From positions 8,989,501 to 9,053,500 of the forward strand of contig WPIO01000002.1 in NCBI GenBank assembly GCA_009760855.2: a stretch of 64,000 nt of DNA. The letters run 5' to 3'. The position numbers and the translations under genes are program-made. The DNA comes from Cristatella mucedo. Lineage: Eukaryota > Bryozoa > Phylactolaemata > Cristatellidae. The notes beneath the pieces are model-generated. The model was not told the origin of the DNA and made no database searches. It saw nothing but the letters and a program-made list of their open reading frames with translations. Positions 1 through 64,000 of the stretch are shown in pieces (the first letter of the stretch is position 1; each line of letters begins with the position of its first letter).

Positions 1-148
1 ACATTTAGGTTACCATACATGGCTAAGGGTATTGTACTAATAATATAAATGAATGTGCAATTCTTTCTTAAAAATATCTTAAAAGTATTATCTATTGAAT
101 GAAAAGCGTTTGTAGGACCACCTTCCATAATCTCTATTTGAAATAACT

Positions 149-640
149 TTAAGTTACGTATAATCGTCTCTTGATGCCCTGTTCTATTTTATCATCAAGA
201 TATTCTTTAGTGGCTATGTCATTTTCATTAATCGAACCTAATACCCTAACATATTTTTTAGAGTTGGCAGAAAAATCTTTTATTACCTCATCTAAAATCA
301 TTTCTAAGATAATTATTCTAAGAAAATTTAATAACTGATTCCAATTCATATACAGTACTGCCAAGGTTTTATATTTTTTTGAATCAAGATCTCACGTTCC
401 TTGCATATCTAAGTACTTTCTGGCAAACATTTATCCTATTGCTATATTAACGCTAGCATTTACTTTCTTAACGAATAATGCTGGTCCTGCTTCGAAGAAT
501 GCACTAAGTATTCACTTTTTATTTGCATCTAATGTATAAACACCAGATATTTGCACTTCTAATCCAGATCCTGTTGATGGAGGAGGCATAAGTACTTGAG
601 TTCCCACAGCAGGAATCTCATATGTGCCTAAACTACAAGT
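149..640 (-). pseudogene. Viral tail-fibre-like repeat protein, fragment
   Basis: Read on the minus strand from 364 to 149 there is an open stretch of about 71 residues with the motif NENDIATKEYLDD near its end. This is the 'DAxTKxYVD' signature found at the joints of phage tail-fibre-like repeats, also seen at 2.1-3.3 kb and 15.0-15.6 kb here. Upstream (640 to 365) the same strand continues in shifting frames with stops and reads as a structural-type sequence, so the gene is broken. The identification rests on one short motif plus the two better copies in the same element. It probably belongs to the viral element that fills 1-17.5 kb. The role in host attachment is inferred from phage fibres, not shown. 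Confidence 0.45.
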
Positions 641-732
641 ATTCCTCTAGGAATTACATTATCTCTTAAATTAGTAATCCATCTTCTTGTACTTTTCATC
701 CCAAATATTTTTTTACAGAAGCCTTCCGCTTA

Positions 733-1885
733 AATACGCACCCGTTTAAGTACGCATCCCGGTTAAGTATGCATATTTTTTTCGAAAATTCTACGTTCAA
801 GATTTATTAGTTAAACATGTCATGAATCGTCATTTGGTGCAGTTTATGAAGTTTCTTGCGTTTGGATTTAAGGAAGACCGCCAGGATTTTGCTCTGAAAT
901 GATTCAAACGATTTCTGTAGATTGCTGAATGCATCATCAGCTTCAATTTGACCTTCAAAGCTAATCCTCGATGTCGAAAACCTGCTTATAAAAGGATTCT
1001 AACCCCTGAAATAACTCCACTTTCTAAACCGACATTGAGGTCTTGAGGATTAATGTCGTTATTATCAGCCATCACACTTTCAACAATCTTCGTCGACTCC
1101 AAAGCTCGTCAACATCTTTAAATTGCGCAGCAACATATCCTTCATTGTCCTCGTCATCAACGTGAATGACTTTAAGTTTACCGATCAAAGCGCAGGGAAT
1201 TGAGTGAGTTCCGGTTGCGTTGGCGCAAACAATCAGGGAAACTTGATCTTTCACCTTCTTTTTGCCTCAAGTCGTTGAAATATCCTCGTCCAGTATAAGA
1301 AGACTATATCTGGAAGCAATAAAAAAACCGGTTTCGTCCATGTTGTAGACATTTTCGAGGTCATATTGCGCTAAAATCGCGTAAAGGTTTTCTAAAGCAG
1401 CTAACAATTCTGGATAGTTCTTGCTTACTTCTGCTCCCTCTCAGTGAAGGAGAATCTTCTGCAATCCATGCCGAACTCTGAATCGACTTAACCATTGCAA
1501 AGATGCCTTAAAATCTTATTCCGGGATTGAAAGGCTGGAAGCAATGCTTTTCGCTTTGGCCATGGCGAGGGATGGTGGTACAGGAAGGCTGGCACGACGC
1601 ATTATGTCTATCCAGACAAAAAGCACGTCCTCAAGCTCTCTAAATCGTCCAACTGACGCTCAAAAATTCCTCTCTTCAGCCTCTTCAGTCATCAGGGCAG
1701 ATCGTTCTTGGATCGCTCAACGGTTTTCCCAAATCTTTCGGATGGCGCCTTCACTAACACCGTACTCCGGCGCTATGGCCCTCTTACTGGGTGGGAGCTG
1801 ACGCTTTGCTTCGAGATGATTTTGCAGCGTTGAGACTCATTTAGGCGCTTGCTGTTTTGTTTCTTTGACATCGTAGCAAAATCAA
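733..1885 (-). mobile_element. Tigger/pogo-type DNA transposon, decayed and internally deleted
   Basis: The minus strand starts near 1882 with a basic N-terminus (MSKKQNSKRLNESQRCKI), typical of the helix-turn-helix of pogo/Tigger transposases. It is followed by a CENP-B-like DNA-binding segment ending in a 'WLSRFRVRHG' motif, then 'YNMDETGFF' and 'CANATGTHSIPCALIGK', the classic first part of the Tigger DDE domain. Right after IGK the protein jumps to an acidic C-terminal-type segment, so the central catalytic part with the later acidic residues is missing. Several stops and frameshifts are present. Repeated 'taagtaygcaycc' units at 733-770 look like the terminal repeat. It lies between two fibre fragments of the viral element and so inserted into it, or beside it. 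Confidence 0.7.
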
Positions 1886-2074
1886 AGCTCTAAGGAACGG
1901 GACAGGTTTTAGGAACGAGACAGGTAAATCAAAGGACAAGCAGAAAGCAGAAACAGAGAAACGCGAGGCAAGTCAATAACAAAAAACACACAGATGTTGA
2001 ATGAATCTGTCAGATCTCGCGTGCGCATCATAATATATACCGTGCTATGGGAGCTCAATAATATTAATTAAGTC

Positions 2075-3318
2075 TCTTAAAATTAAACCTCCTCAAATTT
2101 CTCCACCAATTTTTGATAGGCTTGTGTCAGCAAAGTCTTTAGTAGTAGTATTAATCGGATAAACCAGTGTAGCAAGATCCACTAAACGATTATTATTCAT
2201 GTCAATGTCTCCATCAGATGTGACTGTAGAAACTTTAGTAGCAAAATTTGTAATAATGTATCATCGGTTTACTGCATCTCCAGGATCAACAGGATGTCAA
2301 AGATTCCTTATTTGATTCTGATTCACATTCAGTAAACCTGAAAGTACATTATCAGTCCTTCAAATGCATTTATCTGATTGAGAACGTTTTCTTCTGTAAC
2401 CTAGTAACATTTTTCTATACTGTACTCGCAAGAAATTCTAAAAATGAAACTGAACTGTGAACTATAAAGTTATCTATAACATAATCACATAAACTCTTAA
2501 ATTTCATTTCTAAAACTTCAGTCCCAGAGACACCGAAAGTATTATCACTTGTTAATTCAACGAACGTTCCTGTTTTATCACTCGACCATAGTGTATCTGA
2601 AATAATACCAAGGTTGTTCACAAGGCTAAGAATTAAAATGATAAAAGATGCAGCAAATCCAGATTTATTTACTTTGATATCTATTATCGAAATATTACTG
2701 GGAGTTAGTTGCGAATCTGATATTTCTTCTCCTATTCCATTAACTTGAATAGTAAGACCTAAACTATTTAACTCAAACAATCTTGGAAAGCGTGCTATTC
2801 TTATATATCTAAAGTAACACTGTTGTTTAAATCTATTTACCACTTGTTTACTCACGAAGTCCGCATCTGAATGTTTCAAATAAGTAATATTGTTTAGTTC
2901 GAGGTCAATTGTTCCATTTTAGTTACCATTGAAGAACTGTGTCATACTCTTAAGTAATCCATAGTTAATTATCTTGTATGAGCGACTACTCTGATAAACA
3001 GTCCCATCAACAAATTTCTCAGAAATGCCAGTTACATTAACACAATTAAGTTGTGATCCAAGGATTCCGTGATTCTTACTAAGTAAACTTGTGCAAGCAC
3101 TAACTGAAGCCATTTCTCCAGAGACATGATTTACTGTGTTATTTCCAAAGTCTGACCCAAGAGCATAATCTAGTGTTATTGCATCAGAATCATCAACTGG
3201 TTTGCCTAGGGTTTTTCTTCTATTAAAATTGCAATCCATGTCACTCCATATTTGAACATCAATTTTCTGAATAATTTTCATTCTATATAGATGGAAAATC
3301 TGAAACTTAATGAGGGCC
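2075..3318 (-). pseudogene. Viral tail-fibre-like repeat protein, second block
   Basis: On the minus strand, from about 3240 down to 2075, the sequence repeats a unit of the form 'DxNxN+xxxLxxPxxxxDAxTxxYx'. Examples are the segment around MDCNFNRRKTLGKPVDDSD (near 3237), SDADFVSKQVVN (near 2870) and GDIDMNNNRLVDLA (near 2205). This is the repeat of phage tail-fibre and related virus fibre proteins, known there as trimeric host-attachment stalks. Two long open stretches, 3320-2919 and 2879-2415, are separated by frameshifts and stops, so it is a pseudogene. It faces the same way as the fragment at 149-640, from which it is separated by a Tigger element, and opposite to the fibre at 15 kb. The function in attachment is inferred. 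Confidence 0.6.
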
Positions 3319-3482
3319 AAGTTCTTAAAGTTGATGTATGGTAAATAAATAATACTAAAAGGAACTCTAGTAAAACTAACAAAGGCTTCGATAAATAAAA
3401 ATAATAAAGCCGTAACAAGAAGATTACAATATGGCTCTGTGGCAGAAGAAATACAATCTGGAATTGATGCTTCTAAAGAAGT

Positions 3483-4060
3483 TTACCAGGAGCAATTAAA
3501 GCAACTGAACTAGGATCAAAAGCTATTACTAAGGTTGCTCCAAAGATTGCAATGAAACTTAGTCTTACTGATTCAAACATAATTGCAACAATTGGTCCAA
3601 AGATTTTTCTATCGTTTAAGGTCATTGGTTCTGTAACAAAAAACTTTAGGCGGATTTGTATCAGGAGTAACAGGAATTGTAGACTTGGGATTATTTATAA
3701 AAGAAAGTAGTAGATTATATATAGTAGATTATATAGCTTCAGGAAAGTATGGAAATGTTCCGTGGAGGACCATAGAAGATACAAAAGGCTTATCTAAAAT
3801 GATTGCGTCTTTGGAGGTTGGGTATTATATACATGAAATATTATTAGAAGCAGAAAAACAATTCTGATTGGTATATAGATTGAAGTAAGTTATTCAGTGA
3901 AACATTTAGCGAAGAAGTAGATTGGCCTGCACCTCAACTAGATACTAAGTCCTGGTCAAAGAATTTCCTTGAAGTTCGATCGAGTCCGTTTCTTCCTGCC
4001 ATTCCGGCTATTATAGCTAGCTTTGCAAGCATGGTTCGACAGTTAGTCTTGCGGTTTCTA
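3483..4060 (+). pseudogene. Hydrophobic protein of the viral element, unknown
   Basis: Not recognised by name. From 3483 the plus strand reads an alanine/isoleucine-rich segment (SLPGAIKATELGSKAITKV), then a glycine/valine-rich hydrophobic stretch (FGGFVSGVTGIVDLGLF, about 3650-3700, after a frameshift). An open stretch of about 60 residues ends at 3867, followed after a stop and frame change by a segment with EEVDWPAPQLDTKSW. The hydrophobic, glycine-rich middle would fit a membrane or minor virion protein. At least two frameshifts and one TGA stop interrupt it. It lies between the fibre block and a coiled-coil segment in the viral element. The link to the virus is by position and base composition only. 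Confidence 0.35.
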
Positions 4061-4133
4061 TAGTTGTAACAGTTGCTAGTTTTACAAAGAAAATAATTCA
4101 TATTAGTTTATGTTTACTTCACGGGCGCCACCT

Positions 4134-4547
4134 ATGGGAACACATCAAGAGAGACTAAGTGCATTAAGTTTGCAGAGTTCTATGCTTAAGAATGCGATTA
4201 GTGACCTAAAAAAAAGATGATAGAACTACTAAAACGTGGGATAGATATAGATCTTTCTGAAAAAGTGCAAAGCTCAGAAGTGAGTAAGAGATTAGATTAT
4301 TTAAAATCTGGAAAAAGAGTTGTAGAAGGATCTGGATTTTCTTATTCAAATTGAAAGCCGACATACGAAAGTTGAAAAATCAAGGATTGGCGGCAAGAAG
4401 GCATGCGACTACAAGTCTGAATCTGCGACGCTATTAGTTAATCTTTATGTTCGAGGGAAAACGCAAGAAGAGATTTATAATGAGATGCTTAAACTAAGAG
4501 ATGAGTTACAAAGAAACGATGTAAAAATTGACAATGAGTATATCTAA
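4134..4547 (+). pseudogene. Helical, charged protein of the viral element, unknown
   Basis: Unrecognised. An ATG at 4134 opens a charged segment (MGTHQERLSALSLQSSMLKN). It frameshifts at an A-run near 4210, continues through a lysine/glutamate-rich part (MIELLKRGIDIDLSEKVQSS) and ends at 4547 after a helical, acidic-basic stretch (KTQEEIYNEMLKLRDELQRN). Two in-frame TGA stops lie near 4352 and 4373. The composition suggests an alpha-helical or coiled-coil protein of about 130 residues. It precedes the minus-strand HNH gene. No family assignment is possible by eye. Confidence 0.35.
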
Positions 4548-4765
4548 CTACCTGATTATCTTCTGTGAGGCAATAGATAAAATTTAGTTTTGCGAATTGT
4601 AGATGATGCCGAATAGCGCCAATGTCTCGCGCGACTGCTGCATCTTCAGCACTGGCGAAGTAGCCTAGGGGATATTTGTGATAATCTATTTTAATATAAG
4701 GTTACCGTTTTTGAATGAGATCTCTAACTAATTCCTATAAAACTAGAAGTCTTACTATACTCTTA

Positions 4766-5080
4766 CTATAAGTCTACGAATGTTTCGGATATTCCTGCAT
4801 GGCTTTCTTCGTGTAAATTACTAAACCTATTATTTGAAGGATTTCTGTCAATATAATCAAGTTATTGCAGGGGCATTTCCTCTTGCATAATTAGCCACGC
4901 AAGTCAATCTGTTAGATAACGTTTACCATCAAGACCTATAAAGCGGTACCCCTTTGAATAAATACATCCGCCTTCTGATCGCTCTCTTGCATTACCTCTA
5001 TTAGTCCTCCAGAAAAATCTGCCTCTATTTGGTTCATACTGTAAAAGCTCTAGGAGTCTGTTTCTAAAAGTTTCAGACAT
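4766..5080 (-). pseudogene. Phage-type HNH endonuclease, inactivated
   Basis: One minus-strand reading frame runs from ATG at 5080 to a stop at 4766 (about 104 codons) with only two interruptions, both TGA. Its N-terminus (LLELLQYEPNRGRFFWR) and middle (GYRFIGLDGKRYL) match the first half of small phage HNH nucleases. LAWLIMQEEMP and then DYIDRNPSNNRFSNL match the HNH finger and the conserved 'DHINGxxxDNRxxNL' end. HNH enzymes cut DNA with a one-metal beta-beta-alpha fold. Here the first catalytic His of 'DH' reads Tyr, and one TGA stands where the family has an Arg before 'LAWL', so the copy is dead. Full length for the family is 100-180 residues. It is opposite in strand to the capsid genes. 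Homing or packaging roles are both possible. Confidence 0.7.
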
Positions 5081-5149
5081 TTTAAATCACATAATAGTTT
5101 TTAAGCACTAAATAAAGAAATAGATCATCTAGTAGAGAATGTAATCTCA

Positions 5150-5752
5150 TGAAGCTAAAGTAGCTCTATCTGATTATCAAATAAATATAATCTCAAAGTC
5201 TAAACAGCCTATTTCAATTAGATTCAATCATGAGGACTGAACAAATACTATTCTAGTGACAAAACCCAGCTTATTAAGATTGAAAAGTTCAAGAATTCCG
5301 GAACGGGAATGCAAATCAACTTCAGAGCAAAACAACTAAAAGCAAATAAAAAATGGCTCTGGCATAATTGACTTTAAAAAAAATTATCTAATTGACAGGA
5401 GTTTCATTTAAGATTACCATCTGGAGTAAAAGGTGAGGAAGTTCTGGGTGATAGATTTAATAACACTAGCAGATACTCATATGCAGGCCCTGGTACTAGG
5501 TTTAGTGAAAGGATGAGTCAAGGTTATGTAGGAGTTAAGGACCTAGACCGAAGAGCACTAATCCACGATCCTGATTACACCGAGTAAGGAACAATGAATG
5601 AACCTCAGCGAACAGAAATAAGAAGCACCTCTGACTTTGTACTAGCTGAATCACCAGCAATAATAGCACTGGATCCTAGACAACCAGGATATGTTCGTGA
5701 AGATGCTAAAACTGTAGCTGCAATTATGGCAAGAAAAGCAAAACTAGGATAA
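5150..5752 (+). pseudogene. Minor capsid protein with parvovirus-like phospholipase A2 domain (Maverick/adintovirus type)
   Basis: The N-terminal part (about 5250-5350) carries LVTKTQLIKIEKFKNSGTG followed by a basic stretch, resembling the start of minor capsid proteins of Mavericks and adintoviruses. From about 5400 comes LPSGVKGEEVLGDRF, then YAGPGTRF (calcium-binding loop of the PLA2 fold) and LDRRALIHDPDY, which holds the catalytic His-Asp pair and the following Tyr. The C-terminal part is helical and ends in VAAIMARKAKLG, as in the Maverick family, with the stop at 5752. In parvoviruses this domain lets virions breach endosomes; the same role is inferred for adintoviruses. A TAA stop just after the HD motif and frame changes before 5400 break the gene. 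The catalytic motif itself looks intact. A LINE is inserted directly after it. Confidence 0.75.
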
Positions 5753-5777
5753 GGGATTTCATTAGGCGAAGCTATTA

Positions 5778-6535
5778 ACATAATAATAATAATAATAATA
5801 ATAATATTGCACTTGATAAAGCGCCCTCAGAGAACTTAATCTCTTTCTAGGCGCTTTACATTTGCTGCAAAGTGATACGCAATAGAACAGTAAGTAAAAT
5901 CATGCTTGAAAAACAAACAAAATGAATAACATGGTTAGGGGTTACATGCACTGGGTCAGCATGCAAATGTGGTTAGTGGCAGCATGAACAGTGTCAGCAC
6001 GCATAAGCACATCGAGGACGAATCACAAGGACCCACTAAATGCTGTCCTAAATAGGTATGTTTTTAAGTTTCTTTTAAATGTGGTCAGGTCAGGGGATGT
6101 TCTGATGCAGGTCGGGAGGGAGTTCCAGGCTGTGGGAGCATACGAGCTAAATGCACGGTCTCCAAAGGATTTAAGGTTTGTACGAGGTATTTCTAGACTG
6201 TTGGATTCCGAAAAGCGAGTGGTACGATGCTTTGCCTGATGGGGTAGTATCTCTGAAAGATAGGCTGGAGCCATAGAATGAAGAGACCTAAAAGTGAGCG
6301 ACAAAACCTTGAAGTCAATCTGTTGCTTGACTGGTAACCAGTGCAGGTCGGCGAGAAGTGGAGTAATGTGGCAACTGCGACGCTCACGACAGACCAGCCT
6401 AGCTGCAGAGTTTTGCACCAGCTGCAATCGCCTGATCGCACATGCTGGTAGGCCAGTAAGCAGTGAGTTGCAGAAGTCGAGACGAGATGTCACGAATGCA
6501 TGGACCAACTTGGACGTGGTATCCACGATTATTTG
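5778..6535 (-). mobile_element. Family 1 LINE (CR1/L2 type), 5'-truncated copy A
   Basis: The minus strand carries about 167 residues of the C-terminal end of a LINE ORF2 ([20 protein letters not shown] near 6505, [43 protein letters not shown]). The 3' untranslated part follows, with the terminal hairpin (gcgccctcagagaac...ctaggcgct at 5821-5858) and an AAT microsatellite tail at 5782-5806. The frame is open over this length, so the copy is relatively young. The truncated 5' end near 6535 is normal for target-primed insertion. It sits in the viral element after the PLA2 gene. Confidence 0.85.
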
Positions 6536-6831
6536 CGACTGATTTCTTAAAAGATAAAGTATCTTACCCGGTTATTCTCAATAATATCAAGAGCTATGCT
6601 TGATATTTTGCTGACCGATTGTTGGACATAATAAAAAATTATAAAACAATTACTAACAAAACTAATTAAATAAGTGTTTGTTTTATTTTATTTTTTTACT
6701 TTATTTGATTGTTTTATTAATAATCAACAAGATTGAACTCTACCCGTTTGGGATCATTATGGAATTTAACTTAATTAAATTTTTAATCTTAGATTGAGTC
6801 TTAACTCAGACTTATAATATTCTTTAGTAAC

Positions 6832-7216
6832 CTAGCCCCCATCTAAAACTCCAGTTATCCCAAAGTCATTTCCTATTTGCTGAAGGATATCACCAGGGCT
6901 CGAAAACTTCATTTGTTTATTCTTTTGGTCAAAGAAAAAACTTGGTTGGGTTCGAAAATCAAGTCTATTTGCCATAGTTGATATTTGGCTAAGGTAATCT
7001 GGTTTTGCACTCGCTTTATTAACTATATTTTGAAGGGCAGGAATCATATCGAGTAATGTAAATATATGCATTTCGATAACGCTTTAGCCCTTTTGTTAGC
7101 TTTTCCTTAACATGAAGTCTAGCAGACTTACCTTTTAGAATACTGACTTTTGCGTCATCGAGGACAACAAATTTCTTTTCCTGAGCACAGTCGTCCCTTG
7201 CTACTTTGCGCTTCAA
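6832..7216 (-). pseudogene. Unrecognised protein fragment
   Basis: Two overlapping minus-strand open stretches in different frames, 7216-7019 and 7071-6832, could be one protein of about 125 residues broken by a frameshift. The first is basic (KRKVARDDCAQEKKFVVLDD, then a lysine-rich run), the second is mixed (IGNDFGITGVLDGG at its end). No family is recognised. It lies between LINE copy A and a Tigger remnant, in AT-rich DNA like the viral element. It may be viral or part of the adjacent transposon. Confidence 0.25.
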
Positions 7217-7869
7217 CTTTCACGGCTTCGCTCTATCGTGTTTTTTTGAAAAACAAGTATATTCATTAAAAGGTTGATCAAAATAGTGAAAATGATACAA
7301 CGCGCGCTCGTTTTTTCTGAGTCAGTTATACACTCATGTATTAAAATTAAAATTACAAAAATACTGTACGTATGGAACGCAAAAGAAGACGACGACGCAT
7401 CTGTTGAAGATACTGCACCACATGAAGACTCTCCTACTGAAGTCGTGCATTTACAGGAGCAGTTAACTTGCTCTCTTTTGCTTTGATGTACATCTCTTCA
7501 TTTTAATTGCTTCATTACCAAACGCACTATTTTCATAGCTTGGTGTTTGTGCGTAAGAATTGTGTCTGTGTGCAATTAAATGTAAAAAAATAACAATACG
7601 ATGTGTTTAACGTCTAATATGTCTTATTTTCTCTAATTTTGTCTAATGTATTTAGTAATACAAGTGTAATGGTAACTAAAGGGGTATTATATCATGTCCG
7701 AAGGGCTCTAATTTTGTTAAAAACCATATTTAGAGTGAGATAAACAGGTCTTCTATGATCTAACTACGAAAGTTTTTGATTTATAAATAGATAATCCTAC
7801 TTCGCGGAAATTCACCTATTGCGGTAGAGTCTGGAACGGATTTTCTGCGATAAACAAGGGTCGACTGTA
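7217..7869 (+). mobile_element. Tigger-like DNA transposon remnant with 3' terminal repeat
   Basis: The right end at about 7795-7867 (cttcgcggaaattcacctat ... gggtcgactg) is the terminal repeat typical of Tigger-type elements, and is followed by TA, the target duplicated by this superfamily. Before it, an acidic tail (EDDDASVEDTAPHEDSPTE, near 7390-7450) resembles the C-terminus of a Tigger transposase, followed by an AT-rich 3' part. The sequence near 7217-7260 (cacggcttcgctctatcgtg) resembles sub-terminal sequence of the left end, so most of the transposase gene is deleted. It differs in terminal repeat from the Tigger at 0.7-1.9 kb. Confidence 0.6.
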
Positions 7870-8062
7870 TTTTATTCCATTTCTATGAAGTATAGATTTT
7901 TTGTATAATTTAAAAATCAATTACAGAAGTAACTCCATTGTTGTTCCTGAGGCTATATTATCCAGTTTTAAGTAGATTAGACATTTTAATCTGCAGTCTG
8001 ATTGGTCATAGTCTTGTAATTTAAAAGTTAAAAAACTTTGTAGAACACCTAGATAATCAATA

Positions 8063-8203
8063 GATTTTGATAAAGGTGGAGCACCAAACGAATCAAAATT
8101 GAAACAGTTATCTCCTTATTTCTTAAATGCTACCCAATTATTAAGTGCTAAGTCTTACTTACCTGTGTTGAAAATCAACAATTCATTTTCTTTTGGCTTA
8201 CAT
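8063..8203 (+). pseudogene. Viral structural protein (penton-like?), left part, split by hAT
   Basis: An open stretch beginning DFDKGGAPNESKLKQLSPYF and ending with FSFGLH runs straight into the left terminus of the hAT transposon at 8204. Its continuation lies at 10907-11167. Taken with the right part, it sits before the capsid gene in a place where Mavericks often carry the penton or a related structural gene. The left part alone has no diagnostic motif; the link is by position and by interruption of the frame. Confidence 0.4.
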
Positions 8204-10898
8204 CAGGGGTGTCTAACACGTGGCCCGCGGGCCACAACCCGGCCCACCGAGGTCTTCTATGCGGCCCGCAACGTTATCCCAAAAATATTTGTCACTCCAT
8301 GTTTTTCGTTAATTTTTAATAATTACAAACGGCGATATAAGGCGCTGTGATGTACTTCACGCGCGCGTGAAGGTGTCCGAATGGCTATTTTCGCGTGAAG
8401 GTAAAATAATCGATTTATTTTGCTAGCCTTCATGTGAACATTTTGGCGTGAAGGGGTAATATATTTGTGCTTCAGCGGCGCCATTACGATCCCATTTATA
8501 ACGCTTCCGCAAGCGGAATTAACTGTTTCACAGTGCGGATAGAAAAAAGAGCCGTTTCTCAGCTGCTGCTGCACGAACTGGAATCAGTCAGGTAGGTTTT
8601 TCAAAAAACGCGTATTGCTCAACTTACTTACTAATACTAAGATATTGCTGTGATAAAATATAAATTAATCAATTCGTAACTGATCTGTTTTTTTATTTCA
8701 CAGAGAAAAATGGCGGCGAATGTGAATGCTAGCAAAAAACGAAAAATTGGCGCAGAAGGAAGACTTTTCAAAGCATCTTGGACTGTAGACTATTTTGTAA
8801 TGGAAGGCTTTGGTAGGATAATGTGCCTAATACGCCAAGAAACAATTGCCGTTGCAAAGGAGTACAATGTTAAGCGACATTTTTCAACAAAGCATGGCGA
8901 CAGGTACAACAGCCTGACTGGTCAACTTCGAATTGATCGCGTGAACTCGTTGAAACAGAGCGTCATCGGACAGCAGTCATTGTTTACAGCAGTCAGTAAC
9001 AAATCTGAGGCTTCAACCAAAGTAAGTTTTTCAATAGCTGAAGCTATAGCTAAGCGGGGGAAAGCATTTTCCGATGGTGAATTTGTTAAGGAATGCCTCA
9101 GGCTGTTTACTGGTGTGGTCTGTCCAGAAAAGAAGTCAGAAGTAGAGAAAGTCAGTCTTTCTCATCAAACGGTTACGAGAAAAGTTGACGAGCTCGCATC
9201 CGACATAAAAGAAAGTCTCACTAAAAGACTTGCTGAATGCGAATTGTATTCTCTTGCGCTCGACGAAAGCACGGACAATAGCGATACGGCTCAACTGTCG
9301 GTGTTTGTACGCGGAGTAACAGGAAAGTTTGTCATTATCGAAGAACTGTTGGATATCTGTTCAATGAAAGGCACTACAACGGGGAGGGATATTTTGGATC
9401 AGGTCAAGAGGGTCCTCAAAAAATTTAATCTTCCTGAAACTAAATTGATTGGTTTAACCACAGACGGAGCCCCTTCAATGACAGGTAGACACAATGGATT
9501 TGTATCTTTAATGGTAAAATTAGTACCTCACAAAATTTTCAGTCATCACTGCATCATCCACCAAGAACAGCTATGTGCAAAGGTCTTGAGCATGCAACAT
9601 GTAATGGACAATGTAGTTTCAGCAGTCAATGTGATAAGATCTCGTGCGCTAAACCACAGACAATTTCAGGCTTTCCTTGAAGAGTTGGGATCAGATCATT
9701 ATGATGTTATTTATTTCTGCCAAGTCCGTTGGCTAAGTAGGGCAAACACGTTAGCCAGATTTTGGTCACTTCGGGACGAAATAAAAACATGTATGACAGA
9801 AAAGGGAAAATATTTTGGCTTCCTTGATGACCAGCAGTGGTTGAATGACTTGACTTTTTGGTGGACATGACCAAACATCTTGCAGATCTTACTGTCAAAC
9901 TCCACGGTAAGGATCAACTGGTCCATAAAATGTATGAGTGTGTTGTCGCGTTTGTGCAAAAGCTGAAACTTTTCCGGAAGCACTTAGATCAGAAGAAACT
10001 GTTACATTTCACAACACTGGCAACAAGATCGCCTGAAACGCTGGCTCATATGAAGTACTCCACTCTTGTTAGTAAACTTGTTGATGAATTCGAAGAGAGG
10101 TTTCAGGATTTCCAACAACATGCGGATGACATAAACATGATTAGTAATCCATTTAATATCGATCCCTATGATGCACCTGATGAATTTCAACTCGAACTAA
10201 TCGACATTCATAATGATAGCAATTTAAAAACTGCTTATGATCAGCATGACCTTGCTACCTTTTACACGCAGTATGTTTCATCAGAGTCTTTTCCTAACCT
10301 AGCCAAACATGCTCGCAGGTATATTGCACGTTTTGGCAGCACATATTGCTGTGAACAGCTTTTTTCCAGACTGAAAAATGTGAAAACAAAGACTCGATCC
10401 GTTCTCACAGATGAACATTTATCAGGAATCCTTAGAATTGCCACGTCCACTGTTGCAGCAGCTGTCGACTTTTTATGCAAACAGAAACAATGCCAAATAT
10501 CTCATTGATGCCTGCAGTGCAGAAGACATCGAATACCTGTGGCATTTAATTAATCCGAATGCATTAATATTATGTGAGTCCTTGTCATGTAATTTTGTAA
10601 GTTTTATAAGTTTTTGTCTTCATGTTATTAAAATAAAAATCCAAAAGTAAAAGATTGGCCATAATATCTCGAATTATTTTCCAGGACACATGATTAAATT
10701 CTTATTATTTATTATTTTAAATTTTAATTATGCTAAAAATACTATTATATTGCGGTTTCTTAAGTATAATAGTAATAGTCATACTAAATTACGATCTTAT
10801 TTTCTGATGCGGTCAACTACGCCAATTTACATGTGGCCCCCGGACCTTTTCCTTTTTATAAATGAGGCCCCGCAACACAAAAAGGTTGGACACCCCTG
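8204..10898 (+). mobile_element. hAT-superfamily DNA transposon, about 2.7 kb, nearly complete
   Basis: The ends are inverted repeats: caggggtgtc at 8204-8213 and its complement gacacccctg at 10889-10898, with weaker similarity further in (the left end continues with a GC-rich 'gtggcccgcgggcc', the right with 'gtggcccccgg'). The flanking 8-mers, gcttacat on the left and gtctagat on the right, are the size of a hAT target duplication and agree at five of eight positions, so the duplication has decayed or one end was replaced. The interior holds one transposase gene. The element is more GC- and CpG-rich at its left end than the surrounding viral DNA and interrupts a viral gene. Confidence 0.9.
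8710..10508 (+). pseudogene. hAT transposase (GTF2IRD2/ZBED5-like), one frameshift
   Basis: Two long reading frames, 8710-9870 and 9858-10508, join if one T is restored in a T-run near 9855, giving about 600 residues, usual for this group. The N-terminus has the remains of a BED zinc finger: CLIR followed by KEYNVKRHFSTKH, with the second cysteine of the expected CxxC replaced by Arg. The RNase H-like core shows LALDESTDNSDTAQL (first Asp), LTTDGAPSMTG (second Asp), HCIIHQEQLC, and in the second frame STYCCEQLFSRLK (catalytic Glu and dimerisation motif). It would cut and paste the flanking element. The ATG at 8710 is taken because it starts the basic leader MAANVNASKKRK before the BED domain. 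With the frameshift and lost Cys it is probably inactive but recently so. Confidence 0.88.
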
Positions 10899-10906
10899 GT
10901 CTAGAT

Positions 10907-11167
10907 TGTGACTTTGTTAATCCTGATTAGAACTACATAGAATATAATTCTGGATTTCTATCTTAGTGTTGTTCATTATATTTTATAGATAATGCAGATA
11001 TAGATCCTGGAGAGAAAGCTGACATTAATATCCCTAAAATAATGTTTTTACCATCAAGAGGTGATATGGAAGCAATAAGAACTTTAAAAATTAGTCTAAC
11101 AGACCAAAATGAAAATCTAGTCAGTATTATTTGTAATGCTATGGTTACCATAGAAATTTCAAAATAG
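10907..11167 (+). pseudogene. Viral structural protein (penton-like?), right part
   Basis: Continues after the hAT element. The readable part is from about 10985: DNADIDPGEKADINIPKIMF, then EAIRTLKISLTDQNENLVS, ending in VTIEISK and a TAA at about 11165-11167. The pattern '+xLxIxLxDxNxxxV...xxxxIEI' is like the last beta strands of penton/minor capsid proteins of Mavericks and related viruses. That comparison is from memory of the family and is weak. Stops lie between 10907 and 10980. It comes shortly before a coiled-coil gene and the major capsid gene. Confidence 0.4.
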
Positions 11168-11176
11168 TAAAGAGAA

Positions 11177-12293
11177 TGGGGAGTTATGCTAAAATTGGTC
11201 ATGGAAAAATTATTTAGGAGGAAAATTTGATGGATCTGGTCTTCCTGATAAAGTAATTGACGGAATCGGGAAAGTGGCTCTTTTAATCTCTGGAATCAGG
11301 CGATTGCAGCTGGTGCAAAACTCCGCAGCTAGGCTTGTCTGTCGTGAGCGTCGCAGTTGCCACATTACTACACTTCTCGCCGACCTGCACTGGCTACCAG
11401 TCAAGCAACGGATTGACTTCAAGGTTTTGTCGCTCACTTTTAGGTCCCTTCATTCTATGGCTCCAGCCTATCTGTCAGATATACTACCCCATCAGGCCAA
11501 GCATCGTACCACCAGCTTTTCGGAATCCAACAGTCTACAAATACCTCATACAAACCTTAAATCCTTTGGAGACCGTGCATTTAGTTCATATGCTCCCAAA
11601 GCCTGGAACTCCCTCCCGACCTGCGTCAGAACATCCCCTGACCTGACTACATTTAAAAGGAACCTAAAAACACACCTATTTAGGACAGCATTTAGTGGGT
11701 CCCTGTGATTCGTCCTTGATGTGCTTATGCGTGCTGACACTGTGCATGCTGCCACTAACCACATTTGCATGCTGACCCTGTGCATGTCACCCCTAACCAT
11801 ATTATTCATTTCGTTTGTTTTTCAAGCATGATTTTACTTACCATTCAATTGCATTTCTCTTTACAGCAAATGTAAAGCGCCTAGAGAGAGAGAGAGAGAG
11901 AGATTAAATTCTCTGAGGGCGCTTTATCAAGTAAATTATTATTATTATTATTATTATTGGAATGACTAACCTTGGTGTAAACGTAACTAATAAAGGAATT
12001 GAGATGCATCAAGCAAGAACACTTATTAAACTGCAAACGAGAAAAGAAAGATTAGATCAAGATTACACCCAGAAACGTAGAGAGCTAGATGATAAACTTG
12101 ATGAAGAAAACGAAAAAAGGAACTTGAATATAAACTTGAGAGACGTAGTAAAGAAGAAGATTATTACCGTAAAATTAAAGAGATGGATCTTGGAATCAAA
12201 CGAGCTATGATAGCAAAACTAGAGCCTAAGAAGAAAAGGAAATATAAATCTAAAATGGAAGATGATGAAACTGAGGATTACTCTGACACTACA
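11177..12293 (+). pseudogene. Gly-rich then coiled-coil viral protein, split by a LINE
   Basis: The left part (11177-11282) encodes a glycine-rich stretch (KFDGSGLPDKVIDGIGKVA) in two frames. LINE copy B then interrupts it. The right part opens at about 11961 (MTNLGVNVTNKGIEMHQART) and is strongly charged (RKERLDQDYTQKRRELDDKL), so probably a coiled coil. After a frameshift near 12125 it continues to LEPKKKRKYKSKMEDDETED and a TGA near 12291. PKKKRK is a classical basic nuclear-localisation motif; use for that is inference. The combination suggests a structural or DNA-associated protein encoded just before the capsid gene. No named family. Confidence 0.45.
11283..11956 (+). mobile_element. 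Family 1 LINE, 5'-truncated copy B
   Basis: A 144-residue open frame reads the same ORF2 C-terminus as copy A ([59 protein letters not shown], stop at 11706-11708). The 3' part, hairpin (aagcgcctagagagag ... gagggcgctttatc, 11876-11929, with an expanded GA run at 11882-11902) and ATT tail (11938-11957) follow. The short repeat tggaat occurs just before the insertion (about 11291) and just after the tail, and could be the target duplication. It interrupts the coiled-coil viral gene. Confidence 0.87.
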
Positions 12294-12299
12294 AGAAAA

Positions 12300-12444
12300 T
12301 GATCCAAATACAAACAAAGAAATAGAATGCCTTATTAATACAAAATATGTTTTACCTGAATGAACTAGAGCTGATGGCTTTGGCGGCTACATGAAAAAAG
12401 TGGAGCTGGGTTATATATCCAGAGTAAAAAATTCTTTTAAATAA
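12300..12444 (+). pseudogene. Short coding remnant of the viral element, unknown
   Basis: A reading frame from 12300 to a TAA at about 12444 has one TGA inside. It contains NTNKEIECLINTKYVLPE and, after the TGA, TRADGFGGYMKKVELGYIS. It is unrecognised and lies between the coiled-coil gene and the capsid gene, so it may be the end of the former or a small separate protein. Confidence 0.3.
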
Positions 12445-12534
12445 ATATAGAGAAAAAATTACTAGTGCTCCGTCCGATTTAGACTATCCTTGAATTGAGT
12501 ATTTCAAGTTTACCCAGATATCTTATTAAAACTT

Positions 12535-14130
12535 ATTAGTGTCGTGAATTTTACCAAACAAACGGAAACGAGCTTGATACTCTTTCAAGGAAACTTGTAA
12601 TCTTTACTGTGCCTGGTGAACAAGTTTTGATTTTTCGTTCTGTCAGATGCTAAGTCACTACTAGAAGGTCAGATCCAAGTTCAGGCTACTGACACAAGAG
12701 CTTATGCTACACCTAATAGAAAACTAGCAGCAAGTCTTGCTAACAATACAGGTGCTTGGACGCATGGTTCAATAAAAGTTAGACTTGAGGCAGAAGAAAT
12801 CGAAATTATTTCAGTACCATAAGGGCCAGGAACAGTTTAAACTCTTATGGGTCTTCTTGCTCATCCAAACAATTGCAATAGAACTGGAGGTCCTGCTGCT
12901 GGGTGGAAGAAAGAGGACGCAAATTCATTAGATGATATGAACACTGGTATTACAAATTTCGTTAGCCCTGCTGCACCTGGAGCAACTGCTTCTAAAAACG
13001 GCTTATCTATCGCAAGGGGGATTACCAATACTTTAACGGATACCGTTAGAACATTTAGTATATCACTTTTACTTTCAAAATTATCTCGGTGCTGTGCAGA
13101 TATGAATAAAATTCTGTATAGCATTCCATTTACGCTTGAACTTACTTGGGTTGGTGGATCGGATTTCGATGCTATAATGACAGAAGTCACCGGAGCTGCT
13201 GCTAATACATCGGACGCATTACCAACTACGGGTACAGTACTAGCTCAACCACAAGGTGGAAACTTTACTGATTTAGAAAATGGTGACGGTGTTTATAAAG
13301 CATTTTGAATTAATTAGAATTAGAATTAATATGCCAAAAAATGAGACTAATAGATCCACGAATTACTCCTGCTCTGAGTATTGAAAGAAGCCTAGAAGAG
13401 ATCTCCAGTGAACGTGAAAAGAAACTAAAACTGAACTACAGAGTTAGACGATATGAGAATTTGACCCTTAATAGTTTTAACCAAGAATTAAATTACAATA
13501 GAACATTACAGCAAATGTGAAGCGCCTAGAGAGAGATTGAGTTCTCTGAGGGCGCTTTATCAGGTGAATTATTATTATAATCATTATTATTAACATAATC
13601 TGTTCATAATACTATTGAAAAAGTTATAATAAATAAGACATGTTATAGGTTATAAGACAAAGTTTATTGCAGCGGCGCAAAATTTTGATGATAAATATGG
13701 TAAATACACAGGCAATCCCTGTAAGTATAGCCACTGCAATATTTAGAATGTAGATGTATTTGCAAATAGTTCTACTCAGTTCCCAAGTAGTGCTAGAACT
13801 AGTTATCCTAAGGATAAAAAATGCTCAACTGAATATCTAGACTTTGCTCAATTTGGAAAACCTTGGCCTTGGCCTTAATAAAATCACAGAACCTGTAGAA
13901 GTTACTTATCAAGTATGGTTAAGTACATATCCAATTCATGTAATTGACTTACTAGCCAATAATCAGCTTAAATGACTACTACAAGACTTGATTTAGCAAT
14001 TGAGGTCTTTAAGACGATTCCTGCTCCTGCTGCTAGTGCTCAACAGACATGGATTATTGTGCATTACTTAACGATCTGTGACAATACTGCCGAACTAAAA
14101 ATCAAACGGTAACGGATCGCAGTTTACATG
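12535..14130 (+). pseudogene. Major capsid protein, double jelly-roll (Maverick/adintovirus hexon-like)
   Basis: The order of segments follows the family from end to end: VPGEQVLIF and SLLEGQIQVQATDT (first strands, 12600-12690), LANNTGAWTHGSIKVRLEAE with EIEIIS (12735-12820), GLLAHP (12850) followed by a Gly/Pro-rich loop. Then come SKLSRCCADMNKILYSIPF and TLELTW with DAIM (13075-13180), the family's 'fgfcedydkvlyGip' and 'dDAIfr' blocks. In the second jelly roll are CKYSHCNI, SSTQFPSSARTSYP and YLDFAQF (13710-13860), YPIHVIDL (13930) and TRLDLAIEVF (13985). The family is 450-600 residues and this span fits. The longest intact piece is 12847-13308; elsewhere there are several frameshifts, stops and a short LINE insertion (copy C). 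It would form the virion shell. Confidence 0.8.
13512..13598 (+). mobile_element. Family 1 LINE, minimal 3' end (copy C)
   Basis: Only the last 85 or so bases of the LINE are present: gcaaatgtgaagcgcctaga, the terminal hairpin to gagggcgctttatcagg, and an imperfect ATT tail. It is inserted in the capsid pseudogene, whose sequence continues after it. Confidence 0.8.
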
Positions 14131-14239
14131 CATGAAAGGATCGTGGGTACATGATCATTTTGATACTGAAGGCAATTTTAACCAGAATATAAATTGAAAA
14201 TTTGATTTTATGCAAGGTCTAGAATAATAAAGAAAATCT

Positions 14240-14935
14240 ATGACCTTGAAAATAGGCGGATCAGATGCTCATTCAGTGCTTAGTCATGATACGGTATTTG
14301 GAGATCAGAGTGAAATGGATATAAAGAAAATGGCAAGCAACACGGAAACTAAACCAATATAGAGCTAATAACGATGAACTGAAGTTTCTTCTAATGCTAT
14401 TTGGCAAAGTCTTTGAACCTATTATTGCTAAGTTTTTAGAAATGAAACTTGGTATACAACTTGAAAGCGCTAATGATTGCTTTACTAGAGATGACGTTTA
14501 TAGGTATTCTCTTGATGGTATAACTGATGGCAATACTTTACTTGAGATAAAATGCCTGTGGTGTTGGAATATTATTAAAGACTTTATACCTAAGCAATAT
14601 CACCCACAATGTTTAATAGGTTTACATGTTGTAAGATCAAGTGAATGTTATTATTCTGAATATGAAAATTTTGTCCCAGGATTAAACTGACGGAGTTCCG
14701 CTTGATTTTATAGCTGATGGATATTGCAGGATTCCGACTCTTCATGAACTTAGTATGCCAAATGCCAATCCGTAGTCCACTTTTTAGGCTCTCACTCGAA
14801 GATGAGAATTGCTTTGATTTCGAGTTTGACATAATAAGCAAATATGGTAGATTTAATAACAAATTAAGAAAACATTATGATATAATGTATTACATTAAAA
14901 AGATCTTTAATCCAAGTTATAAATGAAGAAGATCT
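14240..14935 (+). pseudogene. YqaJ/lambda-type exonuclease (PD-(D/E)XK nuclease) of the viral element
   Basis: The core is an open stretch at 14394-14690: FGKVFEPIIAKFLEMKLGI matches the 'GxxxEP' helix of YqaJ-type recombinase nucleases, YRYSLDGITDG matches 'LGASPDGi' with the catalytic Asp, and LLEIKC gives the catalytic Glu-x-Lys. IPKQYHPQCLIGLHV and CYYSEY follow as in the family ('ip..YyaQvQ...', 'c.y..'). The N-terminal part, from the ATG at 14240, is in another frame. The C-terminal part (FIADGYCRIPTLHEL, then an open stretch to 14924) is again shifted. Such 5'-3' exonucleases act with annealing proteins in viral recombination. Catalytic residues are all present, yet at least two frameshifts make the gene dead. 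It follows the capsid gene on the same strand. Confidence 0.65.
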
Positions 14936-15009
14936 TAATAGATTTGCAAGAATATTTCCGAATGGGAAAGAAGTGTTAAGCAGATCTAAAGTTTAATCAG
15001 AATATATAG

Positions 15010-15896
15010 ATGGATCGCAAAGTAGGTCTTAGTGTTTGCGTAACAAAAATTGATGTTTATCTATTATCTGACCTTGACGAAAATGGAAATGGGGTTATTA
15101 ATTTAAGTGATCCTGTGAACTCAACTGATGCTGTTACAAAGAGTTAAGCTGATTCTAATTTCATGGTAACTAGAAATGGTGCTGTTGATTTCAAAGGACT
15201 TCCAGCTGTTAATCTTATACATTAAGTTAATCCTGGTGAGGCTGTTAATGTTGGTTTGTTAGGCAATCATGTTAATAAATGTGGCGATACAATGACTGGA
15301 GACCTAAACATGAATGGATTTGCTATTAATTCAAGTTACTGGAACTCAAGCAAGACTACTCGAACTATTATTCCTGATGACTTTTGTGTTACGTATGATG
15401 GACTAAAACGAAATGTAATGCTAAATGGAAGTCCTGCTTGTAGTTCTTTGAATATGAATGGGAATTCTATTAATAATGTTGTCGATCCTTTTAATCAGAG
15501 TGATGCAGCAACTAAAGGATATGTTGACGATACGATAAAAAAGCAACAGAAGTAATTCCATTATCAGTTAACGACAAATACATGAATTACATCATACAAA
15601 CTTTAATTAATTATTCATGGACTAACAAGTATGCTCCACCGTTAACAATTTTACGCGTAATGGTTGTTGGTTTATTTAATGATGTGTTCCTAAGACCGAA
15701 TACTGATACTTCTGCTGTGTCTTGTGAAAAGCGTGCTATAAATACTGTTTCTAACGGAACCGATTTCCATTACTATACTTTCTTCAATAGATTGACTACT
15801 GACTATTATTTCATTGATAATCTAGAAAATCTCAGTAAATATATTGGTCAGCTATATACTTATGTGAAAAATATAAATGAAACAATAATACGATAA
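15010..15896 (+). pseudogene. Viral tail-fibre-like repeat protein, third block
   Basis: Opens near the ATG at 15010. At least three repeats are seen: VINLSDPVNSTDAVTKS (15090), HVNKCGDTMTGDLNMNG (15270-15315) and SLNMNGNSINNVVDPFNQSD with AATKGYVDD (15455-15530). 'DTMTGDLxMNG' and 'DAATKxYVD' are signatures of phage tail fibres and of fibre proteins in some large DNA viruses, where they form trimeric stalks for host attachment. A frameshift at 15535-15555 leads into a second open stretch (15582-15896, MNYIIQTLINYSWTNKYAPP) that is likely the C-terminal head. Two TAA stops interrupt the first part (near 15147 and 15225). This is the best preserved of the three fibre blocks and lies on the capsid strand, opposite the other two. 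Confidence 0.68.
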
Positions 15897-16050
15897 ATTC
15901 TTTTAATTTGTATCCTTACGTTATCCCTTTACGAATGGTAAAATTTTTGAAATAACACAAATAGCTTCATGCTCACAATAAACATGCAGACAGCATACTT
16001 CTGAACACCTTTTTAAAGTTTTTTCTTGCAAGACGATATAGCTTACTAGG

Positions 16051-16300
16051 CTACTCTTTAGAATAATTATTGCTAGCATAATGACAATCAGAGCATATTA
16101 TTATTTTGTTTTTACGTAGGATTCCAAAACCAAATTCTGTTTCATTACTATCCAGATCATAGAGGACACATCGGATTTCATATTTTAACTTTGGTCTTCG
16201 AACAATTTGTTTTACAAGCATGGTGACCGGACTCGAGATATTCAAGTTCTGTTACAGTTTTAGAAAAAGTCTTAGAACAAATTTTACAAGTTACTTCCAT
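16051..16300 (-). pseudogene. Small putative zinc-binding viral protein
   Basis: The minus strand opens with ATG at 16300: MEVTCKICSKTFSK, then ESGHHACKTNC, a CxxC ... HxxxC spacing that suggests a zinc finger. After a -1 frame change near 16190 the frame continues to a second CxxC-like pair (IIICSDCHYAS) and a TAG at 16051. Total about 83 codons. It starts only 9 bases from the start of the plus-strand integrase, so the two genes are divergent. No named family; zinc binding is inferred from cysteine spacing. Confidence 0.45.
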
Positions 16301-16309
16301 TTCTATAGA

Positions 16310-17190
16310 ATGTCAATTTTAACTCTAAAAGAGATAAAAAAAGAAGGAAACTTTGATCCGGATTCAGATATAAGCCAATTATTCAAACCAAGGCCAAAGG
16401 AAATTCTCATGGGGTTCATTGAAACAGTAGTACCTATTGAAAGTCATCATGCAGTTATACTGTGAATGCCAACTGATTCTGGATATAAATACGCACTAAG
16501 TGTGATTGATGTCGTAGCAGATATAAAGACTCAAGACCACTTAAACCCAATTCATTGAAAGAAGTTGCACAAGCTTTAATTGACATTTACTCAAAAGGTT
16601 CTTTAGAATGGCCAACGAAGATAACGGTAAATCCTGCACCAGAGTTAAAATTACAGTTCAAGAAAGAAATGAATAGACATAAAATACGTTTAATAGGAGC
16701 TACTAGCAAGAAGAGTGTGGCACTAGTTGAAAGAATGAATCCAAAATAGGCAGAAAGAGCTTTTATTGCACAGTATGAAAAACAATTAGAAAATCTTAAT
16801 AAAGAAGATTGTGTTAGGAACAAAAATGGATTTTTAATTTACCTAGGATTCTAGATAATTTTAATAGTAACATTACAAGCTCAAAAGGAGAAGAATAAGC
16901 TAAAGCTATAAAAAAGAAAGAGCTAAACGAAAGAAACCAGAGTACCATAGAGAATGGGGGGAGCATGAAGAGCTATTAGAACTTGGAACAACAGTTAGAT
17001 ATTTACAAGAACCAGGCGAAGGTGAAGGGTGAAAAAAAGAAGAGCTATAGATCCGATATGGAGTTTAACTAAGCATATTATTGTTAGAATAATGGTAATG
17101 AAAGACCAAACTCTACGTTTTTGGGTCAGTGGTGTTAAAAGAAGTTTTGTTAGAGAAGAGCTACAAGTAGTTAAAGAAGAGTGGTTAATT
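16310..17190 (+). pseudogene. Retroviral-type integrase (rve family) of Maverick/Polinton kind, inactivated
   Basis: The gene starts MSILTLKEIKKEGNFDPDSD (ATG 16310). A TGA precedes MPTDSGYKYALSVIDV (16467-16515), the first catalytic block. After a frameshift near 16530 come LKEVAQALIDIYSKG and ITVNPAPELKLQF, where the family has 'VDxGxEF', so the second catalytic Asp reads Asn. VALVERMNPK keeps the catalytic Glu. The chromodomain-like end (LELGTTVRYLQEPGEGEG, then VKRSFVREELQVV at 17130-17170) is typical of Polinton integrases. Interruptions: TGA near 16464, a frameshift, TAG after NPK at 16748, frame changes to 16990, and TGA near 17029. It would insert viral DNA into the host genome. In Polintons the integrase lies near one terminus, which agrees with the right edge of the element here. 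Confidence 0.8.
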
Positions 17191-17502
17191 TGGAACCACT
17201 TCTATTTCATGGGAGTCTTTCATAATATCTTCAAATTTATCTCTAGTTAGTATTTCACCTGACAAAGCACCATTTATCTTTGAAATAAACTTTGCATTTA
17301 CTTCTAGAGTTGATCTTTTGCGTTTATCGATTTCAGCGAGAACTCCATCAGATGCTACTATCGTTGCAGATACTACTGAAAAAATTGGAACTACATGAGA
17401 TAGATTAGGAACGGAAAGAATATATGAGTTGGTAATTGTTACTCCTAAAGCTTTTACTATGTTTGAAAATTTCAGAGCATCATTGTTAGATTTTCTAGAC
17501 AT
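17185..17502 (-). CDS. Uncharacterised protein at the right end of the viral element
   Basis: A 105-residue open frame starts MSRKSNNDALKFSNIVKALG and has a hydrophobic middle (VVPIFSVVSATIVASDGVL) that could be one membrane segment, then a basic stretch and an acidic end. It is convergent with the integrase and overlaps its last codons. Unlike its neighbours it has no stop within this length. It is not recognised; it could be a small membrane or structural protein or a chance frame. Confidence 0.35.
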   Translation of the reverse strand: MSRKSNNDALKFSNIVKALGVTITNSYILSVPNLSHVVPIFSVVSATIVASDGVLAEIDKRKRSTLEVNAKFISKINGALSGEILTRDKFEDIMKDSHEIEVVPN

Positions 17503-17754
17503 GATCTTACTTTAGTATTGTCTTATACAACTTCTTCATATCTTTAATTTGCATATTTTTTTCTTAGATCTGACATTTCTAAATAAATTAAAAAAAAATA
17601 TTTTATAAGTAATAGAGTAAAAAATAAACCAGAATTTCTCTTGAACTAGACTGGTTTTTTTTAACGTATTGCAGTTTTGAAAGTTATGGAGACGCGATAT
17701 GGAACGCGAGTGAGCACGAGTTAACCGGCTAGTGCCCTTGGCTACATAAAATTC
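17503..17754. other. AT-rich right boundary of the viral element
   Basis: No gene. The AT-rich composition of the viral element ends around 17,660. No clear terminal inverted repeat can be matched by eye to the left edge of the window, which lies inside the element or its decayed margin. Confidence 0.3.
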
Positions 17755-18310
17755 AAAACTATACTACTTTAGAAGCATGCGAACTAAAGGCGCGGTATCC
17801 AAAGAACTTGAGGTTTGTACGAGCTAGATGTAAACAGATAGACTCCGAAAAGCAGCTGGTACGATACCTAGCCTAGTGGGGCAGTAGATCTTATAGGTAA
17901 GCTGGAGCCATAGTATGAAGAGACCTAAATGTGAGTGACAAAACCTTGAAGTCGATGCGTCGCTTGAATGGGAGCCAGTGCAGGTTGGCGAGAAGTGGTG
18001 TGATTGGGAAACTGCGACGCTTACGACAGACGAGCCTAGCTGCAGATCTTTGCTCCAGCTGTAAGTGCCTCATTGCACAGGGTGGAAGACCAGCAAGCAG
18101 TGACTTACAGAAGTCGAGACGGGATGTCACAGATGCAAGGACGAATTTAGATTTGGTATCCCTGTCTAGACATGCCCGAATTTTAGCAATGTTATATGGC
18201 TGAAAGTAGGCAGACTTGGCTGTTGGCTTATGTGATCTTTGTTTCTGGCAGCAAGAGGGTGAGCCTGCAATCCCAGAAACTGTGGAGGTTTGCGAAGTGT
18301 TAAGGGTTTC
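17755..18310 (-). mobile_element. Family 1 LINE copy D with chimeric 5' segment
   Basis: The minus strand gives a 166-residue open stretch with the LINE ORF2 C-terminus ([39 protein letters not shown]). The 3' end is cut at about 17,755 with no hairpin or tail. At its 5' side (18,215-18,310) it carries a segment (VSGIAGSPSCCQKQRSHKP) not seen in most copies but shared with copy R at 59.36 kb. Confidence 0.75.
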
Positions 18311-20790
18311 TCGTAGCACGACTATAGAGTCGTAGATCATGCACGAATACGAGTAAGTTCGCTGATGGTAGCCGAGCATAATAGCAACCAATATTTATAC
18401 TGATCAAGGCAAAGAGTCCACGTCTTTAACTCAGAACAGTTTATTGTGTAGCCACAGAGGGTCGCATTTCAACAAAGCTAGTCAGCCGTACCGTACAGCT
18501 CCGTCGCTTGAAGCTCAAAGTATGAACTTATCATCACTTGACGTGGACTTTTCGTAATAACTAAACCATAGATTACGGCATATCCTATTCCTAATCATTT
18601 GCGTCTGGAACTAACAATAACTATAAAAACTGCCATAGCCTAACTTTTTTGGAACGACGAGCATGTTTTAATAGTGCCGCGTGCTGCATTCAGGACGCGT
18701 ACTCATTACCGTTTGGTGTGTTACGGACGCTTCAACTGAATCGTTTTCGCAAGCGTTATGCCGCTCCCTGAACTAACTGGGTTCAGGCTGAGTTGGGTTT
18801 AGACTGAACTGGGTTTACATGAGATTAGTCAGACCAACATCGATGGCCTCCACTGTCCAACAAATCTGTTGAAAATGTTCACGCTTATAGCTGGCAGCCA
18901 CAGATTCGGCAAGGCAAGGCTCGTTTAGCCCGGTAACTAAAACATAAATGACCTTATGAAGCAGTCCTCTTTATAGAGTGCGGAGGCTTAATATTAGCGA
19001 GCAAAACAGTCGCCCGAATTTGAAAAGTAGCAGCTCCAAACGGCCTCCCATGATTTAACTTAGGGCTTCAACTGCCCTCACAAACCTCTAACCCGATTAG
19101 ATTATCTGAGATACGAATGCGAATACCGAATTCGCTTGCAAGTCAAGCTAGAAAACTTAGGCCTCGTTCAGAGAATTTACTTGGTTGAATAGAAATATTT
19201 TTTTATTGACATATACCTGCCCTATCTCTGCTGTTAGCATGGCCGTGCTGTGTAAGCAGAGGTTTTAATCATTTATGCTGCTACTGTCAGTGGCAGCAAA
19301 GTGTACTGATTGTCAGTATTATCAGTATTATATATAAATATCAGTATATTATTACTGTCTTTGGTGTCACTGATAAACCTGCTCAGTGCGAGCCCTTGGG
19401 CTTTTTTTTAGATAAAGGCATCTACTGTACTGCTTGTGAGTGTGTCACTTCCTTTCTAACTACTTTGAGCTGCTACTTACATTACACTCACTTCCTTAAA
19501 TGCTCTTTTGACTCAGTTGTACACCTAAATTTATCTTTTCTGAGTGAGATGAAGTCAGTTGGCTAAAAAAAAACGTGCACACCGAAAGCCGCCTACGCTG
19601 TAAGTGCGTTATGAAAAACTCGCTTGAGCAACTAATGTATTACCTTTTACGCCTTACCTTGGCTTTAAGCAGTGTTTACATGGCCTGTTTTCTTTTGGTT
19701 TTCCATTGATTTTCCGTCATTCATGACTCACACCGGTTCACTCCAAGTGGAAGGTCGGTTTTCTGACGGAACACCGATACTCGATGGTTTAGTTGGACTG
19801 CCTGGGAAAGATGGGAGGAAGCCTAGACCAGACGATCAATCAGACGTGCCTTTAATAGCGGGCCCCTTCTTGGAATTGAAAAATTGCAGAAGACACGAGG
19901 ACAGCATTGATTGAGGCTTTTTTATATGACATAATTAGTGGAGAACAACGGAATTATTAAGTTAAGTAGAGGATGATATGAGATTTTCCTCCAAGGCTGA
20001 GCCGGAACAGTGAGTACCGGCAGCTGCCTGTGTTCAAAACTTTGCGGAGAATGAAATCGAGGCTAAACTACTTGCACTGGCACAAACGAACTATTTTCAC
20101 TGGCCCGACTTGATAAATGTGCCTTTCAGAATAAATGCGCTATGTTAGGCAGTGCGTAAATAAACGAAATCCCTTTGTCTATTATTGGCTGCTTTTATTG
20201 AGCTATCGCAACATGGCAATGTCCTTGCCTTGTAGCTGGCTGTGGAGAGTCCATTCTGCAGCGTTCCTAAGTATGCCGTCAGAATCAAATTTCAAATGAG
20301 AGATCAATAATCGTATGCGATGTTCAGCGTAACTGTTGCTACACATAGATACATGTCCCAGTGGCTATACTCTGAGCAGACGACATTTTAGTGACAACTT
20401 CGACAAATGGCCTATGAGGCCGATCTTGGTATGCGCATCCAAAGAGACCATTGCTTATTGTTCATTTTCTCACGAATGCTTTAGCACTGCAAAGGCTGAT
20501 CCATACTTAAGATTTCCGTCAGCAGCCGCTGACAAACAGCATTCAACTGTTAAGGTTAAAAACTTCTTGCTAATATTGGTCATGACAGGATCTAATTACA
20601 TCAGTAAGAACTTGGAGTCAGAGGACACTCTAGTTTGCGTTCGCTCCAGCATGCCTAAGGCTATGGTGCACAGTGGCTTTACGAGAGGATATTCTGCTAC
20701 AGTCTATTGCAAACAGAGCCGGAGCAATACTAAGATCGCCCAAACGCTTGGAGTGAGGAAAGTTCTTCGTAAGTATTTTGAAGGGCTTTT
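18311..20790. other. Intergenic, no recognised gene
   Basis: About 2.5 kb without recognisable coding sequence. There are open frames up to 156 codons (20,336-20,806, starting MLHIDTCPSGYTLSRRHFSD; and 19,672-19,914) with no recognised motif. A short segment near 18,420-18,470 resembles the 3' part of family 2 LINEs. A TATATAAATATCAG stretch lies near 19,330. Confidence 0.4.
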
Positions 20791-20794
20791 CATG

Positions 20795-20870
20795 CAGCAT
20801 GTGTAAAGAGCCTAGAAATAGATTCAGTTCTCCGAGGGTGCTATGCAAATGTATTATTCTTATTATGTAT
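20795..20870 (+). mobile_element. Family 1 LINE, 3' end only
   Basis: Terminal hairpin (gtgtaaagagcctagaaata ... gagggtgctatgcaaatg) and a degenerate TTATT tail at 20,850-20,866. It is followed almost at once by the start of another LINE copy. Confidence 0.65.
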
Positions 20871-20884
20871 ATTTGTACCTGTAC

Positions 20885-21965
20885 CGATGTGCATTTGCTT
20901 TGATCCTTCCCAGCTTTCGAGCGACTCGAATTTTCTCAACTCACTTGCTGCATGTATTGATGACATTCGCACATGGATGGCAGAACATTTTCTTAAACTA
21001 AACGATGATAAAACTAACATGCTAGTTATGGGCAAACCCAGTGTGATTCAGAAATTGGAAAGGCTAACACTCAAAATTGGCTCTGCTAGCATATCTCCTG
21101 TTGAATCTGCACGAAATCTAGGTGTCGGGTCTTAAAGTGACCTCTCGTTAGACGACCACATCAGTTCCACGGTCAAGTCTGCCTACTTTCAGCTAGATGA
21201 CATTGCTAAAATTCGGGCTTGTTTAGATAAGGATACCACGTCTAAGTTGGTCCATGCATCCGTGACATCCCGTCTTGACTTCTGTAACTCACTGCTTGCT
21301 GGCCTACCGGCATGTGCGATCAGGCGATTGCAGCTGGTGCAAAACTCCGCAGCTAGTCTTGTCGTCATGAGCGTCGCAGTTGCCACATCACACCACTTCT
21401 CGCCGACCTGCACTGGCCACCAGTGAAGAAATGAATCGACTTCAAAGTTTTGTCACTCACTTTTAGGTACCTTTATTCTTGGGCTCTAGCCTAACTGTCA
21501 AATCTACTACCCCACCAAGCCAAGCATCATACCACCCGATTTTTGGAAACTAGCTGTTTACCTATACCTCGTACAAACCTCAAATTCTTTAAAGACCGTG
21601 CATTTAGTGATTATGCTCCTAAAGCCGGGAACTCTCTCCCAACTGAAGTCACAACATCTCCTGACTTGACCCCATGTAAAAAGAAATTAAAAACACACAT
21701 ATTTACGGCAGTGTTTTGTGGGTCCCTGTGATTCGTCCTTCACGTGTTTATGCGTGCTGACACTGTGCATGCTGCCACTAACCACGATTGCATGCTGAGC
21801 CTGTGCATGTCACCCCTAATTATGTTATTCATGCTGTTTACCAAGCATGATATTACTCGCCGCTCAATGGTGCTTCACTTTGCAGCAAATGTAAAGCGCC
21901 TAGAAAGAGATTGAATTATCTGAGGGCACTTTATCAAGTGAATTATTCTTATTATTATCAGTATT
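20885..21965 (+). mobile_element. Family 1 LINE, longer 5'-truncated copy E
   Basis: Starts inside the reverse transcriptase just after the YADD box: CICFDPSQLSSDSNFLNSLA, DDIRTWMAEHFLKLNDDKT, then RLTLKIGSASISPVESARNL. It continues through the C-terminal domain ([40 protein letters not shown]) in several frames to KKLKTHIFTAVFCGSL. The 3' part ends in the terminal hairpin (21,893-21,945) and a TTATT tail. Frameshifts and stops (for example TAA at 21,133) show decay. This copy links the C-terminal fragments elsewhere in the window to the reverse transcriptase. Confidence 0.85.
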
Positions 21966-22311
21966 ATGATCGGGTACACAAGGTTATTGGTAATTAGCAC
22001 TGTGTCAGCCTGCATAAGCACATAAAGGATAAACCACAGGGCGGGCCTAGAAAATGCTTTGGGAAACCAATTTGCAATTTCAAGACATCCAGCAAAAGCC
22101 GTCCGGTCACTTTCTTGTGCACAAGCTACTAGCTCCTGTTTGCACCTCGCTAACCCATATCCAAGGATTGACAGGCCAATAGCGGCGGCGGCTCCTTCTA
22201 CCTTTACTCTCAGCAGTACCTAATCGCTGCAGGCGGGCCATCACTACTAGCAGCCCCTCGATGATGATACTCCAGCACACAAATTCGTTTAAATTAAGGT
22301 TCTGGTGAAAG
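21966..22311. other. Intergenic, nothing recognised
   Basis: Part of it (21,985-22,050) resembles the LINE 3' region on the opposite strand (ggttattggtaattagcact gtgtcagcctgcataagcac). The rest shows no gene or repeat I can name. Confidence 0.35.
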
Positions 22312-22662
22312 TTAATCCAAAGCCTGGAACTCACTCCCGAATTGCGTCACGACATCTCCTGATTTGACCACATTGAAAAAGCAACTACAACACATCTATT
22401 TATCTTTATCGCAAGGTTTAGTGGGTCCCTGCGATTCGTCCTTTACGTGCTTGTGCGTGCTGACACTGTGCTTACTGCCACTAACCATACTAGCATGCTG
22501 ACCCTGTGCATGTCACCCCTAACCAAGTTAGTCGTGTTGTCTAGTGAGCATGCTACCACTAACCAAACGATCTTTGCTTCCATTCCAACAAAAGTGAAAA
22601 GCGCCTAGAAAGAGATTAAGTTCTCTTAGGGTACTATATCAAATGAAATATTATTATTATTA
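22312..22662 (+). mobile_element. Family 1 LINE copy F, 3' part
   Basis: Begins at the WNSLP region (aagcctggaactcactcccg) and runs through the ORF2 end, the 'gtgctgacactgtgc' repeats of the 3' untranslated region, the hairpin (22,600-22,648) and an ATT tail (22,648-22,663). Confidence 0.8.
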
Positions 22663-24120
22663 TTAACTATCTGCACGAGCATATATCCAAGGATTTTACA
22701 AATGGGGTTGTGCTTTGATCATTAGTCAATCACCCGCCAATCTCTCTTATTTAATCAGCTTGCCCTCGAAATGATGAACGCAGCAAGACGGTTTACCAAA
22801 GATTGGTGGCCGTATTTCCGAGGATGGAAAATATTTGTTGATGTCTTCTACTACTGATGTAGTGATATCTTTGTAAATTTGAGCTGCATCCGTAACTTCT
22901 AGCCGTGCTTTGAGGCTCTGCTTTCACCAGTCTCTGGTCACGTGTCTGTGAAGTCCAGCACTGGTCGATTGCGTTTATCGGAAACATGGTAATAATAAAA
23001 ACGGGTCGCTTTCGTAAAGCAAGTGATCAAATTCTTATTCATACGCTTGACAGCCGCTCTTATAGAACCAATCACCGAAAAATGAATGATGAAACGATGA
23101 AACGCATGGTTTCATGCATGGACTAGCATTCAAAGCCCAAGTGAGATGCTGAAGCAAACGTGCAAAAGCAAACGCAGAGGGACAACGGCTTGCAGGACCT
23201 GCGGCAAGTAGCTGCACCAAAATATGCACAGCTAAGCACGTCAAGAATATAGAAACTGAGCAGGCATGTCCGATGTGGCGAGGAGTAATCTAAATGGAGC
23301 ACGTGCGTCTTGATCTGATATTTCAATTATACCAGACAATTGCCGGTAGCGACTGTAACTGGAAACAAGATCTTTAACTCTCGGTGCCTATGAGCGGAAG
23401 GCTCAATCACCGTAAAATTTTAATTTAGCTCAAATGACGCGGAGCAAGATGTGGAGGATCGGACAGTGCTACAGCACGACTCAAGAAACTATGAGTTCGA
23501 ACGTGGAAGCTGCTTAGCTCGAAAAATATAAATTCGGAGTAACTGGATGTGATGGCAACAGTATTTCTCGGTAACAAAGCCTTTAGGGCTGAAACGCTTG
23601 CATGCTGAGTTAGCAAGGTTTAGGTGGCTGTTAACCATTAATATGCTTGCAGAGCTTTAATTTCTATGAACCTGGAATTACCTAAACTACAACTTAAGCC
23701 TTAACAAGTAAACTAAAGTTTAATTATCCTAATTATAATTATTAAAAGCTTATATTGCACTCCAAGAGAACCAAATATTGTTCTAGTTATTAATCTATTA
23801 TATGTATGCTTAAAGGGTAGCATTTCCATTGGTTAGTTGTTAAATGTACGAATAAAAATCACATAGGTAAGAAGAGGATAACTCATGCTGAAGCAGCAAC
23901 GGCTATACGAAATCGGCGTGTTTTAGTTGCTTCTCCTTAAACGTGAAAAATTCTGTAGACGATGTGTTTTCAGTCGGTACGAAGTTCAAGGCTTTTGTAT
24001 CACAGTAACTACAAACGTGGTCGCTGAGAGTTTGAATTTTGTTAAATTCACAACCAAACATTCGGAATACCGGGGATATGACTAGTTCTACACGTCATTC
24101 CAATTCAGCGGCGGCCTGGG
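22663..24120. other. Intergenic, no recognised gene
   Basis: About 1.46 kb of unique-looking sequence. Open frames on the minus strand (up to 69 codons) have no motif. No repeat was recognised. Confidence 0.4.
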
Positions 24121-24121
24121 A

Positions 24122-24850
24122 AAACAGGCATTGGTTTGTGAACAAGTAATGCTGGTGAAAATCTCTGCAGCAAGGCTTGCCTGTCGGAAACTTTGCAATT
24201 GCCACGTTTCACTATTCTCACCGACTTGCACTGCCTTCCCATCAATCGGTTTGAATTCAATGTTCTGTATACCACTTTTAGATCTATTCATTCTTTTTCT
24301 TCAGTCCACCTGTTTGAACTAATTCCCTATCACTATAGGAATCGTAATACTAGCTCTTTAATAAAATAAATAAATCCTAGCTGATTAAAAAGCCTCTTTT
24401 TCATAGTGACAGAAGAGCCTTTACGGCTATCACCACCGCTTGCAGTGGCGATAAAGAATCGCCCACCGCAGGAATCGAACCCACGACCTCGGGACCGAGG
24501 TCGTGAAAGCAACCGCCTTACCTAGTGTGCCATCACGGCTCACCACTTCGCAAGTCGTTCAGCTGTGCCTCGAACCAATCTCAAATCCTTTAGAGACCGT
24601 GCATCCAGTTCGCCAGCTCCCATAGCCCGAAAGTCAATCCCAACTAATTTTACAATGTTGCCTGACTTGTCGACATTAAAGAACCTTAAAAACGCCAATT
24701 TAATCATAGCATTTGTCAAGATCGAGTGAATCATCCTTCATTTGTTTGTGCGTGCTGACGATGAGCATGCTATCACCAACCATATTGACTATTGCTACTT
24801 CTAAAAAAAATCCGAAGATCTTAGCAAGATATTTAGTTCTCTATTGTTCA
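24122..24850 (+). mobile_element. Family 1 LINE copy G, old, split by a SINE
   Basis: The left part (24,131-24,360) has degraded ORF2 end sequence (VKISAARLACRKLCNCHVS). The right part (24,546-24,850) resumes with 'tttagagaccgtgcatccagttcg', the LFRD...FSS region, and 'gtgcgtgctgacgatgagcatgctatc' of the 3' region. The SINE at 24,377-24,544 was inserted into it. It is more decayed than most copies. Confidence 0.7.
24377..24544 (-). mobile_element. tRNA-derived SINE, copy 1
   Basis: On the minus strand it starts ggtgagccgtgatggcacac, with a tRNA-like A box (tggcacactaggtaaggc), a hairpin acgacctcgg/ccgaggtcgt and a B box (gggttcgattcc). It then has a body ending 'gctcttctgtcactatg...agctag'. 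The RNA polymerase III box spacing fits a tRNA with a long variable arm (Ser/Leu type). Copies 2 and 3 lie at 37.2 and 49.2 kb, all on the minus strand. No poly-A tail; the 3' part near 'ttttaatcagctag' may be the region borrowed from a partner LINE. Confidence 0.75.
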
Positions 24851-27800
24851 GTATAATTTCTTACTATTACTATTGCCACTATTTTTTTAATCGTTCGCAT
24901 GCGGCCGTCTTCGGATAAGCCAAGTGTAAGCCAAGAGCATGGACTTGTTGTGCAGGTACTTACTTTCTTGTGCCTTGTGCGTTAGCCCATGTGTAAATTT
25001 CTACCTTTTAATAACCAAAATCTACGGCTCTATCCTTGTGACATGCAGTTCTTAACACATATAGATATGAATTAAGTTCTCTTAGGGTGGTATGCGAATG
25101 GACTATGTTCTAGATTCACTCGAGGGCGTTTGAAACACTATCAGCAAAACTGAATTCACGAAGGCAAAGAGAGCTTTCTTCCGCGTATGTTTAAGTTTGT
25201 ACCGCAGGCGAGTGGTGGTTCTCTCGCTGCACACTTACAAGACTCACCGACCGGAAGCGAATGACGTCAAAGACAAGCCTGCTCCAGTCAGCTTCTCTCC
25301 TCATCCATCCACCGGCCAGGAAAGAGGTTGTAGACAAATCTGGTGACAGTTTTATAAAAACGCGCGCTACTCAAAAGGAATGTCCACCAATGTTCTATTT
25401 GCATACGTGGTCTGCAGTTCAGCAGAAAGGTGTCAAGCTTAACGGTCGTGAGGTCGATTCGTTTGAACTGATCCGAAAAGGCATGCTGGGAAGTGAACGC
25501 TTGGCATCCGACTACTTCCGTGTAGTACTGACAAGGTTTGGCCGATAGTTGCGGCTTTGAATGTGCTACAACCTCAATGCTGTTACCGGGTAGCATGCTT
25601 ATGGCACCTAACTTCACTCAATCCATACGATGGGTCAGACTGTGATTTTACGTTATGTCTAAATAGATGTCTGGGCAACGTCCATGACCAGGAACTTCGG
25701 GTTCGTCAGCAATCGGGTGGAAAGATGCGCATTTGACGGGTGGCAAACCTTCAAGACTTTATAACCAAATGGACCCACCGGATGAGGTTACTAGGCTTAA
25801 TTGTCGGCGCTCCCAAGCATTCCGGCTACGACTTCGTCTCTTAAGAGCGTGCTAAAGCTTTTTAGGGCCTTTCCGCCCACTTAATTGCCAACACAATTAT
25901 GTTATAGAGCAAGCTACATATCCTAGCTGCACAGTTAGAATAATAATAATCAGCAGTGATCTTTTCCACAAGCCCATGAAAATAAATCCTCATTTTATTT
26001 TGTTTGCTGTTAAGTGAAAATCAATTTTAAAAACTGAGTTTAAATTAACGTGCAAAATTGTAATATGAAGAGTCTGTGAGTGAGTTAGTGGTTTTTGCTT
26101 GTTTCGCGGCATTGCGTTTGCAAGGTCCCAGCTCTGACAGTAAGATTCAAATAAAGGAATCTTAGGAAATTAGCCCATTGATTAATCACAAATCCAATAA
26201 CATTACTTACAAAAAGCCCTAAAAAATCTATAGGGCAGACCGGAAAAATTATTTTTATTTTGGGAAAAGACCCGCAAGATTTTCAAGTACGCGGGCCTGG
26301 CCCAAAATTAACGGAATATTATAGCGTGAAATAATTGCGTTTTTATGGCATACTCGGTGGCTGCTCATTGAGTAGAATTAAAACATAATGTCTTCGTTGG
26401 TGGCGGTCGGGGTACTTTGGAATAGGGGCAGCCCACCTCATTGCCGCCTGTAGGGGGCGTCATATTTCCCCTGGCTCCGCCGCTGTCTTTAGTACCACGA
26501 GGATTCACCCCATTAAGTATGACGAGAAAAGTTTGATGACCAAATTTGCCATGCATCTCTTTGTTCCTCATTCTTTTCGGCCGTTGCTGCTGGTGAAAGC
26601 GGCTCTTTCTGTCAGCTTCTGCATAGAGACATTCGGCATTCTCGTATGGCTCCTTTAAAGCTTCCGGTGACGCTGGATTTTGATCGGTTTTCATTTAATA
26701 AATATACCGGTGCGAATTTAAAATTTACCATTAATTCCCAAGCATTTAAAAAGCTGCAGAAGCTGTCTTCTTACACTAATTGGATAGCTTTCTAATATTC
26801 CAACTCCGCTACGCCAAGCTTTAAGCTGCGAAGCAACAAAAGCTCCTTGGCATTTTTCACTTCGGGCGTAAAGCAGAGCGTGCAAGCTGCATAAATATAT
26901 TGGCTTACTTTAGAAAACCCTTTAAATTAAATTCTATCTAAGTGCTTTAAGTTATAGCGACTCCATGCGCAATATCAATTTTGAGAGTGCACGTTTTAGC
27001 AACATAAGCAAATTAGTAAATAATCTTTCCTCTTTTATTTAACACTCATTCTTTGTCTATCCTTGTTGTGCAATTACATAAGCATTACGTAAGGCTGAAT
27101 GGAAGCTTGAAATCAGGGGTTGACAAAGGAACTTACGAAATAACTAACACACCTAGATTACCATAGTGATAAACATACACGCACTATACTATACTTAAAC
27201 TGAATTCCACAAATGAGAGGCAGACAAAACACCGCTAGTGAAATACATGCAAAAACCAAAATGCATTGAAACTTCCATTTGAATCGTTGGGTATTCACCG
27301 AACTATACAGCCTGCAAATTCCAAGAAATTCTAAAACAAAATATTTTAAAAGGCTTTACAATTACATGGGAATGATATTAAAGCATTTTTCTCAAAGCGA
27401 ATAATTCTTTTAAGCTTTTCAGACCTCGCGTGAATTCTCCAGGAAGTAACCAGATTTAATCAAATAAAATAGTTGAGCAGTTGAATAATAGCTAATATGT
27501 GACATCCAAAAAATCCATGTCCAGGTTTGAGATGAACGGGTGTTTTAGTCAAAAGTAAGTTTTCTAAGCATGAACAAATAATTTTGAAGCTTGCGAGACT
27601 GTTCAAAGTTCTGCGCGGGTGAAAATCTACACAAGTCCACATTTTCCCTTGATGTATACCATATCTCAAACCGGGAAATTGGCGAGTACATAAATAGCTT
27701 ACTGCTAATAAGTTTTCGTGTTTTTAATTCACGAAGGTAATGTAGGCAAGGAAGGCTTATCAAGTTACACAAACAACTAGACAGTAGCTCTCCGAGGGAG

Positions 27801-27942
27801 TTCCAATTCTGAAGATTTACTAAAACTGGTGAATTACTTGTTAAGGAATGATCAATGGTCTTCAAAAGGAAAGCACTTCTAGAAGCACATGTTTTGCCAC
27901 AGAGTAGGTTTGTGGCGTTAGCTAAGAAACTTGGTAGCCTTT
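24851..27942. other. Intergenic, about 3.1 kb, no recognised gene
   Basis: A 95-codon plus-strand frame (25,261-25,548, starting MTSKTSLLQSASLLIHPPAR) is uninterrupted but has no motif. A segment at 26,345-26,460 is repeated at about 60,415-60,500. The stretch 26,700-27,800 is AT-rich and unique-looking. Confidence 0.35.
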
Positions 27943-27944
27943 TG

Positions 27945-28765
27945 ATGATAATAATAACAACAATAATAATGCACTTGATAAAGCGCCCTCAGAGAAATCA
28001 ATCTCTTTCCAGGCGCTTTACATTTGCTGCAATGGGAAACGCGATTGAATGGTGAGTAATATCACGCTTGATAAACAACATGAATAACAAACATGGTTAG
28101 GGGTGCATGCACACGGTCAGCATGCAAATGTGGTTAGTGGCAGCATGCACAGTGTCAGCACGCACAAGTACATGAAGGAAGAATCACAGGAACCCACTAA
28201 ATGCTGTCCTAAATAGGTGTGTTTTTAAATTCTTTTTAAATGTGGTCAGGTCAGGGGATGTTCTGACGCAAGTCGGGAGGGAGTTCCAGGCTTTGGGAGC
28301 ATACGAACTAAATGCACGGTCTCCAAAGGATTTGAGGTTTGTACGAGGTATTGGTAAACTGTTGGATTCCGAAAAGCTGGTGGTACGATGCTTGGCCTGG
28401 TGGGGGTGTAGAGCTGAGAGATATGCTGGAGCCAAAGAATGAATTAACCTAAAAGTGAGCGACAAAACCTTGAAATCAATCCCTTGCTTTACTGGTAGCC
28501 CGTGCAGGTCGGCGAGAAGTGGTATGATGGGGCAACTACTACGCCCACGACAGACAAGCCTAGCTGCGGAGTTTTGCACCAGCTTTAATAGCCTGATTGC
28601 ACATGCCGGTAGGCCAGCAAGCAGTGAGCTACAGAAGTCAAGACAGGACGTTATAAATGCATGGACCAACTTGAACATGGTATCCTTATCTAAATAAGAC
28701 CGAATTTTAGCAATTTCATGTAGCTGAAAGTAGGCAGACTTGACTGTGGAGCTGATGTGGCCGTC
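27945..28765 (-). mobile_element. Family 1 LINE, 5'-truncated copy H
   Basis: The minus strand holds a 164-residue uninterrupted ORF2 C-terminus (LVHAFITSCLDFCSSLLAGL to [18 protein letters not shown], 28,678-28,184). The upstream boundary lies near 28,765 (complement of 'ctgtggagctgatgtgg'). The 3' region, hairpin (27,984-28,020) and AAT-type tail (27,947-27,972) follow. The open frame and well kept hairpin suggest a recent copy. Confidence 0.87.
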
Positions 28766-28989
28766 AAACCCTTATCAAGAATACAATAATAAAGCCACTT
28801 TTACAGGGTCTGTTTTCCGTCTGTCAGCTTGAACTTGATTTTCAGTCGATGATAATAACGGATGAAAAGCGAAAAGTTATAAGATCAGTTTTTCTATTGG
28901 CTTATAGTCGGTTTTTCTGCCAGTTATCCACAAAGCTCCACGCCTAGTATAGTCAAGTGTTTGGTGCAATTGGTACGGCAGCAAATTTC

Positions 28990-29510
28990 ACCATGTAATG
29001 TATCTCCGTCTGTAACTCCACAAAGTCATAAAGACCGTGTGGGTGTTACGCAGGAGAGTTGTGTATAGCACACTCACAGCCTAAGCGGCTTTCGGTACGC
29101 ATTCGGTAGCCAACAGACATCGTCTCACGCAATAAAGAGAAAGTGGGAAGCATACCAGAGTCAGGAGAGCAGTTGAATTAGTGAGTAGCATGGAAGTAGT
29201 AGCTCAGAACCGCTGAAAAGAATGAGCCATAGTCGGTAGTTGTAGAGTAGTTGTCGTTGCGTAAGAATTGTGGAAGCGAGTTCCCCAGCCTAGGACCTGC
29301 AGAGCTAAAGCTTCTGTCGCCAACGGTCTTTAGGCGAAGGAATGGGACAGCTCATTTATTGCCCACACAGGACCTGAGGGCGCGAACAGGCTGAAACTGA
29401 TGCAGCAGTTCAGCTAGGTACGAAGGAGCCAAGCCGTGGTGGGCCTTGTGGGTCAGCGTCAGAACCCTGCTCTGAATGTGCTACAGCTCTCCATTTTACT
29501 GCCTCGTAGC
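28990..29510 (-). mobile_element. Family 2 LINE, 3' part, copy 1
   Basis: Nearly the same sequence occurs at 39.30-39.83 kb and a more diverged one at 30.32 kb. On the minus strand it encodes the end of a second, related LINE ORF2 (HKAHHGLAPSYLAELLHQFQ-like, then a 'LKTVGDRSF' box with 'LWNSLP'-type sequence). A 3' region follows, whose outer end starts with the complement of 'gtaatgtatctccgtctgta'. It lacks the family 1 hairpin and ATT tail. Confidence 0.65.
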
Positions 29511-30320
29511 CGCTATGCGTGAGTTACTTTTGAAAAAGCTAGAACAAATGAACAAAAAACCAAGGCAAATAAATGAATATTCGGATGGCTCCGATATGCA
29601 TGAATGTTTCATTTGATGAGCTACTTGAGAGTGATTGTATTCTTCAAGAAACCCATTTCCGTTGAAGCTGGTGAAGCAGCTGATGGTGCGACACCCTGAG
29701 CAGGGAGCTTAATCATTCACTTGCGTGGCGCCTTCATACAACAAAATCTGTTTCGGTTCACCTTAAAATTCCCGCAATACAAGCAGTAACGAACGAAGAA
29801 AGATTGACCAGCATGCCATCGTGCTGACACAAGCAAGCAGAAGCGCCCGTCAATCTTGCTTAGAACAGCTCCGAAAGCACACAAGGAGACACTCGGAAAT
29901 ACAGAATTATGTTACACGTAGTTGATAGCACGTACTGAAACGTGCACATGTAAACACGCAGGAACAAAGCAGACAAAATCACTTGAGGCTCTGGGAAAGC
30001 TGAGCCGGACATGTGCGCCTTTAGCTGAGACTTGAATGATGAACAAGCGATTTTTATGACGATATAAACCAGCAGCGAGTTTTCGATGTCAGCAAATACG
30101 AATTGAAGGCACGATCAACGAAAAGTGCAATTTAGATCTACGAGCGATGAAAGGAATTAAAGGCCAAACAGAAGGTGGTGCGAGAGCACATTGGCGAAGA
30201 AAAAATGTCAGATGGGTTGACCAGTGCAAGTGAGTTAAGCGATCTGCACATCAAAGAAAAGACGGAATATGCCGTGCGAGGCTAGACAGAGAGCCAGTGA
30301 AGTACAGACAGATGTAATGC
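29511..30320. other. Intergenic, no recognised gene
   Basis: About 0.8 kb. The last part (30,060-30,320), with 'agacagagagccagtgaag', may be another decayed LINE 3' region. Nothing firm. Confidence 0.3.
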
Positions 30321-30321
30321 A

Positions 30322-31235
30322 ATGTAATGAATCTCCGTTTGTAACTCAGCAAAACCACAAGGACTCCGTCTTTAACTCCACAAAGCCATACAGACTAAGT
30401 TGGTGGTGCACAGGAGAGTTTTCTTTAGCCCACCCATAGCCTAAATGACATTCGATTCTCTTTTTGTAGCCAAGTTTCTTCATCTCACGCAACAAAGGGA
30501 AAGCGAGAAGCATTGCTTAGTCAGGAGGTCAGTCGAGGTACGTAGTAGCAGTAGCATGGAAGTAACAGCTTGGGATGAATTGAAAGGATATGCCACAGTC
30601 TGAAGCAGGAAATCAGATGTCGTTGAGTAAGAATTGTGGACCTGAGAGTTCCCACTTTAAAATTGATATGTTCAATAGTCCATGACCTGCAGACCAAAAG
30701 CTTTTTTTGCTAACGGTCTTTAAGTCAAGGAACGGGGCAGCTAATATATCATTCACAGAGGAGGTAAAGGCATGTTGAGGCTGTAGCTGGTTCAGCATTT
30801 TAGCTATGTATGAATGACCCAAGCAGTTGCAGGCCTCGTGGGTCAGCGTTTGATTTTTACTCTGCATCTATTGATCAACCGAAAGCCATTCAACCTAATT
30901 GAGCAAATGAGACAATTTATCAAACCTCTGCAATTCGGTAACTATTCTTGCAGCCATATTTATAAGCAGCTGCAGTGGCCTACTGGCTTTTTCTCTGGTA
31001 CCCCAACCAAAATGTACTTGCAAGTGCTGTGATATAGCTGCTATGCTGTTGAAGGGAGGCCAGACAAGACACTGAGTTGTGCAACTGTTGCAGACGACTG
31101 AAAGTGCACATCGAGAATAGCGAATAAATAAATTGGGTGTGATCCAGACGAGATTTTACAATCGTATGAACTAACTTGGTTGTGGTACTTTTGTCTAAGC
31201 AGGTAGCGACTTTTTTAATGGACTCAGCTAAATGT
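30322..31235 (-). mobile_element. Family 2 LINE, longest copy (copy 2)
   Basis: The minus strand shows TTTKLVHTIVKSRLDHTQFI and FSRLQQLHNSVSCL (31,190-31,050), then LTHEACNCLGHSYIAKMLNQ and LDLKTVSKKSFWSAGHGLLN (30,845-30,660). This is the same domain order as the C-terminal part of family 1 but with a different sequence. It ends in the 3' region also found in copies 1 and 3. It is more diverged from copies 1 and 3 than they are from each other. Confidence 0.7.
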
Positions 31236-32170
31236 AGCCAAATGAAGTTTTAGGCAATGGCTCATCTATTAGTTAATGCGTCTTTTGAAAGCTCAGATTG
31301 TTGGAAGATTTCACTGGAGTGCTGAAGGGGCGATGCCAGGTGGCGGCTGTGGCAGCTGCCACCATTCGCCTGATAGTTGATAGCCGAGTCTGACTTCCGG
31401 TCGGGCGGCCAGCTGCCGCGATTGAGCGGCGGTTGACTTCTTTATGCTTAGTTCCGACACCCGCAGGCACTGGGGCCGCTCCCAGACGCTCTCTTTACAG
31501 GGGGCTCCGCCCTTAGACTCCCTTGCCAAACCGGCGCTCCAATCCTAGCTTCGTCTCTGCCCGCGACAGTCGACAACGACAAAATCGTGTCTTATCTCCA
31601 CTTGATAAGAAGCCACTACACCGTGTTGAAAACATATTATCCTATTTCTTGTTTCTCATTAATTGTGGTGATAGCCCCGCCTACTTGAAAATGATGCGGT
31701 CTTGTTCTTAACAAGAAAATTTTGAAGGTCTTGCCAAAATATAATTCCTGATGCCGCAACTGGTTAGGGTAATGATAAGTCTTTCTCCCTCGCTCTCTCT
31801 ACCCTTTTCTCTCTCTCTCTCTCACGCATCACCCTGACTCGATCATTTAGAGAGGGCTCGCTAAAGTGAGGATTAGGAACAGGTGCAGCATGATCGTATT
31901 CAAAAATCACCCCATAAGCTTGGTGTTGCTGTTAGTAGTTGTACAATTACTTCCCTAAAATGCAAGCCTTAGTACGAATGTATTGCTCTGTAAGGCACTC
32001 TGGCAGTACAGCCTTAGTTAGGGTTTCACGAAGCAGCCGCGTTGCAACGGTCGTGCATCTGGGCTCAGACATATAAATTCACCTTGACTAAAGCAAAACT
32101 AGCTGTGCACGAGCTGGCAGTAGTTGCGTCTCAAACTTAGCTGCTCAGCAATCAACACTATTTATTAGCG
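31236..32170. other. Intergenic between repeat and lectin gene 3' end
   Basis: No gene recognised. A pyrimidine-rich CT repeat lies at 31,793-31,823. The GC-rich 31,330-31,560 part has short open frames without motifs. Confidence 0.4.
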
Positions 32171-32172
32171 GC

Positions 32173-35100
32173 TCAGCACTGTTGGCTGTACTGACACTTT
32201 TCACAAATGAAGTAAGTGGTGCCGAATGGGTCTTCGCAGCGCTTGTTGTTCCATTGATAATTGTATGCATTCCACAGGTGGATGCAAAACTCTCGGTCGC
32301 CGCAGGGAGATTGGTAGTCGGGTTGATTTGGAGCCCACGGGGCATAGCTCACGGGCTCCTGTCCACAGTTCCAAACCCACTGATACGGAAAAGTAATGGA
32401 GCGAGCACCGATCCAGAAGTTTCTTCCTACCAGATCTACATCGAGAAAATGAATCGACTTCTTTGATCATCCGATTCGGCCGCAAACGCTGTGCAGTGCT
32501 ATTAGAGCTGTAGAGACGTACGGCCTGGGTAGCGCTCGAAAACAGACCGTTATAGAATTGTCGGTGACCAAGCTTACCTGGATCGGCTTTAATGAATCCT
32601 ACGATTTGAGTCTGCTTGTATGCATTGTTGATCTTGACCAAAGTCATCCCTTTGGATCGGCAGTAGCCTTCAGCCTCTCCCCATCTCAGGTGAGTTTTCA
32701 CGAACAGGAAATCTGTCTTTAGGTAGTTTTGACCTAAATATGCGTGGCTTCTTTATTAAAGACGTTTTAGATTCGTCCAGCGTGCTATAAATTTGTTATC
32801 ACGCATAGCGGCTCAATATAAATGACATTCAAAGAACAAAAATCAAGCATTTTAAATGAAAGCTAAATCTTAATACATTAGAGCTTTAATCGTATCCGTG
32901 TCTGTTTACTTACACTGTGGTTGCGCCGGAGCTTGAATGGCCCCGCCTAAAAAAATGAGAAATGTAGTCGTAGCGAACGGGAAAAAAATAAAAAGGATTG
33001 CTAATGCAGTCACTTTTTGACAAGCGAACTCTAACGACCAAGTCGAACCCACCATGCCAGTTGAAAAGTGATAATTTACCAAGAGGTAATAAGCTATCAG
33101 CTTCAAGCAATATCGAAGAGCTTAATAATAGGAAATTGTGTAGTGAGGCTGAAATCATGATTGCAAGTACAAGGACAAACACAATTTTTTCGGCACTAGG
33201 CAGCCGGCGTATTTCATCTACACTGTAATAGTAAGAGTAAGACAGTATGAGCACTTCCAATATTATTGTTTGAGTTACCGCTTTGTGTTTTACCCGATGC
33301 AACTTCGTGATCAAGCGCCAAGCTATGATTTATCCTAACTTTTCTTTCATTTATAGATAAAATTCAATTTATTTTACAAGTAATGCCTTAATATAGGCAT
33401 AATGCTTTAATTTATTTCACTGACCTTATGAAATAGAATATCCGTACCCCAATTGTTAAGAGCTGATTGCAAACTATGTCGTTTAACCTATCCAGTCACT
33501 TCAGTCGCACCTGTCTTTTGCATACTTACGCACAAATTACGTCTGAAAATCTTTATTATGTCACAGCGCCAATCCTTTTTTCCCTTAAGGGAAGAAAAAT
33601 TCCAAAAGAACTCAATCCGAAAGATGGTAAACCACATGACGATGTTTTTAATATTCTCTTCATAATTACAAGAAAATTACAACTAGTTCATTACTATTCG
33701 GAGTAGCAAAACTACCCGTTACTAACGTGGAGAAGCTTTGTTATTAGTTAGAACCAAGCTGGGGCCAAGAAGCCAGCAAACTCACGTGATGTACTTGTAC
33801 TAATAGTATTTTTTAATTCCGGATCATTAAAATTCTTATAGTGTTGTGGCCTGACTAACGTTTAAAATTGCGTTAGCTTATAGTCTTCAAAAACCTTTAC
33901 CGTATACATTTTAGGCAGCACAGTTGAAGTTTATGAAGATTCCGAAGTTTCAGAAGCAAGATTATTAGTCATCGCCTCACATAGAAGCTTGTCGCAATAG
34001 TACACTGAAATTCACGGTATATGGAATAGCTTAGCTGGTCGAGGACAAACGAGTATCGTTAGCAATAGGAACCGACACTTAAAAATAGGCCATGTGGCAA
34101 TAGTTGGTTATTACTAAACACTTTAGTGATCTCGCTTTTATCGCTCAAGATATAGGACAGGTAATTAATGGTGTGGTTTCAGAAGAAAAACTCAGTTTGT
34201 TGCTGCACAATTAATTTTGTGTCGGTGCTTGCATAAAGGTCAGCTATGTTGAATAAAAGATTTCTCTTGACAAACTCGGCATCCGAAAGGATCGGAAAGT
34301 ACAGCAGTGAGCATGGCGGTCTTTGCACGAATCACTAAGCTAATGTGATTGCAAACTACAAAAATGTAAAATGGGCTGAGTGAATTGCAAACTATTTGGA
34401 AGGCGGCCTTTGATTAAAGATTTCAAAGTGTCAGCTTGACATTCGGTCACAATCCGCGGTTCCGTTTAAGTACTTGTCTCTGTTGAGGAAACTCAACCTA
34501 ATGAGCGGGAGCAGATGAAGCCCAAAAGGCACACTGATCAAAGCCTCAAGTATTGAGCACTTTTTATTACTTGCTTCCGATCAAGAGTATGTGGAGCGCT
34601 TTAAGCGCTTGTGGGCTGCTGGAAATAAGAGGCTGCAGCTGTTCTTTTAACAAATGGAAACTACGGCTTGCTAAATCGGTCAGATTAGGAAGACATTCAT
34701 TATTCGCATTTTGGTGACTTCGGCATTCCTGCATGCATCAGCGCGTCCCCTACAAGTCACTGGCGGTGCTCTGAGGTTCAGCAAAATACACGGAATTACT
34801 CTGGGAGCATCGACTGACACAACTAGGCCCCAAGAGCGCTGCGTTTGAGGCCTAGTTCAGCTTGGACGCGGAAGCCACTACACCCATTTGTAAAATCACT
34901 CGTCCTTGATAATTGTAATACCTTACTATTGCTCACATGTGGATGAGTGCACGTCAGAGCATTTGAACTTTGAGAAACGTGAAACCGGTGTATAAACTGG
35001 CATCTCTTTGACACGATCGCAGGGTTAAAGAGAGAGTCTGTTCGGGTAATCTCGGAAGTTAAAAGCCAAAGTGAGCAATTCCAGTAAAGCAGACAAACGG

Positions 35101-35530
35101 CCCATGTTTTTCTTGGATCAGCATACCTGCCTGTACATGCCACAATTTTTTAATTCTCGCGAAGCTAAAACAATGTACATTTACCTCCAATGATAATATT
35201 GATGACATCGTTTGAATTGCCTCCTGCCGATGCCTGAAGCGCATGTTTTCAGACAGCTGTCAGGAATTGGCATCGCATAAATGCAGTATTAGTAACAATT
35301 GATGGCAAAATATTCGGCAACACTTACTGCTTGGCTAATGCCCATCCCGGCCGCACATGTTAGGACTAGAATAAAGAAGGCCATCGTAGTCTTGAAAAGT
35401 TTGGATCTGCAACAAAACCTGGAATTAGTTCTAGCAAACGCAAAATTCATACGAAACTGACAATTGATTATTGGTCAATGCAAGAAGCTTCGACGCGAAA
35501 CCGCACACACGCACCTGCACGCTGCTTCTG
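32173..35530 (-). CDS. Secreted C-type lectin (gene 1), multi-exon
   Basis: Minus-strand exons, from 5': non-coding about 35,530-35,515; 35,406-35,328 (ATG at 35,384, signal peptide MAFFILVLTCAAGMGISQA); 35,256-35,185 (tentative); 32,946-32,914 (GAIQAPAQPQ); 32,733-32,578 (YLKTDFLFVKTHLRWGEAEG); 32,435-32,173. The last two exons make the C-type lectin domain: WGEAEGYCRS, NFWIGARS, WNCGQEP, QPDY, YQWNNKRCE and FICEKC. The Gln-Pro-Asp triplet is the galactose-type ligand motif, and WNN is the second calcium/sugar site. The last coding intron is phase 1. The tentative second coding exon is 72 bases against 73 in gene 2, and this breaks the frame by one base, so either a small exon is missed or the gene is damaged. 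Likely an extracellular sugar-binding protein for immunity or mucus. Confidence 0.78.
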
Positions 35531-35566
35531 CGACCTATGAATGCTGTCAATGAACCTTTTTATGCT
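35531..35566 (-). promoter_or_regulatory. TATA-box promoter of lectin gene 1
   Basis: On the minus strand gcataaaaagg (complement of 35,555-35,565) lies about 30 bases before the sequence gcattcataggtcgcagaag, which ends at a splice donor (cag|gtgcgt at 35,515/35,514). The same order, TATA-like box, 'gcattca', 'ggttgcagaa' and donor, is found before lectin gene 2 at 43,068-43,118. The start site itself is inferred from spacing. Confidence 0.6.
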
Positions 35567-35814
35567 AGCACGTCATGCGCTCGATTTAAAAACACTCATA
35601 AAACATGTGGAATCAAAGGGAGCATTAGTCAAAATTTTATGAAGGAATGAAGGTTTCTATGAAGGTATGAGGGCATTATGCCATTCATCCCCACTTACGA
35701 AACCATTTCCCGTAGTTTAGAGGCGCTGCTGCAGCGGTCACCACGATTAGGGCTATGGAAAACAAAAAGTGACGCTCTAGGCATGAATAAAGCTAATTTA
35801 AAATAAGAGTGCGG

Positions 35815-36362
35815 CAGTTACCCTGATCATACGACTTCTAGCTGACATGCACTGGCTCGTAGTCAAACAGTATATCAACTTCAAGATTCTGTCACTCACT
35901 TTTAGGTCTCTTCATTCACTGGCTGCAGCCTATCTATCAAAACGACTTCTCGACTACGTTAGGCATCGTGCCATAAGCTTTTCTGAATCAATTCGTTTAG
36001 CTATACCTTGTAGGAATCTCCAATCTTTTGAAGATCGCGCCTTCAGTTCTTATGCTCGTACAGCTTGGAACTCACTCCCGACTCACATCACGACGTCGCC
36101 TGACTTATAAAATCTAAATGGAAGCTAAACACACACCTTTTTATGACAACGTTTAGTTGTTCCCTGTGTTCATGCGAGCTGATATTGTGATTGCTGCCAC
36201 TAGTCATATTTACATGCTGACAATGTGAATGTCACCTCTTAACATGTGGTTCTTTTGGACATTTTCCATGTACCACTTACCATTCGATCATGCTGTGAAG
36301 TGCCTTGAAAGATATGAAGCTCTCTGATGGCGCTATGCAAATATATTTTTGTTATTATTAGC
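35815..36362 (+). mobile_element. Family 1 LINE copy I
   Basis: The ORF2 end reads MHWLVVKQYINFKILSLTF, then [20 protein letters not shown], then a stop. The 3' region and a degraded hairpin (36,300-36,340, tgaagtgccttgaaag ... gatggcgctatg) with a TTATTATT tail follow. Older and more diverged than copies B or H. Confidence 0.78.
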
Positions 36363-37166
36363 GAATGCAAGAGGTAATGTAAATGGTCATAGAATGCCCA
36401 ACAAGTAGAACTTGGACTTCGGTGACACCTCTTGAAGTAGCTCAAACTTACCCTAGAGTGAGATAAAATAAAAGCATTATGTACATAACTGTGGCAGTTA
36501 ATCACGAGCTTATAACACAGCATGGTTTCGCACCGCTCAATGCACTAAATAGAAAAATGCACTAAATAGAAAAAATGAAAACAAAATTGGAAGCAGTTTC
36601 CGTCGTCTGCTTGCTGCCGATCAATTATAAGGAGCGGAAAAATGATGATTCTGAGTTACTTTAAAAATTTGTAGAGCACTTCAGCATTGAGAAGACGTCG
36701 TTCTGTTAATCTAAAGCGATGACATTTAATTAAACTCTAGTATTTTAATGTTTCACGCCTAACCGCGTTTTAAAATTCTTCTCTACTTAGCTTACATTAT
36801 TGTTTGGTGTGTTCCAGAGATGTTGGAGAAAACATACCTGACATATATGAAACACTAGAGCTTACTCAATACTTTTGGATTTCATATGGTAACCAATAAA
36901 CCAGATTACCGGTTGCTATTTTCTCAGTTTAAGAATTTCTATTGTGAAAAGAGGAAAATAGCCAGTTTCTCAAAACATTTACCAAATGTAGAAATGCTTA
37001 GCAACTCCAACGACTCGTCAAGTGAATTTAAGTATTAGGTTGGCACTTGGCTGTTACAAAAACCTAGGAAGACCTTGATTTAATAAGTAACTTTAATGGA
37101 AAAATTAAAGTTCACCTACTCAGCGAAATAATTTTAGATTAAAAGCAATAATCCTGTTCATATTTT
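36363..37166. other. Intergenic, AT-rich, no recognised gene
   Basis: No open frame with a motif. No repeat recognised other than the SINE that follows. Confidence 0.4.
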
Positions 37167-37346
37167 AGCTCGTATAACAGCTTTTTGTGTGTAGCGGCAG
37201 AAGAGCCTCAAGGGCAATCACCACCGCTTGCAGAGGTGATAAAGGATCGCTCACCACGGCAGGATTCGAACCCGCGACCTCAGGATCGAGGTCATCCAAG
37301 CTCGTGAAAAGCAACCGCCTCACCTAGAGAACGATCACGGCTCACC
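37167..37346 (-). mobile_element. tRNA-derived SINE, copy 2
   Basis: Same layout as copy 1: on the minus strand ggtgagccgtgatcgttctc, a B box (gggttcgaatcc), and the body to 'gctcttctgccgctacac'. The region between the boxes has an extra run (gagcttggatgacctcgatc) relative to copy 1, so the hairpin is altered. Confidence 0.72.
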
Positions 37347-37662
37347 AAATATAATCACTCATATAATTGCGAAAGAGTACACTCGTAAATTCACACCTCA
37401 ATCATGTTATACAGTCTATCGAGGTAAAACTGTTTACCGGCATAGTCAGTAGCAAGGAGCGTTTATTGCAAGTTTAGTGGTTTCACATATTTTTCTTGAA
37501 AAAAAATTCGGCTGTATACATTTTAGTAATACTATCTAATAGTATAAGATTTTGCCCGGCGGTAACGTTGTAATTATGAAGTATAATTTACCAACCAGCT
37601 TAACATGCAGGTTAGTTGTCGAAAATGAGTGCCGTTTATGCGTAGCATGCTATTTGAACGGC
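37347..37662. other. Intergenic, nothing recognised
   Basis: AT-rich sequence without gene or repeat that I can name. Confidence 0.35.
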
Positions 37663-37968
37663 GAATAATAATAATAATAATAATAATTCACTTGATAAAG
37701 CGCCCTCAGAGAACTTAATCTCTCTCTAGGCGCTTTACATTTGCTGTAAAGTGAAATGCAATTGAATGGTAAGTAAAATCATGCTTGAAAAAAACAAACG
37801 AAATGAATAATATGGTTAGGGGTGACATGCACAGGGTCAGCATGCAAATGTGGTTAGTGGCAGCATGCACAGTGTCAGCACGCATAAGCACATCAAGGAC
37901 GAATCACAGGGACCCACTAAATGCTGTCCTAAATAGGTGTGTTTTTAGGCTCCTTTTAAATAGGAAAT
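37663..37968 (-). mobile_element. Family 1 LINE, short 3' copy J
   Basis: A perfect AAT tail (37,663-37,686) is followed by the hairpin (gcgccctcagagaacttaat ... ctaggcgctt) and the 3' region up to the codons for [18 protein letters not shown], where it stops at about 37,968. The 300-base copy matches copies A and B closely, so it is young. Confidence 0.85.
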
Positions 37969-39296
37969 GCATAGAAAAAATGGATGGAGGTATCCAATAA
38001 GGATTTACTTCTATAAATGATAGGAGAAGCAAAAAATGCCTATATGCTATCTCCGTAATTCTGCTGCAATTCAATAGCCACAGCATCAACCGTGGCAGGC
38101 CGCTTGGTGTCGCGTCAATAAGAAACCTCTGATATACTGGCGTCATAAGGTAAGCGTTATTCCTGTCAAGAAGCAGTTGCTCAAATTGGAACGTGGACAG
38201 TTATAGTGCTCACTTAGAAGACATTATTGCCGGTGTAATTCGTTTGTTGAGGTGTTACATCGTCCAATTTTATTAGATAATGCTGATGAATGCAACTCCA
38301 ATTTTAAAGTTAGGAGTGTCGGGAGGCTTTCTGTGATGGAACTCAGCTCAGGAAAGGAACCATTTTAGCTTGAGTAGGGAAACAATCCCTAATCTCTGGG
38401 ATACTTTCCAATTCTCAAGCGATAAAGCTATGGTGACAACCTTTCGTTCAGCGCTCCAACAGACCTAACATAAACACTAATGGTATGCGTACATATGAGC
38501 ATCTTTGGTTAGTTCTTACTTCCGGCTCCGCCAAATCGCAATGCTCTAACATAAATTGCTCTGAAAAATTTTCGTAGATCGTCTTTGCATGAGCCATTGC
38601 AATTGAGATCTCTACACTATCAACGTTGAAGCCGTAGAAGCATGCTTGCGATGAGTTTTCATAAGTCTCTTTTTTCTCCGACTTCCCCGATGTCTAGGTT
38701 TTTATTACTTTGGTTCGCTAGATTAGTGAAAATAGTGTCTGCGACAGCCCAATGTGCTTTGAAGGATATTAAAACTAAAATTCATGAATGCAAAAACCAA
38801 AACACGCTGCACAAGGGAATGCAACCTATCATGTTAAATTTTTACGTCTCTCCAATCAATCTTGACAGGTATCAGTTCAGTTAGATGACAGTCTGAAAGG
38901 TATACGGGCAAAATTAAATATATGTCCTCGCTATAAATACAGATACTATTGAGCTCTCAAAATTCTGAGAATATTAAATTTCTTGTTGAAAGAAACCAGA
39001 AGTTTCTTCTATTTGCTTTATTAACATGGAGACTCAGAAACCGTAGAATTTTTCTTAATAATAAATTTTGGTGTAAAAAGTACCCAACGCAACTCTAAAA
39101 CTCTTCATTCCATGACATATGTTTGCCTGGTACCTGACCAGATTATAAGGCACGCACTAAGTTAAGGATCACTAATATAGCCCGAAGCACGAAACTAAAT
39201 GATTCCAGCTACGGATGTATAGCAAGTATTCAAGGTGTTTTATCCGGAAATGCTAGGAATATACTGCAACCACTCCTGAACTAATGCCACAAATAC
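37969..39296. other. Intergenic, about 1.3 kb, no recognised gene
   Basis: An 80-codon plus-strand frame (38,642-38,884) has no motif. No repeats recognised. Confidence 0.4.
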
Positions 39297-39890
39297 TGTA
39301 ATATATCTCCGCCTGTAACTCCACGAAAACTATGTGGGTGTTAGGCAGGAGAGTTTTGTATAGCGTACCCACAGCCTAAGCGGCTTTCGGAACGCATTCG
39401 GTAGCCAACAGACACCGTCTCACGCATCAAAGAGAAAGTGGGAAGCATAGCAGAGTCAGGAGAGCAGTTGAGGTTGTGAGTAGCATGGAAGTAGCAGCTC
39501 AGAACCGCTGGAAAGGATGGGCTATAGTCAGAAGCAGGAGAGTAGTTGTCGTTGCGTAAGAGTCGTGGATGCGAGTTCCACAGTCTAGGACCTGCACAGT
39601 TAAATCTTCTGTCGTCAACAGCCTTTAAGCGGAGGAATGGAACAGCTACTCAATTGTCCCTACAGGACCTAGGGTCACGAGGAGGCTGAAACTGGGGCAG
39701 TAGTTTAGTTAGGTATGGAGGAGCCAAGTCGTGGTGGGCCTTGTGGGTCAGCATAATAACTTTGCTCTGTATCCGTTGATTAACCGGCAGCCATCCTAGC
39801 TCATTTATTTAAGAAGACGCGTGGTCAAACCTCTGGGATTTGCTAACTAACCTTGCAGCCATATTCATAGCCATCTGCAGTGGCCTGGTA
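39297..39890 (-). mobile_element. Family 2 LINE, 3' part, copy 3
   Basis: Runs in parallel with copy 1 from 'gtaatatatctccgcctgta' through 'cagcctaagcggctttcgg' and 'gtagttgtcgttgcgtaag' to the 'gggccttgtgggtcagc' block (39,735-39,752), with few differences. The family extends about 100 bases further here (to 'ttgcagccatattcatagcc'). Confidence 0.68.
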
Positions 39891-42800
39891 ATAATTAATA
39901 TTAATATTAATAGCCATATTATGATCCAAACCATAGTTTTCAGACTACTGAAACAGGAAATTGAGTTGCAGCCCACAAGAAGTGAATTAATCGGAAGAAA
40001 GTTTTTAGCCAATGACAACCAATGTTGTTGAAAGTTATGGCTTATACCTCCAGCAATTTTTGTGCCAGGGATATTTCACTAAAATGCTACTTGGTGCATT
40101 AACGCTAGAGTAATGAGCTTCACATTGGTACATGCATCAGCAAGTTCAATATCATCCTTCCTGCGGGTTCAGTCGAAGCCTACGAACACGGACAACCATC
40201 CTATTCTCAAACTTCTCTTGGCTGCACGTTTATTAAGCAGGCGCAATCGGGACTCAGCTTACCGGTCAACGATATCTACATATGAGCTTCTTCGACTGTC
40301 ATCGTGAGGAATCTTGCGATTCCTTATGAAATGGATGATCAAGACGAAAATGGCTGCTCTTCTTGTCGTCTCACAACGACTTGGCCCAGTTGGAGAAGAG
40401 GTTTGCCTTTATTGTAAGTCTGCATCTGTAATTCCGTACCATATCGTTTTCGTCGTCTGGAATTCCATGCTTCGCAATGTATCTTCTCGTATTTTATTGT
40501 TCGTCGTTCAGGACGTAAAAGGAAGTGAATATCTTAGGGTTTATCAGAGGTCAGAGGTGTCACATGAACATTCTTTAGTAATTCTCTCTTCAACTATAGA
40601 CAGTGCATACAATTACCTGTCTGTGTATTTACGGCAGCTGCCTAATTTCTTCTTGGTCTTCATAGGCTAGAAGATCAACATGATGGATTATAAAAATGAC
40701 ACTAGGGGTGGCAGGTAACAGAGATCTACAATCAGAAAGGTGTAAAAAAGGGGTTCCTTTAAATTAAAAATAAATTTTCTGCTACACGCAAATGCTATCT
40801 AGCTGGCTAGATAACAAATATAAATTCCTCAGCAACAATATTTATACACGTCTTACTTTTATTTTCAGCTGAATCTTGCGACTTAGTAAGCGGCTGCAGC
40901 TGCAAGCAAATTGAAGATCGCTTTGGAGCTGAAAAAGTAAGTCCGAAAAAAGGAATTATATTAGCGGAGTCCTCTTACGTTTCAACTTCTAATTTCTGCT
41001 TAAAAATAAATTAATAAAATTAGCTTCGTAGCTATAAAACGCTGAGGTTTATCCACGAAATCGTTGCTTTTTCGTCAAGCTGCACTAAGAAATAGCCTTA
41101 GTTGTCTTGCTAACTACGTTCCTAACTCGACCACCATATTATAGAGAATAAAATGCAAAGATAGGACCGTTAAGCATTATGTAGACTAAATCTGTCAAAA
41201 AACGTGTACAATCTCAGATGTCGACGTCACAGGTCGGTTTTTAACAGTACATTGAATGCTAAATTTGCACCCAAGTAATCAGTGATCGTTCTTTCAGAAT
41301 TACAGTATATTGAATAGCAAGTCTAAAATAAATCATTCCATTAGCCGCAGTTTTCTGAAACCTTTATGGAAGTTACAAGTAGATCATGCGGCTGAATTTT
41401 AAACATTATTAATTACTGAATGCCAGTCCATCTATAGGAAGCAGCAATTGGCATCTCATCCTCTTTAGTTGTTGTAAAAAAAATGTGTTTGCCCTAAAAT
41501 AAATTGGTTACTCTATTCAGTATGAATTATCATATTTTATCGTGTACAAGCACCCTTTTCTCCAAACGTTGGAGTCAGGTAACTGAGAGGGGGCTTATAC
41601 GTGGGACTAACTTTTTTGCTTTAATGTTGCGCTAAACAATGTACTTGTTTTGAATGCAATGCCGATATTTGAAGGCATCTTGAATGAGATTGTGGCATTT
41701 CAAACGCAAAGAAAGGAACGGGAGACGACGCAGTCAACGAAGAGAGTGACAACGATAGTGATGGTATTAGAGTTTCCACCAACTCTCAAGCCTGCGATAG
41801 AAACGAGGAAGATGGAGGTGGTAGGTACCATCACTATTCCTGATGCAGAGAGTAATGATAGTGACATAAATGATTATTATGAGTCTTGATATTGTTCTGT
41901 TCATTTAGTTATTGAACAAAAAAGATTTTTTTTAAATATTTTGGGGAGCATATATATCGGTGGTGGTGGCTTATACAAGTTAAAATACGGTAAGTTGTTC
42001 TATTAAGGTATTTCTGAATTCCCCGAAATGATTTTACAAGAGATATAGAATGAGGTACAGAGTATAGTCATAAGTTATTGAAAGAATATGCGTTGCTACG
42101 GCAGGAGCCTAAGTCGTTGCCCAGCTGATTGGGTGCTAGCCAGCTTTCGAAATTCGGCATCAAGTGATATGCCTGACCTCCATGACTTACATTGAGACTT
42201 TAATGTAGACAAAACACAGTTGCTTAGCCAAAGGCTGTTTTGTACCAGTATACCAGGACTTTCTGCAAAGGTCACGTGAGATCTGCTTGCTGAACCGATG
42301 GCATTTGGTGGGGGTTTACAGATTAAGTGAGTAAATAGCATTCCTTTTACAAACTAGGTTACCATCGTGGGAATTTACTTGCAAAAAAAGTTATTATACA
42401 AGTGCGAATGTTGACTTAAGGGACACGAAAGAGGTTTAGAGAGTCAGCAGTAGCAGAACAATGAGAATAGTCAAAGCGAAAGAAAGGTTGCATGCTATCT
42501 ACAGAGAGCCGACTGCTGTTACTGTTCTCTGTGCTTACAAAGGTGAGAGAAACACAGTAAATGGTTGAAGCAATATGCTATAAAACAGATTATTTGGTGA
42601 TGCCATAGTTTAAAGACTCGCACAATGATCGGCGGCCATTAAAAAGAATTTGCTAATGGAAATACGATACAACCCATGATGTGGTTATGGCCGGATTAAC
42701 TAAGCTCAAAGAATGCTCGAAAAGAAAGGGAAACTGGACCTTCTATTGCTTTCAAATGAAATGAATCCGAACAAATTAGAGTACGAACTCCACCTTCATG

Positions 42801-43060
42801 GGATGCCCGTTAAATCTTAGTGGTCGAATTGTTATTGTGAAGCATTTACCTCTAAATTAGAAATGATGAATTAGAACTTATTTCAGCCATTTACAGCTCT
42901 GAATGATCATGGTATAGACTGCTGAAGTACCAGCACATCGCTATGACCAGCATAATCTCGCTGGCGCCCACGAACCAGGATTTTAACTTCCAACAATTAT
43001 GACTAGCATTCTAAACGATGATAAACTTCTTCTGGCTACAAATCGTCGCTAGAGCAGGAT
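39891..43060. other. Intergenic upstream of lectin gene 2, about 3.2 kb
   Basis: No gene recognised. A 118-codon plus-strand frame (40,314-40,670, starting MRFLMKWMIKTKMAALLVVS) and a 79-codon one (41,650-41,889) have no motif. Near 42,150-42,340 a plus-strand segment (FNVDKTQLLSQRL) resembles the reverse transcriptase 'kLNxdKTexl' region of a LINE, so an old LINE fragment is possible there. Confidence 0.35.
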
Positions 43061-43067
43061 AGGCTAG

Positions 43068-43097
43068 GATAAAAGAGGCAAAAACCGGCATTCACAG
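43068..43097 (+). promoter_or_regulatory. TATA-box promoter of lectin gene 2
   Basis: gataaaag at 43,068-43,075 lies about 30 bases before the likely first exon (ttcacaggttgcagaaagag, ending at the donor cag|gtgagg, 43,117/43,118). The arrangement is shared with lectin gene 1. Confidence 0.6.
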
Positions 43098-45205
<2,108 letters not shown>

Positions 45206-45850
45206 ACTAGATCTTGACATTTTAACCAACTGAAAATTTCTGCTTGGCTATTTTGACCATACTTGACACTTGAGTTTACGGTCATTTTTCAGCCCATGGA
45301 GCAATAAGCTCAACTTATAAAACGTGTAGGTCAAGAAACGTTGCATGGCGATAAAACCTTATTCAAGATCATGACTAGTGCGTATTGAATTTTTATTGAA
45401 AAATCTGTGGACTTAATTTGCAATGCAAATATGGCTGGCTGAACCTCACTTGTGATTGCGTCTTAATTAATGTGATCTGTTAAGGCCTGATGCTTGAAAT
45501 ATGTCTAGCAGTACAGCCACATAGCTCGGAATCTTGAAAGCGGCACTAGTATCAACGTTAAATTAACAAAAGTGAAAAGAAATGCCAGTACATTGCGGCT
45601 GACACTGCTCTTAACTTTTGGCAGACTCATTCTATATTTATTAGCTCCGTTGATTTCGTCACACTCGATGAGCCGGTTTATATCTGCTGAAATGTGCTCA
45701 TTCATTGTAAGATGCATTACAGTCTCATTTTTGTGTGAACAACTTGTTTTAAGTCGCCTGATGTTCAAGGTGCTCTTTGATGATCTGAGGACCAAATTTC
45801 TTTGATGATCTTGCTAGCTGGAGACATGATCATAAAAAAATTTGGATCAT
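45206..45850. other. Downstream of lectin gene 2, no recognised gene
   Basis: Overlapping open frames on both strands (45,505-45,795 minus, 45,572-45,805 plus) have no motif. Confidence 0.4.
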
Positions 45851-45852
45851 GT

Positions 45853-46217
45853 AAATAATAATAATAATAGTACATTTACATGTGATAAAGCTCCCTTGGA
45901 GAACTCAATTTCTGTCTAGGCGATTTAAATTCGCTGAAATACAGCTTATGTATGCATGCTCACATTTTTGTGGGTCTTTGTTTCTATAGCCGGTCCTTGT
46001 GATTCGTTCTTTATGTGCCAATGCCTACTGAGACTGTGCCTGCTGCTACTAACAGTTTGTACGTGTTGACCATGTGCATGCCACATTTACCAATGTTATG
46101 CTTTATTGCCAATATTACCACTAATCATTTTGCAATGCTTTCTTTAAAGCATCCATAGGTGCCTAGAAAGAGATTAAGTTTTCTAAGAAGGCTACACAAA
46201 TGTATAATTGTTATTAT
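45853..46217. mobile_element. Two opposed family 1 LINE 3' remnants
   Basis: At 45,853-45,945 a minus-strand tail and hairpin are seen (aataataataata, then gctcccttggagaactcaat). At about 45,985-46,217 a plus-strand 3' region is seen (ccttgtgattcgttctttat, gtgcctagaaagagattaag, tail ttgttattat). Both are well diverged. Confidence 0.65.
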
Positions 46218-46899
46218 CTCTTAAAACAGCTATATGGAATTCTTGCTAGACAACATCGGACGGCAGTAAAATCTGTAGCTTTTTATGTGAGCGATAGCTC
46301 TGACAGCCAGAGTGACTTGCGATTAAATAGGCTGGCATGGTTTACGGAGTTCAAGATTTAGCCCTTAGCTAAATCCTGGCTTCAAAATGCCAACCATTTG
46401 AATATTTCCCACATGAGCCAAGCGACCATTTTGATGAATTCATGGATAAATGAAACTGTATATCACCCTAATAAACTATGGATTAACGTCCAATACTGAA
46501 ATTTGGATGCACCAGATGATTTGCAAGCAGTTACCCCCAGAGTTTCCCTGCACCACAGGCACTCGATAGCCCATCAATGCTATGTACGGCAGCAATGGCT
46601 AGCACTGTCTATGTTCAAGGCATGAATATGCCCTTGCTGTGGTCAGCTGGAGCTTTGGGAAGGTGTACACAGCATCCGTGAGTCAACCGCTGCCTCTGTT
46701 TAGCATAGGGATCAACGTGCTCACCTTTGATGACCAAGGTCAATCCCCATGCCTTTAACGACCGCCATCATCGGCTTGAGCCCTATTGCATGTGTGAAGC
46801 ACTTGGATAAAGATTTGATTATATATGATGAATAGAGATAGAGATAAAGACTCGGCTCTCTTGGGGTGCTATTAAAATGAATTCCATACAATATGCACA

Positions 46900-46954
<55 letters not shown>

Positions 46955-47192
46955 TTTAAAAGTATGTCGATCGATTGTGGGAAGTTTCTTAATCTGAACT
47001 CTAAAAACAACGTGCAGGGTCAGAAACAATTTTTTTTTCTCTGCGAGAACGGAAACACGCCTTCGTTCGGGTGTCAGTTGTTGCCGGATGATGGCGGCAC
47101 AGCACCTAGCAGCAGTAATAGTATTCTGCTTCCACATCTGACCATAACGACTGCACTTCGAAAGGGCACAAGCTAGTATATTCTGAAACTGA
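46218..47192. other. Intergenic with a CA microsatellite
   Basis: A (CA)n run of about 50 bases lies at 46,895-46,947 followed by TATATAT. The rest shows no gene. Frames across the repeat are artefacts of it. Confidence 0.5.
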
Positions 47193-47194
47193 GC

Positions 47195-47512
47195 AACAGC
47201 AAATTTGACTTGACCGCATTTAGAAAGAACTTAAAAACGCACCTATTTAGGACAGCATTTAGTGGGTCACTGTGATTCGTCCTTTATGTGCTTTTGCGTG
47301 CTGACACTGTGCATGCTGCCACTAACCACACTTGTATCCTGACCCTGTGCATGTCACCCCTACGTTGTCATTCTTTTGTTTATCGAGTGTGCTACTACTA
47401 ACCACCCGATCGTGTTTTCTTTCCAGCAAATGGAAAGCGCCTAAAGGGAGATTGAGTTCTCTGAGGGCACTTTATCAAGTATACTATTATTAGTAGTAGT
47501 AGTAGTATGGTA
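47195..47512 (+). mobile_element. Family 1 LINE copy N, 3' part
   Basis: Begins within the ORF2 end ([20 protein letters not shown]), then the 3' region, the hairpin (47,436-47,488, aagcgcctaaagggag ... gagggcactttatc) and a TTA/GTA tail. Confidence 0.82.
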
Positions 47513-48618
47513 CACACTGTTTCCGAGGATCGGCTTGCTGGCCCAACGGCCGCATTCGCAGCCAAGCACTACTGAAAACAGTAGTGCTTATTCCTCAAGC
47601 TACTATAACTTCTTTAAGGCAGAGAGTGACTACGGGGCTTTGGGTTGCACGAGGACATGACTGGAAGTGGGAGAGATTTGCACGCATCTGTAGACTTGGT
47701 AGGAAGTCATGAGATGGACGAGCATAGTTTCTCTTTCGTAGAGGCAGCATTGCAGTCAAAACGAGCCAGATGTAAGATGAAGACTGTGAGGATTGCTCAG
47801 ATGCTCCAGGAGATCTTTCTATGGTCTCCGATGAACTGTAGGCGACCCACACTCTGCATCTTAATATCTTTCTATCGGCACCTCCTTGGCAAAGTTCTTG
47901 GTGGCAGTAGGATGCAAAAAATGATTCGGCCAGCTGACAGGTTTGACCAAACTTATAAAAGAGTTTTGGTCGTAACTTTGGAGAGGGCAGATGGGCCACA
48001 CTTACTGGCTGACTGGCGAATAGACGTTATGCGTGTCTTCTTGCACAACAGCAACTCAGAGCTGGTAGCACATACTAAGGACTGAATTTTGGCACCCAGT
48101 GGTCCCATGGTTAACCGACGAAGAAATGAAACTAGCTAGGTCTACTAAGCACTAGCTTCAGAAAGTATACAGAGGATCATTACTGAATGCCTATCGACAG
48201 GTGGAGATCATTATGTTAGAGTGTATACCCCAGCCTACGGCAGTGCATCCGCCTAACTGTTGTTGCTTGCCGGCACTAGGCAGGGGGCCCTGTTGTGTGA
48301 TGGTGTCTCCAGCAGCTTTTGTTCTAGTGGGAGTCTCGCGGAGACACAGCGGGGCGCACGTGGGCGGTCAACAAGACTCACTTGTTCCTCCGAATGGGCA
48401 TATATTTGGCAGCCCAATCAATCGCAGCAGATGACACGAAATATAACCCGAATTAGTGGCCGACCCTCCACAGATTCAACGGCTTAACTATTGGCCACAG
48501 GCGAGGCGCGTGCATTAGTGTCAGGCGCTTGGCTAATTACTGCAGAAGCATCAGGCACACACAACAGCCCCACCTAGGCCACCGAATCAAAGCTCAGCTT
48601 TCCGGTAGGCAGGCCGAA
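47513..48618. other. Intergenic, no recognised gene
   Basis: The longest open frames (47,645-48,085 plus, 146 codons; 47,595-47,999 minus, 134 codons) overlap on opposite strands and have no recognised motif. Neither can be called a gene. Confidence 0.35.
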
Positions 48619-48945
48619 TTTGAGCGTTAGATTGTTCCAATCTCTGCATAACCATTGTTTTGCCCATAAGTAGTATGTTGGTTTTGTCGTCATTCAATTT
48701 AAGAAAGTTTATTGTCATCTATGTGGGGAAGTCAGCAAAACATGCAGCAAGGGTGTCGACAGAATTTGACATGCCGGAGGGCTGGAAGGGATCAAAGCAA
48801 AGGTACAACTGAGCATCATCTGCATAAAAGTGAAAGCCTAGATTTTGCTTGGCGACCACTTCGGCAAGAGGGAGGCTATAAACTGTGAAAAGAATCGGAC
48901 CGAACAAAGAGCCCTGAGATACCACATACTTAAGTAGTCCCCTAA
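48619..48945 (-). mobile_element. Family 1 LINE, reverse transcriptase fragment (copy O)
   Basis: The minus strand reads VSQGSLFGPILFTVYSLPLA and HFYADDAQLYLCFDP, the PQGSxLGP and YADD boxes of a LINE reverse transcriptase, followed by NSVDTLAACF. Further downstream it has degraded RT sequence to about 48,620. It abuts an opposed LINE 3' end, so it is an internal fragment. Confidence 0.8.
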
Positions 48946-48946
48946 T

Positions 48947-49022
48947 TCCTTTGCAGCAAATGTAAAGCACCTAGAAAGACATTGAGTTTCACTGAGTGCG
49001 CTATATCAAGCGCATTATTATT
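48947..49022 (+). mobile_element. Family 1 LINE, 3' end only
   Basis: tttgcagcaaatgtaaagca, hairpin, and tail attattattactgttat. Inserted next to, and opposed to, the RT fragment. Confidence 0.75.
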
Positions 49023-49143
49023 ACTGTTATATAAATAAGGCTGTTAAATCAGCTAAGCTTTTTATTCCTTAGCTTTCCTTTGTTCGTTCACATCAATACA
49101 CTGGAGTATCTCACTAAGATAAGGATTGGACTATTAAAAAATA

Positions 49144-49312
49144 CTAGCTGATTTAACAGTCTCTTTTGTATAGCGACAGAAGAGCCTTTACAGCTATCAT
49201 CACAGCTTGCAGCTGCAACTAAGGTTCGCCCACTGCAGGATTCGAACCCACGACTTCGGGACCGAGGTCGTGAACAGCAGCTGCCTTACCTAGTGTGCCA
49301 TCACGACTCACC
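49144..49312 (-). mobile_element. tRNA-derived SINE, copy 3
   Basis: Same layout as copy 1 from ctagctgatttaacagtctc to the tRNA-like head (gtgagtcgtgatggcacact on the minus strand) with B box gggttcgaatcc and the hairpin acgacctcgg/ccgaagtcgt with one mismatch. Confidence 0.75.
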
Positions 49313-49564
49313 ATTGCAGAGCAGCGCCAGTGATTCCCTGGCGATATGAGAGGCGCTCAAGAAGGATTGGAGCAAAACAAACAGAAAAACTGTATCTTCG
49401 TCTGCATTCCTGATAAGGTCGCTATATAACCTCAGGGGTGGTGACTCTGTTGAGTGAGTAGACCTAAAACCGGACTCGAAATTACTTGTTGGGTCTGAAT
49501 TTTCAATATTAGTGCTCAGCTAGTCTAGTGCTACTCGTTCCCGTGGCTTTTTTGAGGAACAGTT

Positions 49565-49645
49565 AATAAAGAATAATAATAATAATAATAATGCATTTGA
49601 TAAAGCGCCCTCAGAGAACTTAATCTCTTTTTAGGCGGTTGAAAG
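49565..49645 (-). mobile_element. Family 1 LINE, 3' end only (copy P)
   Basis: AAT tail (49,573-49,590) and hairpin (gcgccctcagagaacttaat ... taggcgg), cut off after about 75 bases. Confidence 0.75.
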
Positions 49646-49924
49646 TACCCTAAGCAGAAGCTGCTTAAGTTCTCTTGGTTTGATGTTGCTTTCTTAATTA
49701 GTGGCCTAACTAACAACAGCCTCTTTTAAAGGTCCAGAGGCATCACCTGAGGCTGAGAACATATTTATTGCGACAGTTAAGCATGGCAGCAACAGATCTA
49801 TGCATCGTAGAAGTAGGACAGAGTGAAGATGGTCTAGAGGACTAGTAGTCTTCTTTGGCTGAGTGATTGATTTCAGGATGAGGTCACTAGTGGCCTACTT
49901 GAATGCAGACACTGAGATGCTGCA

Positions 49925-51165
49925 CGGAATTAATAATTATAATAACAAGGTATTTGATATACATCCCTCGGAGAACTCAATCTCTTTTTGGGCACTTTAC
50001 ATTTGCTGCAAATGAAGCACGGTCGAATGGTTAATAGTACCATGTTTGATAAACAGCAAGAATAACATGGTTAGGGGTGACATGCACAATGTCGGCATGC
50101 AAGTATGGTTAGTGGCAGCATGCACGGTGTCAGCACGCATAAGCACATAAAGGACGAGTCACAGGGATCCACTAAATGCTGCGATGAATAGATGCGTTTT
50201 TAGTTTACTTTCAAATGTTGACAAGTCAGGAGATGTCTTGACGAAAGTTGGGAATGAGTTTCAGGCTTTGGAAGCATACGAACTACAGGCATGGCTCCTA
50301 AAGAATTTCAGGTTTGCACGAGGTATTGGCAATCAATTAGATTCTGCAAAACGGGTGGTATGATTCTTGGCCTTGCAGAGGAGTAGATCTGATAGGTAGG
50401 CTGGAGCCAAAGAATGAAGTGACCTAAAAGTGAGTGACGAAACCTTGAAGTCGATGAGTTGCTTGACTGGGAGCCAGTGCAGGTCGGCGAGAAGCGGTGT
50501 GTGTGGCAACTGCGACGCTCACGACAGACAAGCCTAGTGCATAGTTTTGCAACAGCTGTAAGCATCTGAGTGCACAGGTCGGCAGACCAGCAAGCAAGGA
50601 GTTTAAAAAGTCAAGACGGGATTTCACATATTTATGGACCAATTTAGATGTGGTATCCCTGCCTAAAGAAGCCCGAATTTTTGCTATGTCATGAAGCTGA
50701 AAGTAGGCAGATCTGACTGTGGAGCTGATGTGGTTGTCTAATGAGAGGTCACTTTATGATACCCGGTTTCGTGCAGATTCAACACGAGATATGCTGGCAG
50801 AGCCGATTGTGAGTATTCGCCTTTTCAATTTCTGAGTCACAATGGGTTAGCTGATAACTACTGAGTTGGTGTTATCATCATTCAATTTAAGGAAGTTTAC
50901 TTTCATTCATGTGTGGATGTCATAAATACACGCAGCAAGGGAGTTGAGAGAATTCGACGTTCTTGACGGCTAGGATGGATCAAAGCAAAGATACAACTGA
51001 GCGTCATCTGCATAAAAGTGACACCCTAGAGATTGCACCTGGCATTCACATTTTGCAAGAAGTAAAGTAAAAACCATGAAACCAACTGGACCTAACCCGG
51101 ACCCTTGAGGTACCCCATATTTCAGTGGCTCCTTGGATGATCTTAGTCCATTCACATGAATCTTT
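49925..51165 (-). mobile_element. Family 1 LINE, copy Q1, from RT to 3' end
   Basis: On the minus strand the order is: RT boxes (YGVPQGSGLGPVGFMVF and CHFYADDAQLYLCFDPS, 51,130-50,975), the post-RT domain in several frames, ORF2 end (VHKYVKSRLDFLNSLLAGLP at 50,640), the 3' region, hairpin (49,965-49,995) and tail. Many frameshifts. Confidence 0.83.
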
Positions 51166-51345
51166 CACTAGATGACCACATCAGCTCCACAGTCAAGTCT
51201 GCTTACTTTCAGCTGCGTAACTTTTCCTGCCTGCTTAGACAGGCATACTGCATCCAACTTGGTCCATGAGTTCGTTACATCGCGTCCCAACTTCTGTAAC
51301 TCCCTGCCAGCAGTTCTTCTGGCCTGTGCAATCAGATGTGTCACC
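51160..51345 (+). mobile_element. Family 1 LINE, short internal fragment
   Basis: ctttcactagatgaccacat to ctgtgcaatcagatg matches the segment coding SLDDHISSTVKSAYFQ to LVHEFVTSRPNFCNSLP, in the opposite direction to the copies on both sides. The piece is either an inverted part of Q1/Q2 or a separate insertion; twin priming could produce it. Confidence 0.65.
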
Positions 51346-53215
51346 AACGGTTTCGAGGTTCTTACGAGGTATGGATAAACGATTCGAGTCGGAACAGTGG
51401 GTTGTACGATTCTTCGCCTCTTGGGTGAGTAGTTCTGATAGGTAGGCTGGAGCCAGGTAATGAAGAGACTTCAAAGTAAGCGACAGAACCTTCTTGCTTG
51501 ATTGGGAGCTAGTGCAGGTTGGTGAGAAGTGGTGTGACGTGGAAACTGCACCGCTCACGACAGACAAGCCTAGCTCCAGAGTTTTGTAACAACTGAGGCT
51601 CCTGATTGCACAAACCGGTAGATCAGCAAGCAGTGAGCTACAGAAGTCACAATGGGATGTCACAAATGTATGACCAATATAGATGCAGTATCCCTGCCTA
51701 AGCAAACCCGAATTTTAGCAATGATATATAGCTGAAAGACGGCAGACTTGACTGTGGAGCTGATGTGGTAATCTAATGCAAGGTCACTTTGGAACAATGC
51801 ACCTAGATTAAGTTCAGTCAACTGGAGATAGCTTAGTGAAGCCGATTTTGAGCGTTAATTTTTCCAATTTCCGAATCACTTAGTTAGCCCATAACTACTA
51901 AGTTGGTGCTATCATCATTCGATTTAAGAAAGTTTACTGTCATTCATGTGCGGATGTCATCAATACACGGAGCAAGGGAGTTGTGAGAATTCGACGGTGT
52001 GGCGGGCTGGGAGAGATCAATGCAAAGATACAATTGAGTGCCATCTGCATAGAAGTAAAAGCCTAGATTGTGCCTGGCGATCACATTGGCAGGAGGGAGA
52101 TTGGGAGAGTATAAACTGTGGAAAAAAATGCAAACCCAACACAGAGCTCTGAGGTACCTGTACTCAAGTGGTTCCTCGGATGGTCTTTGTCCATTCACAT
52201 CAATACTCTAGAGTGTGCATATGAGGTTCAACAATATATTTGTAGAACCTAGACTTGGCCTATGTTAGGATCGACTGATATGATCTACAGTGGTCTTCGT
52301 ATGCCTGACGATGGACAGTCAATTCTGATCTTGTATAGGGTTTTTCAAGCTTTTGCTTAGTAGATCTAATTAGTTTAATGCCTGAGGTAACCCAAAGGCC
52401 ATCTGGGCGAGGGTGCACACTACCCTTAGTCAGTGGTGCAAACTCGTTAAGCACATCAGCAAGTGTCGTGTTCTACCAATAATGACAGGTCGGATGGGGC
52501 TTAAGCAGCAAGAGGGAAGATACTTTTGCTCTGACAGCATCGATGTCGAGGTTCTTGAGGTTTTGCGATTCACTTACGATTTAAGATGCGTAGGAGGGCA
52601 CACACTGTAGATTGAACGAGATTGGCATTTGATCAGACGATCAGGATTCGGTAATAATAAGGGATGATGGCTTACACTTGTGGGAGAATATTTGATCTAG
52701 TGTGTGACCGTTGTTGCGAATGGGGTCATGAACATCAGCCACAAGAGAAAAAGAGTCAGTCAGTGCAAGAAAGCGGCACATAAGGCGTCAATTAAGTCGT
52801 CAAAATGAATATTGAAATCATCCATAACGAGGAAAAACCGATTTCTCGCTCACGGAATAATAATGATAATGATAATAATGCATTTGATATGGCCCCACCA
52901 GATCAGAGAAATCTCTGATAAATGAGGACTTGGTATCTGGTGGTTGATTGATTGCTACCACCATTGGCAGGTTGCTGTCGGAGGTTCTTAAAATAAGAGA
53001 TTCGAAAGACTTCGAGGGGTCTGCAAAGGCTTTGTAATCGAGGAAGGAAAGGGCTACCATGACGACTGTTCCTCCAGTTTTTATGGATCTAAGGGTATGA
53101 AAGAACGAGAAACCCGTCAGGGTGGCGTCGGTTATATTTGGACTGTTGGTCGATCTTCGCCAAGTCTCTGTTAAAGGGAGCGGGTTAAGATCGCCATGAA
53201 TGATCATCCTCTTTT
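51345..53215 (-). mobile_element. Family 1 LINE, most complete copy Q2 (endonuclease to C-terminus)
   Basis: Running on the minus strand: endonuclease domain (LTETWRRSTNSPNITDATLT, SNLPMVVAINQPP, 53,170-52,930), a linker with LNEFAPLTKGSVHPRP (52,450), RT with FYFYADGTQLYLCID (second Asp of YADD changed to Gly, near 52,050) and DDIRT, then the C-terminal domain (FVTSHCDFCSSLLADLPVCA). The 3' hairpin and tail are missing, so the end is lost. A short tail-like AAT insertion at 52,855-52,885 interrupts the endonuclease. It shows that family 1 encodes an apurinic-type endonuclease plus RT, as CR1/L2/Jockey elements do. Confidence 0.82.
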
Positions 53216-54650
53216 AGACAAGATCGTAAGACGCTAGCGATGGGGAAGCAATTAATATGTGAGGGGGGACTTTAATTTGTGCTAGAACTGGTATCGACTG
53301 TGTTTTAAGCAGGGCGGCCGGTGTCGGGTCATCTCCACGGCTGGGCTGCATTTTTTTTTAGCTTGGGTTAAATTAGCTAGCTGGGTTGTGCTGGAGGCCT
53401 GCAGGCCGGCTGCTAAAGCTCTTCAAGTAGTGCATCGACTATGTTCTTTTTTTTTAACGGCGATGCTACTGACCGGCATGCTTTTGGCATGGTGCTTGAA
53501 GCTATCGTGAAATGCTTAGCGAAAAATGTTTTCGGAGAGGTTAATGGGCCTCTCTGGGGGTAGGCGGCCGGTCAGTTTCCGGGAGAGGTTACCACTTTCA
53601 TAGAGAAGGCTGCCATATTTTAATGGGAGTGGTCTACAGAAAGGTCTGTCGGTCGGAGCACCTTCGCGAGAGTTTCAAACCAGGTTACCGGGAAGATTAG
53701 GGTAATAATACTAATGCGATATTTGTATAGCGTCCTAAGTGGGCTAAGTCTCCTTAGGCACTTGGCATACCCAGCAAATGAAGGCTGGCAGTTAGTTAGG
53801 AAGAGAACTGGAAAAGAATTGTTCGGTTCTTGGACCCTGGAACCCTTTGGCGGTCTAGTTCTGAGTCGGACTCTAGGAGTGGGGAGCTACAGACCTTTCT
53901 GGCTATGGAATTGCATGAACGTTTACCATTAACAATCAGCTTCGGTAGGCCAATAAAAAGGCACACCGGAACTGCAGAACCGGGTGGTTTTTCGTTCGGT
54001 TATATGTTTGACTGATCTGTAGATGGTCAAACAAGCATTGGTTTCGGGGTAGAACTGCCATCGCTGCCACGGGATCGAAATGGCATGGCTGGCAGCAGAC
54101 TATGCTGCTCCTTGATTACGGTTTTGGGGCTGCACGGGAGCTCAGTGCAGCCGAACTTCTCTTGCCTAAGACTTTGGCAGGGTTTGTGGTGAAGGAGCTT
54201 TGAGCCTGGAGGAGGTGAGGAGCAGAAGGCTTCCCCTTTTGCTCTAGTTTAGTAGCCCAATTAGGTGGGTGACCTCGAGCCAGTCGCAGTGCTGACGGCA
54301 GCTGTCAAACAAGCAATCCAAAAGCACGGGCACTCTCGGGCTGTTTATTACAGTGTCAGCATAAATAAAATACTGCCTGGAAGCACATCTTTCGGCATCG
54401 GTCAATAGACGAACGAGCAACTGCACGACGATACACTGCAGAGCAACACGATGCGCCGGATAGGCCGGCAACTCTTCAGTCCAGCCAGCAGTGACTAGAC
54501 AGCAGACGACAGACAGGGCTGCCAGTGCCGCAGGAATCACCAAAAAGAAAAAAAAATAGGCAGGAGGAAACGGCAGCGGTCGTCGATGAGGATGATGCAG
54601 GTCGATCTCTCGAAGCCTCACTCCACAGGGAGGGAGGGAGGGGACCGTCG
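53216..54650. other. Intergenic between LINE and RBR gene
   Basis: No gene recognised. Near 53,700-53,780 an AAT-like run and 'gcgatatttgtatagcgtcc ... ttaggcacttgg' resemble a LINE tail and hairpin of another family. A 125-codon minus-strand frame (54,621-54,244) lies just past the RBR stop and may be its 3' untranslated region. Confidence 0.35.
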
Positions 54651-54652
54651 CC

Positions 54653-55252
54653 TCACTTTCGCTGCCCTTTTCGGATACTGCATGCCGCCGCCGACGCTGC
54701 CGGCGGCTGCTTACAGTAGCCCTGGTAGGTGGCCACGAGGCGAACGAGAGAGCTCAGGCTTCGCTCGCCGCCCGCCGCCAGGCCGTCCAAGCGCCGCAGG
54801 TGGTGAGCGCTAGGCTGCGGCCCGTCGGCGGCGCCCAGCAGTCCGAGCAGCGCCTCGAGGCGCTCGAGCGCAAACGCTAGCCGCCCCAGCTCGGCTCGCA
54901 CCCTGTTCCGGATCTGCATCGTCGAGGCGACGGTGGCAGCAGCCGCCGTCGCACTGGCTCCCCGGTCCCCGGTGACGCCGATGGACGAGCCGCTGGCGGC
55001 AGAAGCGGCCGTCCGAGGCCCCATGACGAGACAGGCGAGGCTGTGCTCCACGACGTGGTGGGCTGCCAGCTTGAACGCGACCATCTTGCTCAGTCGCTCC
55101 CGAGCCTCGGCGAACAGCTCTCCGAGCAGTGGCAGCGAACGTGGCGCTGAGGACACTTGCGACAGGTATTCTCCGATTGTGTTAAGCTGCAGCGGCACAC
55201 CAGGCACGGAACCGTCGTGACGAGGGCGGTCAGCACGAGGATCAAACGACGA

Positions 55253-55292
<40 letters not shown>

Positions 55293-56694
55293 GATCTCTG
55301 CCGCTGCTGCCTCCACCGCTGGCTGTGCTTGCGAAGCGCTGACACGGGAGGCTGCTGCCGGAGCGCTGTGCAGCCGTCTGCAGAGTTGGTGAGGGCAGTG
55401 CAATTTAGGCAGCATGCCACCACACGCCGATCGGGGTTGCCACTGGGGTAACTGGAGGCCAGCGCCACTCTCCAAGGTGGGCAGAGAGCCGTAGGGCAGA
55501 GCAGTGACAGCGGAAGCCACGTGCTCGCACAGAGCCAGCTTGCCATGGAGTTCCACTCAGTTTTCTTTGCACCCAAGTGAACTTGGTCTCCTTGCTCTTA
55601 CGTGCTTTCAAAACTTACCTGTGCAAGATTCAATATAGGTCACTAACCAGGGGTTCTATTAAGGTCTTCTCGTTAGCTTTTGCACGCTTGTCTAAGCATG
55701 ACACCGTGCACATGCAAGTCATTAACCCTTAATTACTGTTTTCCTGCAAGGAGTTGCAAAGTGCATGGAAAGAGATTCATTTCTCTTAAGGGAACTATGG
55801 AAAACTAACTATAAAAAATGATTATTGTTATTAGCATAAAAAGCATATCTATGTCAGAGTGTGGGCACTGTGGTTATTGTGACCGCAAGCCACACAGCTC
55901 CCCTGTTCCTTTTCTTTTGGTGGATTTTATCTGCAACAACACGGGCACGCTTGGATTCACTTGTCGGTAACCTGCCAACGGCAGCGGAGGCAAGGACGGC
56001 GACAGCAGCAGACTCACCTTGATTCGGCCGAGCATGGCTGACAGCTTCCTTTGGAGGTGCCCCATCGTATCGGCCGACTTGTACATCCGGTTGCTGATTG
56101 CCTGGCTGGCAAGCAACGAGCCGTGAGACCACGTGAAGGTGGCGCTGAATTCGTGACTCTGCGCAATTCGACAGACGGAATGATGCGCCTCCGCCACAGG
56201 CCGACAGGCTGCACAGCGGGCAGCACGTGGCGCTCGAATGCTTAAACGTGCGTGCTTCACCTTGAGCGGGTAGGTGGCACTCGAATGACTCGTCACCTCG
56301 CAGGCGCACTCACCTGCGCTTCGACTGCCGGCAGCCGGCACGAGTTGACGTGCTCATAGAATCCACTGGAAGGCAGCACGGCCAGGCAGCGCCAGCAAAA
56401 GTGAGCCGAGCAGCGGGTGCATTGCATGTGATTGCAACCTATCCATTTCTCGATCGGATGGTGGCAGGCGGGACAAGGCTTCGTACGCACGTGCACCGAT
56501 GAGGCCACGGACGACGTGACCGTGAACAGCCCTGACCAAATGGAAAGGAGCATAGCAGGCACACTGCTCTGCACTGGGCAGCCGCTCGGGTCCACGCGAG
56601 CATGCAGAATCGGTAAGCCATTGCCCCTCCCCCTTTAGCACAGGATGGCCGATATATAAGCATATATAAAATACACAACCAAGCACACAGACAT

Positions 56695-56731
<37 letters not shown>

Positions 56732-59285
56732 GTACACACAATTCAGAGTGGAGAGAGTGAGCTGCGGGGCAGGCACCCACAGGGGTAGGGAGGCACTTAG
56801 CAGTCAGCATTGTCTCACCTTGCTGCTTCAGCATGGCGTGGTAGCTGCCAGCCTGGTCGCACGTCAGTGGCCAGTGCGGCTCGCTCAGGCACTCAAAGCA
56901 GAACGACTTGCCGCAGGTGCAGCTGATACACACCGCCTCACCACGACCTGACGAGCAGAGAGCCGCCACCACCCAGATGCCACAGCGAGTTCAACAATGG
57001 CAACAAACGGCGCACTGCGGCGCCAGCGAGACGTCTCGACAGAGCTCGGCAGCCTGAGAGCTCGGCGCCTTCTCGCTGTACCTTCGGTCTGAGGCCTCTC
57101 GCGCTGCACGCGGACCAGACGGCGGCAATATGGGTTGGGGCACCACTTGACGTTGCCTTGCTTCCACACCATGACCTCGGCCTGCTGCATCCGGTATCGC
57201 CAGACCACATCCGGTCCGCACAAGGCCAGCATGGTGGCATGGTCCACCAGGGCGCAGCATTGATGCTCCTAAGACAAGGCGAGCCAGCGCTTGGAGCGAG
57301 TGGCAGGAGGCTTGGCAGCTCGGCTAAAATGTGGCTTCACTTTGGAATGCTTAGGGTGGTTGGGAGACAGAGGTGGCATTTCCTGCATTTTCACCTACCG
57401 GACACTGCACAAGTGAGCAGCCGTCGGCGACCTTGCTTGTCAAATATGCCCGCCAGCAGTCCAGGCAGAAGGCGTGGCCGCATTGGGACAGTGCCAGTGC
57501 CCGGACGCCTGTGCTGCCGACTTGCTCGAAGCATGACCCGCACTGCGTCTGGCAGGTCGACAGTGAGCGCTGCGGCACGGCTGGAATGAGCACCAGATTC
57601 TCCGACGTGGCCTGCAGCAGCAGTAGGCATCTGCGGTGACGTCGCGGCCTGGCAGTGCTGTGAATGCTCGGACCACGCACTGCTGCCACGAGTCTCTCCC
57701 GTAGCACGCGATCAGACAAGCCACAGCCGGTGCCTGCACGCTGACCCGCAAGCTGACAGCACCAACCTTGGCATTACGCTCATTCTCCTCCTGCAGGCGG
57801 GCTACGTTAGCCAACAGCTCTTGCTGCACGTCGTCCAGCGTCAGACAGGCGACAGACCAGCCGCGGACGGCGCTCAGCAGGCCGAAGCTAATGACCTTGC
57901 CGCTAACGGCAGCACCCGAGACGTCGACCGACGCGGTGAAACTGCAACGGCATACAGCCGTTGCTCGGGCTGCACGCGCGTGTGGAAGGCGCTCGCCGCA
58001 GAAGGCGCAAGCCAAGCTGCCTCGATCAGTGCTCATTCAAAAAAGAATAGGTCACCACGCTGTAACCGTGACGGCAGATGCAACAGCTACTACCGTGGCA
58101 CAAGCCGCAGATGCGCGGACGCTTGAACAAAAACATGCGCTGCCTCTCGAATCCTTCAGCGAGCTTCACGTAAACGGAGAGCCGCCGGCGTGCGAGGGAA
58201 GGCCGCTTCACCGCCTCCGTCAGGCATTGGCGTGCCGGCCCGACTATGTACCGGTACGCCACTCGCACGGGTCGACTCACCGATCGTGAGGAAGCGACAG
58301 CAGAAAGGCCTCCGCTCTGTCGACCAGCTCCTGTACTGTGTACGTCGCGCCCGAGCTCAGAATACCAATCTCGACGTCCACTTTCAAGTTTGCAGACAGC
58401 CACACGCTGAACCGAACGACGGCCAGTCAGCATCAAACACACGACGACAGGTCGGCGGCGACGGCACGCATGCCCGCAGCGCTGAAACGTGCGCGCGCAC
58501 ACGCAAGCACACCTACCTGTAAGTGGTGCGTGAATCCGGCAGTCGCTGCACGACGAGGTAGGCACTGAGCTGACATCTGGCCCTCCGGCGGCAGCGGCAT
58601 GCCAGAGCAACTCGACGGCAAGTGTCGCGAAGCTCGACAGTGCACGTCCTCGGCTGGCATCCACACTCGCTGTACAGCTTGCCGAAAGTCCGCGACAGCT
58701 GCTGCATCACGTCGTCGTCGCCTCCATTATCGTCGCTGCAGCACGGAATCTGCACCACGACAGGAAGCGGTCCGGGGAGCGGCCATGCAGCCGGCGGCAG
58801 GACCGAGGCCACACGCTCGTTGCCGCCGGACGTGACTGGAGAATGCACACTTCCGGCCGAGGTGGGCCGAGCTCGTGCAGAGGCGGTGGCTGCTGCTCGA
58901 GGAGCAAGCGCTTTGCGCTCGCTGCCGCCACGGCCGATGCCGACGTCCTTGCTGCCAGCACGCGGGTGGTTGCAGCTCCTCCCGTGGCGTCCGACGCCCG
59001 AAAGCGAGCCGCCGCCGGGGTGGGTGCCGCCGGCGGCGCTAGCAGAGCATGAAGGGCCAGAGCCGCAGCCGAGCGGTTCAAGAGGCTCCAGGTGTGGCTC
59101 GGTCGAGGCGCAGCGCTCGATCGGCGGTGCCACGGACGGCACAGCGATCAATGCAAGCTCGTCGTCGGGCGAGTCCATTTCCGCGTCGGAACAATCGTAT
59201 GCCGTGCCACAGTCGTAGCAATCAAAATCTGAGTCGAATGCTCGGCCTTTGTTAGGGCTGGCCTGCTTTCGACTCTTTGCAGGAC
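54653..59285 (-). CDS. Ariadne-like RBR E3 ubiquitin ligase, multi-exon
   Basis: Minus-strand exons: about 59,285-58,517; 58,406-58,281; 58,016-57,399; 57,268-57,082; 56,947-56,819; 56,531-56,314; 56,158-56,018; 55,186-54,653 (stop). All junctions are GT-AG with matching phases. Order: acidic N-terminus ([19 protein letters not shown]), a long Ser/Gly/Ala-rich linker, a CxxC-bearing segment ([10 protein letters not shown]), RING1 (CGSCFEQV ... [14 protein letters not shown]), IBR ([37 protein letters not shown]) and RING2 ([25 protein letters not shown]). GCNHM holds the expected catalytic Cys. A helical Ariadne-type C-terminus follows. It should transfer ubiquitin through a Cys intermediate. 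About 880 residues as far as seen. Exon 58,016-57,399 needs a 29-base removal or frameshift at 57,612-57,640. CUL9- or ANKIB1-like identity is possible. Confidence 0.8.
55251..55290 (+). repeat. Poly-G tract, about 40 bases
   Basis: An almost pure run of G on the plus strand inside the last intron of the RBR gene, close to its 3' splice site at 55,187. Proline- or glycine-rich frames across it are artefacts. Confidence 0.97.
55640..55838 (+). mobile_element. Old family 1 LINE 3' remnant in the RBR intron
   Basis: ggttctattaaggtcttctc, then gcatgacaccgtgcacatgc and tgcatggaaagagattcatt ... aagggaactatgg with a TTATTGTTATTAG tail. Diverged, but in the order of the family 1 3' region. Confidence 0.5.
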
Positions 59286-59359
59286 CTTGACAGAGAGCCG
59301 TAAGAGCAACGATTAGCCGTGTGCCTGCTGCTAAAATACGGTAAACATGTGCCAAAAGG

Positions 59360-60236
59360 AATGCGTAAAACCTCGCATAACCCCACAATTTCTGGCATTG
59401 CAGGCTCACCCTCTGCCAGAAACAAAGATCACATCAGCTCCACAGTCAAGTCTGCCTACTTTCAGCTACATAACATGGCTACAATTCGGGCTTGTCTAGA
59501 CAGAGATACCACATCTAAATTGATCCATGCATTTTCGACATCGCACCTTGACTTCTCTAACTCACTGCCTGCTGGCCTACCGGCACGTGCAATCAAGCGC
59601 TTACAGCTGGTGCAAAACTCTGCAGCAAGGCTTCTCTGTCACGGGCGTCGCAGTTGCCATAGTATACCACTTTTTGCCGACCTGCACTGGCTCTCAGTCA
59701 AGCAACACATCTACTTCAAGGTTTTGTCGCTCACTTGTAGTTTCCTTCATTTTTTGGCTCCAGCCTACCTATAAGATCTACTTCCCCGCTAGGATAAGCA
59801 TCGCACACCCACTTTTCGGGATCTAACTGTTTACCAATACCTTGTACAAACCTCAAATCCTGTGGAGATCGTGTCTTTAGTTCGTATGCTCCCAAAGCCT
59901 AGAACTCACTCCCGACCTGTGTCACGACATCTCCTGACTTGTCCACATTTAAAAAGAAACTAAAACTGCAGCTATTTATGACAGCATTTAATGAGTCACC
60001 GTGATTCGTCTTTTATGTGCTTGTGCGTGCTGACACTGCATGCTGCCACTAACCACACTTGCATGCTGACCCTGTGCATGTCACAGCTAGCCATGTTATT
60101 CTTGTTGTTTGTTGAGCATACTACCACTAACCATTCGATCGTGCTTCCTTTGCTGCTAATGTAAAGCACCTAGAATGAGAATGAGTTCTCTGAGGGCGCT
60201 GTATCAAATTTATTATTATTATTCTTATTAAGATAC
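59360..60236 (+). mobile_element. Family 1 LINE copy R with chimeric 5' segment
   Basis: Begins with the segment shared with copy D (TISGIAGSPSARNKDH), then STVKSAYFQLHNMATIRACL and the ORF2 C-terminus (FSTSHLDFSNSLPAGLPARA, LHWLSVKQHIYFKVLSLTC). The 3' region, hairpin (60,160-60,210) and TTATTATTATT tail follow. It lies upstream of, and opposite to, the RBR gene, probably in an intron. Confidence 0.82.
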
Positions 60237-60564
60237 ATGCCGATAGTCCAGAGAGGCATTTCGCAGTCTAGGAGCCAGGATTATTTATCTAGGGATAAAA
60301 GACCTGAAAATTAATGTAGTTTATGTAAGGAGCTAGACCCAAAAGATGGTCATGTACGCAGGGCTAGATCTGCTACTAATGAACAATTATTGCACATTAT
60401 CATAGTGTTTAATCCACACAGACTCGGCGGTTGCTCATCGAGTGGAAATAAGACATCATTTCGTCGTTGCTGGCAGTCAGGGAGGGGGTGTAGCGCCCTG
60501 CCGCCAAGCTCTGCCATCGGGCATGGAGTTGGAGTGAGCAGCAACACACTGAACTACTGCCACC
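60237..60564. other. Intergenic or intronic, nothing recognised
   Basis: A segment at about 60,415-60,500 is similar to 26,345-26,430 (ctcggcggttgctcatcgag against ctcggtggctgctcattgag), so it is a repeat of unknown kind. Confidence 0.35.
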
Positions 60565-60566
60565 CT

Positions 60567-60698
60567 AATAATAAAAATAATACACTTGATAAAGCGCCCT
60601 CGGAGAACTCAAACTCTTTCTACGCGCTTTTTACATCTGCTACAAAGAAAACACGATCGAATGGTGAGTGGTATCATGCTTGATAAACAGCATGACCC
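60567..60698 (-). mobile_element. Family 1 LINE, short 3' copy S
   Basis: Tail (aataataaaaataata), hairpin (gcgccctcggagaactcaaa ... cgcgctt) and about 60 bases of 3' region, ending at a G run (60,700-60,710). Confidence 0.75.
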
Positions 60699-61273
60699 GG
60701 GGGGGGGGGGTTAAACATATTTATAGGGTTTTGCCTAATGCACAGCTTTATTCGGGGCGTCTGCAAGCTTACACGCTCGATTCAAGGCAGCAATAAGAAA
60801 GTAGCAGTGAATTGGGGCAGAATTTGAACAACAGAGCTATGAGCATGGTGACAGTGTAGCAAAGAGTTGCTAAGCAGCTATCCATTGTAGGGTCACGCGA
60901 TGACCAGCTAAGCAACAGGATCAACAGCATCAAAGAGATCAAGGGCCGATAGGATCTAATAGTATTTGAATAGGATCTGAGTACACAGGGAGGCACACAG
61001 TTGTTGCAAAAACTCGGCTTCGCATGGAAGAGGTTAGCCAAGGCAGGCCTTGAAGTTTTGATAGATATGTCACACGTGTACGTTGTTCCACAGAAGCCGT
61101 CAAATTATGTATCTTTAGGGATAGCAAATTACATCTCTCACACATTTAGAGACTAGCGCCTCGAGATGCGGTAGCATTTGATGGCAGCTCTGCTGCCGAC
61201 GGAATGAGCTATGGGTCTCACGCACAATCGCCAATGCTGCAGCTGCTCTGAAGCAGGCAACTGGCAGCAAGGC
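60699..61273. other. Intergenic or intronic, nothing recognised
   Basis: A 90-codon minus-strand frame (61,041-60,769) has a hydrophobic stretch but no recognised motif. Confidence 0.3.
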
Positions 61274-61360
61274 CTATAATAATAATAATAATAATGTACT
61301 TGATAAAGCACCCTCAAAGAACTTAATCTCTTTCTAGGCGCTTTGCATTTGCTGCAAAGG
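61274..61360 (-). mobile_element. Family 1 LINE, 3' end only (copy T)
   Basis: AAT tail (61,277-61,295) and hairpin (gcaccctcaaagaacttaat ... ctaggcgctt), then cut off. Confidence 0.75.
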
Positions 61361-61629
61361 GTGGGCACGTCTTGCTATTGAGCTCCACAGCACCAGGAGT
61401 GACCTGTCAAAGCACCGTGAACAATCAAGTTATCTCAGCTGACATTAGCAGCACTAGTAGTATGGATTCATGCTCCAGATGACATCAACCAGCGTTTTGT
61501 GACTTACGTTGCCTAGAAGGATAGACGGCCGAACTGCAGGACGGCACACTGCGCACCACGTCACACGACAGCTGAACACGACCGCTGTCGGTGGCTGACT
61601 TCTCTGCAACGCATGCAAAGGGTGCAAAA

Positions 61630-62399
61630 CTATCCTGGAGCATACTTAATGTCAATCTCACTGCACAGCCGACGGTACAGCCTAAAGGTTTGACCACAAA
61701 TAGACAAACAGCACTTTCTACCTGCTTCAGATGCCAAACGGGAGTGGGCGATCGTAGGGTCAACATCGGCTGGGCTTTTACGTCGGCGGCGTCGGCTTCC
61801 GCCGTTTGCATTCTTTGGCTCCTTTCCCAGAGAATGGGCGTTCATGTATCTCTCTGAGGTCCTGCTCTTTTGCGAGCCGGAATTGGAGTAAAAAGCCGTG
61901 CAAGTTCGGCCGCTGCTCGAACTGGGACGAAGATGATGCTCCAGCAGCTTTACCTGAGTAGACAGATGACACAGCGTCACGCAAGCCTTCGAGCTCCGAA
62001 CAAACCAAATTGGGACCTGCAGTCTTTCTGGGTCGAGCTGCAGCACCAAGCGGGAATTCAAGGCGCCATCAGCTGACATGGCACACTCACTCAGGCAGAA
62101 GGACTCGCCACGCCTACCTGCCAGTCGGTTTCGTCTGCCAGCGGAAACAACTCGTCCCTGATGCATTCGGCGATCTTCCATCGGCCCTTCTTGTTTAGCG
62201 AGAACTCGACGTCATCCGGAGGCAGAGCCGTGCTCAGGCCTCCGAGAAGGTCATCGAGCGCTGCTCTGTCGACCGGCAAAGCCGATGCAGTGCTGCAGCG
62301 CAGGAAGGCGTATCTGCGGCCGAGCACTCGCCCGGAACCTCGTAGCGTCCTGCCCGTGTTGAGGCCATCGTGGCCAGGCTTGGATGTCTTGAGCACCAT
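61630..62399 (-). CDS. Minus-strand coding segments, possible 5' exons of the RBR gene
   Basis: One open segment starts at an ATG at 62,399 (MVLKTSKPGHDGLNTGRTLR), contains FSLNKKGRWKIAECIRDELF, and ends at DETDWQ before a possible donor (cag|gtaggc, 62,122). A second starts after an acceptor near 62,090 and reads SRLVLQLDPERLQVPIWFVR, a Ser-rich part and a basic run (GGSRRRRRKS, near 61,790). GC content and the lack of stops fit coding sequence, in line with the RBR exons downstream. The intron between the two segments would be only about 32-50 bases. No domain is recognised. It could be a separate gene. Confidence 0.4.
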
Positions 62400-63283
62400 G
62401 GCGAGAGGGTAGCTTTACTCGGTGGCTCGAATGCAGAAAAGCAGGTACGGTTTCGGCTCGATGCCAATCTAGCGTTTCCAAGCCACCAGGGAGCAGTCGC
62501 CTACGGGTCTGAGCTGTAGTCACTCTGGAGAACATGCACGCGGCAGCGGCTATAAATAGGACCTTATGGAGCAGAGTTGCACCACAACGAGCCATGCCGG
62601 TTGCACAAGCAGCCATCACAACACCAGGTAGAGGAGCACCTGAAGAACAGTCTTTGTTAAAACGGTTTTTTAATACTTTTAGCTTTATATAAAAGCTTTA
62701 TAACTATTTATTGAACGTATCACACATTTTTAATATATGTGAAATTCCAGATCAGAAGTCACGGTTTGCAATGGCGCTGGGGGCGGAATGGAGTTATCCC
62801 CCTTCCCTCCCCCCCCCCCGTTAGTCGCCTTGTCAGTTTTTGATTCGACTCTGTAATTCTTACCAAGCAGTAGAACGTGTTAACTATTTTTCAGATCGTC
62901 GAAGTGCTCTAAGATGACACGATTCGTTTCAATTTGGCACGCGAGGAAGCTCTAACGAGAAGGAAGGAGTCCATCTCACGAGCTAGAAGTGAGGTGAATC
63001 TAAGCTCTTCCAATAATAGCGTCGAGAAACAGATGTCTTTTTCTCCGAAGCGTTACAGGCCGAGGCCATGTTGTTTTCCTAATTTAGTTGAAAATTGCTT
63101 GAAGCTCAATTTAAATTGCGTGAGTGCATGGTTGGAGCGTTAGCAGGTCACTAAGACATACGGCCAACTACTGTTAGGACTGTAGCTGATAGTTAGCCTA
63201 TGAACAGGCTTTCAAATCGTTCTTAATATCCGACCAACCTTCTCAAACATATGGCAGAGAGAGATAAAGATATAGAGAGATAA

Positions 63284-63320
<37 letters not shown>

Positions 63321-64000
63321 ACAAGAGACCAGCGTGTACTGGCCAGGCCTTCAACCGACCCGAAAGATCAGTTCATCCGGCTTTCTTTGTATCATACACC
63401 GCTTCAGCACGCTCGTCGGTAACCGACTTTGGCTTACTTATTTCCAAATGACGCCTCTGCTTAGCTGAGTTACTCTATCCACCAATCACGTAGTGAGCTG
63501 ATTTTCTGCTTGCAGTTTGAAAAATAGAAGGCAGAGGGTAAACAGGTCAAGAATTAAGCATGAGTCAGATTATAAATAATGGTGGAATCAATGGCGTGAG
63601 TAAGGATGGGCAAGGCTTGAAGGATATAAGGAGCGCAAGCTTTCGTAATCGGTTATCAAAATAGGTTCAAAATATAGCGTACTGAAGTCTTCAAAAATTG
63701 TTGAGGGCGTTGCAGCTAACTGATAGAGGAAATACGATAACAATTTCTAGTACATGGAGTGGTGCAATGTCCCGCGATTATGAACTACAAGCTTGACAAC
63801 TGATTTTGACCAGAGGACTGGTCATAAAATAGCCACGATTAGCAGAGGCTTATGAGCAGTAAGATATACGATTCTGAATGGATGAGATTATTGTATGGCT
63901 CATGACCTGGCAACTACATCAGGAAAGAGCCTGCCCACAGCCAGGCTCTGTAACTATTGCGGGGTAACCGCTCTGCCGGTCAGTGAGTTCTAGAGCTAAG
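62400..64000. other. Right end of window, no recognised gene
   Basis: Contains a C run near 62,810-62,818, a GA-rich microsatellite at 63,247-63,317, and short open frames without motifs. A possible upstream region of the coding segments at 61.6-62.4 kb. Confidence 0.4.
63247..63317 (+). repeat. (GA)n microsatellite
   Basis: Imperfect agagagata units pass into a pure (GA)n run of about 35 bases at 63,283-63,317. Confidence 0.95.

Follow-up and report, generated by a model that had tools for sequence, protein, structure and literature searches.

Polintons, or Mavericks, are marked by an rve integrase, a protein-primed PolB, a double-jelly-roll capsid protein and terminal inverted repeats with a target duplication, and most members also carry an FtsK-type ATPase and a cysteine protease. 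PLA2-type lipases have been reported in some Polintons (accessible part of PMC4642659), and cnidarian Polinton capsids have been reported to lie outside the main animal cluster (accessible part of PMC10120064). Phage-like fibre repeats and an HNH_3 endonuclease with an AP2 part (the latter in Symbiodinium) are described for protist Polinton-like viruses in the accessible portion of PMC12220804, where the cryptophyte members are said to be without membranolytic lipase genes. Adintoviruses, as portrayed in the accessible portion of PMC11071296, have as defining features a PolB that bears an OTU domain and a hexon that BLAST recognises; their rve integrase has a chromodomain.

The DNA analysed here (the window, 64,000 nt) begins with a degraded, AT-rich viral block that is riddled with transposons and extends from position 1 to about 17,660. 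Genes for phage-type fibres, a YqaJ nuclease and an HNH-AP2 endonuclease survive together in this block as remnants. The block is probably one dead endogenous DNA virus of an animal, of the Polinton/Maverick type. Like animal Polintons, it has rve-type integrase motifs, a PLA2-like motif and an animal genome as its site of integration; unlike them, it showed no PolB, ATPase, protease or terminal repeats within the window, its capsid is unconfirmed, and no YqaJ gene in animal Polintons was among the literature matches listed. The phage-like fibre repeats and the HNH_3-AP2 endonuclease are shared with the Polinton-like viruses of cryptophytes and other protists, from which the locus differs in its animal host, its PLA2-like motif and its YqaJ gene, a name that does not occur in PMC12220804. 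With adintoviruses the block shares an association with animals and the rve-type motifs, but the OTU-PolB and the chromodomain that mark that group in the accessible part of PMC11071296 were not found within the window. The preliminary description had called the locus a Maverick/adintovirus-like element with phage-like accessory genes; the Polinton/Maverick type best fits the gene mix, and the adintovirus part of the label was not borne out within the window. The features of the block are as follows.

152-391, minus strand: weak fibre-type piece
2096-3482, minus strand: fibre-type block of three pieces (2096-2260, 2418-2918 and 2922-3482), 2418-2918 assigned by eye only
4492-5086, minus strand: broken HNH endonuclease with a C-terminal AP2-like part (pieces 4907-5086, 4769-4861 and 4492-4701)
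5396-5749, plus strand: broken candidate gene for a PLA2-like minor capsid protein (5396-5584 and 5588-5749, the second by position only)
5774-6571, minus strand: LINE-like insert, limits approximate
8204-10898, plus strand: inserted hAT DNA transposon
11283-11960, plus strand: LINE-like insert, limits approximate
12631-13305, plus strand: candidate capsid gene pieces, unconfirmed (12631-12819 and 12841-13305, by size and position only)
13503-13600, plus strand: LINE-like tail inside the candidate capsid region
14325-14687, plus strand: YqaJ-type PD-(D/E)XK nuclease piece
15010-15893, plus strand: fibre gene pieces (15010-15144, 15226-15552 and 15528-15893, the last by position only)
16466-16746, plus strand: candidate rve integrase, frame broken, motif degenerate
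17188-17511, minus strand: open frame at the right edge, among the 114 scanned pieces (see below), with no significant family attributable

Between the inserted transposons the GC content per kb was 0.31-0.38, compared to 0.42 in the flank, while the larger inserts had values of 0.40-0.45. The GC content was at most 0.36 in 30 of 35 overlapping 1-kb windows of the element but in only 4 of 135 such windows of the flank (18.4-53 kb). Values were 0.315 for positions 1-800, 0.43 for the adjoining richer insert (801-1800), and 0.307 and 0.324 for two stretches between inserts (10899-11282 and 11961-12630, respectively). The low GC common to the stretches between transposons favours one element over unrelated insertions. 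Counted against a single element were the five remaining windows of the 35 (GC above 0.36) and the short non-insert stretch at 1801-2095 (0.40). An AT-rich block ending at 17,660 had been proposed beforehand, and the composition agreed: GC stepped from 0.20 (17512-17660) to 0.42 (17661-17766) at this boundary, and a LINE-like copy begins at 17767 (0.48).

Stop-to-stop pieces were searched separately against Pfam and PHROG. The Pfam scan covered 114 pieces of at least 42 aa, taken from 123 of at least 40 aa; pieces centred in four transposon stretches were left out. Fifteen families appeared at an E value of 0.1 or less. The weak rows among them (0.003-0.097, for example Spore_YunB, Phage_holin_2_2 and DUF815) were treated as chance, and by the same reasoning the PLA2 and T7-tail matches, taken alone, were not significant.

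The YqaJ nuclease was recognised clearly. The piece at 14325-14687 on the plus strand matched PF09588 at 7.8e-7 (29.9 bits, above the cut-off of 22) and phrog_434 at 2.2e-7, and it contains an active-site-like motif that occurred once in 500 shuffles. The HNH nuclease was also upheld, by three ordered pieces on the minus strand. The best of these, 5086-4907, matched phrog_99 at 6.4e-10; 4861-4769 matched it at 0.0034 and PF13392 (HNH_3) at 4.2e-4, but with 20.3 bits, below the cut-off of 24.8; and 4701-4492 matched phrog_99 at 3.8e-5. The three are collinear on this profile (length 383) at 110-159, 179-199 and 229-270, which places the N-terminal, HNH and AP2 parts in the expected order. We take the C-terminal part to be AP2 from its motif; Pfam returned no AP2 match in the HNH pieces.

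Three fibre blocks had been claimed. On the plus strand, 15226-15552 matched phrog_30390 (function unknown) at 1.3e-6 and phrog_26630 ("tail fiber") at 2.6e-6, and 15010-15144 matched phrog_2710 at 0.0039. In phmmer comparisons, in which 14 query pieces were each run against 1516 window pieces of at least 25 aa, 15010-15144 matched 15226-15552 at 4.3e-4 and the minus-strand piece 3482-2922 at 4.4e-4, linking the fibre pieces of both strands. The latter piece had no Pfam or PHROG match of its own, and its neighbour 2096-2260 gave only Phage_T7_tail at 0.017, which is not significant among 114 pieces. The piece at 152-391 was weak (phrog_26630 tail fiber at 0.012; phmmer 0.013-0.016 with 15226-15552).

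For the remaining hallmarks of the preliminary description the same profile-HMM searches gave less: the capsid and the rve integrase had no match, and the PLA2 candidate (5480-5578, plus strand) matched PF08398 at 0.069, which is not significant among 114 pieces. The PLA2 candidate draws instead on a Y-x-GPG ... HD-x2-Y signature at 5480-5578, which is found once in the window and did not occur when the first 17.8 kb was shuffled 400 times. At 16466-16746 we found two motifs that we take to be those of the rve integrase family, an N-half (16484-16516) and a C-half (16630-16740), in order and in neighbouring frames, each absent from 500 shuffles. The shuffle counts for both genes are flattering, since the patterns were written after the pieces had been seen. 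The candidate integrase had no Pfam, PDB, protein-database or fold match, and a single-sequence model of the piece (pLDDT 68.8, pTM 0.25) was uninformative. No search (Pfam, PHROG, PDB or protein database) supported the double-jelly-roll capsid that had been proposed. The piece at 12841-13305 on the plus strand yielded one chance-level PDB match (0.27) to an unrelated protein and an uninformative single-sequence model (pLDDT 32.7).

PolB, ATPase and protease families were absent among the 114 Pfam-scanned pieces, positions 1-18000 showed no P-loop, and a terminal inverted repeat was sought in 1-19000 and not found; the element's left end is outside the window. One match to a PolB-like core motif, inside a fibre piece, was set aside as chance. 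A chromodomain, which decay could hide, was found neither in the 114 pieces nor in a Pfam scan of 16750-16851. Scans of viral contigs with the capsid, YqaJ, integrase, PLA2, two fibre and HNH pieces, a genome-contig scan with the YqaJ piece and protein-database searches with the capsid, YqaJ and integrase pieces recovered no relative. This says little, since all these searches can find only close relatives, and those of the protein database covered proteins similar in length to the query piece.

The single-virus reading draws on the YqaJ, HNH and fibre profile matches, the link between fibre pieces across strands, the PLA2 and rve motifs, the low GC common to the stretches between transposons and the order of candidate capsid, YqaJ, fibre and candidate integrase on the plus strand at 12.6-16.7 kb. 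It draws also on the fact that PLA2, HNH-AP2 and fibres have each been reported in Polintons or Polinton-like viruses, in the accessible parts of the sources cited above. The block might instead be a pile-up of unrelated insertions, in which an animal repeat carrying YqaJ, an HNH gene and an element with an integrase came to lie close together. Known transposons are indeed nested in it, no common ends were found in 1-19000, and YqaJ-like domains are among the highly expanded repeat and endogenous-virus domains of a clam genome (accessible part of PMC7826175), so that YqaJ could be a separate repeat rather than a gene of the element. However, low GC is common to the stretches that flank the inserts on both sides, related fibre pieces occur towards both ends of the block, and YqaJ is flanked by the candidate capsid and the fibre, all three on one strand; we consider a pile-up unlikely.

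An endogenous piece of a different eukaryotic DNA virus, of nucleocytovirus or mriyavirus type, would account for YqaJ, which many Nucleocytoviricota encode and of which most mriyaviruses have a homologous PDDEXK nuclease (accessible part of PMC11253617). The rve and parvovirus-type PLA2 motifs point to Polintons instead, and YqaJ apart, no nucleocytovirus-type family was seen among the 114 pieces, which makes this origin improbable. Bacterial phage DNA, present as an assembly contaminant or transferred to the host, is a highly improbable source. The HNH pieces (46-48% identical to phage sequences among the ten matches listed) and the fibre repeats do have phage relatives, but the identity is low and partial, and a search of 50,697 phage records at E 0.01 gave nothing for the YqaJ piece (nor did plasmids). 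Contamination was rejected on the broken genes and the animal transposons nested among them.

The association of YqaJ with the rest of the element remains unusual. YqaJ and Polintons are mentioned together in PMC8715426, PMC11253617, PMC12085832 and PMC4602308, among the matches listed, which by their titles concern giant, algal and related viruses (each source accessible in part). YqaJ next to HNH-AP2, fibres or PLA2 in an animal element was not among the literature matches listed, a set in which subscription journals are mostly absent. The preliminary description had suggested that HNH and tail-fibre genes could mark an undescribed lineage; this is weakened by the occurrence of both in protist Polinton-like viruses (accessible part of PMC12220804). 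An undescribed animal Polinton lineage, combining a Polinton core (rve, PLA2 and a divergent capsid) with YqaJ, HNH-AP2 and phage-type fibres on both strands, is a tentative possibility. The accessory set of such a lineage is otherwise known from protist viruses. Speculatively, a divergent capsid of the cnidarian type (accessible part of PMC10120064) would fit a candidate that no search recognises. If the block is a single element, phage-like fibres and homing endonucleases extend beyond protist Polinton-like viruses to Polintons integrated in animals, YqaJ would join the Polinton toolkit, and the locus would help to show where animal Polintons stand between adintoviruses and the viruses of protists. 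Should YqaJ be an independent repeat, the element would be an ordinary one.

Read as a single Polinton-type virus, the locus suggests a history in which the rve integrase would have inserted viral DNA into the host germ line. Virions may have bound the host cell through their fibres, and the PLA2 portion of the minor capsid protein could have breached the endosomal membrane. Lying on the opposite strand, the HNH-AP2 gene would be a homing endonuclease carried by the virus, and a role for YqaJ in recombination or end processing of viral DNA is plausible. Stops, frame shifts and the hAT and LINE-like insertions would later have silenced the element.

The transposons that interrupt the block are younger than it. 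The inserts at 5774-6571 and 11283-11960, presumably of LINE type, are copies on opposite strands, with 5840-6436 being 94% complementary to 11295-11891. The hAT transposon gave Dimer_Tnp_hAT (2.2e-4) and DUF4371 (8.1e-6), in one piece each among 60 scanned (54 chosen from the right-hand 43 kb and six from the transposon-like parts of the block). Its inverted ends, spotted by eye and then measured, agree at 13 of 14 bases, and the flanking 8-base duplication agrees at 5 of 8.

The six frames were split into pieces running from stop to stop, and each piece was searched separately. The YqaJ piece matched PF09588 at 7.8e-7, exceeding the Pfam cut-off, and phrog_434 at 2.2e-7. The HNH gene consists of three minus-strand pieces that are collinear on phrog_99, the middle one of which also matched HNH_3 with a score under the curated cut-off. 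The first piece matched 183 of 50,697 phage records, all at less than 60% identity (46-48% in the best ten of the 183). Both nucleases, named in the preliminary description, were recovered by profile, and their identity is certain.

The predicted fibre repeats on the plus strand are clear. The plus-strand fibre piece matched phrog_30390 (1.3e-6) and phrog_26630 (2.6e-6), and ten phage records matched it weakly over part of its length. Piece 15010-15144 links it (4.3e-4) to the minus-strand piece 2922-3482 (4.4e-4), which had no family match of its own. Piece 152-391 is weakly fibre-like (0.012-0.016), while 2096-2260 was assigned from a match of 0.017 and 2418-2918 by eye. The three fibre blocks described earlier can thus be drawn, and one has firm profile support.

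A PLA2 signature occurs once in the window (5480-5578), and two rve motifs lie at 16484-16516 and 16630-16740, in the correct order and in neighbouring frames with 113 bases between them. When the first 17.8 kb was shuffled 400 times with dinucleotide frequencies preserved, the signature never appeared, and each rve motif was absent from all of 500 shuffles; these controls were lenient because the patterns were composed after the pieces had been viewed. The PLA2 Pfam score (0.069) is that expected by chance among the 114 pieces of at least 42 aa from the block, and profile, PDB, fold and protein-database searches gave no support for the integrase. The PLA2 minor capsid protein and rve integrase of the preliminary description therefore stand as candidates resting on motifs. 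The C-half rve motif is judged degenerate at a catalytic position, consistent with decay. For the double-jelly-roll capsid candidate, 12841-13305, searches of Pfam, PHROG, PDB, viral contigs and a protein database gave no supporting match and the structure model was unusable; the assignment is a guess based on its length and position. According to one survey, the capsid genes of cnidarians do not group with the main cluster of animal Polintons (PMC10120064), so a missed capsid match here would, speculatively, be unsurprising.

GC was compared in overlapping windows of 1 kb, each containing no more than 100 bases of transposon and none lying left of base 2001. It was at most 0.36 in 30 of 35 windows of the block (range 0.31-0.38) and in 4 of 135 from the flank (18.4-53 kb). 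Since these windows stop short of the left part, 1-2095 was checked separately, giving 0.315 (1-800), 0.43 (801-1800) and 0.40 (1801-2095); the last value runs counter to the low-GC pattern. We take 810-1800 (minus strand) to be Pogo/Tc5-like transposase remains; HTH_Tnp_Tc5 reached 0.043, not significant, for one of the 114 pieces. The larger inserts are richer in GC (LINE-like 0.44-0.45, hAT 0.40), but a LINE-like tail of 98 bases is not (0.34). The inverted ends of the hAT agree at 13 of 14 bases, and its flanking duplication has decayed (5 of 8). The LINE-like copies, repeated across the window by eye and presumably LINEs, had no family match; those at 5840-6436 and 11295-11891 are inverted, 94% alike and both within the block, and a third related copy (80%) begins at 17767, the block's right edge. 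Because low GC is shared on either side of the inserts, these stretches look like one piece of DNA, later interrupted. The jump in GC from 0.20 (17512-17660) to 0.42 (17661-17766), then 0.48 in the next LINE-like copy, agrees with the right end proposed at 17660; the left end is beyond the window. A minus-strand frame at the right edge (17188-17511) is unbroken over 105 aa with an ATG, with no significant family match attributable to it.

The Pfam scan of the 114 pieces gave no family for PolB, an FtsK-type ATPase, a protease or a chromodomain; there was no P-loop motif in 1-18000 and no terminal inverted repeat in 1-19000, and the single PolB-like motif was a chance match inside a fibre piece. 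Adintoviruses are described as having two defining features, an OTU-bearing PolB and a hexon that can be recognised, and an integrase that carries a chromodomain (PMC11071296); unlike in these, PolB and chromodomain were not found in the block within the window. Parvovirus-type PLA2 is reported in some Polintons (PMC4642659), resembling the PLA2-like signature motif here, and protist Polinton-like viruses are reported to encode HNH_3 with AP2 as well as phage-like fibres, among them phage tail repeats (PMC12220804). From this comparison of gene content the element groups loosely with Polinton/Maverick-type viruses as its closest resemblance; the adintovirus half of the original label was not retained.

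By analogy with the Polinton/Maverick pathway, the fibres would attach the virion, PLA2 would breach the endosome and rve would insert the viral genome. The HNH-AP2 gene would be a homing endonuclease that promotes its own spread, as has been described in Polinton-like viruses (PMC12220804), and YqaJ, a PD-(D/E)XK nuclease, would serve recombination or end processing. YqaJ is reported in many nucleocytoviruses, with a homologous nuclease in most mriyaviruses (PMC11253617), and its presence in this combination may be new for animals. It may, less probably, be a separate repeat, independent of the viral element, and YqaJ-like domains are reported to be expanded in a clam genome (PMC7826175). The recognised viral genes are broken. 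The block, with its three profile-confirmed genes, is real, degraded and viral, and most probably represents a single dead element of Polinton type.

The DNA of the window is, on sequence grounds, animal. A Pfam scan covered 60 selected pieces, of which 54 lay to the right of the block and six in its transposon-like parts. Single members matched Lectin_C (1.7e-5), hAT transposase domains and, for an RBR-type ubiquitin ligase, RING and IBR domains (IBR_1 at 2e-10).

56296-57773, minus strand: RING/IBR pieces (domain scan; placement by eye)
32176-32752, minus strand, and 44247-45180, plus strand: C-type-lectin-like exon pieces (one by the Lectin_C match, the other's likeness by eye)

The RING and IBR pieces lie in a GC-rich island (53000-60000, GC 0.57). 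The two lectin-like pieces are similar, in opposite orientation and about 12 kb apart. A perfect (TG) microsatellite of 73.5 copies occupies 44637-44783.
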